Positions 1-64,000 of a DNA stretch of 64,000 nt are shown here, piece by piece. The position numbers and the translations under genes were made by a program. The notes under the pieces were generated by a model. That model did not search any database and was not told the DNA's origin. It was given only the letters and a program-made list of their open reading frames with translations. Each line of letters opens with the position of its first letter. Within the stretch, counting starts at the first letter, position 1. The stretch comes from Prostheceraeus crozeri (Eukaryota; Platyhelminthes; Polycladida; Euryleptidae): the NCBI GenBank assembly GCA_907163375.1, contig CAJQUW010005334.1:310001-374000 (forward strand), given 5' to 3'.

Positions 1-3000
1 CACACCCATTCCACAGAGCTTTACACTGACATCACTGTCACTCCAACGCTGAGCAAGTTTCCCTTGAGAGGCTCGTTCGCGACTATGAGTTAGAAAGCTG
101 TGAACCTGTGCAAGATATTCATCCTTTCTTGATGAATAATATAGGCTTGATTCATCAAATGTTGGCGAGCTTAGATAGATTTTTACTCAAAGGCATGTTC
201 TATCTCACTGCTCGTTTCAATAAGGTAGACAGTAGCACGGGAGAAGTAGAGTCCACTGTGACCATTAGGATAGCCTCATGTGCTGCTGATCTCATAGGTG
301 ATGTAAACGAGTGGATAGAGAGACATGCGACCTATCTCGTCAGCAACTTAAATAAATTTAATGAAAGAGACAGCGGTCTGGTGTTTGATGGGATAGAGAA
401 AGTAGACATTAAAATCAATCTTTTAGAAAATTTACAAGAGAGCGGCTGTTTCAGCCTACCCAAAGCACTGGCTAGCAGAAAGGCTGTCATCAATGTAGAT
501 TGTCAGTCCCAGTGTTTCAAGTATGCCGTCCTCTCCATTCTTCACTATAATGATATAGGTATACATCATCAAAGAGTCACCAAGTATTGTGAATTGAAGG
601 ATGAGCTTCAGTTCGACGGGCTAGATATCAGCACATTAGATTTTAAGGACATCACCCAATTTGAAAAACTCAACAACATTAAGATCGTCGTCCATCTCTG
701 GGAAAAAGGTCTGAAGGGCGTTAGGTATGACAACCGCCAAAGTAACTTCGACCGGGTTGTCGTTCGCCTCCTAGTGTATAGCGACAACCACCCAGAATGA
801 CATTATTGTGGCATTCCTAAAATTTCAAAGTTATACCATCATCAAGCAACCTATGGGAATAATTTTTATTACTGTGATCGTTGTACACGACGTTTCACAT
901 CCAAACCATTTTTTGAACACCATTACGAGTGGTGCTCTCGGGGTAAACTTCAAATGGAAGTCATGCCCAAAGATAAATTTTTTAGGTATGAGGAAATCGG
1001 CAATGAGCTCAGTCCCATATGCACCATCTATGCGGACATTGAATGTTACATTGAACAAGAAGACCGAACACATCAGCCAGCAGCTATTGCCTGTTATGAT
1101 GTATGGTATCGATATTATAGGAATCAAAATAAAATACATGTGTGGCAAGGCGAGGAGTGCGTTGAAAACTTCCTCAACTTTTTAGATAGGAAAGCCCGTT
1201 TTCATCAACGGTATGAAACGGAGCTGACTAGGAAACCCATGTGCTTCACAGAAGCCGATCAACTCAAATTTGATAGGACCACGGAATGTCCCCGCTGCTG
1301 TTCATCCTTTGATGATCAGCAACATAAGAAAGTGAGGGACCATTGCCATCTCAGTGGTAAATTTAGGTCTGCCTTATGCAGTAAATGTAATATGAAGCTT
1401 AGACTCAAAAAGCGAACGCTTCCCGTCATCTTCTATAACTTTAAATGTTATGATGCTCACATCATCATTCGCCATGGATTCAGTAAAATGAAATCCTGGT
1501 CTTCAAAAGTGATTGCACAAAGTAAGGAAAAACTTATGTGCATCACTGCCAAGGAGCAAGTCGACAAACCGCTGAGGGGAAGCCTGTCTTCTATGACATA
1601 AAGTTTCTAGATAGTTTTCAATTTATGTCTTCTTACTCTGCCGCGTTAGCTAAAAATTTAGAAACACTTCCCCTCACTCAACATTTAAAGAAAGACTATC
1701 CCAACATAAGTGAAAGTCTCATGCGACGGAAAAGAGTGTTTCCTTATAGCTATTTTAGTTCAATGGACACATTGAAGGAGACATCCCTTCCGTCTATCCG
1801 TCTTTCGATAAATTTAAAAATGATTTGACGGGTGAGCACTGTTTGCTGGATGATTATAGGCACGCAGAGCAAGCATGGTTAGAATTTAGGTGTCGCACTT
1901 TTGTTGACTACATGCTTGCCTACTTAAAATTAGACGTCTATCTGTTGGCTGACGTGTTTGAGACTTTTAGGAAAGGCACATTAGAACAGGACATCTTAGA
2001 CCCCGTCCATTTTGTTAGTCTGCCGGTTCTGTCCTATCATTCAGCCTTCAAGATGACGAAAAAGAGCATTCATTTACTACAAGATGCAGAAATGTACACG
2101 TTATTTGAACGTGGTATTATGGGTTCGCTTAACGTTTGTTAACAAACATGTTGTAAACAACACCCAAGACATAGGATCGACCACGCATTTAATGTACATA
2201 GGCCAGAATAATTTATATGGGAGTTCATTATCCAAGCCTTTACCACAGTCTGACTTCCAATGGGTAGAGCCCCATGACATTGAACACTTTTCCAATCCAG
2301 CACACATCATGGCACTGGGAGATGAGGCCGACATATGTCATTTGTTTAAAGTCGATCTCATCTATCCAGAATGCATTAAGAATAAGACAGTTGATTTTCC
2401 ACTCGCACCCGAATCTGGCATAGTCAGTCCAGATATGTTCTCTCCCTTTATGGAAGAACACAATAAGAAATATGAGGCGCAAAATGACTTAAAATATAAA
2501 CCCTCTAGGAAGTTGTTGCTCCCAATTGAACAAGCAGCAGTACATCGTGCACTATTCCATCCTCAAATTCTATCTAGGTATGGGGATGCAACTTGACAAA
2601 GTCCATCGCGCTCTCCAGTTTAGGCAGAAGCCCTGTCTAAAACCATATATAGAGTTTAATAGCAAGAAACGGGTTGAATCCAAGAATTTTTTCGAAAAGG
2701 ACTTCTTTAAATTTAAGAATAATGCCCTCTTTGGTAAAACCATGGAGGATGTAAGAAAGCGCATGGACTATCGTATCGTGACTGATCTGGAAACTAGTAT
2801 CAAGTTATGCCTCTCTGCGCTGTTTTGTCACCATGATGTCATTTCTGAAGACATTACTGGTTTTAAAATGCTAAATTCAAAGTAGAACTTTGCAAGCCCA
2901 TTTATGTCGGTCAAGCTGTCTTGGATCACTCCAAGTTAGAAATGCACAAGTTATATTACCACACTTTTAGGTCTTGTCCATTGATCCAACATGTGGAATT

Positions 3001-3537
3001 AGTAGGAAGTGATACAGACAGCTTCTTCCTGGCTTTGACAACCACTAGCCAAGTCAAGCCAGGAAGACATTTTAAAATATTTAGCACCCAAGTTTGATAG
3101 TTCCAACTATCCCACTGACCATCCGCTTTACTCTACCACAAATAAAGCGAAGCTTGGCTGCTTCAAGGATGAGTGTGCCGGCAAAGAGATAGAGGAGATG
3201 ATCTTGCTTCGCCCCAAAATGTACTCCATGAAGCTAAAATCCTCAGAGCTTTCTATTAAACGGGCGAAAGGCATCTCGAAGTCAATCGTTAGAAAAATGA
3301 CACAGGGACTATCAAGATGCCTTAGATTCACTTAAAATTAAAAAAGTAGAAATGACTATTTTAAGATCTCAGTCGCATCAAGTCAGAACGACGTTTAGGA
3401 AGCGAGGTCTCTCAGCTTGGGAAGATAAGCGATGCTGGATGAGTCCTAATCACTCACTACCTTATGGCCATCCAGACACACATTTACCACCACCCAAGAG
3501 ACAGAAACTTTCTCCTCCTCCGTCCGGCGATGTTTGA
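1..3537 (+). pseudogene. Protein-primed family B DNA polymerase, copy A, several frameshifts
   Basis: Replicative DNA polymerase with 3'-5' proofreading. Residues before about 800 match the N-terminal region of Maverick polymerases. A CDRC/HHxxxC finger lies near 860-940. Exo I (YADIECYI) is near 1030, a DHCH...CSKC zinc site near 1350, Exo II (FYNFKCYD) near 1430 and Exo III (YLKLD) near 1921. Motif A is YIGQNNLYG near 2195, where the expected metal-binding Asp is Gly (codon 2201-2203). Motif B is KNNALFGKTM near 2720 and motif C DTDS is intact at 3011-3022. Frame breaks lie near 58, 800, 1565, 1800, 2140, 2524, 2880 and 3065. Those near 1800, 2524 and 3065 also occur in copy B. Upstream zinc-finger exons lie outside the window. 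Confidence 0.85.
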
Positions 3538-4375
3538 TGATGAATGCTTTCTCTCTGTTGTGGTTGATGCTTTGCTTTTTCACTCCATGGCGTTTTCTAT
3601 GGGGCGTTGTGAGTGAGTGCCTTGTAACATGCGTCCAACTCCTGATCACTTCATATCATGACTTGCATATCAACTGGTTTTCCTGACTTTGTTTTCTCCC
3701 TACACATTAGTGACTTTGTTTTCTCCCTGTACATGAGTGACTTTGCTTTCTCCGGTGACGTCAGCCATAAAAACTTTGTTTTCTGCTACCATCAGTATGA
3801 CCTATGTGCGGTGCTATGAAAATCGGCTGTGATGATGAATAACATATCATGTACATACTGTGTCGTTTTCCTTTTGACATAAAGATGGGATTCTCACTCA
3901 ATAAATGGAAGTAAAAGTTTTGAACATTTTGTAAGATGGGTATGGCTAGAAATAAAGTTGATGATTGTGAAGTTAGAAATAAAGTTGATGATTGTAAAAT
4001 TTGAATTAATATTAGAATCATTTCAGAGTTTGTAAGATAGGTAAAGTATAAAATAAAGTTACAACCATGTCGCTGTTTGTAAGATAGGTGAAATATAAAT
4101 GAAGTCAGAATCACTGCACTGTTTGTAAAGTTAGAAATAAAGTTGACGTTTATAAAGTTAGAAACAAAGTTGATTATTGTAAAGTTAGAAATAAAGTTGA
4201 TGATTGTAAAGTTTGAATTAATGTTAGAATCATTTCAGAGTTTGCAAGATAGACAAAATATAAGATAAAGTCAAAACCATGTTAGAGCTTGCAAGTCATC
4301 ATCCTCACCAACGAATGTAACATCATGACAATTTCTTCGGCTTAGGAAACATCAACCACTTTAGTGACTCATGTC
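3538..4375 (+). repeat. polB 3' flank with tandem AATAAA repeats
   Basis: No gene seen. Near 3690-3780 a short unit (tgactttgttttctcc) is repeated about four times. From about 3945 to 4265 there is a degenerate tandem array built on a gttagaaataaagttgatg-like unit, which places AATAAA again and again on the plus strand just past the polB stop. A functional reading is a cluster of polyadenylation signals; a plain minisatellite is equally possible. Copy B has a larger version at 31365-31815. Confidence 0.6.
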
Positions 4376-4383
4376 TATAAATA
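4365..4383 (+). promoter_or_regulatory. TGACTCA plus TATAAATA box
   Basis: TGACTCA (4365-4371) followed directly by TATAAATA (4376-4383), with a second TGACTCA-like motif after it. The same module recurs at 4628-4646 and, in copy B, at 31970-31988. No plus-strand gene follows, so the role is uncertain. Confidence 0.4.
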
Positions 4384-4439
4384 GCTCTGACTCATGAAGT
4401 GTTAAGGCGCCAGTCAGCTAGATAAGAATCTAATCAGTC

Positions 4440-4646
4440 TTGTTCAACCTTTTCACCAACACGTGTGTGTGTGGGCGTGTCATTCAACATCGATGGCGCC
4501 TCATGTCAGACAGCGTAACCTTTTCACCGACACGTGTGTGGGCGTTATTTATCAGACAAAGCGATGGCGCCTCACGTCAGACAGCGTGACCTTTTCACCG
4601 ACAAATGTATGGGCATCATTTCATGTCTATAAATAGCACTGACTCA
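4440..4646 (+). repeat. Degenerate 68-bp minisatellite, about 3 units, ending in TATAAATA
   Basis: Three imperfect units, each holding accttttcacc, gtgtgtgggcgt and a gatggcgcctca core followed by gtcagacagcgt. The array ends in TATAAATA at 4628-4635 and TGACTCA at 4640-4646. In copy B the same unit is expanded to about ten more uniform copies. Confidence 0.75.
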
Positions 4647-4665
4647 TTCAAAACACATCATGTGA

Positions 4666-5201
4666 TTAACACGATTCTATTAACTGTGACTCATACAGAT
4701 AACGCATTAAAGATTTAACAATGTCAGCTACTTTACTGATATCACGTAAACCGGTCATGATACAATGTCCGTTGTGAAACACTGCAATATGTATAGGATG
4801 TCACTTCCGAATCAGAGCAGCAGGAAAGAGTTCAGTTTCATAGAATCTACAATTATTACTGGTTTTAATGTTTCCTAGATTCACTAACATCTTCAATTGA
4901 ACAGACACTACTATATTCTTCAATGTCAGGGAACTGCGACGTAGATGAGGCATGAGTGTTCGCATTTTCTTGACTACTTCGTAACACATGGACTGCATCA
5001 CGAAATGAGAAAGGCTTCCTAGGACTTCTATTTTGCCGCAGCGAAAGATTTGAAGATTTCGACCGTTGCGCGAATGACCAACATTTGCGGACGACCGCGA
5101 TGATAGACTGAATCGGGTAGATGGGCGTGCAACTGTTCTAAATCGATGTCTCTTCTGAGATTCATTTCGCGCATGGCGTTGATGATGCGGATAGGGAGCA
5201 T
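4666..5201 (-). pseudogene. TATA-binding-protein-like gene (TBP-L), copy A, broken
   Basis: Counterpart of the intact TBP-like gene at 32667-33206. The ATG at 5201 is chosen by analogy with B; a TATAAAAG box lies 36 nt upstream. Two breaks relative to B: a 4-nt deletion near 5070 that shifts the frame in the first half, and a Trp-to-stop change at about 4801 in the second half. The second TBP repeat is readable before that stop, including the YETELFP segment that matches the highly conserved TBP strand. See the copy B entry for the family argument. Confidence 0.75.
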
Positions 5202-5236
5202 GATTCACAAATGACATGAGGGTTGAGTGAACTTCC

Positions 5237-5244
5237 CTTTTATA
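5237..5244 (-). promoter_or_regulatory. TATA box of TBP-L, copy A
   Basis: TATAAAAG on the minus strand, 36 nt before the TBP-L ATG. Sequence and spacing match copy B (33242-33249). Confidence 0.6.
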
Positions 5245-5645
5245 CTTTTCCCATGAGTGTTTTGGAATTACGATGTAGCAGTGATCATTATGTAGAATCA
5301 TCTCTTGAATGCGAATAAATACAATGCCGTCTCCTACGTTAATGACACGACAAGAGTTGGATAGGATTACGCGATGCATCCTTCGTAGTTAAAAGCGTTC
5401 TAGAGATATTTGAAGTTGACGTTTCGTATCATGAAATGTAACACACTGACGTTTACATGATACATAGAGGCATGCTGATAATTTCCACATGTTTTAAACC
5501 TGAGTGAAGAAGGGTATGCCTAAGAAAGGAGGAGAGTGGTGTTCATGTGTGGCATGGTGAGTGTAAATTTTTCTTTCTTGATAAGGTGGCCGTTAGGCCG
5601 TGGTCTCACAAAGACCGATGGTGCGTTCTCAGTGTGTGGAGAGTG
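5245..5645. other. Spacer between TBP-L and Y1, copy A
   Basis: No convincing gene. Minus-strand reading frames upstream of the TBP-L TATA box continue for about 45 codons but show no family resemblance. The segment is conserved in copy B (33250-33660), so it may be a promoter or 3' untranslated region. Confidence 0.4.
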
Positions 5646-6242
5646 TTACTGTAGTTGATCATCATCAACATGGACATCAGTTTTAAAGGTTATGGAGACA
5701 AGATGGGGATTCAACGTAAACAACCTTCCGTCCCTGCGCGGACCCATGTAGATGGTTTGAATTTTAATTTCAAATGAGTAGAATCCTTTTCCTAAAATGG
5801 GGAGTGGTTTGCAATTGAGTAAATCGAATTCGCTGCCCTCCTTTTCATGGATGATGAGACAGTGTCTATCCATATGAACATACATGTATCGTCTTTCCAT
5901 GATGGGAACTTGTGGCCGCTTCCCATTGTGTCGAACAATTTCTTTGGGAATGGTGAGATTTTCTTTCAGGAATGTTTCAAGAGTATTGAATTGTAACCGT
6001 GTCCAATAGTATAACGGTAAACACACGGCCAGTCCATACTTTGTTGACATAACCTTTAGATAATCTATCCGATGACTTGGTGTTTTTATGGTCACAGCTT
6101 CTCCATCATGAGTTATCTTTTGATTGAAAGCATTTTTACCCGATGCTAAAGTAAGGGAGTTCAGTGTACCCAGTGCGAGAGTAAAGGAGTTGATGGCTTC
6201 CAGCAACTGCATGGTTAGAGCAAGGACGGAAATGATTGCCAT
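5646..6242 (-). CDS. Y1, unknown element protein, intact in copy A
   Basis: About 198 aa from the first ATG at 6242; the frame is open back to 6302, where it begins with GTG. Not recognised as a known family. The N-terminus is hydrophobic (about residues 1-30). The C-terminal part contains a GKGFYSFEIKIQTIYMGP segment with a close counterpart (GAGFYSFRIEV...SMGP) in Y2, so Y1 and Y2 are paralogues that align over most of their length. Strand-rich composition and presence in two copies would fit a structural or minor capsid protein, but that is only inference. A TATAAATA box lies at 6376-6383. In copy B the gene is split by a polB fragment. Confidence 0.6.
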   Translation of the reverse strand: MAIISVLALTMQLLEAINSFTLALGTLNSLTLASGKNAFNQKITHDGEAVTIKTPSHRIDYLKVMSTKYGLAVCLPLYYWTRLQFNTLETFLKENLTIPKEIVRHNGKRPQVPIMERRYMYVHMDRHCLIIHEKEGSEFDLLNCKPLPILGKGFYSFEIKIQTIYMGPRRDGRLFTLNPHLVSITFKTDVHVDDDQLQ

Positions 6243-6375
6243 GAGCTCAGTCGTCCGTTTATAACCAGACCTAGCTCCAATCACATGCGTTTCCCTTTTC
6301 ACGTTTCCCTGTCTTTGTTATGTGACAAAGAATTATCACACGTGAACTTTTGACTGCGTGGGTGGAAAGCTTTCC

Positions 6376-6383
6376 TATTTATA
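6376..6383 (-). promoter_or_regulatory. TATA box of Y1, copy A
   Basis: TATAAATA on the minus strand, 134 nt before the Y1 ATG. The matching site in copy B has decayed. Confidence 0.5.
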
Positions 6384-6409
6384 CACAAAGTCGTTCTAGT
6401 CCTCACAAT

Positions 6410-6570
6410 GACTTTAGTGACACACCCCTTCTAGCGAACAAAGACGCATTCATTTATCCAAGTAAGAGCCTGATAGTAATGCACAAAGCGCAATGACTCA
6501 TGCTGTGACACGCCCTTTTCTCGAACAAAGACGCATTCATTTATCTAACAAAGCGCAATGACTCATGTTG
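6410..6570. promoter_or_regulatory. Two-unit upstream repeat with TGACTCA sites
   Basis: A unit holding gacacgccc, cgaacaaagacgcattcatt and caatgactcatg is repeated twice; TGACTCA lies at 6494-6500 and 6559-6565. Located upstream of the Y1 TATA box. Copy B has the same two-unit layout at 35925-36045 with sites at 35978 and 36038. TGACTCA is the AP-1/bZIP consensus; use as an enhancer is inferred. Confidence 0.5.
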
Positions 6571-6674
6571 CTCTATACACTATTACAAAATACTCAGTGA
6601 AAAGAAGTCTTTATTGCATCTACACAATGTGTCGAGCATTAAACAAGTCGTGGATGTAAACACACTCAGTTGAA

Positions 6675-7064
6675 TCATGATATGTTTAACAACGTACGCA
6701 TTTCCTTCCATCGTCTCTCTATTCTCTCCATAACTTTCTCCATATGACGACCATAAAATTGATCACTAAGAGTAATCCATTCTGTGCAATAAGATCCAAA
6801 ACGAAGTGGTTTTTGCAAATTTTTCAACTCAACATAAGCAACGAGTCTACCCTTTACATCTTGAGGTTGTAAACTCTCCATCAATCTTTTGAAGAGAGGA
6901 AGGCTTTCAGTTAGCACTACTTTCATATCATTCATCTTTACTTTAAATGTAAGTTTCCAATCTTGTAAAAATCCATCGAATCCTTGTTGATCAAGTGTCA
7001 AATGACACATGTGGTTACTTAAGGTACGATGCGTCATCATAAACGTTGTGACTATAGATTTCAC
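6675..7064 (-). CDS. X2, small protein related to the polB N-terminal module
   Basis: Open for 130 codons; the first codon is GTG and the first ATG is at 7040, so the start is unsure (an upstream exon is possible). The C-terminal half carries a pattern shared with X1 and X3: DVKGRLVAYVEL, then FYGRHMEKVMERIERR. The N-terminal part of polB shows the same succession (strand, ERHATYLVSNLNKF, strand), so X-type proteins look like stand-alone versions of that polymerase module. Function unknown; a DNA- or terminal-protein-related role is a guess. Copy B (36170-36502) lacks about 17 residues in the middle. Confidence 0.55.
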   Translation of the reverse strand: MKSIVTTFMMTHRTLSNHMCHLTLDQQGFDGFLQDWKLTFKVKMNDMKVVLTESLPLFKRLMESLQPQDVKGRLVAYVELKNLQKPLRFGSYCTEWITLSDQFYGRHMEKVMERIERRWKEMRTLLNIS

Positions 7065-7210
7065 ATTGCTTCAATGACCTCCACTATGAATAAAAAAGAA
7101 ATAACAATCATGTTGCACTGTCAGTTTATTCAACACCAGACAAAATTTACAAGTACAGAATACACTTAATAAAATGATCATAACTCATTCACAAGGAATA
7201 AAAACGTGTT

Positions 7211-7760
7211 TTACATAGACCCATGCTGTTGCCAATAATATAGATACAGTTCATAAACGTCATAGAGACTACAATGCCAGCGTGAAGAGGGTTTTGCAAT
7301 GTAGGTAGCTTTATTTCTAGTAATACAATGGGATGGTGGTCTGTAAAGGTGATGTCTCTCACAGAAACATACAGCCATATCAAAAATCATTTCATCTCTA
7401 AACTTCTTTTGATCACAATGCATATGATAGTCTTGTCTTACACGATCTACCCAACATGGTAAATATAAATTATCAATGTGCAACTGAAGGGTTGCTGCTT
7501 CTCGTTCAGAATCATTTCCTAATATTTTAACAATATGAAAACTTGACAGTTACAGTTTGAAATCACTTATCAAATACGTTTCATTCACAAATCCAATATG
7601 AATTAAAATAGAAGGATCAAGTCCATGTACATGACGCCGTGACCATTCGTCTTTGTGTGGAGGACAGTAGGCAAATCTATAATACACTAGCAACAGTTTG
7701 ATCACTTTCTCTCATTGCAATAGCACTCAATTCCTGCATGGGTGTTCCCTCACTGTCCAT
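7211..7760 (-). pseudogene. DEDDh (DnaQ/RNase T-like) exonuclease-like gene, copy A
   Basis: Read from the ATG at 7760, though coding may extend upstream. An acidic MDSEGTP motif fits Exo I (DxE). HVHGLDPS and GFVNETYLISDFK follow and could hold Exo II. HCSLYDVYELYLYY near the C-terminus fits the Exo III HxxxxD motif. These make a DEDDh 3'-5' exonuclease likely, probably acting in replication or repair of the element. Two breaks: a 2-nt loss near 7684 and a stop near 7548 (a Trp position in copy B). The gene follows the zinc-finger segment of Y2 by about 35 nt, and a TTGTAG just before the coding start could be a splice acceptor joining the two. Confidence 0.55.
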
Positions 7761-7794
7761 GAAGACGACAACCTACAATATCAAAAAGACTTAA

Positions 7795-8689
7795 TTACAA
7801 AATAATACATTGAGTAGGAACTTTACAAGGATGTCTGTCCTTCAAATAACAAAAGATACATGCAACATGATTGCAATGTATTAATTGAATGTAACGCACA
7901 AGACCGCGTTTTCCACATTCATTACAAACTAACTGATTACAATACTTAAGATTTCTCTTTGGTGGTAACACGATCTTTCTTTGATGCGCGACGACGTTTA
8001 GGTTTGGTGACAGGTTCTTGACACTCTTTGACACAAGAATCAATGACTTTCTCAATGTGATCAAGACCTGTTAGCTCAGGTTGATGATGAATTTGAGCAA
8101 TGTGCAAATTAAGAGAAATCAAATTACCGTCAGATTAATGAGGTCCCATAGAAACAGCAGGCACCTCAATACGAAAGGAATAAAAGCCTGCACCTAGTGT
8201 TGACAATTCTGTTTCAACTCACTGTTCAACTGTCACTCCTGAAGTGACTTTACAATACTTGCTTTGCAAAATTAAGCAGCAAGTGCCGCGATACAAAGGT
8301 TTACAATAAGAAGTTTTCTTTTCTGGACACAACTGTAATAGTTCAATGGGAATAAGAGCCTTTTGCCTCATAACGTCTTCTAAAATGTCAAGCTGCTGAT
8401 GCAACCAATAATCAATAGGGATACTCAGGTTTTGACCGCAACGATTTACTTGCGTATCCATTTTTGATAAGTATACCGCTGGCGTTTGAAGATAGAGTCA
8501 AACACCGTTGTAGCGCACTTGTTGTTTGTAGGTGGGATAGCTTTGAATTACCTTTTCAATTTTCGGATTCCACAGCTCGAGATGTTGAGGATTCAGTGAT
8601 GCAGCAGTTGGAGTAGGATTCATGGCCATGGCAGTCTGTAACGAAAGAATACCACTAAGTACATTCATGATCATCAGAGAAAAGAACAT
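7795..8689 (-). pseudogene. Y2, Y1 paralogue with C-terminal RING-like zinc finger, copy A
   Basis: Reads from the ATG at 8689 through about 298 codons with in-frame stops near 8511 (TGA), 8218 (TGA) and 8134 (TAA), plus a frameshift near 7950. All three stops are also in copy B. The central part is paralogous to Y1 (GAGFYSF, SMGPH). The C-terminal end has a basic stretch (KPKRRR) and CNECGKRG...HCNHVACIFC...C, a RING-like zinc finger. The N-terminus is hydrophobic, as in Y1. Ancestral decay is the simplest reading of the stops; recoding or splicing across them would need transcript data. Confidence 0.55.
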
Positions 8690-8752
8690 TGTTAGCTTAG
8701 CAGTGACATATGAGGCGGCCCTTACGAGGACCTTTTGGGGCGTTCACATGAT

Positions 8753-8983
8753 TTAAAGCTTATCACCAAAGTCTAAGTCTTCGTCATCGTCCAGTAAATT
8801 AAATGTCTTGGGCTTAGGACCCGAATTGAGTTTCAATTCCCTAAAAGACTTAAAGGTAAAGCGTCTAGGTGGTGGAGGCGGTGGTGGCGATGGTTCAACA
8901 AAATAAGCTTGTACAATCATCAGCAACACACTCTCCTGCGTCTCTCTTCTAAAATGCTGGTAAGGTTTAGGCCACACAGTCAT
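8753..8983 (-). CDS. Z, small acidic-tailed protein, intact in copy A
   Basis: 76 aa from the ATG at 8983. Features: a run of seven to eight prolines in the middle, then a basic FTFKSFREL segment, then an acidic tail (LLDDDEDLDFGDKL). No family recognised. A TATAAAAG box lies at 9111-9118, giving a leader of about 100 nt. In copy B the same frame has a stop just before the proline run (TAA at 38352-38354). Confidence 0.55.
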   Translation of the reverse strand: MTVWPKPYQHFRRETQESVLLMIVQAYFVEPSPPPPPPPRRFTFKSFRELKLNSGPKPKTFNLLDDDEDLDFGDKL

Positions 8984-9110
8984 GACACTCACTTGTAAAT
9001 TTGCAAACAGGATTGATCAGACAAAGTTGAGAGGGGAGAATGGCTTGAGCAAGTCACACACGCTTTCCAAGTCAAGAGAATGAAATGAAGAGAAAATGGG
9101 GAGATGTCTG

Positions 9111-9118
9111 CTTTTATA
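9111..9118 (-). promoter_or_regulatory. TATA box of Z, copy A
   Basis: TATAAAAG on the minus strand; the same box is kept in copy B at 38569-38576. Confidence 0.55.
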
Positions 9119-9256
9119 GTCTCCTGCGAATCCACATTTGACACTATGAGAGCCAATCAGAGACCTCCGTTTCTCTCCTGACTTCGTTGCGGCAGGGAAA
9201 AGGAGGCACGCGGACGACTGACTCATGAATGCTTTTTCCAAATCTTGTAGTCAAAT

Positions 9257-9775
9257 CTAGTTTAGCACATTGAGTTGAATATGAATGTGTTTTATGCGAC
9301 ATAAGAGCAAGGTGGATCCATACTCATGAAATGAATCTAGTCGAGATGCAATTTTTGCCATGTGTCGCTGATAGAAATCTTTGGGATCTTGTATCATCTC
9401 TGCAGAATAGGATGCAAAATTAAACACTACACGCTCACCTGCATGTTCATCAGTCGCTTTCTCAAATTCAATCTCTGCAACTTATCGTCCTTTCACATCT
9501 TTATTTATCAAACTGTTCATGAGCTGCTGGAAAACGAAGTAACCTTTAGCGATAGCAAATTCTAAGTCTGCCTTTTCATGATGAAAGGAGATGATGTAGT
9601 CCCTAATCATACCACGAAGACTTTGTCTATGAAAACGTAGTGAACAAAATTCATTCGTAAACTTTACTGCTTCTGTCATCTTTCTTCCTTTCACTTCGCA
9701 GACATAGCATGAATGACATTCAGGTGTAACACGCTGATTCCAAATCTCTGTTTTCCCGTCCGAGGCTTGGATCAC
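9257..9775 (-). pseudogene. X3, third X-family gene, copy A only
   Basis: One frame with a single internal TAA at 9482-9484. The first part has two Cys pairs (CHSCYVC) and SLRGMIRDYI, matched in X1 of copy B (SLGGLVQDYI in another frame). After the stop it continues with FYQRHMAKIASRLDSFHEYGS, the X-family signature seen in X1 (FYTRHLRKIISRMDNFHGYG) and X2. There is no ATG at the open start, so a 5' exon or loss of the start is likely. Copy B has no counterpart at this place. Confidence 0.6.
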
Positions 9776-9794
9776 CCGCTGGAGCGATTTTCGT

Positions 9795-10325
9795 AATAAT
9801 TCTAACTCTGTCGTTTTTCATCAATGTCCAAAATTTTCAATGACGTCTCACAGTTAAACGAAGGCAGATAGGAACAAGCCGTGTCTTCGACTGAATTTGT
9901 CTCACTCTCAGCTTTCAAACGAGCTATTGCACGACTTTGTACGATCTCTAACACCAAAGTTGGAAGATCGTTGCCGAGGGGGCTCAGAACTTTTTCTCTC
10001 CGATTGAGCTGGAAAGAAGTTCCTAAACCCAACATTGGCCAAAACGTCCGAATTTGCACTCCATTTTCCCATCCGAGACCTCCTTCATGTCGAAAAACGA
10101 CTTTTCTCATCCCAAAACATCCAACACCTGCCTTTTCCAACTCTGACGTTTTCCTGCCATTTTCCTCCCTCAACCCACGAAAATTGGACCAAACTGAGCT
10201 TTCCATTGCATTTTTCTCACTCTTAGCTTTCAAATCAGCTATTGCACGACTTTCTACGATCTCTAACACCAAAGTTGGAAGTTTGACAGGAGGGGGGAGG
10301 TCAGAACTTTTTCTCGTCGATCTCG
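9795..10325. repeat. Terminal repeat of copy A with internal duplication
   Basis: Matches the right arm of copy B (about 39566-40772) in the same orientation, and the left arm (20860-21028 plus 24702-24990) in inverse. It is much shorter than B's arms. A block of about 130 bp (ctttcaaacgagctattgca to cagaactttttctc) occurs twice, at 9900-10005 and 10210-10315, so the unit is a tandem duplication of about 310 bp. Open frames across it are not coding: they restate the repeat. Confidence 0.65.
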
Positions 10326-10329
10326 CTCG

Positions 10330-11963
10330 TTGGTAATTTCGCATAAGCAGGATGTTGTTCATCAGTTGGTTGATTCGATGGGTGTAACTTTTGTCGGAGA
10401 CAAAAAGTATTCTGTATCCTCGATTGTACGAGCATTCGAATATTTCTCCATTTCACGTAGTCTCTATGAACGTCTAAGGCAAGATTTTGAGCTACCCAGC
10501 AGAAGCACGCTAACACGACTTACCTCATAAGTGAATAGTCTGGATGATTTCTCTTTTATGAAAACAGTCTTCGCGAATATTTCCGATGATCGCCAAAAGA
10601 ATTGTGTGCTCTTGTTAGACGAGGTCTACGTAAAATCGATCTTGCAGTTTCATGGAGGTTACGTTTTTGGAAAAGCAGTCAACAATCCCGAGGTTTTGTC
10701 AAATACGATTTTGAGCTTCATGATTGTTCCTCTTTTCGGTGGACCCAAGTTCTTTGCAAAATGCTACCTGTTAAGAATCTCACGGCTGACTTTCTTTACG
10801 AACAAGTAAAATTAATTCTGGAATACATGTGTATCGGTGAGATTGGCGCTTCTATCGTTGCTGTTGTATGTGATGGAAATCAAGTGAACCAATCATTCTA
10901 CAAATTGTTTAAAACCGATGACGAAACTCCTTGGAGAACTAGGGATGGAATGTTCTTGCTTTTTGATCATGTCCACCTACTTAAATGTGTCCGTAATAAT
11001 TGGATTACAGAGGTCACCCAAGAGTTGCAATATATTGAATGCGGAGATTCGAGTGGAAAGACAGTTGGATGGTCAGACAAAAAGTGGCTCCACCGAATCG
11101 AGTCAAAACAACTCATTAAGTTGTCAAGATTATCTGAAGTTGCTGTAAGTCCAAAGCCAATTGAAAGGGAGAGAGTGTCGACTTGTTTACAGGTGTTTTG
11201 TGAAAAAACGTGTGCTGCTTTGAAAGCGCATCCTGATATCACTAATGCTGAAGGAACTGTTTCATTCATTGAGAAATTAGTTCAGTTTTGGAGCATTGTC
11301 AACGTCCATACTCCCTTTCTTGATATAAAAAAGCGTAATCCAGATAGAGCTGTTACACGAAACTCCACCGATGAAAGTCTTCAGAATTTGCTTGATTTGA
11401 GTACCATAATCTCAAGTATGTTTCCAGAGTCATCATCTACGCGTTATACATCATTGACTCGTGACACAGCCGCAAACTTCTTCCATACTTGTCGGGGACT
11501 TGTTGATCTATCCATTTATCTGTTAGGATTAAGACATGGATTCATCATGTTGGGAAATTTCACGACAGATCCCCTGGAAAAAGCTTTCGGAAAATTGAGA
11601 CAAGGTTCAGGTGGTACTTACTTCATAACAGTACAGCAGGTATTGGAAAAGGTAGCAATTCAGAAGAAAAAAACTTTTTTGAGACTGACTGGAACTGTTG
11701 ATGTTGAAGATTCAGGGCATACGTGTGCTAAATGTGTTTTAAATATGACGGAAGAAAACTGTGCCTTGTTTGATTCCTTGCCAGATTTTGAAAATCAACT
11801 GTCTGTAGATACGAAAATGGCTCTTGTATACGTAGCAGGATATATTGTGAAAAGTGATAATGATAATATCGATGACACTTTCTTTTATTTCGCTGAATAT
11901 GGCGACTTTACATTGCAATTAGACCGTGGAGGTTTGACTAAACCAGGTGACCGAGCGGTTTAA
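10330..11963 (+). pseudogene. P-element/THAP9-type transposase, truncated and broken
   Basis: Long match to the P-transposase family widespread in invertebrates. Recognisable segments: LLLDEVYVKSILQFHGGYVFGKAVN near 10610, LLFDHVHLLKCVRNNW near 10960, SPKPIERERVSTCLQVFCE near 11145, TRDTAANFFHTC near 11455, TTDPLEKAFGKLRQGSGGTYF near 11560, and a C-terminal CxxC plus LVYVAGYIVKS near 11825. The N-terminal THAP finger is missing: homology begins at the very edge of copy A's terminal repeat. There is a TAA at 10528-10530 and a frameshift near 10760; the frame is then open to 11963. I saw no terminal inverted repeats, so its borders are unknown. Confidence 0.88.
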
Positions 11964-13585
11964 TTTGCCTTTTTTGGATATATTATCTTTATTCAAATAT
12001 CAGATCATGTCTGCCGGTCGTCATTGCGAGATCTTTTGTTGAATATGTCTGATTTTTATGATTTGCGTAGGAAAACATGTCATTGTATCACTTTTGCAAA
12101 CATTTTGTTGAAGAACTATTGTTTGTTTAAATCGCCAAGAAGTGAAAAAGAACCAAAGCAAAAAGTCCTCAAATTGTCTTGATAACATGCTGTCGAATAT
12201 AGTCCAATATATCCACAATTTTACTTGATTTTTGTGCGTCAAATAGTGTTTGGGAGTCTTAAGCTAGAATTAACATGATCGCCTCCAGTCGTCGACTCCA
12301 GTTGCATGATGAGATGGCCTGTATTGTGACATAATATTTTTAAATATGTGTCCCACAGATCATATCAATAAAAACCGATCTGAGAGTTTTAGCCGATTGC
12401 CGAGCCGTTTATCTTCTATCGGTAGCTGCGGTGAGCCGCTAGCCATTCTGTTCTGCTCTGTTTTACACATACAGATCACATATCTGAACTATTGTCCTCT
12501 CTTGTCTAGAGAAGACAATAGATGACTAGGATTTCACCAGTCTGAACTCTGACTGCGGGTCTAGTTTAGGACCTGTCTGACTTTAACTTGAGATAACTTC
12601 TTATGCAGATGCCGTATAACCTGCGTTCTTCACGTAGAATAAGATCCAAATGAGATGTGTCACTTGTATGACTATAAATGAAATTGGACCGTTAACAAAG
12701 CCTGTAGACGACATGAAAGGAAATTATAAAAATTGATCTTGTAACCACAGACTCATGATTCATGTTTCCATTTTTTGCATGATTGATCTTAATTATCCAT
12801 TGCAAACGATCCTGAGCAGAGTGATGTTCCAGCATGATTCCAGACGACTCTATAGACTATTTTGTGATCTTTATTGGTCGGCCATGTCAATGATTTTCAT
12901 AAATTGATAGTCGTTTACAATGAATTATCTTTCATGTTATCAAGACAGCAGAGTCATTCCATAAAACATCCACTTGTTTAACAGTTTATCAAGAATTTTC
13001 TGTTATTTTCGGTAGACTTTTCGTGACTTATGGTCCACAACTATCACTGCAGTCACAATCATTTTGGTGAATCACTCATTGAAGCGATGATACAACATCA
13101 ATGAGAAATGTTGCATACGTCCAATGTAAGTAATTTTCAAGTACTGAAAGTTTTCCTTCTGATAGATCCACAGGCAGAATCTCAAAATTTGATCACTAAA
13201 TGGCACATTCACAGATGATTCTGCTTTCAGTTCATTTTGTCTCCCTTATGAATACATGTTGGAAATATTCATGTCCGCTCTAGATGACATATACATCTAA
13301 TAATCCGACCTCGATGGTTTTACACATCTCCATCCGATGCCTTCATTTCTCTTTCACAGCATACAAGGTCAACCTGATGATGCGCTTTATAAATCTAGAA
13401 TAAATCTACAGTATATTGTTCCTTATATACCCATGTCCGTTAGTTGTAATATTCTATTATAAGTGAACCTGATTCTTGTGAAAATTGATTTTATCGCAGC
13501 TATTTAAAAGTCATTTTTATACCAGATTTTATTGATGAGTATTAATGATTGCCCACATTTCGAAAACTATGATAGCATCAAATAG
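11964..13585. other. Gene-free stretch
   Basis: AT-rich DNA with stops in all frames. I see no gene, tandem array or clear repeat boundary here. Confidence 0.5.
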
Positions 13586-14734
13586 TCAAGTATCTTTCAC
13601 TGATTCATTGCTGACGTCGGCTGAAGAAATGTCTTTCAAAATTTTTTCATGATGATCCTTTTCGATCATAATCGATCCCAAGGCTCCTAAGAATCCACAT
13701 CTCATAAATTTAAATTCTAATACACTATTAGGAAAGCTGTAGTTAAATTGTTCCAAAATAATTCGTCTTACTAGTTCCGAACGGATCCAGTTTCCAGCGA
13801 CATAAACTTTACTTAATCCACTTCTTAATGACGCATGAAGAGCCTCATTGAAAAAAGTTTCAGCAAACATTGATATTAAACACAATGCCAAGTCCTCTTT
13901 CCGTGCAGTTCTTTTTTCTTTCCATTCTCGACTGAAACGGCCAAAGGTAAAGTACGTGAACTCCCCATCAAATTCTCCATATTCCGTTCCTTCAGTTGGT
14001 AGGCTGTCTTTGACTTGAAAATTGGTGTTGGCAAGATCTCCTTTCTCTGCTAATGAGACAATCTCATCATAATTTCTAGTGCCAAGAAGGCATTGTGCAA
14101 GACCCAAGAAAGTGACTCCTGCAATGAAGTTGGTACCTAGAGGCATTATCTTCCCATCGATATCTATTTCCGTGATTACTAAACCAGAACCAGCCTGCAT
14201 GAACATCGCAGGTAGCAGTCCTTCATGATCGTTCCTTGTCATTTGCTTCTCAATCATGGGGTAAAAGCGACCCATGAAAGTGCCACCATCAACAACTTTT
14301 TGTTGCACATTTCTAGGTGGTGGATATGAAATGTCACTTAGCTTGTTGCTTTGATGTAGGTAATGAAATCCAATGGCTTGCGTAACAAACTCATCCATGA
14401 AAAAGGCTTTAACTCCAAGAGCTCTTTGAAATGTTTCGATTAGAACATGGAATCCAATGCCAGTTCCGTGAAAGATTGCGTCACTCTCTGGAATATAAGC
14501 CTGTTCTTTTATTATTTGGATTGCAGGCATGACGTCACTGAGTTTAAAAAGATAGCAATGGACTGTAAGCAATTCATCCTCTGAGAGTTTGCGTAAAGCA
14601 TCTTCTTTTTTTATAAGACAAACTTTAATAATTGAGGTTCCTTTGTCAAAGGAAGCCCACACAACAGTTTTTGATAAGTACGATCGTCGAATGAGAAATG
14701 TCTCGTGTGAGAGTGCAGAAGACGACATTGTCAT
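13586..14734 (-). CDS. Pantothenate-kinase-like protein, intronless and divergent
   Basis: 382 aa, complete ORF. Pantothenate kinase phosphorylates pantothenate, the first step of CoA synthesis. The layout fits the eukaryotic type II kinase: N-terminal SFDKGTSIIKV (phosphate loop), HGTGIG, MDEFV (catalytic Glu region), a QAGSGLVI strand, LGTNFIAGVTFLGL, a LLGTRNYDEIVSLAEKGD helix, RKEDLALCLISM, VYVAGNWIRSE, and a C-terminal GFLGALGSIM. Glycines usual in the loops are replaced (DKG for DxGG, FIAG for a glycine triplet), so activity is doubtful. A TATAAATA box lies 29 nt before the ATG. Single-exon structure suggests a retrocopy or an element cargo gene. Family call fairly sure, function not. 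Confidence 0.75.
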   Translation of the reverse strand: MTMSSSALSHETFLIRRSYLSKTVVWASFDKGTSIIKVCLIKKEDALRKLSEDELLTVHCYLFKLSDVMPAIQIIKEQAYIPESDAIFHGTGIGFHVLIETFQRALGVKAFFMDEFVTQAIGFHYLHQSNKLSDISYPPPRNVQQKVVDGGTFMGRFYPMIEKQMTRNDHEGLLPAMFMQAGSGLVITEIDIDGKIMPLGTNFIAGVTFLGLAQCLLGTRNYDEIVSLAEKGDLANTNFQVKDSLPTEGTEYGEFDGEFTYFTFGRFSREWKEKRTARKEDLALCLISMFAETFFNEALHASLRSGLSKVYVAGNWIRSELVRRIILEQFNYSFPNSVLEFKFMRCGFLGALGSIMIEKDHHEKILKDISSADVSNESVKDT

Positions 14735-14762
14735 TTAAAACTTCATTGACATCAATGAACTC

Positions 14763-14770
14763 TATTTATA
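14763..14770 (-). promoter_or_regulatory. TATA box of the pantothenate-kinase-like gene
   Basis: TATAAATA on the minus strand, with its last base 29 nt upstream of the ATG. This implies a very short leader, or use of the second ATG at 14728. Confidence 0.55.
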
Positions 14771-16645
14771 CACTGCAGTGCCTGTAAACGAGAGAAGCAG
14801 GCATGTACAGCTCTGGATTGGCCCATGCATTTTTTTCAAGGTCAGCATTACATAAAATTGTGTCATTCATATGTGATGACAGGATACATGGAATGATACG
14901 CACTTTATCTGCGTAAAATACTTGACAAATTGATCGTTTGATGAGATACAACGCTAAGTGAGAGCAATAAATTTATTTGATCATATCATGAAGTATCAAG
15001 GGTTAAGCTCGGCTGGTAATCTTACTGAGTTCAAACTAATCATCATCAGTTTGCATTCTACCAGCACCTCTATATAAAACTGGAAAGTGGACACTGAAAA
15101 CAGGATAGATGAAATTAAAAAAACCTTCCACTCCTCATTTTTCTCTTTTACTAATTGCAGCTTTTCCCAAGAATTTCACATGATGAATTCAAAGAAACAA
15201 AACTTATCTAGCTTGATGCACATTCTAAAAGAAGTTTTACGTAACTTCTGTACATCATATGATTCAATTTCAAAAATCAATATTTTCACTTTTCTTCTTC
15301 TTTGAATTTCCGAACAATGAGAGCAAGGCAATTTGAACAGCGTGATAAATGATTATCTTTACATTGCTTATTCCTAAGTAGTTACAATTACTTCTCAATT
15401 ACATGGCTAAAAATGTAATTGATTTCGATTACAATTACAGGAACAGGAAACATGGAAATGAAAGCATAAAAATAAAGTTACAAGAATTTTGAATATCATG
15501 AAGTCTTGAAAAAATTTTAAACAAATTAATTTTGAAATTTGGATTGATTTAATGAAATCGATAAAGCGTAGAAGGCCTACATTCAAGACAAAACAAGTAG
15601 TAGATAATGGATTGAAGGTGCTGACCGTTTCATGAAATGTTGTCCATGCCGCACGGCTACTCAATATATTATACAGCTTTTTACCTGTGTATTTGCATTA
15701 AGCAAATCTTCGTATATTCTTATTGAATTCGAGACTAATATCACAATAACATATTGCGCTGTCGTAAAAGTAAGTTAAACTTATTCAAAAATTGTTATTT
15801 GATCAATAGGCCTGTACATAATAGTATATGATATAATTTAGCTAATTCTATCAATTGAATTATTTAATGGAAATAAGTCACATTTTCCAATTTATTAATG
15901 AAACTTCAAAATTCAACATCCGCAATCTTATGAGAGATAAGTGCACTTCTCTATGTAATTATACAGAATCTCAGATCATTTGCACGCGCTAGATCAATTC
16001 AATAGTACAATTTATCTCAAATCAATTGACGCAATCTACTTTTCAATCAATCACTTATGCATCCCACAGCCCCTGCCTTGAGAAACTTGCCTAAAGATCC
16101 TATTCCCGTATCAGCCACATCAAACGCAATTCATAGATCTTCTTGTGATAGAATACATCGGCAGAGCGAGAAGATGATTCAGGGGTAGAACATGCCCGAA
16201 AGTGGCATGCCAACGGCAATAAGAATGCTGGTGTGTCAGCAATTACAAGACATTTATTATTCTGCTCCATTTCGCATACTGATCCCAGACAAGCGCTTAA
16301 AGTTGTGAAACGAGTGAGAACCTACAGAGAACTTCAGATATTGGCAGCTTTGTTCATCAAGAGAAAAAAGCCCAATCTGTGCACCCAGGAGGAGTATGTT
16401 GTTTGCTTTATTACGTCGACTTTTAGCTTTTATTGTCTCAGTTGCATTTATTTCCATGCTTTTTCTAAGTTTTCGATAATTTATTAACTCTTGTCTTTTA
16501 GGATTACATAATTCGGGTAAAATTCTGGTTTTGAGCTTTCTCTACAAACTGATACTAGGAAAAGCAGCTTCGAATAGAAATTATTCATTTATTATTATGA
16601 CTTCATTTAGCTTTCCTAACTTTTGACATCGGCATCAAAGTTATA
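14771..16645. other. Gene-free stretch, one possible exon
   Basis: Mostly AT-rich DNA without features. At 16233-16395 an open plus-strand frame ends in CAGGAGGAGTATGTTG, which could be a small exon and donor, but I recognise nothing in the protein and give it little weight. Confidence 0.35.
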
Positions 16646-18046
16646 CAGGGTGACTCAAAAGTCTTAATTGGGTTTCAAATAGTGATTTTTCAGTAGGTAT
16701 TTACACTAAGAACCTAATTTTTCATTTTTGCTGTAGAGGAAGAACCAGAATTTTCGAAAGACTTGATTTTCACAATAAGTGCTGGAAGTGACCTCCGTTA
16801 ACTTCGGTACAAGGAACGACGCGCTTTTTAAAGTTATCAAAAGTCTTATTGATCGTGACTTTTTTTCGCTGACTGAACTGCTTCAGCAAGCTTCACTTGT
16901 AATTCTGTGTTGTTGGTTGGCCTATTCTTATACACCACTTCCTTGATATGACCCCTCAAAAAATAATCAGGAGGCGTCAGATCTGGGCTTCTAGCTGGTT
17001 AGTGAATGGGACCGTTTCGTCCAATCCATCGATTAAGGAATTGGATGTTGAGAAATTCTTTAACATTCAGACCCCAATGAGGCGGAGCGCCATCTTGTTA
17101 AAAAACGTCGTCGAAAATCGTCCTAATCACCAGTTCCGGAATAAAAAAATCCTTCTACACCTCAAGATAAGTCTTTGGTCACTTGATTCAAAGAAGTAAG
17201 GTCCAATGATCGGGTTGCAAAAACATGGCCGCCCATACCACCAGTCCTTTCGACTTCAGAGGAACCTCGCTAGCCTACATAAATGTGGATTTTCATAGTC
17301 AAAAATCACACAGTTGTGACTGTCAATGTTACCATTCAAATGAAAGGTTGCCTCGTCAGAAAAAAAGAGTTAATTGATGAAACCGGGATCATCACATAAC
17401 CGGTTAATTTTTTCACAAAACTGAAGCCTTGGTTCATAGTAGTCCGGTAACAGTTCATGCACGTGTGAAATATGACATGAATTCATGCTAGTTGTTCGCT
17501 TCAAAGCACGTCGAACAGTCCCACCTGGCATATCAAGCTCATTGGCTGCATCCCGTACCGATGGTCATGGATTATGTTCAAACTCTTCCTTGACACGCAA
17601 GCCATCACCCTCAGTAAGGGATGGGCGACCACTTCGCTCAGCATCTTGGACAGTATGCTACCCGCTTCGCTAAATTTGTTAAACACCAGTCGGAATATGC
17701 TTTCAGAAGATAGCTTTGATGAACATTTTCTTACAGTACATTGAGTTTTGTAAATATTTTGTAGGGCAATCAATCAATCAGATTTCATGATAAAGTATTT
17801 TTGGCTGTAGTCAGTGTGAAAAAATTTGTAAGTGAAAAACGTCTTTCATGACATCTAATCAATTGGTTGATTTCCATAATATGAATGAGCTTGGATGGAA
17901 CCTTAACTTGATTTTTTCACAATTTCGAACTGCTACTAAAATTCTGGTTCTTCCTCTACAGTATAAACAAAACATTAAATTTGCAGTGTTAATACTTACT
18001 GAGAAATCTTGATTTGAAACCCGATTAAGACTTTTGAGTCACTCTG
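16646..18046 (-). mobile_element. Tc1/mariner transposon, 1.4 kb, dead
   Basis: Terminal inverted repeats of about 110 bp begin cagggtgactcaaaagtctt and are flanked by TA on both sides (16644-16645, 18047-18048). On the minus strand a degraded transposase is readable in pieces: a helix-turn-helix segment near 17500-17620, FSDEATFHLNG near 17340 (first Asp), QDGAPPHWG near 17080 (second Asp) and SPDLTPPDYFL near 16970 (third Asp). Several stops and frameshifts make it inactive. Confidence 0.88.
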
Positions 18047-21028
18047 TATATTATGTGTCTCTTTTTAAAATTTCAATGTGCTCTAAAAGAATTCCCCTTT
18101 TGTCCGGCCACGATTATATTGAATGAAGTTAAAAGTTAATATGTTGATAAACGTCAATCAATGTCTTGCTGAGCTTAACATTTTGGCAGGACAGGAAAAA
18201 ATCTTGCGTTCAATTGAAAAACCCTGTCCTGAGTGACTGAGGGGATTGTTTGCTCAGCCGCCTGCATCATAGAAGCCAAGCGAAGTTTATGATACTGAAG
18301 CAGTATCTATTCACGGATGTTTCAGCTCATTCTTTTTTAAAAACAGCCTTTACAATAGATGAGAAGAGTTATGACCGTCCATGCGGTCATTTTGACCACA
18401 TCCTGACCACAATCCACTTTCTCTATGTTTGTCGTCTGCGACAACCAATTTGACATTATGCCATGAAGGTTTCACGGACTTGGAACGTACCCAATTTCAG
18501 CGTAATCAGCTGCCTTGAAAGCATTTGATATCATGTTAATATTTCTCTTACGATGATGAAAATCATCCCAGCAGCCATTTATAATAGAATATAATGCTTA
18601 CTAATCTAAATTATTTATGAAAGTAGTCCTAATAAGGACTGATGGCGTTCTCCAATCCGCAAGTGTACAAAGGCAATGCTGCTGTAACCATTGGATTAAT
18701 CAGTTCTTAAAAGAACTCAATGGAGCTTTCTCGTGGCAACGAATTAAAATTGATCAGCTTTGGCCCAATATCTGGTAAAAATGAAAATCTGAAGACTTGT
18801 AACTCTACTCATTCTTACTGTTAATATACTAATACCATAGATTCCAAACACTGCCGCATGCACGTTCAAAACAGACGTCCAATATACTGTACCGACTACA
18901 GATGCTGATAGTGGAAATAAAATGGGACAATGGTCACCACACGTTAAGGAAATCAAAAATGGATATTATAAAACAACAGTAGACCGATGAATAAAAATTG
19001 GAAAAGTGGAGGTAAAACATGGAAACACAACGATGCTACTACACCGATTACAAGTGAACTATATCTGACAATACACATGGTGGATAATGGTAAGAGTGGA
19101 TAAGTGGAAAGTGGATAATGGAGGTAAACAATAGAGCTACAATGACACTCTACTACACCGAAAGCAATGAAACTATACACACTATCCCTAAGACTACACA
19201 TGGAAAATACTATTTCTTCACTTGAATTTGTTGTCGCCAGTTTCTTCATCCGTCTATAATACTTCATGTAATCCCACATGTCTTCATTTGAAATACAATA
19301 CACTACTTCAGCTACCGATTAAGGGATATAAAACATAATACTGCAGTCCGTCAGTCATCAGCAGGTACTCGTCTAGTTGTGTTTCGACCCCTAACCTGAA
19401 CACTCAAACCCAGACGAGCGGGGTCCCACACATAGTGGCTGACAAAATACTGAATAGGTAATAATATGTCTGTAAAGATATATCACAAAGATAAATCAGA
19501 CATCATTCAATTGCTACGTTTCCCACATGTAAACTCATCCTGTCATTAAATTCATCTCATCAGTAAATACGAGTACAGTATGTTTTTGCAATCCGCACAT
19601 GTAAACAAATCCTGTTCATCAATCTTTGCCTTTTCGATTCCCACAAGTAAACAAATCCTGCTCACCCTCGAATCCCATAAACATGTAATCGTTGTGTGAT
19701 AAATATGTAATCCGACTTTACACAAACTTCGCCTCATACATCAAGACTTAACAATGGGAGCTCTCTCATCTCCCGTAAGCCACTCTAAGCGCTCTGTATT
19801 GACTCTTCACCGCCCACCCTACACAAACCGCCCCCTACCCCTCTATACAAACATGTGGCTTCTCCGGTACCTGTAACCGCAATTCATCGTTTATTTCGGA
19901 AAGAGTGAACTCAGGATGTTCTTTGGTTATTCGCACACTAGTGCGCCACGCCTGCTGTTTAGACCTGCTCTTTGGCCTCCAATCTCACCAGTTTTGCTTC
20001 AATCTGAAAGTTGTTGACGAATTTACATATAGATTGCAGGTATCACTTTGAGAATCATGAATGATGTTCTACTTGAGCCAAGAAATCGGAACATCTGGAT
20101 CGTGTTTTGTATTAATGATCTGACCACAGAATTAAACATTTCGTCTCTTCTTCTGTTTGACTAGAAAGGAAGCATGTAACGTTAATGAAATGGCACAATC
20201 TGCTGACATAATACCATAGCAATCGAACAATAAGCAGCCAATAACAATATCTCTGCAAGGTATTAAAAATGTCTTTTTGCCCACTTAATAAGTTCCTGCA
20301 TGTGCCATTGTTTTGAATCAGTTTGCACTTCTAGCAAAGTGATGCGGTTAAATAATATAATTCTGTGGATCTGACAGACGCGTACACTGAGATGAATTGC
20401 TTTGTCTGCGTGTTTGAGTCTATCTGATAACTTTCCTCAATACCACCGGCTACCACATAGAAATTGATAGCAATAAAACCTCTAGAATGGAGGTAAAGCG
20501 TCATGGAATTCACAATAATGGCACAAAAATCTCACGCATTTTCCCTTTGATAAACTTGTCGACGGCTGAATCATTGGATTAGAATCAGTCACATGTGCAA
20601 TTCTAAGCTTTTCATTGGTGGTTCATGTCCCTACTTCGTTCCTCCGGATGTGCCGCGACCTTGAGCCAATTTCCATTCTAGTCAACTTCAATCTATTTCT
20701 ATGGTCTACCAGGATTATCCGCTCTAGACTAACAGTAGTAATCCCATTGCAGGGCGAAGGCCAGTGCAGTGAAACGATGAGTCATCGCTGCTGAGTCCCA
20801 CCCCTCTGGAAGGAAATGACCAAGGATGTGATGGTGGTGATCGGACCGATTGCAGGAAACCGTTCCCTCCCCTCCCTCCTGTGAGGCTGTTAGGTGTTCG
20901 TCGTTCTCCTATCGTGTTAGTGTAGGTTTTGGACGTTTTGGGATGAGAAAGGCCATATTTCGGGGTGAAGGAGTGCTCGCATGGACAAACCGACCACAGA
21001 TTCGGATTCTACGTGCAATTTTACATCG

Positions 21029-24000
21029 GTAGGCACAGTAGGGCGGAAACACGATTAGGATAAAAAAATTGTCCATCTACATATTATACACCAGTCGAGA
21101 GCTGAGATCATGAGGAATTCGAATATGTAAGTTAAAAAATCGAATCTCAATGTCCTTTTTGTACAGAGAGCAAAATTCAAAATGGCCGCCAAAATACAAA
21201 ATACTGTATTTTGATACCTATGTTAACAGGAAATGATAATCTGTCTACGTATTTGGCAATTAGAGACCAATTGTATAGTCAGTATTATGCAGTGGATACA
21301 CGAGAATAAATTCAGACAGCAGAAACAATGATTACGCTTTTTTAATAGTAGTATGTGACAAGTATTAAACTCTAATGTAATTATGTGATGCAAAAATCAC
21401 CAAAAATTACTATCCAATTTTGTTTCTTTTATAAATGCATCAATATGAAATTATGGAATACGTTTTTCATACATCAACCCAAAATCTCGCACTACAGGTT
21501 GTAGCAGCTGTTTTCTCCGCGCTTTACAATTCATTCACGAAAAACAAACGTTTCTCAAATCATTATTCAATATTCCATTGAAAAAAAGGAAAAATAACAC
21601 GAAATCAGAAGATACGCAAATGCTTTGCGTTGTAATCGTTAACTGTCTTCAACAACTGCTCCGGATAACGCGGGTTCACTTCATGGACCTTGTATTTGGC
21701 CCAAGTAGATTTAAAGTTAGCATGAACTGCGTCAACAGCCTGCTCGCTGTATCGTCCGAGTCCAGTGTGCACAGAATCACAAAAATCTGTAATATGGTGA
21801 AAGACTGTGTGGACCTTTGGACTGATCGAAATAACGAGAGGTAACTTTTCTCAAAGTCACGGATAATCATTCGGAAATCTGGATCGAGATCATGGCCGTA
21901 GCAGGCGTCCACAACTTTACGAAATTTTTCAAAGGTCTTGACATATTTCAAGCCTTGCAACGGGCACATGGATCGTAGTGCATCGATTTTGGATAGCAAC
22001 TTCTTGCACGAGTGTCCGTTAAACAAGCCTCCATGTATGGATTCTCTCTCAACAAAGCATGCGCTTGGCCAACTCATGGCTTCTGGCCACTCTTTTTTTC
22101 TAATTCTTTAAACATTTTGTTGAAGGTCCTATGAGAAGGTGCAACTCAGGAGGAGGAAGAAGATCAATCACTCGTTCTGATGATTCACCTCTCAGAATTG
22201 GACAATGCATATCCCGAAATGTTTTGCTTTGGACTTGTCCTGATCAGTTTCGTCATACCATCGCCAGAAAGCATCATTCAAGCTTCCAAGCGTTTCAAGA
22301 TTGCCCTTAAATATCAGAGAAGATTTGCTTGAGTCACACCAAGTGCACGGGTGTGAACAGCCGTGAGACATCAGACCGAGTAAGAGATTTGCTAATTTCA
22401 AAATTGTAGCAATAACCTTCGATGTCAATCAGGAAACGGAGTCTGGACCTATCAAGCGAATCAGATACCAAATCTTTAAAAGATTCGAGAAATTTTCTTG
22501 AATGTTTGGGAAAATACCTTTAACGCTGTTTTCTCTCCTGGAGGCATTCGAGCAAACAGATAGACAAATCTAAAAAAACCACCTCCACCATCAACTCCCA
22601 ATTTGAAAAGTAACCCCACTGCCGATCCATAATGACGGTGATCGATAATTTCTCGAATCAAGCCATCCAAATTGGTGCAACGCACAAACGGTCTGTCAAC
22701 ATGCTTGCACTCATCAGCAGTCTTACTAAATAAGCTTTCACATGAAACTGCAAAGAACGAATCAAGCGAGTGATTTAGCTCAATCAATTTGCTTTTAGCA
22801 TTTGATTCAACACTCTTCCTACTACCTGAAGTAGATCGAATGACACCAGCTAGCTTCAGTGTTGCATTGGAACTCAAATTCAGATCAGACTGAATATTCG
22901 AAAGATCATTTACATCTAGTCTGAGGAGTGGAGATCTCAACGTGGATGTTGGAGAAACTTCAATTTTCAATGGTTGACCTACAAGTGTTGAAAGACTTAC
23001 TGAATTTGTGGGAGACTGCATTGCTTTTGACTTCAGCACAGAGGCTGCAAGCTGCTCAGACGTTTTGCCTTTAGACGACAGTTGCTTCAGATTATCAAAT
23101 CTAGTGGTCTTGGAGCACTGATGAGCAAGGGCTTTCCCTAAATGTGTAAGAGACTTGCCACAAATCTTCAATGTTGAATTCGGATATGGTTCAGCCGATG
23201 GTCTTCCCACCTTCGACTCAGTCCATCCCTTCATACCTGCGGTCTTACACAGAAGACATGAGCACTCAGAATTTGATCGTGTTGACATAGGTGGAGGTAA
23301 TTCCGCAAGCGTCGAATGGTCAAACAGACTTACTGAACGGGTGAATATGTCCTTGTCGTATTCACCAACTACCAACCTACATGTGTTGCATAATGCTTTT
23401 GGAAGACGTACATCAGATGGGTCGTACCCATGGAGAAAGTATTTCTCGATAGTGCGTTGCATATTTGAAGTTATGAGGAGCATGGTTTTGGTCTTACCGA
23501 AACAAAGGAGACATACCTCAAGCCGGCTGTTTTCATTAGTCATCATCTGCTATTTGATTCTACGTTTTACGTATTCATTTACTTTGTTGTTACAGCAACA
23601 GGAACGCACACAGGCAGTGCAGCTACATGTATACATACATTCTTGGTTGATGGTGCCTAAATGTCATGATTAATAATGTGGAGCCTACATGTACACAATC
23701 GGCAATATGATAGGACGTCAACATAAGGAAATAAGATAAAGAAAACGACTGTGCCTATATTGTTAGCCGCCGAAGAAACTGTCTATTTTCATATACATGT
23801 ACATGTAGATGTATATCATTAACATATTGATGAAATTGGGCATCATATCATCATTTAAACAAGCGTTGCGAAAAGGCAAGCCGCAACCAATTTCATTATC
23901 TAAGCAAATGTAAACTTCAAAATATTGTATTCAGTCAACCAAGATCAATTGCAATTTGCTTTGTTTGCAACGTTTCTCTAAATACTATTAATTCGCATGT

Positions 24001-24701
24001 CTAAGTACATTTACATGCGCATTTATGTATTTGTACATGTATGCAATGAATAACTGGAAGTCAATACACTTTAGGAAAGTAAGTATTCCTCCTATCAATA
24101 TTAAATTAAGTTATCAATGCCACATGTATACACCGGTGCATGTAAATATTTGCTAAGACAAAGGCTAAATATACATTCAGCCATGTAATAAGAAAATTAC
24201 GTATACTGGGTGTTTATACCACTACATACAACTGCAAAATTTACTTATAGTCCTTAGAGAATAAATATCACAAATTCACCATTAGTGGATTTATAGAATA
24301 ATGAAATAAAACATGCATGTTCGGATAGCGACTTTTAGTGATTTTTGCATCACATAATTACATTATAGTTAAATACTCGTCACATACTATTATTAAAAAG
24401 CGTAATCATTGTTTCTGCTGTCTGAGTTTATTCTCGTGTATCCATTGCATAATACTGACTATACAAATGGTCTCTAATTGCCAAATACGTAGACAGATTA
24501 TCATTTCCTGTTAACATAGGTATCAAAATACAGTATTTTGTATTTTGGCGGCCATTTTGAATTTTGCTCTCTGTACAAAAAGGACATTGAGATTCGATTT
24601 TTTAACTTACATATTCGAATTCCTCATGATCTCAGCTCTCGATTGGTTTATAATATGTAGATGGACAATTTTTTTATCCTAATCGTGTTTCCGCCCTACT
24701 G
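21029..24701 (-). mobile_element. DNA transposon with CACAGTAGGG ends, N-RAG-TP/Chapaev-like
   Basis: Near-identical terminal inverted repeats of about 375 bp (21029-21403 and 24327-24701) start CACAGTAGGGCGG. TAGG flanks both ends, and the uninterrupted repeat (near 10020, minus strand) has a single TAGG at the same point, so this is a 4-bp target duplication. The element encodes a minus-strand protein with a RAG1-N-terminus-like zinc region. Its similarity to the N-RAG-TP/Chapaev group is from memory of the families, not a search. 23550-24320 is AT-rich leader DNA with no gene. Confidence 0.75.
21676..23546 (-). pseudogene. Transposase with RAG1 N-terminal-like zinc region, fragmented
   Basis: First segment (23546-22476, 356 aa): CLLCFGKTK, then DVRLPKALCNTC, then CSCLLCKTAG, the Cys spacing of the RAG1 N-terminal zinc-binding region. 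Its later part has LKLGVDGGGGFFRFVYL, likely the first catalytic Asp. Second segment (22428-22192): LLGLMSHGCSHPCTWCDS. Third (22077-21676): IHGGLFNGHSCKKLL and YGHDLDPDFRMIIRDF. Frameshifts or unrecognised introns separate the parts. It would bind and cut the CACAGTAGGG ends if intact. The catalytic assignment is inference. Confidence 0.65.
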
Positions 24702-26155
24702 TGTAGGGTGTTTTTCAAGTCAATCGGGGAGAAAAAGTTCTGACTCCCCCACTTCTGGACAGTGACTTCAATCTTGACTTGTGAGGATCGTAAAAAGTCG
24801 TGCGATAGCTCGTTTGAAAGCTAAGAGCGAGACAAATTCATTGAACGGCTTGTCTCTACGTTCCTTCGTTTAGGTTTGAGAGCGAAATGTTGATTTTTGG
24901 AAAATCGCGAAAAAACGACAGAGTTAGAATTTTAAGAAAATGTCTCTAACCAAATTTGGAATCCTCGTGACATTTTACAACCGAATAGATAAGTTTTGAG
25001 GGTCGTGGGAGTGAAATAAAATTTTCAAATTTTTTGATTTTTGGCGATGAATAGCGGAGGATTGGAAGTGAGTAAAGACGTCGGGTTTCTTTTGGTGGAA
25101 ACACCGCACTTTGTTCTCTAGGATCCTACATTTCAGATCTGTGGAAGGCTTCGCTTCGAAATGAGAGCTTGTTTAAAATCGAATCTTTACGCATTTTAAA
25201 AGATTTTGGATACTTTGAAAAAATGGCATAGTTTTTTCAACTCGGCTTCTGATGATCGGAGAAAGTTGAGTGATGGCTTAAATGAAAGGTGAGAGCGAGA
25301 AAACGTGACTGTCAAAATTTGAAGCCAATCGGAACTCTAGAACCAGAGATAGAAGCGTTTAAAGTTTACAAAGGCTACACCAGCTGATGTACGAATCCTA
25401 TATAAGCTTGGAACCGAATGAGAAATCTCATTAAGACGAGAGATTGTCAGAGGTAGGTCGTCTCTCCGGAGCTCTGATGACTTAGAAAATTTCATAGCTG
25501 ATATCAGCTAAGGTGTCAGACTTATAGGTTAGCCAGACTATGGCTTGTGATCACTTTCATCAAATACGTCAAATACGTGATAGCTATTGATCAGACCTTC
25601 ATTTACAGACTACCTATAAAATTTCATAAGTAGTGCTAAAAAGTTGAAAAATTTGAATTCGTTATTTTTGGAGGTTTTCTGGGGTTTTCGACCCTGCTGA
25701 AGTCAATGAAGGCATGCATAAGTGTGTGCGAGCAAGTCTTCTCATGTCTTTACATTATACAAGCGGCTTTTCACTCAAAGCGAGCATGGTACGGAGAGTT
25801 TCGCTGTAATATTCCAATGACAGGGTGTTCCTTCGGGACGGCGGATGATGCCGTAGTGATAAGTGTGGCAAGGGAGTGTGTCATATTTTAGACCGAAACC
25901 TCTGGGGCAACTCATGTTGGGCATTTGACACAGTTCTCAACGTAGCACTTTGAACGCCGATTGGTTGAGTCTTAGCTATCTTGTCATGGGTGGCTACTAA
26001 ACATCTCGTTTGCAAAACGCTTGTGAATCACGGCTTGCTATCCCTCTCCACGGTTTGCTATCAAGCTGATCAAAGCAACGACTTGGGATGTTACCTCTAA
26101 AGTATAGTTAGTAAAAAGTAGTCATGAAAAAATACTTTATTTGGTCTTTGATTTA

Positions 26156-26600
26156 TCAACAGCCATCATTGAAACCCGTTTTACTAATAGCAATGACAAT
26201 ATGGTTTAATTTATTCAGAAGCAAATGATCGCCGTAACCATGAAAGTTGTCCATCCGAGAAATAATCTTACGCAGATGTCGTGTATAAAACTCAGAAGCA
26301 TCAGTAACATATTCTTGTCCGTAGAAACGAAATTGAAAGTCAACACTTTCCGCTTCTTCACCCTGTGGAAAATGAACGTAATTGACATTTGCAATTAAGT
26401 GAGCCTTGATGAGACTGTCTTTGAAATAAGATATCAACTCCGTAAATATTTCTCGTGTATAGTCTAAACATGCTTCCAATTTTCTTTCTCCTCCCTTTGA
26501 AACTCAAGGATGTAATCTTGTACCAAGCCTCCGAGGCTCTTTTGATGAAAACAAATCGTGCAGTCATCATGTTTCAATGTATGACTTCAGGCGCCATTGT
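26156..26600 (-). pseudogene. X1, left-end X-family gene, copy B
   Basis: The C-terminal part (to 26479) reads EFYTRHLRKIISRMDNFHGYGDHLLL, the X-family signature. The upstream part is in another frame (CTICF, SLGGLVQDYILEF) and matches X3 of copy A; the frameshift lies near 26485. Transcribed away from polB, starting about 120 bp from the polB TATA box, so the two could share a promoter region. Function unknown. Confidence 0.55.
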
Positions 26601-26716
26601 TGACTCTATTGCTAATCATCATTTTTGCCTAAGGCGATTTCAACAACGCGTTTCAAATGTGCGTGCGCACATCGGGAACTCTAGCTCGTCTGTGATTGGA
26701 GCCGCTTAGGAAATCT

Positions 26717-26724
26717 TATAAATA
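26717..26724 (+). promoter_or_regulatory. TATA box of the polB transcript, copy B
   Basis: TATAAATA about 50 nt before a CAAG/gtgagt splice donor. It fits the start of the spliced polB leader. Confidence 0.5.
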
Positions 26725-27252
26725 GGAGTGCACAAGTTCTGCTCTTTACATTTATCTTTCACAAGGTGAGTGTCGGTGAGCTCCTGCTATCAGGTTGTTT
26801 TGACTTGCTATCAATTTTTCAGTGCATGAATGTATTCGTAATGGGGAACCCGTCCCCCAAGGAGCAATCGAGGAAGCCTATGAGCGGCTTGGCAAGTGTA
26901 AGTATCTTTAACATCTCATGCTTAGACTGTTTCAGATCCTCTGTATCATCCTTGTCTCAATGTCTAATCTCTCTTTCCTCTCTACAGATTTGGCCAAGAT
27001 GAAGAAATGGGAAGAAGCCGCGAGGAAGCCCTACCTTCCCGTCCATCAACCTCCGCTCAAGGTCCAACTCCTTTCTCGAGCTCGGGCATCGTCATCGCCC
27101 CACCTCCACCGCCTGCTCCGCTACCTGTACCAGTCCCTCCTCCTCGCTGCCACGTCCCTCCGACACCAAAGCCAAGGACCCTTCCACCTTCGGCTCGTGT
27201 CCCACTCCTACCTCCTCCCCGTCCATCGGTGTTGCCGGAGATTAACTCATTA

Positions 27253-27419
27253 GATGGTAAGTAACCGTGATTGGGAAATAGGGCCAGGTCTTCACAAAAA
27301 CTCATTTCAAACTTGGAAATTATGGTCATGTTACTAATCCTTTTTTCTTTTTCTCAACAGATCTGGCAACGGTCCTCCTGGACGACGACGTTGCCTCCCG
27401 CCCCATCATCATCCCATCG
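27253..27419 (+). repeat. Direct duplication, first copy (polB intron 3 edge)
   Basis: Exon end, whole intron and exon start (gatggtaagtaacc to the cgccccatcatc region). The second copy is at 28195-28369. Together they bracket the inserted exonuclease/zinc-finger fragment. Confidence 0.85.
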
Positions 27420-28194
27420 CTGTTGACAATGATATAGATACAGTTCATAAACATCATAGAGACTACAATGCCAGCGTGAAGAGAGTTTTGCAATGTAGGT
27501 GGCTTTATTTCTAGTAATACAATGGGATGGTGGTCTGTAAAGGTGATGTCTCTTACCGAAACATACAGCCATATCAAAAATCATTTCATCTCTAAACTTC
27601 TTTTGATCACAATGCATATGATAGTCTTGTCTTACACGATCTACCCAACATGGCAAATATAAATTATCAATGTGTAACTGAAGTGTTGTTGCTTCTCGTT
27701 CAGAATCATTTCCTAATATTTTAACAATATGAAAACTTGACAGCCATCGTTTGAAATCACTTATCAAATACGTTTCATTCACAAATCCAATATGAATCAA
27801 AATAGAAGGATCAAGTCCATCCACATGATGTCGTGACTATTCCTCTTTGTGTGGAGGACAGTAGGCAAATCTATGATACACACTAACAACAGTTTGATCG
27901 CTTTCCCTCATTGCAATGGCACTCAACTACTGCATTGGATTCCCCTCACTGTCTATGAAGATGATAACCTACAATATCAAAAAGATGTGATGTACATTAC
28001 AAGATAATACATTGAGTAGGAACTTTACAAGGATGTCTGTCCTTCAAATAACAAAAGATACATGCAACATGATTGCAATGTATTAATTGAATGTAACGCA
28101 CAAGACCGCGTTTTCCACATTCACTACAAACTAACTGATTACAATACTTAGGATTTCTCTTTGGTGGTAACACCACCTTTCTTTGATACACGAC
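27420..28194 (-). pseudogene. Inserted fragment of exonuclease-like plus Y2 zinc-finger genes
   Basis: Third copy of the segment found at 36673-37445 of copy B. It is closer to B than to A: the same Glu-Glu-stop in the exonuclease frame (27834 region) and the same zinc-finger spelling. It begins within gctgttgacaat, a sequence present at the source, and ends at cgacga. It sits where polB intron 3 joins the next exon. The exonuclease Exo I region has an extra stop. It should be non-functional. Confidence 0.85.
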
Positions 28195-28369
28195 GATGGT
28201 AAGTAACCGTGATTGGGAAATAGGGGCTAAGTCTTCACAAAACCTCATTTCAAACTTGGAAATTATGGTCATGTTACTAATCTCTTTTTTCTTTTTCTCA
28301 ACAGATCTGGCGACGGTCCTCCTGGACGGCGACGTTCCCTCCCGCCCCAACATCATCATCCCCTCGTCG
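28195..28369 (+). repeat. Direct duplication, second copy (polB intron 3 edge)
   Basis: Second copy of 27253-27419, a few percent diverged, with intact GTAAGT donor and AACAG acceptor. This copy leads into the zinc-finger exon. Confidence 0.85.
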
Positions 28370-30995
28370 CCACCACCTGCTGCAGCGAACGAACTCCCTC
28401 TCCTCTCCGTTCAGTCGGTGGAGAGACTGCTGGAGGAACAGGAAATGGAGTTGGAGATAGTGAGAGAGGAGATCGAAACCGAGGAGGAAGGTATTAGGGA
28501 GAGAGATGGAGCTATGGCTCGACAGCTCAGCTGTACAGACTGTGGACAAGTCTTCGCGAGGCCATTCTGCCTTCACCGACTCCGGCATTCTCGCTGCCCA
28601 AAAGCGAAAGGAGGTCTGGAGAAGGCGCGCCGACCGATATCTCAACGGCCCAAGTGTGAAGGTTGTGAACGCACGTTCTACAACAGCACCAACATACAAC
28701 GTCACATCGAAGGTGGCTCCTGTGGCAGTGTGAGGCAACCACCGACGACATCAGGTAGGAAGCATCCTTCATCGTACGTCGGCTTTTCCTGTTCTTCGTG
28801 TCAGAAGACCCTTCCTACAGAGTTTGTTCTTTCTTCACACACTCTGTCACACCCATCCCACAGAGCTTTACACTGACAACACTGTCACTCCAACGCTGAG
28901 CAAGTTTTCCCTTGAGAGGCTCGTTCGCGACTATGAGTTAGAAAGCTGTGAACCTGTAGAAGATATTCATCCTTTCTTGATGAATAATATAGGTTTAATT
29001 CATCAAATGTTGACAAGCTTAGATAGGTTTTTGCTCAAAGGCATGTTCTATCTCACTGCTCGTTTCAATAAGGTAGACAGTAGCACGGGAGAAGTAGAGT
29101 CCACTGTCACCATTAGGATAGCCTCATGTGCTGCTGATCTCATAGGTGATGTAAACGAGCGGATAGAGAGACATGCGACCTATCTCGTCAGCAACTTAAA
29201 TTAATTTTATGAAAGAGATATCGGTTTGGTTTTTGATGGGATAGAGAAAGTAGACATTAAAATCAATCTTTTAGAAAATTTACAAGGGAGCGGCTGTTTC
29301 AGCCTACCCAAAGCACTGGCTAGCAGAAAGGCTGTCATCAATGTAGATTGTCAGTCCCAGTGTTTCAAGTATGCGTACTCTCCATTCCTCACTATGATGA
29401 TATAAGCATGCATCGTCAAAGATTCACCAAGTATTGTGAATGGGAGGATGAGCTTCAGTTCGACGGGCTAGATATCAGCACATTAGATTTTAAGGACATC
29501 ACCCAATTTGAAAAACTCAACAACATTAAGATCGTCGTCCATCTCTGGGAAACGTGGTATTAGGGGTGGCTTAACTTTTGTTAACAAACTTGTTGTAAAC
29601 AACACCCAAGACATATGATCGACCACGCATTTAATGTACATAGGCCAGAATAATTTATATGGGAGTGCATTATCCAAGCCTTTGCCACAGTCTGACTTCC
29701 AATGGGTAAACCCCCATGACATTGAACACTTCTCCAATCCAGCACACATCATGGCACTGGGAGATGAGGCCGACATATGTCATTTATTTAAAATCGATCT
29801 CATCTATCCAGAATGCATTAAGAATAAGACAGTTGATTTTCCACTCGCACCCGAATCTGGCATAGTAAGTCCAGATATGTTCTCTCCCTTTATGGAAGAA
29901 CACAATAAGAAATATGAGGCGCAAAATGACTTAAAATATAAACCCTCTAGGAAGTTGTTGCTCCCAATTGAACAAGCAGCAGTACATCGTGCACTATTCC
30001 ATCCTCAAATTCTATCTAGGTATGGGGATGCAACTTGACAAGGTCCATCGCGCTCTCCAGTTTAGGCAGAAGCCCTGTCTAAAACCATATATAGAGTTTA
30101 ATAGCAAGAAACAAGTTGAATCCAAGAATTTTTTCGAAAAGGACTTCTTTAAATTTAAGAATAATGCCCTCTTTGGCAAAACCATGGAGGATGTAAGAAA
30201 GCGCATGGACTATCGTATAGTGACTGATCTGGAAACGAGTATCAAGTTATGCCTCTCTGCGCTGTTTTGTCACCATGATGTCATTTCTGAAGACATTACT
30301 GGTTTTAAAATGCTAAAATCCAAAGTAGAACTTTGCAAGCCCATTTATGTCGGTCAAGCTGTCTTGGATCACTCCAAGTTAGAAATGCACAAGTTATTTT
30401 ACCACACTTTTAGGTCTTGTCTATTGATCCAACATGTGGAATTAGTAGGAAGTGATACAGTCAGCTTCTTCCTGGCTTTGACAACCACTAGCCAAGTCAA
30501 GCCAGGAAGACATTTTAAAATATTTAGCACCCAAGTTTGATAGCTTCAATCATAGTTTCAACTATCCCACTGACCATCCGCTTTACTCTACCACAAATAA
30601 AGCGAAGCTTGGCTGCTTCAAGGATGAGTGCGCCGGCAAAGAGATAGAGGAGATGATCTTGCTTCGCCCCAAGATGTACTCCATGAAACTAAAATCCTCA
30701 GAGATTTCTATTAAACGGGCGAAAGGCATCTCGAAGTCAATCGTTAGAAAAATGACACAGGGACTATCAAGATGCCTTAGATTCACTTAAAATTAAAAAA
30801 GTAGAAATGACTATTTTAAGATCTCAGTCGCATCAAGTCAGAACGACGTTTAGGAAGCGAGGTCTCTCAGCTTGGGAAGATAAGCGATGCTGGATGAGTC
30901 CTAATCACTCCCTACCTTATGGCCATCCAGACACACATTTACCACCACCCAAGAGACAGAAACTTTCTCCTCCTCCTCCGTCCGGCGATGTTTGA

Positions 30996-31969
30996 TGATG
31001 AATGCTTCCTCTCTGTTGTGGTTGATGCTTTGCTTTTTCACTCCATGGCGCTTTCTACGGCGTGTTGTGAGTGAGTATCTTGTAACATGCGTCCATATTC
31101 TGATCACTTCATATCATTGGTTGCATATCAACTTGTTTTCCTGACTTTGTTTTCTCCCTGTACATGAGTGACTTTGTTTTCTCCGGTGATGTGTGCCATA
31201 AAAACTTTGTTTTCTGTTACCAACAGTATTACCTAAGCGCGGTGCTATGAAAATTGGCTGTGATGATGAATAACATATCATGTACATACTGTGTCGTTTT
31301 CCCTTCGCACAAAGTTGGGGTTCAAATAGGTGGGACTGACTTGGTAATAATGTCGTAAGCATTTCAGTGTTCGCAAGATAGGTGAAGTATCAAATAAAGT
31401 CATAGGCACTTCACTGTAAAGTTAGAGATAAAGTTGTTGTTTGCAAAGATAGAAATAATGTCATAGACATTTCAGCGTCTGTAAGATAGTTAAAGTATAA
31501 AATAAAGTCGTGACAATGTCACTGTTTGTAAAGTCAAAAATAATGTCAGAACGATTTCAGTGTTTGTAAAGTTAGAGATAAAGTTGTTGTTTGTAAAGTT
31601 TGAAATATAGTTATAACCATGTCACTGTTTGTAAAGTTATGAATAAAGTTACAAGCATTTCAGTGTTTGTAAAGTTAAAAAGAATGTCAACCATTTCAGT
31701 GTTTGTAAAGTTAGAGATAAAGTTGTCGTTTGTAAAGTTTGAATCAATGTCAGAACCATTTCAGTGTTTGTAAAGTTAGAAAGAAAGTCATAACCATGTC
31801 AGTGTTTGTAAAGTTAGAAAGTCGAATTTTATCTTCCCGGTTTTGGGAAAACATGTCACTTTCCTGACTTGTTTCATCATTAAGTAATCATTCGCAAAAG
31901 TTTTTCTATCGGTAGGATAACATCGCCCTAAAGCATCTTTATTTAGTTTAGGTTGATGACTTGCATGTC
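30996..31969 (+). repeat. polB 3' flank, copy B, long AATAAA/gtttgtaaagtt array
   Basis: No gene. 31365-31815 is a tandem array of gtttgtaaagttagagataaagtt-like units alternating with catttcagt. It is longer than in copy A and again rich in AATAAA on the plus strand. Confidence 0.65.
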
Positions 31970-31988
31970 TATAAATAGCACTGACTCA
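31970..31988 (+). promoter_or_regulatory. TATAAATA plus TGACTCA, copy B
   Basis: TATAAATA at 31970-31977 and TGACTCA at 31982-31988, as at 4628-4646 in copy A. Here the minisatellite lies after the module rather than before it. Confidence 0.4.
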
Positions 31989-32012
31989 TCATAAAGCGAT
32001 GAAACTTGTTGA

Positions 32013-32623
32013 TGACCTTTTCATCGAGAAGTGTGTGGGTGTCATTTATTCATATCGATGGCGCCTCAAGTCAGACAGCGTGACCTTTTCACCAACAAGT
32101 GTGTGGGTGTCATTTATTCATATCGATGGCGCCTCAAGTCAGACAGCGTGACCTTTTCACCAACAAGTGTGTGGGTGTCATTTAGCGTGACCTTTTCACC
32201 AACAAGTGTGTGGGTGTCATTTATTCATATCGATGGCGCCTCAAGTCAGACAGCGTGACCTTTTCACCAACAAGTGTGTGGGTGTCATTTATTCATATCG
32301 ATGGCGCCTCAAGTCAGACAGCGTGACCTTTTCACCAACAAGTGTGTGGGTGTCATTTATTCATATCGATGGCGCCTCAAGTCAGACAGCGTGACCTTTT
32401 CACCAACAAGTGTGTGGGTGTCATTTATTCATATCGATGGCGCCTCAAGTCAGACAGCGTGACCTTTTCACCAACAAATGTGTGTGGGTGTCATTTATTC
32501 ATATCGATGGCGCCTCAAGTCAGACAGCGTGACCTTTTCACCAACAATTGTGTGGGTGTCACTTATTCATATCGATGGCGCCTCAAGTCAGACAGCGTGA
32601 CCTTTTCACCGACAATTGTGTGG
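32013..32623 (+). repeat. 68-bp minisatellite, about 10 units
   Basis: Nearly identical 68-bp units (gtgaccttttcaccaacaag ... cgatggcgcctcaagtcaga ...), one shortened near 32150-32185. The unit is not a multiple of three, so the repetitive reading frames seen across it are artefacts. The copy A version has about three degenerate units. Confidence 0.95.
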
Positions 32624-32666
32624 GCAATAGTTCATTGGGATGACTCATTCAAAACACATCATGTGA

Positions 32667-33206
32667 TTAACACGATTCTATTAACTGTGACTCAAACAGA
32701 TAACGCATTAAAGATTTAGCAATGTCAGCTACTTTACTGACATCACGTAAACCGGTCATGATACAATGTCCGTTGTGAAACACTGCAATATGTACAGGAT
32801 GCCACTTCCGAATCAGAGCAGCAGGAAAGAGTTCAGTTTCATAAAATATGCCATGATTACTTGTTTTAATGTTGGCTAGATTCACTAACATCTTCAATTG
32901 AACAGACACTACTATATTCTTCAATGTCAGGGGACTGAGACGTAGATGAGGCATGAGTGTTCGCATTTTCTTGACGACTTCGTAACACATGGACTGCATC
33001 ACGAAATGAGAAAGGCTTCCTAGGACTTGGATTTTGCCGCAGTGAAAGAATTGAAGATTTCGACCGTTGCTCATGCGAATGACCAACAATTGTGGATGAC
33101 TGCGATGATACACTGAATCGGGAAGATGGGCGTGCAACTGTTCTAAATTGATGTCTTTTCTGAAATTCATTTCGCGCATGGCGTTGATGATGCGGATGGG
33201 GGACAT
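32667..33206 (-). CDS. TATA-binding-protein-like protein (TBP-L), intact, copy B
   Basis: 179 aa, the size of a bare TBP saddle domain. Two repeats: about residues 2-88 and 93-172. Repeat 1 has a long helix after LHAHLPDSVY, strand LLVIRM, GKIQVLG and a helix to about 85. Repeat 2 has LKNIVVSVQLK, FYETELFPAALIR, AVFHNGHCIMTG and a C-terminal helix. The second repeat tracks canonical TBP position by position. Three of four DNA-intercalating Phe positions seem kept (about F54, F127, F143); the first is Pro-like. It would bind TATA-type promoters in the nucleus, plausibly the element's own. The ATG at 33206 lies 36 nt after a TATAAAAG box. No N-terminal extension. Family call from pattern, not from a search. 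Confidence 0.8.
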   Translation of the reverse strand: MSPIRIINAMREMNFRKDINLEQLHAHLPDSVYHRSHPQLLVIRMSNGRNLQFFHCGKIQVLGSLSHFVMQSMCYEVVKKMRTLMPHLRLSPLTLKNIVVSVQLKMLVNLANIKTSNHGIFYETELFPAALIRKWHPVHIAVFHNGHCIMTGLRDVSKVADIAKSLMRYLFESQLIESC

Positions 33207-33241
33207 GATTCACAAAAGACATGAGGGTTGAGTGAACTTCC

Positions 33242-33249
33242 CTTTTATA
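33242..33249 (-). promoter_or_regulatory. TATA box of TBP-L, copy B
   Basis: TATAAAAG on minus, 36 nt before the ATG. Its presence ahead of a TBP-like gene would allow self-regulation. Confidence 0.6.
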
Positions 33250-33659
33250 CTTTTCCCATGAGGGCTTTGGAATCACGATGTAGCAGTGATCATTATGTAG
33301 AATCCTCTCTTGAATGCGAATAAATACAATGCCTTCTACTAAACTAATCACACGACAAGAGTTGACATTATAGCGCGATGCAACCTTCGTAGTTGAAAGC
33401 GTTCTAGAGTTATCTGAAGTTGACGCTTCACATCATGAAATGTAACACACTGACTTTTCCATGACACATAGAGGCATGCCGATAATTTCTATATGATTAT
33501 TATTTAATACTTAGTGAAGAGCTTCCTCAATGCCTAAGAAAGAAGGAGAGTGGTGTTCATGTGTGGCATGGTGAGTGCAAATTTTTCTTTCTTGATAAGG
33601 TGGCCGTTAGGCCGTGGTCTCATAAAGACCGATGGTGCGTTCTCAGTGTGTAGGGAGTG

Positions 33660-35795
33660 TTACTGTGGTTGATCATCATCAACATGGACATCATTTTTTA
33701 AGGTCATGGAGACAAGATAGGGATTCAACGTAAACAACCCTCCGTTCCTGCGCAGACCCATGTAGATGGTTTAAATTTAAAATTCAAATGAGTAGGTTTG
33801 CAATTGAGTAAGTAGAATTCGCTGCCCTCCTTTTCATGGATGATGAGCCAGTGTCTATCCATATGAACATGCATGTATCTTCTTTCCATGATGGGAACTT
33901 GTGGCCGCTTCCCATTGTGTCGAACAATTTCTTTGGGAAGGGTGGGATTTTCTTTCAGGAATGTTTCAAGAGTATTTTTCAAGAGTTCTGTAAAGTAAAT
34001 TCCAAAGTAACCGCCAAAGTAACTTCGACCGGGTTGTCGTTCTCCTCCTAGTGTATAGCGACAACCACCCAGAATGACATTATTGTGGCATTCCTAAAAT
34101 TTCAAAGTTATACCATCATCAAGCAACCTATGGGAATAATTTTTATTACTGTGATCGTTGTACACGACGTTTCACATCCAAACCATTTTTTGAACACCAT
34201 TACGAGTGGTGCTCTCGGGGTAAACTTCAAATGGAAGTCATGCCCAAAGATAAATTTTATAGGTATGAGGAAATCGGCAATGAGCTCAGTCCCATATGCA
34301 CCATCTATGCGGACATTGAATGTTACATTGAACAAGAAGACCGAACACATGAGCCAGCAGCCATTGCCTGTTATGAAGTATCGCATCGATATTAAAGGAA
34401 TCAAAATAAAATGCATGTGTGGCAAGGCGAGGAGTGCGTTGAAAACTTCCTCAACTTTTCAGATAGGAAAGCCCGTTTTCATCAGCGGTATGAAACGGAG
34501 CTGACTAGGAAAGCCATGTGCTTCAAAGAAGCCGATCAACTCAAATTTGATAGGACCACGGAATGTCCCCGCTGCTGTTCATCCTTTGATGATCAACAAC
34601 ATAAGAAAGTGAGGGACCATTGCCATCTCAGTGGTAAATTTAGGTCTGCCTTATGCAGTAAATGTAATATGAAGCTTAGACTCAAAACGCGAACGCTTCC
34701 CGTCATCTTCTATAACTTTAAATGTTATGATGCTCACATCATCATTCGCCATGGATTCGGTAAAATGAAATCCTGGTCATCCAAAGTGATTGCACAAAGT
34801 AAGGAAAAATTTATGTGAATCACTGCCAAAGTGCAAGTCGACAAAACCGCTGAGGGGAAGCCTGTCTTCTATGACATAAAGTTTCTAGATAGTTTTCAAT
34901 TTATGTCTTCTTACTCTGCCGCGTTAGCTAAAAATTTAGAAACACTTCCCCTCACTCAACATTTAAAGAAAGACTATCCCAACATAAGTGAAAGTCTCAT
35001 GCGACGGAAAAGAGTGTTTCCTTATAGCTATTATAGTTCAATGGAGACATTGAAGGAGACATCCCTTCCGTCTATCCGTCTATCGATAAATTTAAAAATG
35101 ATTTGACGGGTGAGGACTGTTCGCCGGATGAATATAGGCATGCAGAGTAAGCATGGTTAGAATTAAGGTGTCACACTTTTTGGTGACTACATGCTTGCCT
35201 ACTTAAAATTAGACGTCTATCTGTTGGCTGACGTGTTTGAGACTTTTAGGAAAGTCACATTAGAACAGGACATCTTAGACCCCGTCCATTTTGTTAGTCT
35301 ATCGGGTCTGTCCTATCATTCAGCCTTCAAGATGACGAAAGAGAGCATTCATTTACTGCAGGATGCAGAAATGTACACGTTATTTGAACGTGGTATTAGG
35401 GGTGGCTTAACGTTTGTTAACAAACATGTTGTAAACAACACCCAAGAATTGTGTCGAACAATTTCTTTGGGAATGGTGAGATTTTCTTTCAGGAATGTTT
35501 CAAGAGTATTGAATTGTAACCGTGTCCAATAGTCTAACGGTACACATACAACGACACCATACTGTGTTGAGATACCCTTTAGATAACCCATCCGATGACT
35601 TGGTGTTTTTATGGGAACGACTTTTCCGTGATGAGTTATCTTTCATTGAAAGCATTTTCAACCGATGCTAAAGTAAAGGAGTTCAGTGTACCCAGAGTTG
35701 ATGGCTCCGAGCAACTGCATGGTTAGCGCAAGGACGGAAATGATTGCAATGAGCTCAGTCGTCCGTTTTATAACCTCACCTAGCTCCAATCACAT
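33660..35795 (-). pseudogene. Y1, copy B, split by a polB fragment
   Basis: Same gene as 5646-6242. It is interrupted at 33976-35447 by a polB fragment in opposite orientation, with the 62-bp target duplicated (33914-33975 and 35448-35510). There are further small deletions, including the FDLLNCKPLPILGKGFYSFE region at 33793. Non-functional. Confidence 0.8.
33976..35447 (+). pseudogene. Translocated polB fragment inside Y1
   Basis: Corresponds to A 732-2168: the CDRC finger, Exo I, the DHCH/CSKC zinc site, Exo II and Exo III. It is the piece missing from B's own polB; about 60 bp at its downstream end (A 2108-2168) is present in both places. It has an own stop near 34816 and a frameshift near 35090. 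A short stretch of unknown origin (33976-34008) precedes it. Confidence 0.88.
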
Positions 35796-35924
35796 GCGTG
35801 TCCCTGTCTTTGTCACGTGACAAAGAGTTATCACACGTGAACTTTTCACCGCGTGGGTGGAAGCCTTCCCTATTCAAATACAATGACTGTCTTCTTACAA
35901 AGTCGTTCTAGTCCTCACAAAGAC

Positions 35925-36045
35925 TTTAGTGACACGCCCTTTTTAGCGAACAAAGACCTATTAGTAACAAAGTAGAATGACTCATCTTACAACACGCCCG
36001 TTTTAACGAACAAAGACCTATTAGCAACAAACCAGAATGACTCAT
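35925..36045. promoter_or_regulatory. Two-unit upstream repeat with TGACTCA, copy B
   Basis: Counterpart of 6410-6570. Units gcgaacaaagacctattag...aatgactcat, with TGACTCA at 35978-35984 and 36038-36044. Confidence 0.45.
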
Positions 36046-36169
36046 GTTGCTCTATAAACCATTGCAAAGGCGAATCTCATTTAAAAGAAATCTTTATTGC
36101 ATCTACACAACATGTTGACTATCAAACAAAGTCGTTGATGTAAACACACTCAGTTGAATCATGATATGT

Positions 36170-36502
36170 TTACCAAACGCATGCATTTCCTTCCATCGTC
36201 TCTTCCATTCTCTCCATAATTTTCTCCATGTGTCTAAAACGAAGTGGTTTTTGCAAATCTTTCAACTCAACATAAGCAATGAGTCTATCCTTCACATCTT
36301 GAGGTTGTAAACTCTCCATCAATCTTTTGAAGAGAGGAAGGCTTTCAGTTAGCACTACTTTCATATCATTCATCTTTACTTTAAATGTAAGTTTCCAATC
36401 TTGTAAAAATCCATCGAATCCTTGTTGATCAAAAGTTAAATTACACATGTGGTTACTTAATGCACGATGCGTCATCATAAACGTTGTGAATGTAGATTTC
36501 AC
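36170..36502 (-). CDS. X2, copy B, shortened
   Basis: Open for 110 codons from a non-ATG codon; the first ATG is about 24 nt in, as in A. It lacks the FGSYCTEWITLSDQF region and runs into a different C-terminus, so the X-family helix is incomplete. Likely a decayed copy even though open. Confidence 0.45.
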   Translation of the reverse strand: MKSTFTTFMMTHRALSNHMCNLTFDQQGFDGFLQDWKLTFKVKMNDMKVVLTESLPLFKRLMESLQPQDVKDRLIAYVELKDLQKPLRFRHMEKIMERMEETMEGNACVW

Positions 36503-36661
36503 ATTGCTTCAATGACTTCTACGACGAATAAAAACAGAAATAACAATCATGTTCCACTGTAAGTTTATTCAACATCAATCAAATTTCACAAAGCAATCAG
36601 AGAGTAGTGAACACAATTCATGAAAAGATCATCACTCGTTCCCAAGGAGCAAAAACAAGCT

Positions 36662-37213
36662 CTATGTACACCCATGCTGTTGACAATAATATAGATACAG
36701 TTCATAAACATCATAGAGACTACAATGCCAGCGTGAAGAGAGTTTTGCAATGTAGGTGGCTTTATTTCTAGTAATACAATGGGATGGTGGTCTGTAAAGG
36801 TGATGTCTCTTACCGAAACATACAGCCATATCAAAAATCATTTCATCTCTAAACTTCTTTTGATCACAATGCATATGATAGTCTTGTCTTACACGATCTA
36901 CCCAACATGGCAAATATAAATTATCAATGTGTAACTGAAGTGTTGTTGCTTCTCGTTCAGAATCATTTCCTAATATTTTAACAATATGAAAACTTGACAG
37001 CCATCGTTTGAAATCACTTATCAAATACGTTTCATTCACAAATCCAATATGAATCAAAATAGAAGGATCAAGTCCATCCACATGATGTCGTGACTATTCC
37101 TCTTTGTGTGGAGGACAGTAGGCAAATCTATGATACACACTAGCAACAGTTTGATCACTTTCTCTCATTGCAATAGCACTCAATTCCTGCATGGGTGTTC
37201 CCTCACTGTCCAT
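36662..37213 (-). pseudogene. DEDDh exonuclease-like gene, copy B, one stop
   Basis: Same gene as 7211-7760 and the better preserved copy: open throughout except TAG at 37094-37096, where A has a Trp codon. Exo I DSEGTP, HVDGLDPS, FVNETYLISDFKRWL and Exo III HCSLYD are all present. The coding part may start upstream of the ATG used here. Confidence 0.6.
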
Positions 37214-37253
37214 GAAGACGACAACCTACAATATCAAAAAGATGTGATGTACA

Positions 37254-38132
37254 TTACAAGATAATACATTGAGTAGGAACTTTACAAGGATGTCTGTCCT
37301 TCAAATAACAAAAGATACATGCAACATGATTGCAATGTATTAATTGAATGTAACGCACAAGACCACGTTTTCCACATTCACTACAAACTAACTGATTAGA
37401 ATACTTAGGTTTCTCTTTGGTGGTAACACCACCTTTCTTTGATACACGACGACGTTTAGGTTTGGTTACAGGTTCTTGACACTCTTTGACACATGAAGCA
37501 ATGACTTTCTTAATGCAACTAAGACCTGTTAATTCAGGCTGATGATGAAATTGAGCAATGCGTAAATTGAGAGAAATCAAATTTCCGTCAGATTAATGAG
37601 GTTCCACATAAACAGCAGGCACCTCAATACGAAAGGAATGAAAGCCTGCACCTACTGTTGACAATTCTGTTTCAACTCACTGTTCAACTGTCACTCCTGA
37701 AGTGACTTTACAATACTTGCTTTGCAAAATGAAGCAGCGAGTGCCGCGATACAAAGGTTTACAATAAGAAGTTTTCTTTTCTGAACACAACTGTAATAGT
37801 TCAATGGGAATAAGAGCCTTTCGTCTCATAACGTCTTCTAAAATGTCAAGCAGTTGATGCAACCAATTATCGATAGGTATACTCAGGTTTTGACCACAAC
37901 GATTTACTTGCGTATCCACTTTTGATAAGTATACCGCTGGCGTTTGAAGATAGAGTCAAACACCGTTGTAGCGCACTTGTTGTTTGTAGGTGGGATAGCC
38001 TTGAATTACCTTTTCAATTTTCGGATTCCACAGCTCGAGATGATGAGGATTCAGTGATGCAGCAGTAAGAGTAGGATTCATGGCCATGGCAGTCTGTAAC
38101 GAAAGAATACCACTAAGTACATACGTGATCAT
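37254..38132 (-). pseudogene. Y2 with RING-like finger, copy B
   Basis: Same gene as 7795-8689. The first ATG of A is ATT here, so the next ATG (38132) is used. It shares the three in-frame stops of A but lacks A's frameshift before the zinc finger, so the finger (CSECGKRG...HCNHVACIFC) is in frame with the Y2 body after the TAA. Confidence 0.55.
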
Positions 38133-38210
38133 CAGAGAAAAGAAAATCCTTGGCTTAGCAGTGACATATGAGGTGGTCCTTAAGAGAACCTTTTGCTGCG
38201 TTCACATGAT

Positions 38211-38441
38211 TTAAAGCTTATCACCAAAGTCTAATTCTTGGTCATCGTCCAGTAAATTAAATGTCTTGGGCTTAGGACCCGAATTGAGTTTCAATTCCCT
38301 AAAAGACTTAAAGGTAAAGCGTCGAGGTGGTGGAGGCGGTGGTGGCGATGGTTAAACAAAATATGCTTGTACAATCATCAGCAACACACTCTCCTGCGTC
38401 TCTCTTCTAAAATGCTGGTATGGTTTAGGCCACACAGTCAT
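38211..38441 (-). pseudogene. Z, copy B, one stop
   Basis: Same gene as 8753-8983, with a Glu-to-stop change (TAA, 38352-38354) before the proline run. TATA box kept at 38569-38576. Confidence 0.55.
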
Positions 38442-38639
38442 GACACTCACTTGTAAATTTGCAAACAGGATTGATCAGACAAAGTTGAGAGGGGAGAATG
38501 GCGTGAGCAAGTCACACACGCTTTTCAAGTCAAGAGAATGAAATGAAGAGAAAATGGGGAGATGACTGCTTTTATAGGCTCCTGCGAATCCACATATGAC
38601 ACTATGAGAGACAATCAGAGAACTCCGTTTCTCCCCTGA

Positions 38640-39565
38640 CTTCGTTGCGGCAGGGAAAAGGAGGCGCCCGAAGGGACTGACTCACGTTTACTTTCCAAAC
38701 TCTCTCAATCCATTCTTTGCCGTAAGAGTGGAATCAGGTTTGACATGATGAAGTATTCAGCGATTCATGGCATTCATTCTGTAACAGGGAGACATTTGGT
38801 AACCGCATCGTTTTAGAAAGCGACTAGCCTTTTGTAAAGTATCATTCTAAATTTTGCTTTCATAAACTTGTGTTGTGTCATCCTTTCTAAATACACCAAC
38901 GGTTAAAACTTGTACGACAATCAAACTCTACTTTCATAAGCTTGTATGCAAAAATGTCTGACTACACTAACGAATAAAACTTCGATGACCAAACTTTACT
39001 TTCACAAACGTCTGTTGTGCTATAACCTTGTTTTCACAAACTTGTGCTTCATAAACTTTCAGACTACATTATCATTTCATGCACTTGTGTTGTACTAAAC
39101 TTTCTGACTGCGTTCACAAGAGCTTGTTCACTAGTGAAGAGAGAAATGAGCTTGTGGCTGCGTGTGGCCCATGAATGTCCCTTCCAATTCATTCCATTTC
39201 ATTTAGCCTCGGTGATAGAGGCAGTTCTTAAAAGAACTCATGGTTCATTCTCGCATGTATGGCCAACTACCGGGAGACAAGTGCAATGGAGATTTTATGA
39301 AGCAACCTGTGGCAGATAGCTAAATGTCGCCCTGGCGGTCAGAGTACAACGTTGAGACGAAAGGCAACCACTTGGAAACATGACGCAGAGAGGTTTCACA
39401 AGGATTACCATTGCCAACGTTCCGCGCAGTACTCATCGCTACGGACTTCACAGCTGTCTCGAAAAAACGCCCACCAACAGGAGGTATGACACCAAAAATC
39501 TCCGTGACTTGCACCGTCAATGACTTGATAGCCAGACATGAAACGTGTCTAAGCCGTGTTTAGCT
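38640..39565. repeat. Right end of copy B core, diverged from copy A
   Basis: Similarity to A stops near 38660. 38850-39110 has a degenerate tandem motif (actttcataaacttgtgttg). No X3-like gene. 39110-39565 shows nothing I recognise. Confidence 0.5.
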
Positions 39566-41517
39566 TGGAGAGGGATAGCAAGCCGTGATTCACAAGCGTT
39601 TTGCAATGGAGATGTTTAGTAGCCACCCATGACAAGATAGCTAAGACTCAACCAATCGGCGTTCAAAGTGCTACGTTGAGAACTGTGTCAAATGCCCAAC
39701 ATGAGTTGCCCCAGAGGTTTCGGTCTAAAATATGACACACTCCCTTGCCACACTTATCACTACGGCATCATCCGCCGTCCCGAAGGAACACCCTGTCATT
39801 GGAATATTACAGCGAAACTCTCCGTACCATGCTCGCTTTGAGTGAAAAGCCGCTTGTAAAGACATGAGAAGACTTGCTCGTACACACTTATACATGCCTT
39901 CATTGACTTCAACAGGGTCGAAAACCCCAGAAAACCTCCAAAAATAACGAATTCAAATTTTTCAACTTTTTAGCACTACTTATGAAATTTTATAGGTAGT
40001 CTGTAAATGAAGGTCTGATCAATAGCTATCACGTATTTGACGTATTTGATGAAAGTGATCACAAGCCATAGTCTGGCTAACCTATAAGTCTGACACCTTA
40101 GCTGATATCAGCTATGAAATTTTCTAAGTCATCAGAGCTCCGGAGAGACGACATACCTCTGACAATCTCTCGTCTTAATGAGATTTCTCATTCGGTTCCA
40201 AGCTTATATAGGATTCGTACATCAGCTGGTGTAGCCTTTGTAAACTTTAAACGCTTCTATCTCTGGTTCTAGAGCTCCGATTGGCTTCAAATTTTGACAG
40301 TCACGTTTTCTCGCTCTCACCTTTCATTTAAGCCATCACTCAACTTTCTCCGATCATCAGAAGCCGAGTTGAAAAAACTATGTCATTTTTTCAAAGTATC
40401 CAAAATCTTGTAAAATGCGTAAAGATTCGATTTTAAACAAGCTCTCATTTCGAAACGAAGCCTTCCACAGATCTGAAATGTAGGATCCTAGAGAACAAAG
40501 TGCGGTGTTTCCACCAAAAGAAACCCGACGACTTTACTCACTTCCAATCCTCCGCTATTCATCGCCAAAAATCAAAAAATTTGAAAATTTTATTTCACTC
40601 ACACGACCCTCAAAACTTATCTATTCGGTTGTAAAATGTCACGAGGATTCCAAATCTGGTCTCAGATTTCTCATACGATGCCGCATTCAAAAGGTAGAGC
40701 GATCTTCTTAAAATTTAACTCTGTCGTTTTTTCGCGATTTTCCAAAAATCAACATTTCGCTCTCAAACCTAACCAAACTGAGCAGATATATAAATCTGAA
40801 TAACGGATGAGTGAACTGAACTGTTCTCTTCTGGCGATGTTTGAAATGAGATTGAAGAGGTGAAGTGAAGAAGAAGTCGGGTGAGTTAAGTGAAGAGATC
40901 TGATTACTTAATCTTATCATGGATCACTCCTATCATTGGTGCTAAGTGGTCGTGTGATCGAATCGCTCACACCTGAATATTCCGAAATCTACCGTTCGGT
41001 ATCATATTTGCCGTCAGAGAGACCCGCTCAGTAAAAGATAGAGACCGATCCGGCAACCTTTCATTCTTGATGATCAAACTTCTTCTTTTGAACGAATATT
41101 GCTATAATCATTGGCGACCACGTGGGAAACTCAATATCTGAACAACCAAAATGAACCACCGGTCGCAGCAAAATTTCAAGCGTTGATTGTTTCTTTGCAT
41201 AAAACGTGAGGCTGATCAAGTTCGCCTTTTTATATCTTTGAAAACATTTTACATGGTTGACTTAAGTGGCGAAAAAAGAAAACAGATGCTTTTATATCAC
41301 GAATAATTAAAAGTAGAAAATACTATTCATGGCAAGAGTATTCCGTCAAAAGAAAAAAATATTGAAAGCAAAGATTCCATGATTGCCACGTGGGTTTGAA
41401 GTTGCTACTTGATCGTGGCCGTGTAAAACAATGTAGGCTACTCTTCAATTCGTTTTTGTTTCGGTCTTCCTCATAAAGCTATAGTTAGATAAAAGGATTT
41501 GCTATAGCCCCATTCTA

Positions 41518-43670
41518 TATATATTTGTAGTCTACCAAGTGGTAGGTCACACACAATACAACAATAGGAAAGAAAGAAACAAAGTCAAAGATAACTGCAA
41601 AGTCATTGCTTAAATGTTCGTCACAAACTTCTTCCATTTTTCTCGATCTTCACTCAGACGTTTCAATTCTCCATATGAATTCACCCCGGCTTTCCACTTG
41701 AGATCGTCCAGCCACCTCGCTCGTTTTCTTCCTCTTGTTCTCTTCCCGTTGATCTTCGTTTCAAGGATTTTGGTGAGAATGCCATCGTGTCGGAGTTGGT
41801 GACCCACATAGTTGCCTTTTCGACTCGTGATGGTGTTCAGTAGGCATCGTTTTTCATTTGCTTTCATCAAAATTTCATCATTTGTTACTCTGTCAGTCCA
41901 CTTGATGTTCATAATTCTTCTCCAAAACCACATCTCTGCTGCCTCCAGGTATTTGACGTCACGATGTCTGAGTGTCCAGCTCTCGCAACCGTAAAGAAGG
42001 GTGCTCCAACAGTAGGTCTTTACCATACGCTTCTTGAATTCAATGCTGTTGGATGTCGTGGTCACTTCTTGTACTTTCTTGAAATAGGACTGTTTCGCTT
42101 GAGAGATTCTTGAATTTATGTCTTTCGTACATCGTCCGTCACTTGTTAGAATTGAGCCTAAATACTTGAAATTGACGACTTTTTCCAGAACTTCATTTCC
42201 CACTCGCAATGTGAAAGGAGAAGGCGAATTTGTTTTCGAAAATATCATAACTTTAGTTTTCTTAGTGTTGATCTTCATGCCGTACTTTTCTGCAGTGTCA
42301 TTTAAGCTGTTCATTATGATTTGAAGTCCTCTGAGGCTCGAAGATAACATAGCCTGGTCGTCTGCATATCTAATCGCTGTTGTTCTTTTTCCACACAAAT
42401 TGACTCCGTGATTTGCCACTTTTGAATTTACTTCGTTAGCTAAGAATTGTATATACACATTAAAGAGCATTGGTGATATGATGCATCCTTGACGTACTCC
42501 ACGAAGAATAGGGACTTCTCCAGTGAGATCATTACCTACTTTTATGACTGCTTTCTGATGCTGGTATAACTGTGCTATAATGTTTACTTCAGTTTCATTT
42601 ATTCCAATGCTGACGAGAATGTTCCACAGGGTACTCCAATTGACTCGGTCAAACGCTTTCTCAAAATCTATCATGGCAACAAATAATGATCGATTGGCTT
42701 CGATATATCTTTCACTTAGCGTTCTGATTGCTGTTATTGCATCTCTCGTTCCTCGTTTCGATCTGAAGCCAAACTGATCTTCAGTAAGATGATCTTCTAT
42801 TCTGGTTGTGATTCTTCTTTCGATAATGGCAAGAAGTACTTTTGATGTATGTGAAATCAGACTGATTGTTCTATAGTTCTTGCAGTCGGTAGCACGCACA
42901 GTTTTGGGAATGGGGATCAAAATGATTTTCGTGAAATCTTCGGGCCAGATTCCAGATTCAAGGATTTTGTTGCACATTTGAGCTATCGTTATCGTTCCGA
43001 CATGCTCAAGCCCTTTAATCAATTCAGCTGGGATTTCGTCAACTCCAGGGCTTTTTCCGACTTTCAGTCTTTTTATCCCCATCTCTACTTCGGAATTGAG
43101 AAATGAGTTAACCTCCTGTACTGCATTCTCGGAGATAGGTCTCGGACTGTAATTTGGGTCCCCATATAATTCACCAATAAGTTATACTCTTCCCATCTGT
43201 TTTTCACATCCTCAGGTTCAATCAAGTTTTCTCCAATATTTGACTTGATCATTGTTGATCTGTACGACGGTTTCCGTAGATGTTGTTTGATATTGTAGTA
43301 CGCTTGGTCAGTCTTACTCTCTTTCATCAGTCGTTCAATTTCTTCACAATTTCTTGTCCACCATTCTTCCTTCGATCTTTTGGCATCACGTCTGATTTGA
43401 TTGTGTAGCTCTCGGTATCGTCTCTTTGATTCATCATCCTTCCTTTTTTTGAGTGATCGTCTTTCTTCCATTTTCTTTACTATTTCATTCGTGATGTACG
43501 GCTTACGAGGAATAATTTTCCTGGTACCGATACAAGTGGTTGCACTTGAGATCATCGCTGTTTTTACGTCTTTCCATTCAAATGTGCTGTTTTGAAGCTG
43601 TCGTTCGCATTCTGATTGAAATTTCTTCTTCACTTCGATGTTCGATGTTCTATTTTTTCGATGTTCGAAA
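41518..43670 (-). mobile_element. LINE (non-LTR retrotransposon), 5' truncated
   Basis: Inserted in the left foldback arm with an exact 11-bp target duplication GCCCCATTCTA (41507-41517 and 43671-43681); the right arm shows the empty site near 46363-46373. It lacks the endonuclease end. The short 3' UTR ends in TATATATA on the minus strand rather than poly(A). Confidence 0.92.
41610..43633 (-). pseudogene. Reverse transcriptase of the LINE, endonuclease missing
   Basis: Long open part 43082-41610 (490 aa): KSPGVDEIPAELIK, IPIPK, DFEKAFDRVNW (motif A), LRGVRQGCIISPMLFNVY (motif B), IRYADDQAM (catalytic YADD) and FKYLGSILTSDG, then a basic C-terminal RGRKRARWLDDLK region. Upstream (43633-43085) is the linker between endonuclease and RT, rich in Lys/Arg, with a frameshift near 43140-43180. 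The RT core itself is uninterrupted. Clade not assigned. Confidence 0.9.
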
Positions 43671-44812
43671 GCCCCATTCTAAATGCTTTGTATGGAGTAA
43701 GAACTTTGTTAAAAACACGTCTCACTTCGACACAGACCTATGCTCCTCGCTCTCCTTTCAATGGTTCCCCGTGAACCATCATCCAAGCAGTCAACCTCAA
43801 ATTTTCAAGTCTGCTATTTCAATATAATTTGTATAATTTTGCTGCTTGATCGATTTGCGAATATATTTGCATTTATGTACATACATGCATTACCATATTC
43901 TAAATGGTAGTGAACTAAACACAATTATAATCACAAGTAACAGGTTATGACAATATCACTACTCAACAAGCTTTTTATCTGAAGCTTATAATTCAGCTTT
44001 CAGGCTTACTGAATATCTATCTTATCAGTAGCACTAAATTCCTTCCTGATAATTTAAAGTGCCTAATTTCAGACTGCAGTGACACGAAAACCTCAACCAT
44101 TCAATAGCATGCTCAATCGCTGGCGCAAGATATAGCCCCATATGAATCGCGAAACTAGGATGGATGCTTAGGACCACAGACATGTCTATCTTCTCAAATT
44201 AAAAAGACAAGAAATTCAGTTATTCGTAGCAGCCTTGATTTATTTCTTTTTTCTTTCATAACATTTTTTTTCAAACCTGCTTGCTGTTGATGACTTGACT
44301 TGGAGCATGCGGGTTCCTTCGAATTTTCCTCGCTAAAAAAGATTGTTTCAATGATGAACTGGGAGTCTATGGACACCAAAAAATTCGGTTCGATTCGAGG
44401 ACTCATGCCTCCCCAAAAAAATAGTCACTAGATCTCATGAGAAGGCCGCAGGTGAAACATTCAGGAAGTGAGGAATGCACCTACCATCATCATTCAGTTG
44501 ATTTCGGCATAATTTTGCTTTCCTTTAACACTTAAATCAACTATAATCCAAAGCTATTTAACGGGAAGATTGTATTCACTCCTTTGCTATGCCGACAAAT
44601 GGAATACGATGCTGTGATTACTGATTTTAAATTCACTTCATTGCAATATAAATCGAGTAATTCTCGTGGCAATCTTCAAATTTTCAGACTTGCAAATTTA
44701 CTGCTAAAAAAGAGAAAAGGCTTTACAAGTCTACTTTTTCTGATAGCTCTATTGTTGAATACAACCTTAATTGCGTTTCTATACGACCATAAGACGATGA
44801 ATCTTGCTCAAA

Positions 44813-45517
44813 CCAAATCAAAAGTAGGAAATATGACTCAAGATACTGATAGGATTGGCATCTTGATCTAAAAAAACAAATATTGTTTAGGGAGTCAAGT
44901 CAAGCGGTAATTTCTAAATTAACAGGTTCACCGATGCAACATGCCACAAACTGATGCTTTAGCATAATTGATAATAAAATAATATTACGTGATATTATTT
45001 ATATATCATGGTATATATCATGTAGGCAACCTAGCTGTAGGAGATAAAAGTGCTGAATCCATGAAGATATCACACTTTTCAATTTTAAACAAGCTTTCAT
45101 GATAGTCACAAAACAGTATAAAACTATTTACTGACCAACACATGGCCAGCGAATGGTTTGAGAAATGAACAAATTCAGTGAAGGTCGTCTATACGTGCAT
45201 TACATGCGTCCGATTTCGATCATTTTTTCGGATGATAAATTGGAGGACGTTCTAAAAGAGAAACCGATCTCCAGAAAACGTCTGGCAGTTTGCGGTCTCC
45301 AAGACTCCACAGTGAGCCAGCCATTAGTCGAAAAGTGTGCGTATTTGATTGAAATAGTGAAATCACTTTCCCCAGAACTGCCCTCAGAAACATTGCTGTT
45401 ACGCATAATTCTTTTATTTCAATGTGTGGGCTACAATATCCTGAGTCAATTTTAAGGTTAATATTGCTGACTGAAAGGGACAAAATTGGGGGTCAAGCGA
45501 CTAACCGGTTAATATTT
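44813..45517 (+). other. Unique centre of the foldback element
   Basis: Holds an open frame at 45165-45455 (96 aa, EDVLKEKPISRKRLAVCGL). No family recognised. It starts 45 nt after a tgaccaacacatgg stretch and may be chance or a remnant of a captured exon. Confidence 0.3.
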
Positions 45518-47140
45518 TTGAGCAAGATTCATCGTCTTATAGTCGTATACAAATGCAATTCAGGTTGTATTCACCAATAGAGCTATCAGAAAAAGTAGAC
45601 TTGTAAAGCCTTTTCTCTTTTTTAGCAGTAAATTTGCAAGTCTGAAAATTTGAAGATTGCCACGAGAATTACTCGATTTATATTGCAATGAAGTGAATTT
45701 AAAATCAGTAATCACAGCATCGTATTCCATTTGTCGGCATAGCAAAGGAGTGAATACAATCTGCCCGTTAAATAGCTTTGGATTATAGTTGATTTAAGTA
45801 TTAAAGGAAAGCAAAATTATGCCGAAATCAACTGAATGATGATGGTAGCTGCATTCCTTACTTCCTGAATGTTTCACCTGCGGCCTTCTCATGAGATCTA
45901 GTGACTATTTTCTAGTGCTATCATCTAGTGCTATTGAATGGTTGAGGTTTTCGTGTCACTGCAGTCTGAAATTAGGCACTTTAAATTATCAGGAAGGAAT
46001 TTAGTGCTACTGATAAGATAGATATTCAGTAAGCCTGAAAGCTGAATTATAAGCTTCAGATAAAAAGCTTGTTGAGTAGTGATATTGTCATATTCGCACC
46101 TGTTACTTGTGATTATAATTGTGTTTAGTTCACTACCATTTAGAATATGGTAATGCATGTATGTACATAAATGCAAATATATTCGCAAATCGATCAAGCA
46201 GCAAAATTATACAAATTATATTGAAATAGCAGACTTGAAAATTTGAGGTTGACTGCTTGGATGATGGTTCACGGGGAACCATTGAAAGGAGAGCGAGGAG
46301 CATAGGTCTGTGTCGAAGTGAGACGTGTTTTTAACAAAGTTCTTACTCCATACAAAGCATTTAGAATGGGGCTATAGCAAATCCTTTTATCTAACTATAG
46401 CTTTATGAGGAAGACCGAAACAAAAACGAATTGAAGAGTAGCCTACATTGTTTTACACGGCCACGATCAAGTAGCAACTTCAAACCCACGTGGCAATCAT
46501 GGAATCTTTGTTTTCAATATTTTTTTCTTTTGACGGAATACTCTTGCCATGAATAGTATTTTCTACTTTTAATTATTCGTGATATAAAAGCATCTGTTTT
46601 CTTTTTTCGCCACTTAAGTCAACCATGTAAAATGTTTTCAAAGATATAAAAAGGCGAACTTGATCAGCCTCACGTTTTATGCAAAGAAACAATCAACGCT
46701 TGAAATTTTGCTGCGACCGGTGGTTCATTTTGGTTGTTCAGATATTGAGTCTCCCACGTGGTCGCCAATGATTATAGCAATATTCGTTCAAAAGAAGAAG
46801 TTTGATCATCAAGAATGAAAGGTTGCCGGATCGGTCTCTATCTTTTACTGAGCGGGTCTCTCTGACGGCAAATATGATACCGAACGGTAGATTTCGGAAT
46901 ATTCAGGTGTGAGCGATTCGATCACACGACCACTTAGCACCAATGATAGGAGTGATCCATGATAAGATTAAGTAATCAGATCTCTTCACTTAACTCACCC
47001 GACTTCTTCTTCACTTCACCTCTTCAATCTCATTTCAAACATCGCCCGAAGAACGAAAAGCAAATGAGAACACATTAGGAATGTGAAAACAACAGTTCAG
47101 TTCACTCATCAGTTATTCAAATTTATATATCTGCTCAGTT

Positions 47141-47855
47141 CATAAGTTATTAGTTGTGTGAAACTATACCGTTCGTTCAGTTCACTCGTTCACCAGAGAC
47201 TGGCTCAAAACCTGACACAATCATTCACTCACCCACTTTCTCGTGTACTCTCTGACTGACTCACCCACTCACCCACTCACTCGTGCACTCACTGAAATGA
47301 ATTCATGCAACCAGAATATACTTCATCAAGTTAAGTGCTCTATTACAATAGGTCAAAGCACTCAACTGCTGACTCCACTTCATTTCACATACTGGATAGT
47401 CACGTCTCTATCAGTCAGGTATCCACTTCAATATATCTTATTACTGTACCTTTGACATGAGGACCTCAGCTGTGTCTCACTCATCAAAGTCACAGAGTGT
47501 AAAAGAATAAATATTAATTGCTGTGAATGACAATTACCGCTATGATAATAAAATGAGTCGATTAGGATTACAACTTTTCAATTCATCATTGCAGCTTTTA
47601 AATTAATTAACCGCAATCTCAAGTCAATAATAAATCTCAGATCATTAATAGGACCACCATGTAGTAGTAATAGTAGTAAGTGTGTATATTCTTGAAATAC
47701 ATGTAGAAATCACAAATTACAAAGTGTAGATATGCACAAGGACGATAATCACGAATTGATAAGTTAATGACAAATGACGCATAATATACAGTATAGCACA
47801 GACACTTTCCGAAATTGTAATAAAAGTAGAACCCTTTCACGGAAGGATATATTAC
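47141..47855. other. Gene-free stretch with a short tandem array
   Basis: 47218-47300 is a simple array of actcaccc-type units. 47640-47850 may be the 3' UTR of the LINE that follows. No gene seen. Confidence 0.4.
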
Positions 47856-50035
47856 TCAGGGTTGATGTCCAGGGAAAAAAGTATTTTGACGCCGAAATGT
47901 GGTACATGTAGGTATTCTCAAAACGTGAGTGTTAGGCAGTCGATCTGGCACGAGGTGATGTAGTGGATGCTCAAAGTGGGTTTCCGCAGCGCTTGACAAT
48001 TTGCAGGCAGTCTTTTCCATTTTGGCACGAAGAGGGGGAAACATGGAACACTGACATTCAATGCCACAAATTAGTCTATGAGCCCTACGTTGGAACTTTT
48101 CCAACTTCTCCATCAAAGAAGCAGGCAAACTGCCGTAAGCTGGGGACGCATACAAAATCAATTGCGTGATTAAACTGTGATAAATGCGAATTAAATCTTG
48201 TCTGCATAGAAAGTATTTCAGCCGTTTGATGATATAAAATCTTTGAGATGCAACTCTAAGAACACAGGAAATCTGGGTGTCCCATTTGCACGATTGATGC
48301 AAACTACGCCCAGGAGTTTGACAAGATCAACTTGAACAAAACCACCGAGACTTACATGACCCGAGTTGTAGGAGCGTATTATTACCATCTGCTTACACTT
48401 GGCCGTATTTAAAGCGAGGCCTTTACTTTCAATGATTGATTGACAATCATTAAGATCAACTTCAGATACACAGTTGTGTTTTACAGCTTCAATGATCACG
48501 GTGTCATCAGCGTACTTAATGCAGTCCACATTAGGAAAGGGAAAACTGAGCGACTTTTACACACTTCAACTAAAGCCGTAGTTGTGGAACCACCCTGTGG
48601 GAACGAATCTTGCGAAAAACTGGCGAATGTCAGCTGCAGAATATCATGCTAAAGTTCAGTCATATTTGCGGGATATTCGCTGGCGAAGTTCGCCGGCGAC
48701 AATTCGCGCTCTATATGTCACCTTTTACTTTTGACTTTCTCTCTTGTTTTCTTTAGTAATCCGCCTCTACAGCCGAGGCTCTCTCTCCCTCACCTCCTCA
48801 CTATCCCCACATATGGCTAATCTATCTAAGAAATAAGTGCAGACTGTCATTCTTTGATAATGATATTAAGAATATAGAGAATCCGCATATATCAATTTTC
48901 ATAACATCTCTTGACATTCAATAATTTACAACAATGACAAATATTTGAATAATGTCATAGTATTAACTGCGACATTTATGGAAGATAAATGCTTTTTTAG
49001 TTTAAGCCTTCGTGATTTGAAAAAGATCCCTTTTTATCAGATCAGACTGAGTATACAATATATTTTCATGTGAAGGTAATATACGAACATTACTACTTAC
49101 CACTAATTAGTTGCTACAATATCCACGATTTCGCCGGTTGGCGAAAAATCAGCTCGCATTAGTAGACAAATATCTACCAACTAATTATAGCAACTTTTTT
49201 GCCACCTGTCGTTTTTTAATTTTACACATGTTTTTGGATAAATGATGACCATTTTCACATGCGGAGATAGTTTTTACACGAAAATAAACCTTTAAAAAAA
49301 TTATCCACAAAATCGCAACCTCGCCAGATAATCTGTTGATATTAGCAAGATGCGTTCCCACAGGGCATAGGGTCTGTATGCGTGCTGACGTTGACCATAA
49401 CATGAAATTATTGCCGACTTGAACCGATCAGCGACTATCTTCTCAAAAACCTTTGAAATACATGACAGGATTGAAATTGGACGGAGATCTGCGATGCATG
49501 GTGATGTACACTTTGGGATCGGACGACCTAGAGCTGTTTTGAAATTGCTCGGAAATGTCTTAGTATGCATGGACAGGTTAAAAATATCGGCAAGATGCTT
49601 ACACAGGTAATGTGCACCGATACTTGACAACTTAGGCGGTATATGATCCGGCCCAGTCGACTTTCTGAGGTCAAGTTTGCACAACTGTTCGTACACACAG
49701 TGATCAGAGATGGCAAGATCCAAAGGCAAATCATCGAGCGGAATCAAATATTCATCTGGCCGATTGTTAAAGTTACTTGCGAATTCATTGGTAACTTGAG
49801 TCAAAAGGTTTTCTACGCTGCCGAATTCATGTCTCAGTGATGCCCAAAAATCGGCTTTTTTTTAGCCACGAAGTGTGTTCACGACATTCCAAAGGTCTCT
49901 CGGCTTTGTGCTACGCAGGGCCCAAATGTGCTTGGCCTTCAATATCTCTGTTGAGATTTTCATTTTCAGGTGATTGTATTTGCTCCATTATGTCAAGTCA
50001 ATAATACTCGTCCACAGAGATAGATTCATTTGCGT
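47856..50035 (-). pseudogene. Second LINE, 5' truncated, internally deleted, with nested MITE
   Basis: Minus strand. Readable parts: linker (KAKHIWALRSTKPRDLWNVV) near 49900; RT start KSTGPDHIPPKL, RPISILSCISKVFEKIV and QHAYRP (49804-49365); STTTALVEVCKS near 48580; IKYADDTVIIEA (YADD, 48529-48490); and a C-terminal part to 47856 with QRRAHRLICGI. RT motifs A and B between QHAYRP and YADD are missing, so it is internally deleted. It is a different family from the LINE at 41518. Confidence 0.85.
48593..49365. mobile_element. MITE inside the second LINE, CCCTGTGGG ends
   Basis: Terminal inverted repeats ccctgtgggaacgaatcttg / ccctgtgggaacgcatcttg, 773 bp, flanked by CA on both sides. Removing it together with one CA restores the reading frame across the RT QHAYRP-STTT junction, which supports the borders. 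No coding capacity. Confidence 0.8.
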
Positions 50036-53000
50036 GTGGTTTAGTCTAGAGCGGATAATCCTGGTAGACCATAGAAATAGATTGAAGTTGACTAGAATGG
50101 AAGAAATTGGCTCAAGGTCGCGGCACATCCGGAGGAACGAAGTAGGGACATGAACCACCAATGAAAAGCTTAGAATTGCACATGTGACTGATTCTAATCC
50201 AATGATTCAGCCGTCGACTAGTTTATCAAAGGGAAAATGCGTGAGATTTTTGTGCCATTATTGTGAATTCCATGACGCTTTACCTCCATTCTAGAGGTTT
50301 TATTGCTATCAATTTCTATGTGGTAGCCGGTGGTATTGAGGAAAGTTATCAGATAGACTCAAACACGCAGACAAAGCAATTCATCTCAGTGTACACGTCT
50401 GTCAGATCCACAGAATTATATTGTTTAACCGCATCACTTTGCTAGAAGTGCAAACTGATTCAAAACAATGGCACATGCAGGAACTTATTAAGTGGGCAAA
50501 AAGAAATTTTTAATACCTTGCAGAGATATTGTTATTGGCTGCTTATTGTTCGATTGCTATGGTATTATGTCAGCAGATTGTGCCATTTCACTAACGTTAC
50601 ATGTTTCCTTTCTAGTCAAACAGAAGAAGAGACGAAATGTTTAATTCTGTGGTCAGATCATTAATACAAAACACGATCTAGATGTTCCGATTTCTTGGCT
50701 CAAGTAGAACATCATTCATGATTCTCAAAGTGACACCTGCAATCTATATGCAAATTCGTCAACAACTTTCAGATTGAAGCAAAACAAGCGCGAAACAAGA
50801 TCTGTCTATTGAACAGGAGTCGCCTTTTTCAATTCCCACCTCGATGTCAGAGATTATTGTGAGATAGAACACAGGCATTGCACGTGGTACGCCTATACCA
50901 CATAATCAGCCGGCTCCAAATCTATCATAGAAATAAACTGTTCATCTGAAGCTCGCTAGAATGGAAATTGACTGAAGGTCGCGGCACATCCGAGGGAACT
51001 AAGTTGGGGCATGAAGAACCAATTAAAAGCTTCGATTTACTCATGTGACTGATTCTGACCCAATGATGCAGACGTTGGCAGGTGCATCTAAGTGAAAATG
51101 CGTGCGATTTATGTGCCGTTATTGTGCATTGCATGAAGCTTAATTTCCATTCTAGAGGTTTTTTATTGCTGTCAATTTCTATGAAATCTATGGTGAGATT
51201 GGAGGCCAAAGAGCAGGTCTAAACAGGAGGTGTGGCGATGACACGATGATTGAAACACCAGTGTGCGAATAACCAAAGAACATCCTGAGTTCACTCTTTC
51301 CGAAATAAACGATGAATTGCGGTTACAGGTACCGGAGAAGCCACATGTTTGTATAGAGGGGTAGGGGGCGGTTTGTGTAGGGTGGGCGGTGAAGAGTCAA
51401 TACAGAGCGCTTAGCGTGGCTTACGGGAGATGAGAGAGCTCCCATTGTTAAGTCTTGATGTATGAGGCGAAGTTTGTGTAAAGTCGGATTACATATTTAT
51501 CACACAACGATTACATGTTTATGGGATTCGGGGATGAGCAGGATTTGTTTACTTGTGGGAATCGAAAAGGCAAAGATTGATGAACAGGATTTGTTTACAT
51601 GTGCGGATCGCAAAAACATACTGTACTCGTATTTACTGATGAGATGAATTTAATGACAGGATGAGTTTACATGTGGGAAACGTAGCAATTGAATGATGTC
51701 TGATTTATCTTTGTGATATATCTTTACAGACATATTATTACCTATTCAGTATTTTGTCAGCCACTATGTGTGGGACCCCGCTCGTCTGGGTTTGAGTGTT
51801 CAGGTTAGGGGTCGAAACACAACTAGACGAGTACCTGCTGATGACTGATGGACTGCAGTATTATGTTTTATATCCCTTAATCGGTAGCTGAAGTAGTGTA
51901 TTGTATTTCAAATGAAGACATGTGGGATTACATGAAGTATTATAGACGGATGAAGAAACTGGCGACAACAAATTCAAGTGAAGAAATAGTATTTTCCATG
52001 TGTAGTCTTAGGGATAGTGTGTATAGTTTCATTGCTTTCGGTGTAGTAGAGTGTCATTGTATAGTTCTATTGTTTACCTCCATTATCCATTTTCCACTTA
52101 TCCACTCTTACCATTATCCATCATGTGTATTGTCAGATATAGTTCACTTGTAATCGGTGTAGTAGCATCGTTGTGTTTCCATGTTTTACCTCCACTTTTC
52201 CAATTTTTATTCATCGGTCTACTGTTGTTTTATAATATCCATTTTTGATTTCCTTAACGTGTGGTGACCATTGTCCCATTCTATTTCCACTATCAGCATC
52301 TGTAGTCGGTACAGTATATTGGACGTCTGTTTTGAACGTGCATGCGGCAGTGTTTGGAATCTATGGTATTAGTATATTAACAGTAAGAATGAGTAGAGTT
52401 ACAAGTCTTCAGATTTTCATTTTTACCAGATATTGGGCCAAAGCTGATCAATTTTAATTCGTTGCCACGAGAAAGCTCCATTGAGTTCTTTTAAGAACTG
52501 ATTAATCCAATGGTTACAGCAGCATTGCCTTTGTACACTTGCGGATTGGAGAACGTCATCAGTCCTTATTAGGACTACTTTCATAAATAATTTAGATTAG
52601 TAAGCATTGTATTCTATTATAAATGGCTGCTGGGATGATTTTCATCATTGTATGAGAAATATTAACATGATATCAAATGCTTTCAAGGCAGCTGATTACG
52701 CTGAAATTGGGGACGTTCCAAGTCCGTGAAACCTTCATGGCATAATGTCAAATTGGTTGTCGCAGACGACAAACATAGAGAAAGTGGATTGTGGTCAGGA
52801 TGTGGTCAAAATGACCGCATGGACGGTCATAACTCTTCTCATCTATTGTAAAGGCTGCTTTTAAAAAAGAATGAGCTGAAACATCCGTGAATAGATACTG
52901 CTTCAGTATCATAAACTTCGCTTGGCTTCTATGATGCAGGCGGCTGAGCAAACAATCTCCTCAGTCACTCAGGACAGGGTTTTTCAATTGAACGCAAGAT

Positions 53001-53136
53001 TTTTTCCTGTCCTGCCAAAATGTTGAGCTAAGCAAGACATTGATTGACGTTTATCCATCATTTATTTTTCATGCTTAAATTAAACTTACATTGTAAATCT
53101 CTTGTCTTTTTCACTTTAAAAATAGTTCTGGAATTG

Positions 53137-53240
53137 GTAAAAGCAGCGAGGATTCTTCGACGGATACCAGACTGTATTAGCAGCACTAATGTGCTGCTAA
53201 TACAGTCTGGTATCCGTCGAAGAATCCTCGTTGCTTTTAC
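53137..53240. repeat. Near-perfect 50-bp palindrome with 4-base spacer
   Basis: Arms 53137-53186 and 53191-53240 pair with one mismatch; the spacer is taat. It would form a long hairpin in RNA or a cruciform in DNA. Confidence 0.95.
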
Positions 53241-53552
53241 TAACTTGTTGTCCGGATACGGGAAATCACTTGAACTTACCTATCAGTTCTGGAATTGGTT
53301 TTCTTATTGGGGAGCAACTAAATCATAACTGCACATTAAAGTTTCACATCTAAATAGTGCTGCATTTAAAATAATTGTCACAATAGTCGCAATTGAGCAA
53401 ACCCATTCAAAATCAAACAACGAACGTCTATCGGTACGTACCGAAGTACTCAGAACCAAGTCACACAAGTTCGCTCATAGAAGTTCCGAACACACAATGT
53501 ACTCAACCGAGTGTACCAAACGCATGTACCTATCCAGTAAAACAGATGTCAT

Positions 53553-53693
53553 ACATGTTCCTATTCATAACACTGAATTTTACATGTACCTATCTATTTT
53601 CCTATTGATAACACTGAATTTTACATGTACCTATCCATGTTCCTATTGATAACACTGAATTTTACATGTACCCATCCATGTACCTATCCCTCT
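53553..53693 (+). repeat. 42-bp minisatellite, about 3 units
   Basis: Units of ttcctattgataacactgaa followed by ttttacatgtacctatccatg. Confidence 0.9.
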
Positions 53694-56600
53694 CAATTGG
53701 GGCACAGTTTTCACTACTGAGGTCAGTGGATTCAGATTGATTTTGAAACATGCAAATAGAAAGCATACTCATTAAGCAGAGATCAGTCGCTTCCTATCAT
53801 ATTAATCGATATTGATGAACAAATCTACCTGATAATCAGCAGATTAAATACAGTTTTTGATGCCATGACATCATCTTATTCATCAGCTTCATTCGACGTT
53901 TTGCGCACATTAGCAATACATCTGTATACAATGCACTACGAAAAGTCCGATCAAAATTGAGTATTAATTTCTTTTTGGATATTTTCGCGCAGTCAGCTGT
54001 TTTTGTAATCATAACTCATAGTCTTTTCAATAGAAACAAAAACGGAATTGTCCGAACGCGTTTCAGAGCTGTAGTCGGCTCCTTAGTCAGCGGAAACTCT
54101 ATTCCAATAAAATACATCGCTTTTACATTGCGTCGATAAAATGTAAGGAAATGATAAAATACCAATCAATTCACAGTCGGTTGATAGTCCACAAAGTTTT
54201 GACATCGATTCAGACGCAAATTTCATCATCGCACTTTGAAGGTCATGGAACAGGTTAGGACATGTGCACACCTGCACAATAAAACTAAAGTGAAAATGAA
54301 ATGATTAATACATGAAAATTATACATTTACAGGTTCGATCCTTCTCTTTGATTTATTAAATCTTACTTTCTTTCAAGCAAATGGCTTCAAGGGTGCGGTG
54401 CACTTAATAAATTTAGCCGAATTGCTGACTTAAATTTGTCACAGTTTGTCTCGAGGAATATACTTAAAATTCGCCTAATCAGTTTACTGATTACATGCTT
54501 TTCAGTAGCATGTGTATTCCTTCTCAATAATTTATAGTGTTGAATTTCGATGCGCATTTACACGAGAGAGAAATGACAATGTCATTTCAAATATTTGAAT
54601 CACTGAATCAGAATCCGATACTGTGCCAATAAATATGATACATAATGCGACATCCATGCATAATAGATTAGAATACATTGCCGTAAATCAGATTTAGAAA
54701 CAAGGTAGCTGTCACATAAAGCGATCAGGCGGGATTCCAATGGTGATAACTAGAATAAGATCTCAGTGACTTCATCGGTCTTGCTGACAGGGGAATGAAT
54801 TTTCATATTTTCACACATGCAGTGATGCTCAGCTGCACTGTTCGCTCCAGAGATAAGTATGCCTGGTAGAGCAGCTGGTCAGTTTGGTTTCAATTTTGGT
54901 AATTGAACTCTTCTTTGTTGCATGTAGTCCTACCACATCTGAGATGTGCAACTTTTTAATGTGTTAGAGAAATTTCCATGGAATTGACTGATCATGATAG
55001 CAATACGGTTGAAATAATAGTATTTTTTATTATTATTACAGAGGCATTTTTTTCAACATAAACTTCGGTAAAAGTGACCATTAGGCCTTCTGATTTTCGG
55101 CTCAGCCTTGTGAATAAGATATCTTGCGCTTGATCATGTCACAGATTGCTTGACACTGAAAGAATAAAATATCATAATCAAGGACAGTGTTCAGATTGAC
55201 TTTAAATATGCAAGTAGACGGAGAAGGTCCGCATTCATTCAAATAAAAAATAGAACCTATAGTGAATCATAAAATCATGTCTAAGAAAATTGTATTAATC
55301 CACATGCACAAAATTGAATTCTACACAGAGTAATATGAAATATAGTAACATTCATAAATCAATTGTACGATGATCTCTACTTCCCTCCGAATGCAATCAG
55401 TTAGTTAACAATTTGGACAGGTGCCAAGAACCTGCAACTAAATTTGTTAAGTTGACAAACTCGAAAATTGAGCCAGGAAGCAGGTTTTAATTTTCTGTGC
55501 TAAGATTTGAGTTACATTGTTGCAATGAAATTTCCTTGCATCAACTTAATTTCTATTTAATTAGACTTTCTTATTAGACTATTTTCATTCAGCCTAAGCT
55601 TACTAGTACCGGACAACTTACAGTTAGCATTGAAACGAAGCACGCCTCTTCTAAGAACGAGAGGTGGGCCTATACTTTACCGAGAATCTGCTCGCAATCA
55701 ATGTCGGAAATATCGTCTTTCTCCGCAAAAATGAATTGATCGTTTGCGTTCCGATATTGTCTCACAAACTTTGTAAAATCGGCATTTCCATGAATGGTCA
55801 GATTTTTCCTAAGAATTATGAGATCCTAAGAATGTTGCTTGATAGAAGCAAACTGAGTTTGACGAGAACCCAGTTACCTCAATCAAAGTTCCAATAGTAA
55901 TTTCTTCGATTTCCACCATCGGATGATGCTGATGATCGAGTGACGAGTCATGAGAATTCTGAGACACTTCGCTGTCCCCTGCAGACTCAAGCGTTGAATC
56001 GGCATTTAAGCTTGAGATGTTAAAGTTCGGTGTGTCTGGTCCCCTGCACTTCGGTGATGACTAGTGCAGTATTCCATTTCATTCACTGCTAGGTACTCGA
56101 TAGTGAGATACACTTAGGCCGTGTTCGATATTCATCCATTTTATTGACGGGCCTTTCTGGTTTATAACGCATCAGACGAAGTAAACTCAACTAAGCTGTC
56201 GCTCATGTCTTTATAATTTGTCTGGCCGTTTCTTCAGAACTACTGTACTCAACACTTCACCGATCAATAGCGATAATTAATATTCCTGACCAGCTCATAC
56301 TTCATGAAAAGCTTTTCTGTATGCAATAGAAATCCAATACTATTACTTAGGGGTAACATTTGTGCCACCGACCTCCGGGGTAACTTAATGTGCCACGAAA
56401 ATCGACTAATTTTTCTAAAATTGGTCTTACAACTTCAAAAATAAAGCAATTTTGTTCATTCTTTTTCGTATCTTATGCCACTGTGCCATATAATAGGATA
56501 TCTGAGTATTAAATAAATTAAAATAGTGCATCGATGCTCACCACACGAAAGTTTATTGCATTTTGAAAAAGGCATAAAGTGACTTTAAGTGACTTTAAAA

Positions 56601-57723
56601 AAAGGCATCTGAGACAATTTGAAGGAAGTCTCATCACAGATATTCAGCGTTTTGCTAAATTGACTTAAATTTACAGGGAAAATAATTACAAGACCGATAA
56701 GGGCCAAATCACGGTAACGCACGCTTCATTTGATAGCAAAATTCGATCGAAAACCAACATTCGCTATGGCACGATGTTCTTTTTGAATATTCTGAAAATA
56801 TAGTTTGATGTAATACGACATCGACCTGTTACATACAAAATATCAATTTCAGACTGTCTCTACATTTGTGTACACAGATTATTTGTGGTTACGCTCGCGA
56901 CAGCAGAGATAAATATTTCATTGTAGATTTTTTGATATTGCATTGATATTTTATCTAAACTACAGACGCTGTTGTCTCAAAAACGAAATGATGGATAAAT
57001 AATGAATAGTTGATGATTTCTTCATGCTTGAATAGATTACTGAAAGCACCGATTACGAGATTTCGATCAATCTTGACAGTAACGCTCGTGACATTATCTA
57101 ATAAAATTGCGGATAAATTTTGCCATTAAATTTGTCATCAAAGAAGATAATAATAATGAAGATTACAAGATTGAACGATTAGTTTAGAAACAGCACACCA
57201 AACATTTTATTTTTACCGGAATCATAACACAGAAGCTAAGCATAATATAAGATGAACTTCAACATCGGAGAGTACTATATCTTGGGTAGTTACATGTATA
57301 GCCATGAATCATGAACAAGGTTTTGTCACTTGAAGAAGAAAATTCCTTTACCTCAACGAATCTTAATGTCTGACTTAAGACAGGAAATGGAACTTCTTTA
57401 GTCCTTGTACATATACTTATCCCCCGCTTTTGTCCTTGTACTTAGGCCTACAAGACCAGGCATCGCTTTGATGTAGGCACATCAATTGATTTTGTTTGTG
57501 TTGTAGGTCAAACAACTTCAATAAAGTATTGGGCGTATTAATGAATGCCAAATATAGTCCAGATTGGTGTTAGGCCTACTATTTCAATTTCATTAACAAA
57601 TAGAACTAGATAAGTGCAATTAGGACAACAGACTACTGTACAGCAGTTTGCAGTTGTCTGTAATTAATTAAACTTTCTGAGTAATTGGCACAGTAATTTT
57701 TGAGTTCCACTTGGTGTAGGCCT

Positions 57724-58550
57724 CAGGGATGTGGAGTCGGAGTCCCGGAGTCCTATCAGTTTTGCTGGAGGCGGAGTCGGAGTCCTATCATATGATAGGA
57801 CTCCAGACTCCGGCATACAAGTGGACCAGAAGTAATATGATACAAGCAAATCATTTATTCTCGTGCATAGCTGTCATTATCTTGATGTCAACTTTCTCCG
57901 TCAAACAAAAGCACAGAGACAGCAGTGCATACAAAGCTTATAATCACAGAATTAGATTCATCTGCGCGCGCATCGAAGCAGATAAACAAAATATTTAATT
58001 CTGTGCTTATAATAGTTGAGGGAATGAACCGTGATAGTGAAAAAAAGGATTGCCTTTTCACTCGGTGATTTGGTAGAGAAGACAAGCCTTCACCAAAGGT
58101 CACAGAGACAAAAATGAAATACTAGTTTGTTTGAGAACATTACCTCTTACCCTCACGTTAATCGTGTGTGATGGCTCCTCCAAAGCGCATATCAAAATCG
58201 AAAGTGTACTCATATTTTTTGGAGAAGGATGGGGATTTTCGTGCTTGATAGAGACTGGAGAAAAACCGTGTGAAGCATGCATCAACAAGGAGCCGAGTCG
58301 CATGCATCCAACTTAAAGAGACATTTGATCAACTTTCATCGAAAATGATTGATAATTGATGCAATGATCACTAAATATCGATTCAGGAAAGCCTATAATG
58401 ATCTGTGATGTAGGCTACCAGTTAATGTTTCAAAAAACTAAGCTTATATACTTGCCACCCGGAGTCGGAGTCGGAGTCATATCAAAAGTCGGATTCCTAT
58501 CAACCCCCAGAGTCGGAGTCCTATCAAAATGATAGGACTCCGCATCCCTG
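57724..58550 (+). mobile_element. Non-autonomous hAT element with BED-finger remnant, copy 1
   Basis: Ends cagggatgtggagtcggagt and its complement; 8-bp flanks gtaggcct/gtgggcct differ by one base. Inside, a plus-strand remnant beginning at 58171 reads MAPPKRISKSKVYSYF. In a shifted frame follows NLKRHLINFH, the His end of a BED zinc finger. So this is an internal deletion product of a hAT transposase gene. Confidence 0.85.
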
Positions 58551-58950
58551 GTGGGCCTACTCACATATTTTTGAAATGACGTTTCAGACCATTTCAGACG
58601 GCATTGGTGAATAAGCTACACTAGGATGCTCATAAATTTAATAGGTGTCTATAAAATCAACCAACAATTCTGTAACTTTCAACATAAAACACTCCCGACT
58701 CTGATTACTTCCTTTTTTAGAGGAAACACTTTTAGAGGAGCTCTGCACTGAATAGCTTAGAATCAAAGCATTGCAGAACAGTGATGGAAGACTGCATCTA
58801 GTGTTACGTGCAACTAAGTCAATTAAGATGTTTTGCTGTCCATCAAATCTGTCAATCCTTTTCGTGTATTGTAATCAAGGATCATCACTGGTCGGATCGA
58901 AAGAACACTTCAAGTTTAGTTGAAACGAGATATAAGAATAGAGTCCTTGG
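58551..58950. other. Gene-free stretch
   Basis: No gene or repeat recognised. Confidence 0.4.
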
Positions 58951-59569
58951 TACTTATGGGTTATCTCCCCCCCCCAAGTTTTCAAATTTGTCTAAAAGTT
59001 GTAGAAATTAATCAATCGTCACAAAACTTTAAACACACGAAAGTAAGGATATTCTCTAGCCACATACCAAATTTTGGGCAAATCGAAGAAGCATTTTTGA
59101 ATTAGGAGCGATAGCTTGAAGTGCAGCGATGCCGGCAGCTTGATCTGACTTGTCAGTAACTTCAGCGTCTGAGCACAAAGCACTTGAGGTCAGCAAAGTC
59201 ATTTCCCGACAAGGCCAATTGATAATTGACCAGGCCACATTCCTCACATTAATGTACTTCTTAAAAAGGTGTAGCAAAATAGTGGTCGTGGGAAGATTTC
59301 AAATGGCAGTGGATGAGACGAAGAGGGAGAGAGAACAATGCCCCAGTAGCAATGATGTGTCGAACAGACGAAGTCGGATCATGCAATTGACATCGCTACA
59401 CTTTGCGTTATCGTTTCTAAAGCAAGAAGTACTTGTCTGATCTGCATAAAATCTTGTACGTAGGTAGAAAATATTCTTAAGTACGTGTACCCGAAGTTTG
59501 GTGACGATCGATTCATTTTTGCAGATTTTAGAAAAATTTGAAAACCTGGGGGGAGCTAACCCATAAGTA
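58951..59569. mobile_element. MITE, ATGGGTTATC-CCCC family, copy 1
   Basis: Inverted ends of about 125-150 bp (tacttatgggttatctcccc and its complement near 59569). A related, longer and more diverged copy lies at 62740-63809. Confidence 0.7.
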
Positions 59570-59836
59570 ACCATAAGTAACCCATAACCCATACCGAGTC
59601 CTTATTTCGGGACGCACGATATCATCGTTATTCTTCGTGCTCGTAATATCTTAGGTGTCATTTGTTTCTCACTGTTTGACAATTAGAAACTCGTGCCTCA
59701 CATCTTGCCGCTAACCGGAAGACTATGACCAATCTCTATGGTTAGACCTGGTTGCGAAATCGGTTATTGGACAGATAATGATGAATGAAATATCCAACTA
59801 TGTGCATGTATAAACTCCAATTGAATCCGTGACATA
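59570..59836. other. Gene-free stretch
   Basis: Begins with two short extra copies of ccataagtaacc next to the MITE end. Otherwise nothing seen. Confidence 0.4.
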
Positions 59837-60533
59837 GTCCGGCAGCCAGAACGAGTTTCTGCAGGGAACGAGGCCGAAAGTGAGACTTTCACAGAATGAT
59901 GTACACCCTATGCCTACGACGAATCTGCACGTCTGCCGAGTTTTAGTGAGTTCCTCTTCTTGTCAGACACGATCTAAGAAAAACACATGTAAATCCAATG
60001 GGACGTAGATTGCAGTTTTTGGTTAAAATGAAATTCTCTGTGTTTTCTCTTATCAAATGAAAAGTATTGAGTCTAAAGTCACAATTTTTGGCATGGAATG
60101 TCTTCAGGTAATTTCCTATGATGTGCTATTACCATGCATCTGATCGGCGATGTATGTGAGAATGTGGATAAAGTTGCTCAAAATGTTTGTAGTTGCCGAC
60201 ATTAAGAGGCTCGCCAAATCTATATGTGTCTAGCTTTGTAGACAGGGGTGCAGGGACATGACCTGAAGACATTCATGCCAAAAATTATGGCTCTGGGAAT
60301 AGTGCTTTTCGTTTAATCAGAGAAAACATAGAACATTTCATTTTAACCAGAAACTGCAATCTGCGTCCCATTGGATTTAAATGTGTTTTTCTTTGATCTT
60401 GTCTGACAAGAAGAGGAACTCACTAGACCTCGGCAGACGTGCAGATTCGTAGTAGGCATAGGGTGCACGTCATTCTGTGAAAGTCTCATTTTCGACCTCG
60501 TTCCCTGCAGAAACTCGTTCTGGTTGCCGGACT
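59837..60533. mobile_element. Foldback-type MITE with about 290-bp inverted repeats
   Basis: Ends gtccggcagccagaacgagt / gtccggcaaccagaacgagt, flanked by TA on both sides, with arms covering most of the 697 bp. A TA duplication would fit Tc1/mariner-related mobilisation. Confidence 0.85.
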
Positions 60534-61147
60534 AACAAGGGTTAGCCAACTTAAAAACAGTTTCAACCTCGAAGCTGAATAGTTTTCTGTTTTGGCACGC
60601 ACTCATCGATTCGTTAGTTGCAAAATTGATCAAACCACATCATCAGTGAAAATCAAGCAGAATGGAGAAGCTTTGTCAACCGGATTGACTTATGTTTCTT
60701 CAGGAAAATCCAATAAGTTGAAGGCAGCGAATCACTGGGAGCATAACACAGTAATTCCATCGAGTATTACTCGCAGACATAGAAGTTGATACCTAGAAGC
60801 ATAAAAACTTGTGTCGCACTAGTACTCGCACGTCGATGGTTGATATTGATGATCAAATTCCGCTACCATCCGTATTTTCTCATCAATTTGTGTCATTTGG
60901 ATGGTAAACTACATATGTAGTCTGGTGGGCCGAATCATATATGAAATTGCACTCAAATTTGTTTAAATTAGCACAATAGGCTGAAAATGCTCATTACAAA
61001 TGGCAGTAACGTGAGTGAATTGGACATGAAATTTTATTGAAATTGGAGTTAAGCATTCAGGTTTGTATTAAAGTTAAAATCAGAAATGCCCATTAGTCTG
61101 GAGGGCTGATGAGGGTTAAATGAGTAAAATAAATTTATATTTTTTAT
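60534..61147. other. Stretch without firm features
   Basis: An open plus-strand frame at 60592-60789 (65 aa, Lys/Ser rich, HRFVSCKIDQTTSSVKIK) has no family I know and no ATG start; it could be an exon or chance. Confidence 0.3.
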
Positions 61148-61881
61148 CAGGAATGCGGAGTCGGAGTCCCAGAGTCCTATCAGTTTTGCTGGATTCGGAG
61201 TCGGAGTCCTATCATATGATAGGACTCCTGACTCCGGCCTACAAGTAGACCCGAAAGATAGTACAAACAAATTATTTATCCACGTGCATAGCTGTCATTG
61301 TCCGTCAAACAAAAGTACAGAGATAGCAGTGCATGCAAAGCTTATAATTGTTGAGGGAATGAACCGTGATAGTGAAAAGAGGATTATCGTTTCACTCGGT
61401 GATTTAGTAGAGAAGACAAGTCTTCCTAGTCTCGATCACACTTTCCCACCAAAGGTCACATCAGAGATAAAAATGAAATACTAGTTTGTTTGAGAACATT
61501 ACCTCTTACCCTCACGTTAATCGTTTGTGATGGCTCCTCCAAAGCGCATATCAAAATCGAAAGTGTACTCATATTTTTTGGAGAAGGACGGTGGATTTTG
61601 GAGGATTTTCTTGCCTGGTAGAGACTGGAGAAATACCGTGTGAAGCACACATCAACAAGATGGGAGGAGCCCGTTCGTATGCATCCAACTTAAAGCGACA
61701 TTTGATAAACTTTCATCGGAAATGATTGATAATTGATGGAGCAATGATCACTAAAAAATAGGTTCAGGTAAGCCTATAACTATCTATGACGTAGGTTGAT
61801 AGTTTTTTTCAAAAACTAGACTATATATACTTGCTAACCGGAGTCGGAGTCCTATCAAAATGATAGGACTCCGCATCCCTG
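61148..61881 (+). mobile_element. Non-autonomous hAT element with BED-finger remnant, copy 2
   Basis: Same family as 57724-58550. Left end caggaatgcggagtcggagt, right end ggactccgcatccctg, flanked by ttttttat/tcttttac (8 bp, two differences). The BED remnant starts at 61530; SYASNLKRHLINFHRK is readable near 61680-61720. Confidence 0.82.
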
Positions 61882-62377
61882 TCTTTTACTGATGTGATTT
61901 TAATTGTTGAGCTCTGATTCCTGACAGGCTGACAGTGCGATTCCACATCACTGTTATTAACTATGGACAATGTCTCGATCTCAGCCACAGTCGGTCGCCT
62001 CTAACTGAGCTTCTCGTGACATTGCCCGGGACGGAATCCGAACAGAGTCTCAATCTCGGGCTTTGATTGGTTCAGTTTCATCAATGCGCTACGATTCGAT
62101 AATGGTTTGAAGTACAGGTGGAGCACGCACGCACACTGCAAAACAAGCACACACGGCCGCACACAAAGCAAGAGGGAATTCTGTGATCGACCGGGAATGT
62201 TGTAGAAGCGTGTGAAAGATCTACTTTATTTCCCTAACAGCTACATTCATCATCCCTGGTTAGTCAACGTGAAATCATTACTACAAGGGGTATTCAAGTT
62301 TAATTGAACGGCAAATTACTTCGTTTGTGAACCTCACGTGGTTGCTGTGTTATTGAAGCCTGCTGGGCGCCTTCAAC
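61882..62377. other. Likely promoter region of the gene at 62378
   Basis: No repeat or frame recognised. It lies directly upstream of a clear first coding exon; 62120-62165 has CA-rich simple sequence. Confidence 0.35.
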
Positions 62378-62630
62378 ATGGGAAGTCGCTCAAAATCATG
62401 CCGTTTGGCTCTTTTTCAAATATGTGGAACTCTACTCGCAGTGGTCGGTGTCATTCTTTGCATCATTGGCGTTGCGACATCAGCTTTGTTTGCATCTTTG
62501 CTAAAAGGAAAAAATATTCGTCGTGTAGATATTTTCTTTGGACTATTTAAATCGAATCTTCAGATTGAATACAGCAACGGAACATTACTAAGGAATACTT
62601 TCACGACACATTTCTCAGATGTTGAAGGTA
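62378..62630 (+). CDS. First exon of a membrane-protein gene, continues outside the window
   Basis: ATG at 62378 followed by 84 codons and a strong donor (GAAG/gtaagtaaa at about 62629). The protein starts MGSRSKSCR, then a hydrophobic membrane segment of about 28 residues (LALFQICGTLLAVVGVILCI...), then a charged KGKNIRR stretch and an NGT glycosylation-type site. This is like the first membrane span plus start of an extracellular loop. It could be a four-span or CD36-type protein; family not settled. Downstream exons were not found before 64000. Confidence 0.55.
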
Positions 62631-62739
62631 AGTAAATTTAGCTCTGTCCCATGTCCATAGGTATCAACTCCCTGGGGATAGGGAGTCAGGAGATATTAGT
62701 ATCGAGTCACAGCCGCCCGGGGGCTGGTCAAATTGGTCA

Positions 62740-63809
62740 TAAGCATGGGTTATCCCCCAGGTTTTCAAATTCGTCGAAAATCTGTACAAATCAATCAATC
62801 GTCATCAAACTTCAGGTGGACTTACTTAAGCATATTTTCTATCCACATACAAAAATGCAGATCGGACTTGTACATTTTGCATTATAGACGATAACGTGAA
62901 GTGTAGCGATGTCAACAGTGTAGCGCATTATTGTTACTCATGAGTCGTGTGTACATTTTTCTCTCCCTCTCCGTCTCATCCTGATTTCCTGATCCCGTGA
63001 TTTTTTGCGATCCCGGATCCTGGGATTTATCCAGCGGGATTAGCAAGAAGCTTAATGCATTACAGTGACGTAAGACTGACAGTACGAACCGTGCGTTATT
63101 TTAAATTCTTAGACGAGTAATGTATTTTGAACGGTACACTGCGTAACACAACTCATGACATCAGATAGACATGTGCTTAAATGTCCATGACTTAATAACA
63201 TTCTTTCTTTTTACCGATCTTGTATGATAATCGCTTTAAAAAAAATTCATTAATATGCCTGTATGCAGAAAGCTCATTCTTCCTTCCTCTCGCCTGCCTG
63301 AACATAGTTTTTTGACATCAAAGGAAGTAAATAATTTTCGGCATAATGCACAAAGAAACGCTAAAATTGATTATAATAGGCTATGAATAAATTTATGAAT
63401 AAATAATACACATTTACATGTGATCATAAGACTACCGTGTCTGATGTAGACTATCCTTAATAGTTAAGGTCTAACATTGATAATGAAAAAGGAAAAGGTT
63501 TCAAATATGACAATATATTGTAATTATAGCAATCAATTCAGTCTATATTCATTGCTGCTTCCTTGTTACTCCATCTTCATACAGCCTAACTGCCTAAAAA
63601 CAGATGTTAACGAATCTCGGGATGCCGGTTACCTAATCCCGGGATTCCGAATCCCGTAAAAGTACGATAATCGTGCATAGTGCGATAATTCGATAATACG
63701 TGGGCATAGTAATCCTCACTTGTGTGTGCTTCAAGTTTTGTGACGATTTGTTCATTTCAGCGGATTTCAAGCAAATTTGAAAATGTTAGAGAAGATGACC
63801 CAGAAGTAC
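62740..63809. mobile_element. MITE, ATGGGTTATC-CCCC family, diverged copy 2
   Basis: Left end matches 58951-59100 (catgggttatcccccaggtt and following); the right end (63715-63809) is a weaker inverted match. It lies in the proposed first intron of the membrane-protein gene. Interior is AT-rich with no gene. Confidence 0.55.
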
Positions 63810-64000
63810 CCTTTAGCAGTCCAAATGGGAATGCAGTGAGTCTCAATGACTAGGGAATCCAATTTCGTTAATTGTGGTAAAAATCAAGCCAAATGCGGTA
63901 ATCAGATATACACATATTTCTTAAATTTTAAGAAGTAGGCCTGCACATGAATGTTGGTCTGGATTATCCGTGTCATCGTATGTAAGGAGCCAAGTTTGCA

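Follow-up and report, generated by a model that had tools for sequence, protein, structure and literature searches.

A TATA-binding protein gene carried by polB elements in the genome of the flatworm Prostheceraeus crozeri

In the literature searched, the nearest known carriers of a TATA-binding protein (TBP) are giant viruses, mirusvirus-related elements, and herpesviruses. PMC7221094 describes two C-lobe glutamates of TBP as contacts to TFIIB/TFB and reports that many viral TBPs are without these glutamates, a TFIIB-like gene being present in nearly all of these viruses. For the herpesvirus KSHV, PMC12529657 presents ORF24 as a mimic of TBP that acts in the nucleus to redirect Pol II and that lacks the TFIIB glutamates. 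Integrated mirusvirus-related elements of Cymbomonas, which resemble the elements described here in this respect, carry TATA-binding protein genes sporadically, according to PMC10675990. No TBP-bearing animal Polinton or adintovirus was found in the literature searched, an absence that holds for the papers covered and is not proof of novelty; similarly, the available text of PMC4028283, PMC8363768, PMC11071296, and PMC11071308 contains no mention of a TBP gene with an overlapping partner gene (ORF-X, see below) beside a Polinton protease.

Here, a window of 64,000 nucleotides from Prostheceraeus crozeri (contig CAJQUW010005334.1, positions 310,001 to 374,000 of the forward strand) was analyzed, in which an earlier note, made from the sequence alone, had proposed that a virus-like polB element carries a gene with the two-repeat layout of TBP. 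The gene, an ATG-to-stop frame of 179 aa at 32667–33206 of the window on the minus strand, is part of an element copy designated copy B (family I). The Pfam profile PF00352 recovers both repeats, matching the frame in two stretches with 73.9 bits against a curated cut-off of 22.9 (E 9.1e-21), and the proposed GKxxxxG and YETELFP-type segments are found where the note had placed them, as GKIQVLG and YETELFP. A phmmer search of PDB sequences returned 35 distinct matches, all of them TBPs or TBP fusions (one is named only ECU04_1440 protein), with a best E-value of 4.4e-10; a profile built from seven element TBPs, all seven of which match PF00352, likewise returned 35 TBP or TBP-fusion matches, the best at 2.6e-19 over nearly the whole length. 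The predicted structure of the element TBP is a TBP saddle, and all 44 significant Foldseek matches in the PDB are TBPs, with the C-terminal stirrup poorly modelled (pLDDT <50 at 119–129). By profile and by predicted fold, the ORF is thus a genuine TBP, and the same matches rule out a chance resemblance. Giant-virus TBPs (Heterosigma akashiwo virus, Mimiviridae), which share a virus-encoded TBP fold with it, rank after the top match in BFVD; the note had also pointed to TBP homologues in some large DNA viruses.

The 2.05-Gb host genome contains at least 150 close copies of the window TBP; 146 of the 150 listed have no internal stops, and, the window copy aside, they are 89–92% identical among the matches listed. 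Because the listed copies were picked by TBP similarity, their intactness is biased upward; the unselected neighbours in 30 fetched loci are also mostly full-length (Y1 in 23 and ORF-X in 28 of the 30), which argues for recent spread. Among the matches listed (at least 150), a genome search with PF00352 returned the host TBP exon (123.7 bits), a gene which we take to be TRF2-like, and further element TBPs. The latter define family II (L034, L035, L039, and L046), family III (L040–L044, L048, L049, L051, and L052), and family IV (L045, L053, and L055–L062). Element TBPs are 92% identical within family I, 38–54% identical between families, and 21–25% identical to host TBP, the figures for family IV being taken from its open TBP piece. 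Decayed relatives of family IV at 50–64% identity suggest long residence. In an 11-row tree, for which the program warns of long branches, the eight element TBPs lie on one side of a branch supported at 100/100, opposite host TBP, the TRF2-like gene, and archaeal TBP. Presence in four divergent element families, as judged from sequence comparison, indicates that the TBP is no one-off capture, and the link between TBP and polB-type elements goes further than the note had claimed, since three more families, Polinton-looking, hold the gene at one conserved place. Searches of IMG/VR with the TBP, the penton, the integrase alignment, and the TBP, MCP, and polB alignments found no relatives, and a scan of prokaryote genomes found archaeal TBP only. 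In L037 and in pairs on contigs C2494, C12493, C1944, and C2643, two TBP genes stand in opposite orientation about 4–7 kb apart; these are head-to-head part copies of the element.

Among the relatives, the family II locus L039 reads, in order, polB C-terminus, minor-capsid-like, penton-like, ORF-X/TBP, protease, MCP-like, basic protein, integrase, PX-like, and ATPase-like. Locus L052 (family III) has the same gene set and order, and in L053 (family IV) the penton and minor capsid genes are inverted relative to the MCP gene. In all three loci, the TBP gene adjoins the protease gene and is convergent with it. The L039 protease matches Peptidase_C48 (8.4e-05) and has homologues in L052 and L053, corresponding to an adenovirus-type cysteine protease; the L039 integrase matches rve (1.5e-13) and chromo (1.5e-07), its L052 counterpart is 62% identical to it, and only a C-terminal part was found in L053. 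The names MCP, penton, PX, and ATPase are presumptive, since they were assigned by gene order and by a P-loop visible in the sequence; none of these frames has a Pfam match, and the MCP-, penton-, and ATPase-like frames are conserved among the three loci. For polB, L039 has a C-terminal part with the motif GGDTDSFF and no Pfam match, and a homologous piece of the window matches DNA_pol_B_2 at 0.0033, under the cut-off. In sharing an rve integrase, a C48-type protease, capsid-like and ATPase-like frames, and polB with Polinton/Maverick elements and adintoviruses, the elements of families II–IV look like capsid-bearing Polintons at the sequence level, and their gene set agrees with the Polinton list in PMC4028283. 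Unlike Polintons, they have TBP and, family IV aside, ORF-X between the protease and the penton or minor capsid genes. Frames beside polB in L053 (8291–9400) look dUTPase-like by eye.

The window itself contains two copies of the family I element, which are 81–97% alike, segment by segment, by self-BLAST. Copy A spans 1 to about 9,980 and probably continues left of the window. Copy B is enclosed by inverted repeats at 24870–26050 (plus strand) and 39566–40772 (minus strand), which are alike at 98.2% over 1,102 columns and 94.9% over a further 79. As the note had claimed, the TBP gene belongs to a polB element, and both polB and Y1 of copy B are broken. The polB pieces of copy B at 28902–30989 (plus), identified by tblastn with the family II polB and the N-terminal frame of copy A, are spread over several frames and lack the central block, which stands instead at 34009–35447 (plus) and corresponds to copy A 732–2169 (96.8% over 1,440 columns). 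This 1.44-kb block, which matches Endonuclease_7 (9.8e-07) and DNA_pol_B_2 (the match under its cut-off cited above), is in place among the copy A polB pieces (30–3531, plus; frames and tblastn) whereas in copy B it interrupts the Y1 gene, which is in three pieces (33585–35789, minus). Short duplicated stretches border the displaced block. A piece of the Z gene was found by tblastn at 37746–38201 (minus), and an array of 68-nt repeats occupies 32013–32624 between TBP and polB. The TBP gene of copy A is broken: tblastn with the family II TBP detects it at 4678–5192 (minus) as two overlapping pieces (5192–5046 and 5082–4678), and a 192-aa ORF at 4801–5379 matches only half a repeat (PF00352 2.2e-05). 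One family I copy, in L038 (5591–9483), is interrupted by a stretch of ~3.7–3.9 kb that contains a 281-aa frame and is bounded by inverted ends of 172 nt (97.7%).

The window element shares polB, TBP, and ORF-X with families II and III. In tblastn searches of the window, L037, L038, and L054 (E <= 1e-3), no homologue of the family II capsid, protease, integrase, or ATPase was found, copy B lying between its inverted repeats. Because no such homologue was found, the family I element is best described, from its gene content, as a related polB-TBP element and not as a canonical Polinton or adintovirus. Family I has its own set of paralogues: one module is present four times, including once at the polB N-terminus, and Z and Y1 form a related pair; a diverged capsid may be among these paralogous genes.

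ORF-X overlaps the TBP gene in families I, II, and III, and family IV has neither ORF-X nor the TATA-initiator pair described below. In copy B it occupies 32866–33432 (minus), with a damaged N-terminal part and residues 46–209 of 209 open. The note had regarded TBP as the one intact core gene of copy B, which is correct among the genes that it named and incomplete in that ORF-X is also open. Such a frame remains open in 0.01–0.055% of 20,000 codon permutations per gene. A structural model built from its relatives resembles PUR-alpha, with families absent from the VIA list not counted as excluded, and ORF-X is accordingly a candidate member of the PUR/Whirly/PC4 group, whose PUR-like domain is made of two beta-beta-beta-beta-alpha repeats; nothing in Pfam reached a cut-off, and PDB sequences gave no match of note. 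The dS of TBP shows no consistent reduction inside the overlap. In three family III loci (L041 173–1048, L042 185–1060, and L051 251–1126), ORF-X and TBP are joined in a single frame of 292 aa, and the copies differ at the point of fusion; 292-aa frames occur at other places too.

Between families I and II, the dN/dS of TBP is about 0.32–0.39, indicating that the element TBP is under purifying selection at this distance; for other family pairs, dS is saturated. The window TBP compared with 29 other copies gives a pN/pS near 0.5, a value that decay of a copy following its insertion would produce. Within the set of the 29 best copies, pN/pS is 0.066 for TBP, 0.49 for Y1, and 0.66 for ORF-X, and since the TBP value is partly an effect of how the copies were selected, strong purifying selection within the family is not claimed.

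Upstream of the copy B TBP gene, a TATAAAAGG box is located at 33241–33249 (minus), 43 nt before the ATG, followed by an initiator at 33215–33219 that reads TCTTT in copy B and TCATT in copy A and most relatives; the corresponding pair before the copy A TBP lies at 5210–5244 (minus). The combination TATAAAAGG-N21-TCATT precedes TBP at loci of families I, II, and III, including 26 of the 30 loci L001–L030, and this TATA-initiator pair lies inside the ORF-X coding sequence. The notion that the TATA and initiator codons are more frozen than the rest of ORF-X was rejected, as 18 of the 29 residues identical in the three families share their codon anyway. The window contains six TATA-initiator pairs at the right spacing, all of them within the two copies: two in copy A (0.12 expected by shuffling), four in copy B (0.18), and none in the rest of the window (0.73). 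They stand before TBP in copy A, at Y1 in copy B (35772, where the initiator falls after the first ATG), ahead of Z in both copies (38576 in copy B), and, facing inward, in both inverted repeats of copy B (25399 and 40210). Because the pattern was chosen after the TBP promoter had been seen, the TBP site is not independent evidence and the other sites are, with the reservation that copies A and B are related to each other and to L038, which has three pairs versus 0.17 by shuffling, and that one inverted repeat duplicates the other. Pairs are not above shuffling in the capsid-bearing loci (one versus 0.41 in L039, one versus 0.20 in L052, none in L053), and in families II and III a pair is present before TBP only. 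The TATA boxes that the note had seen before several element genes hold for copies A and B in the form of TATA-initiator pairs. Counting TATAWA by itself gives a weak signal, with 6 of 24 upstream windows of fetched copies against about 2.6 expected. Before 17 virion-type genes, TATAWA is not enriched (2 of 17 versus 1.0 expected), and the herpes-like TATTWAA was discarded as a candidate (0 of 17).

Genome-wide, exact TATAAAAGG-N21-TCATT occurs 6,272 times, versus 1,686 times for a reversed control, from which the copy number of TBP elements is indirectly estimated as probably in the thousands; of the first 100 places listed, 88 are family III-type and 12 carry family I letters, by eye. A different word, AAGCAA, was found within 90 nt before six of nine genes of L039 (minor2, penton, MCP, basic, INT, and PX), with one site per gene 33–47 nt before the ATG and only 11 occurrences on both strands of the 9.9-kb locus; it is not found before the protease, ORF-X, or TBP of L039, nor before any of nine genes in L052. 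The word was picked by scanning 6-mers post hoc, its p of 3.4e-07 being uncorrected for the ~4,000 words and for data reuse, and AAGCAA is therefore only a lead to a family II promoter motif.

TBP typically has two pairs of DNA-intercalating phenylalanines, which are variable in TBP-related factors. Element TBPs are like cellular and archaeal TBPs in their two-repeat saddle (PF00352), in three of the four intercalating phenylalanines, and in both TFIIB-contact glutamates, which are kept in all four element families; YE-x-ELFP is invariant in all seven aligned rows. They are unlike cellular TBP in being element-borne, in their low identity to the host protein, in helix 2 of the N-lobe, where the majority of the basic residues (R-LAAR-KYAR in host TBP) are replaced, and in the first N-lobe phenylalanine, which is a proline in all families, so that DNA binding may differ. 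With the register to human numbering assigned here, these residues predict that the protein recruits TFIIB, contacts DNA in an altered way, and is controlled less strongly by partners of the N-lobe. In retaining the glutamates, element TBPs differ from many viral TBPs, and no TFIIB or RNA polymerase family was found among the element frames given to Pfam, which represent part of the elements. KSHV ORF24, as described in PMC12529657, differs in being a domain of a larger protein, in having all four phenylalanines, and in reading TATTWAA; its traits are thus not those of the element TBP, which keeps the glutamates and is carried by elements with no TATTWAA before their 17 virion-type genes. The kept glutamates point to the use of host TFIIB and Pol II; the self-contained promoter-recognition system suggested in the note is not supported.

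The explanation considered likely is that an old, element-borne TBP serves as the promoter-recognition factor of a polB element lineage and recruits host TFIIB and Pol II, in keeping with the retention of TBP in family I, in which no homologue of a capsid gene was found. The promoter nested in ORF-X would first be used by host TFIID and Pol II to make TBP mRNA; the element TBP would then bind element core promoters and, by way of its C-terminal stirrup, bring in TFIIB and Pol II of the host. With most of the basic surface of its N-lobe lost, it would be less accessible to N-lobe partners such as TFIIA, TAF1, and Mot1, and transcription would be biased towards the element. Single-stranded DNA at promoters or origins may be the target of the PUR/Whirly/PC4-like protein of the overlapping gene. 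A fuller scenario, possible yet doubtful, is that TBP and this overlapping PUR/PC4-like single-strand-binding protein form a two-gene module of a Polinton lineage that works as a temporal switch, TBP being made from a host-type nested promoter and then, largely released from host control through the N-lobe, driving a separate element promoter class (AAGCAA in family II), and that a capsid-less descendant kept the module and spread as a transposon.

Retained TFIIB-contact glutamates, next to a changed N-lobe surface and one changed kinking phenylalanine, would also suit a decoy that, instead of driving element promoters, dampens host transcription or defence by titrating TFIIB or by occupying TATA boxes of the host, as would the lack of TATA enrichment before virion-type genes; this is judged unlikely, given that TATA-initiator pairs are enriched before family I genes and that the TBP gene is kept in a family that shows no capsid homologue. 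Since the TBP is carried by polB replicons and each inverted repeat of copy B has one TATA-initiator pair, a DNA-bending, architectural role in protein-primed replication, packaging, or integration at the inverted repeats can be envisaged, but such a role gives the TFIIB-contact residues no reason to stay and appears quite improbable. The host genome does have a TBP exon and a TRF2-like gene from which a passenger could have been taken. However, recent capture of either is rejected on the identities (21–25% to host TBP versus 38–54% between element families) and on the tree, in which element TBPs share one branch at 100/100; together with the same gene place in three element families and a dN/dS below 0.4 between families I and II, this makes a passenger gene very improbable. 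If a promoter factor for the element lineage is the correct explanation, a Polinton-type mobile element supplies a core-promoter factor of its own and continues to depend on the host for TFIIB and Pol II, so that such elements may steer the host transcription machinery to their own genes and offer a small, testable system for the redirection of Pol II by a parasite. The elements would also provide a single genome with a great many additional TBP-related frames. The finding further bears on the movement of transcription genes within the network of Polintons, adenoviruses, and giant viruses.

Other features were observed in the window outside copies A and B. An inverted pair at 18146–20732 and 50041–53055, with 98–99% likeness across 1.8 kb and 0.74 kb, encloses the whole of copy B from some way off and perhaps represents the ends of a larger insertion. 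The region 40827–47052 has a palindrome-like layout with a 490-aa reverse transcriptase frame at 41610–43082 (RVT_1 8.7e-40). A 400-aa frame at 10761–11963 matches a TNP-like GTP-binding insertion domain (2.4e-05), a signature of P-element-type transposases. Finally, a single 382-aa frame at 13586–14734 matches pantothenate kinase (Fumble 2.2e-26) and, being uninterrupted, is perhaps a retrocopy or an intron-poor gene.
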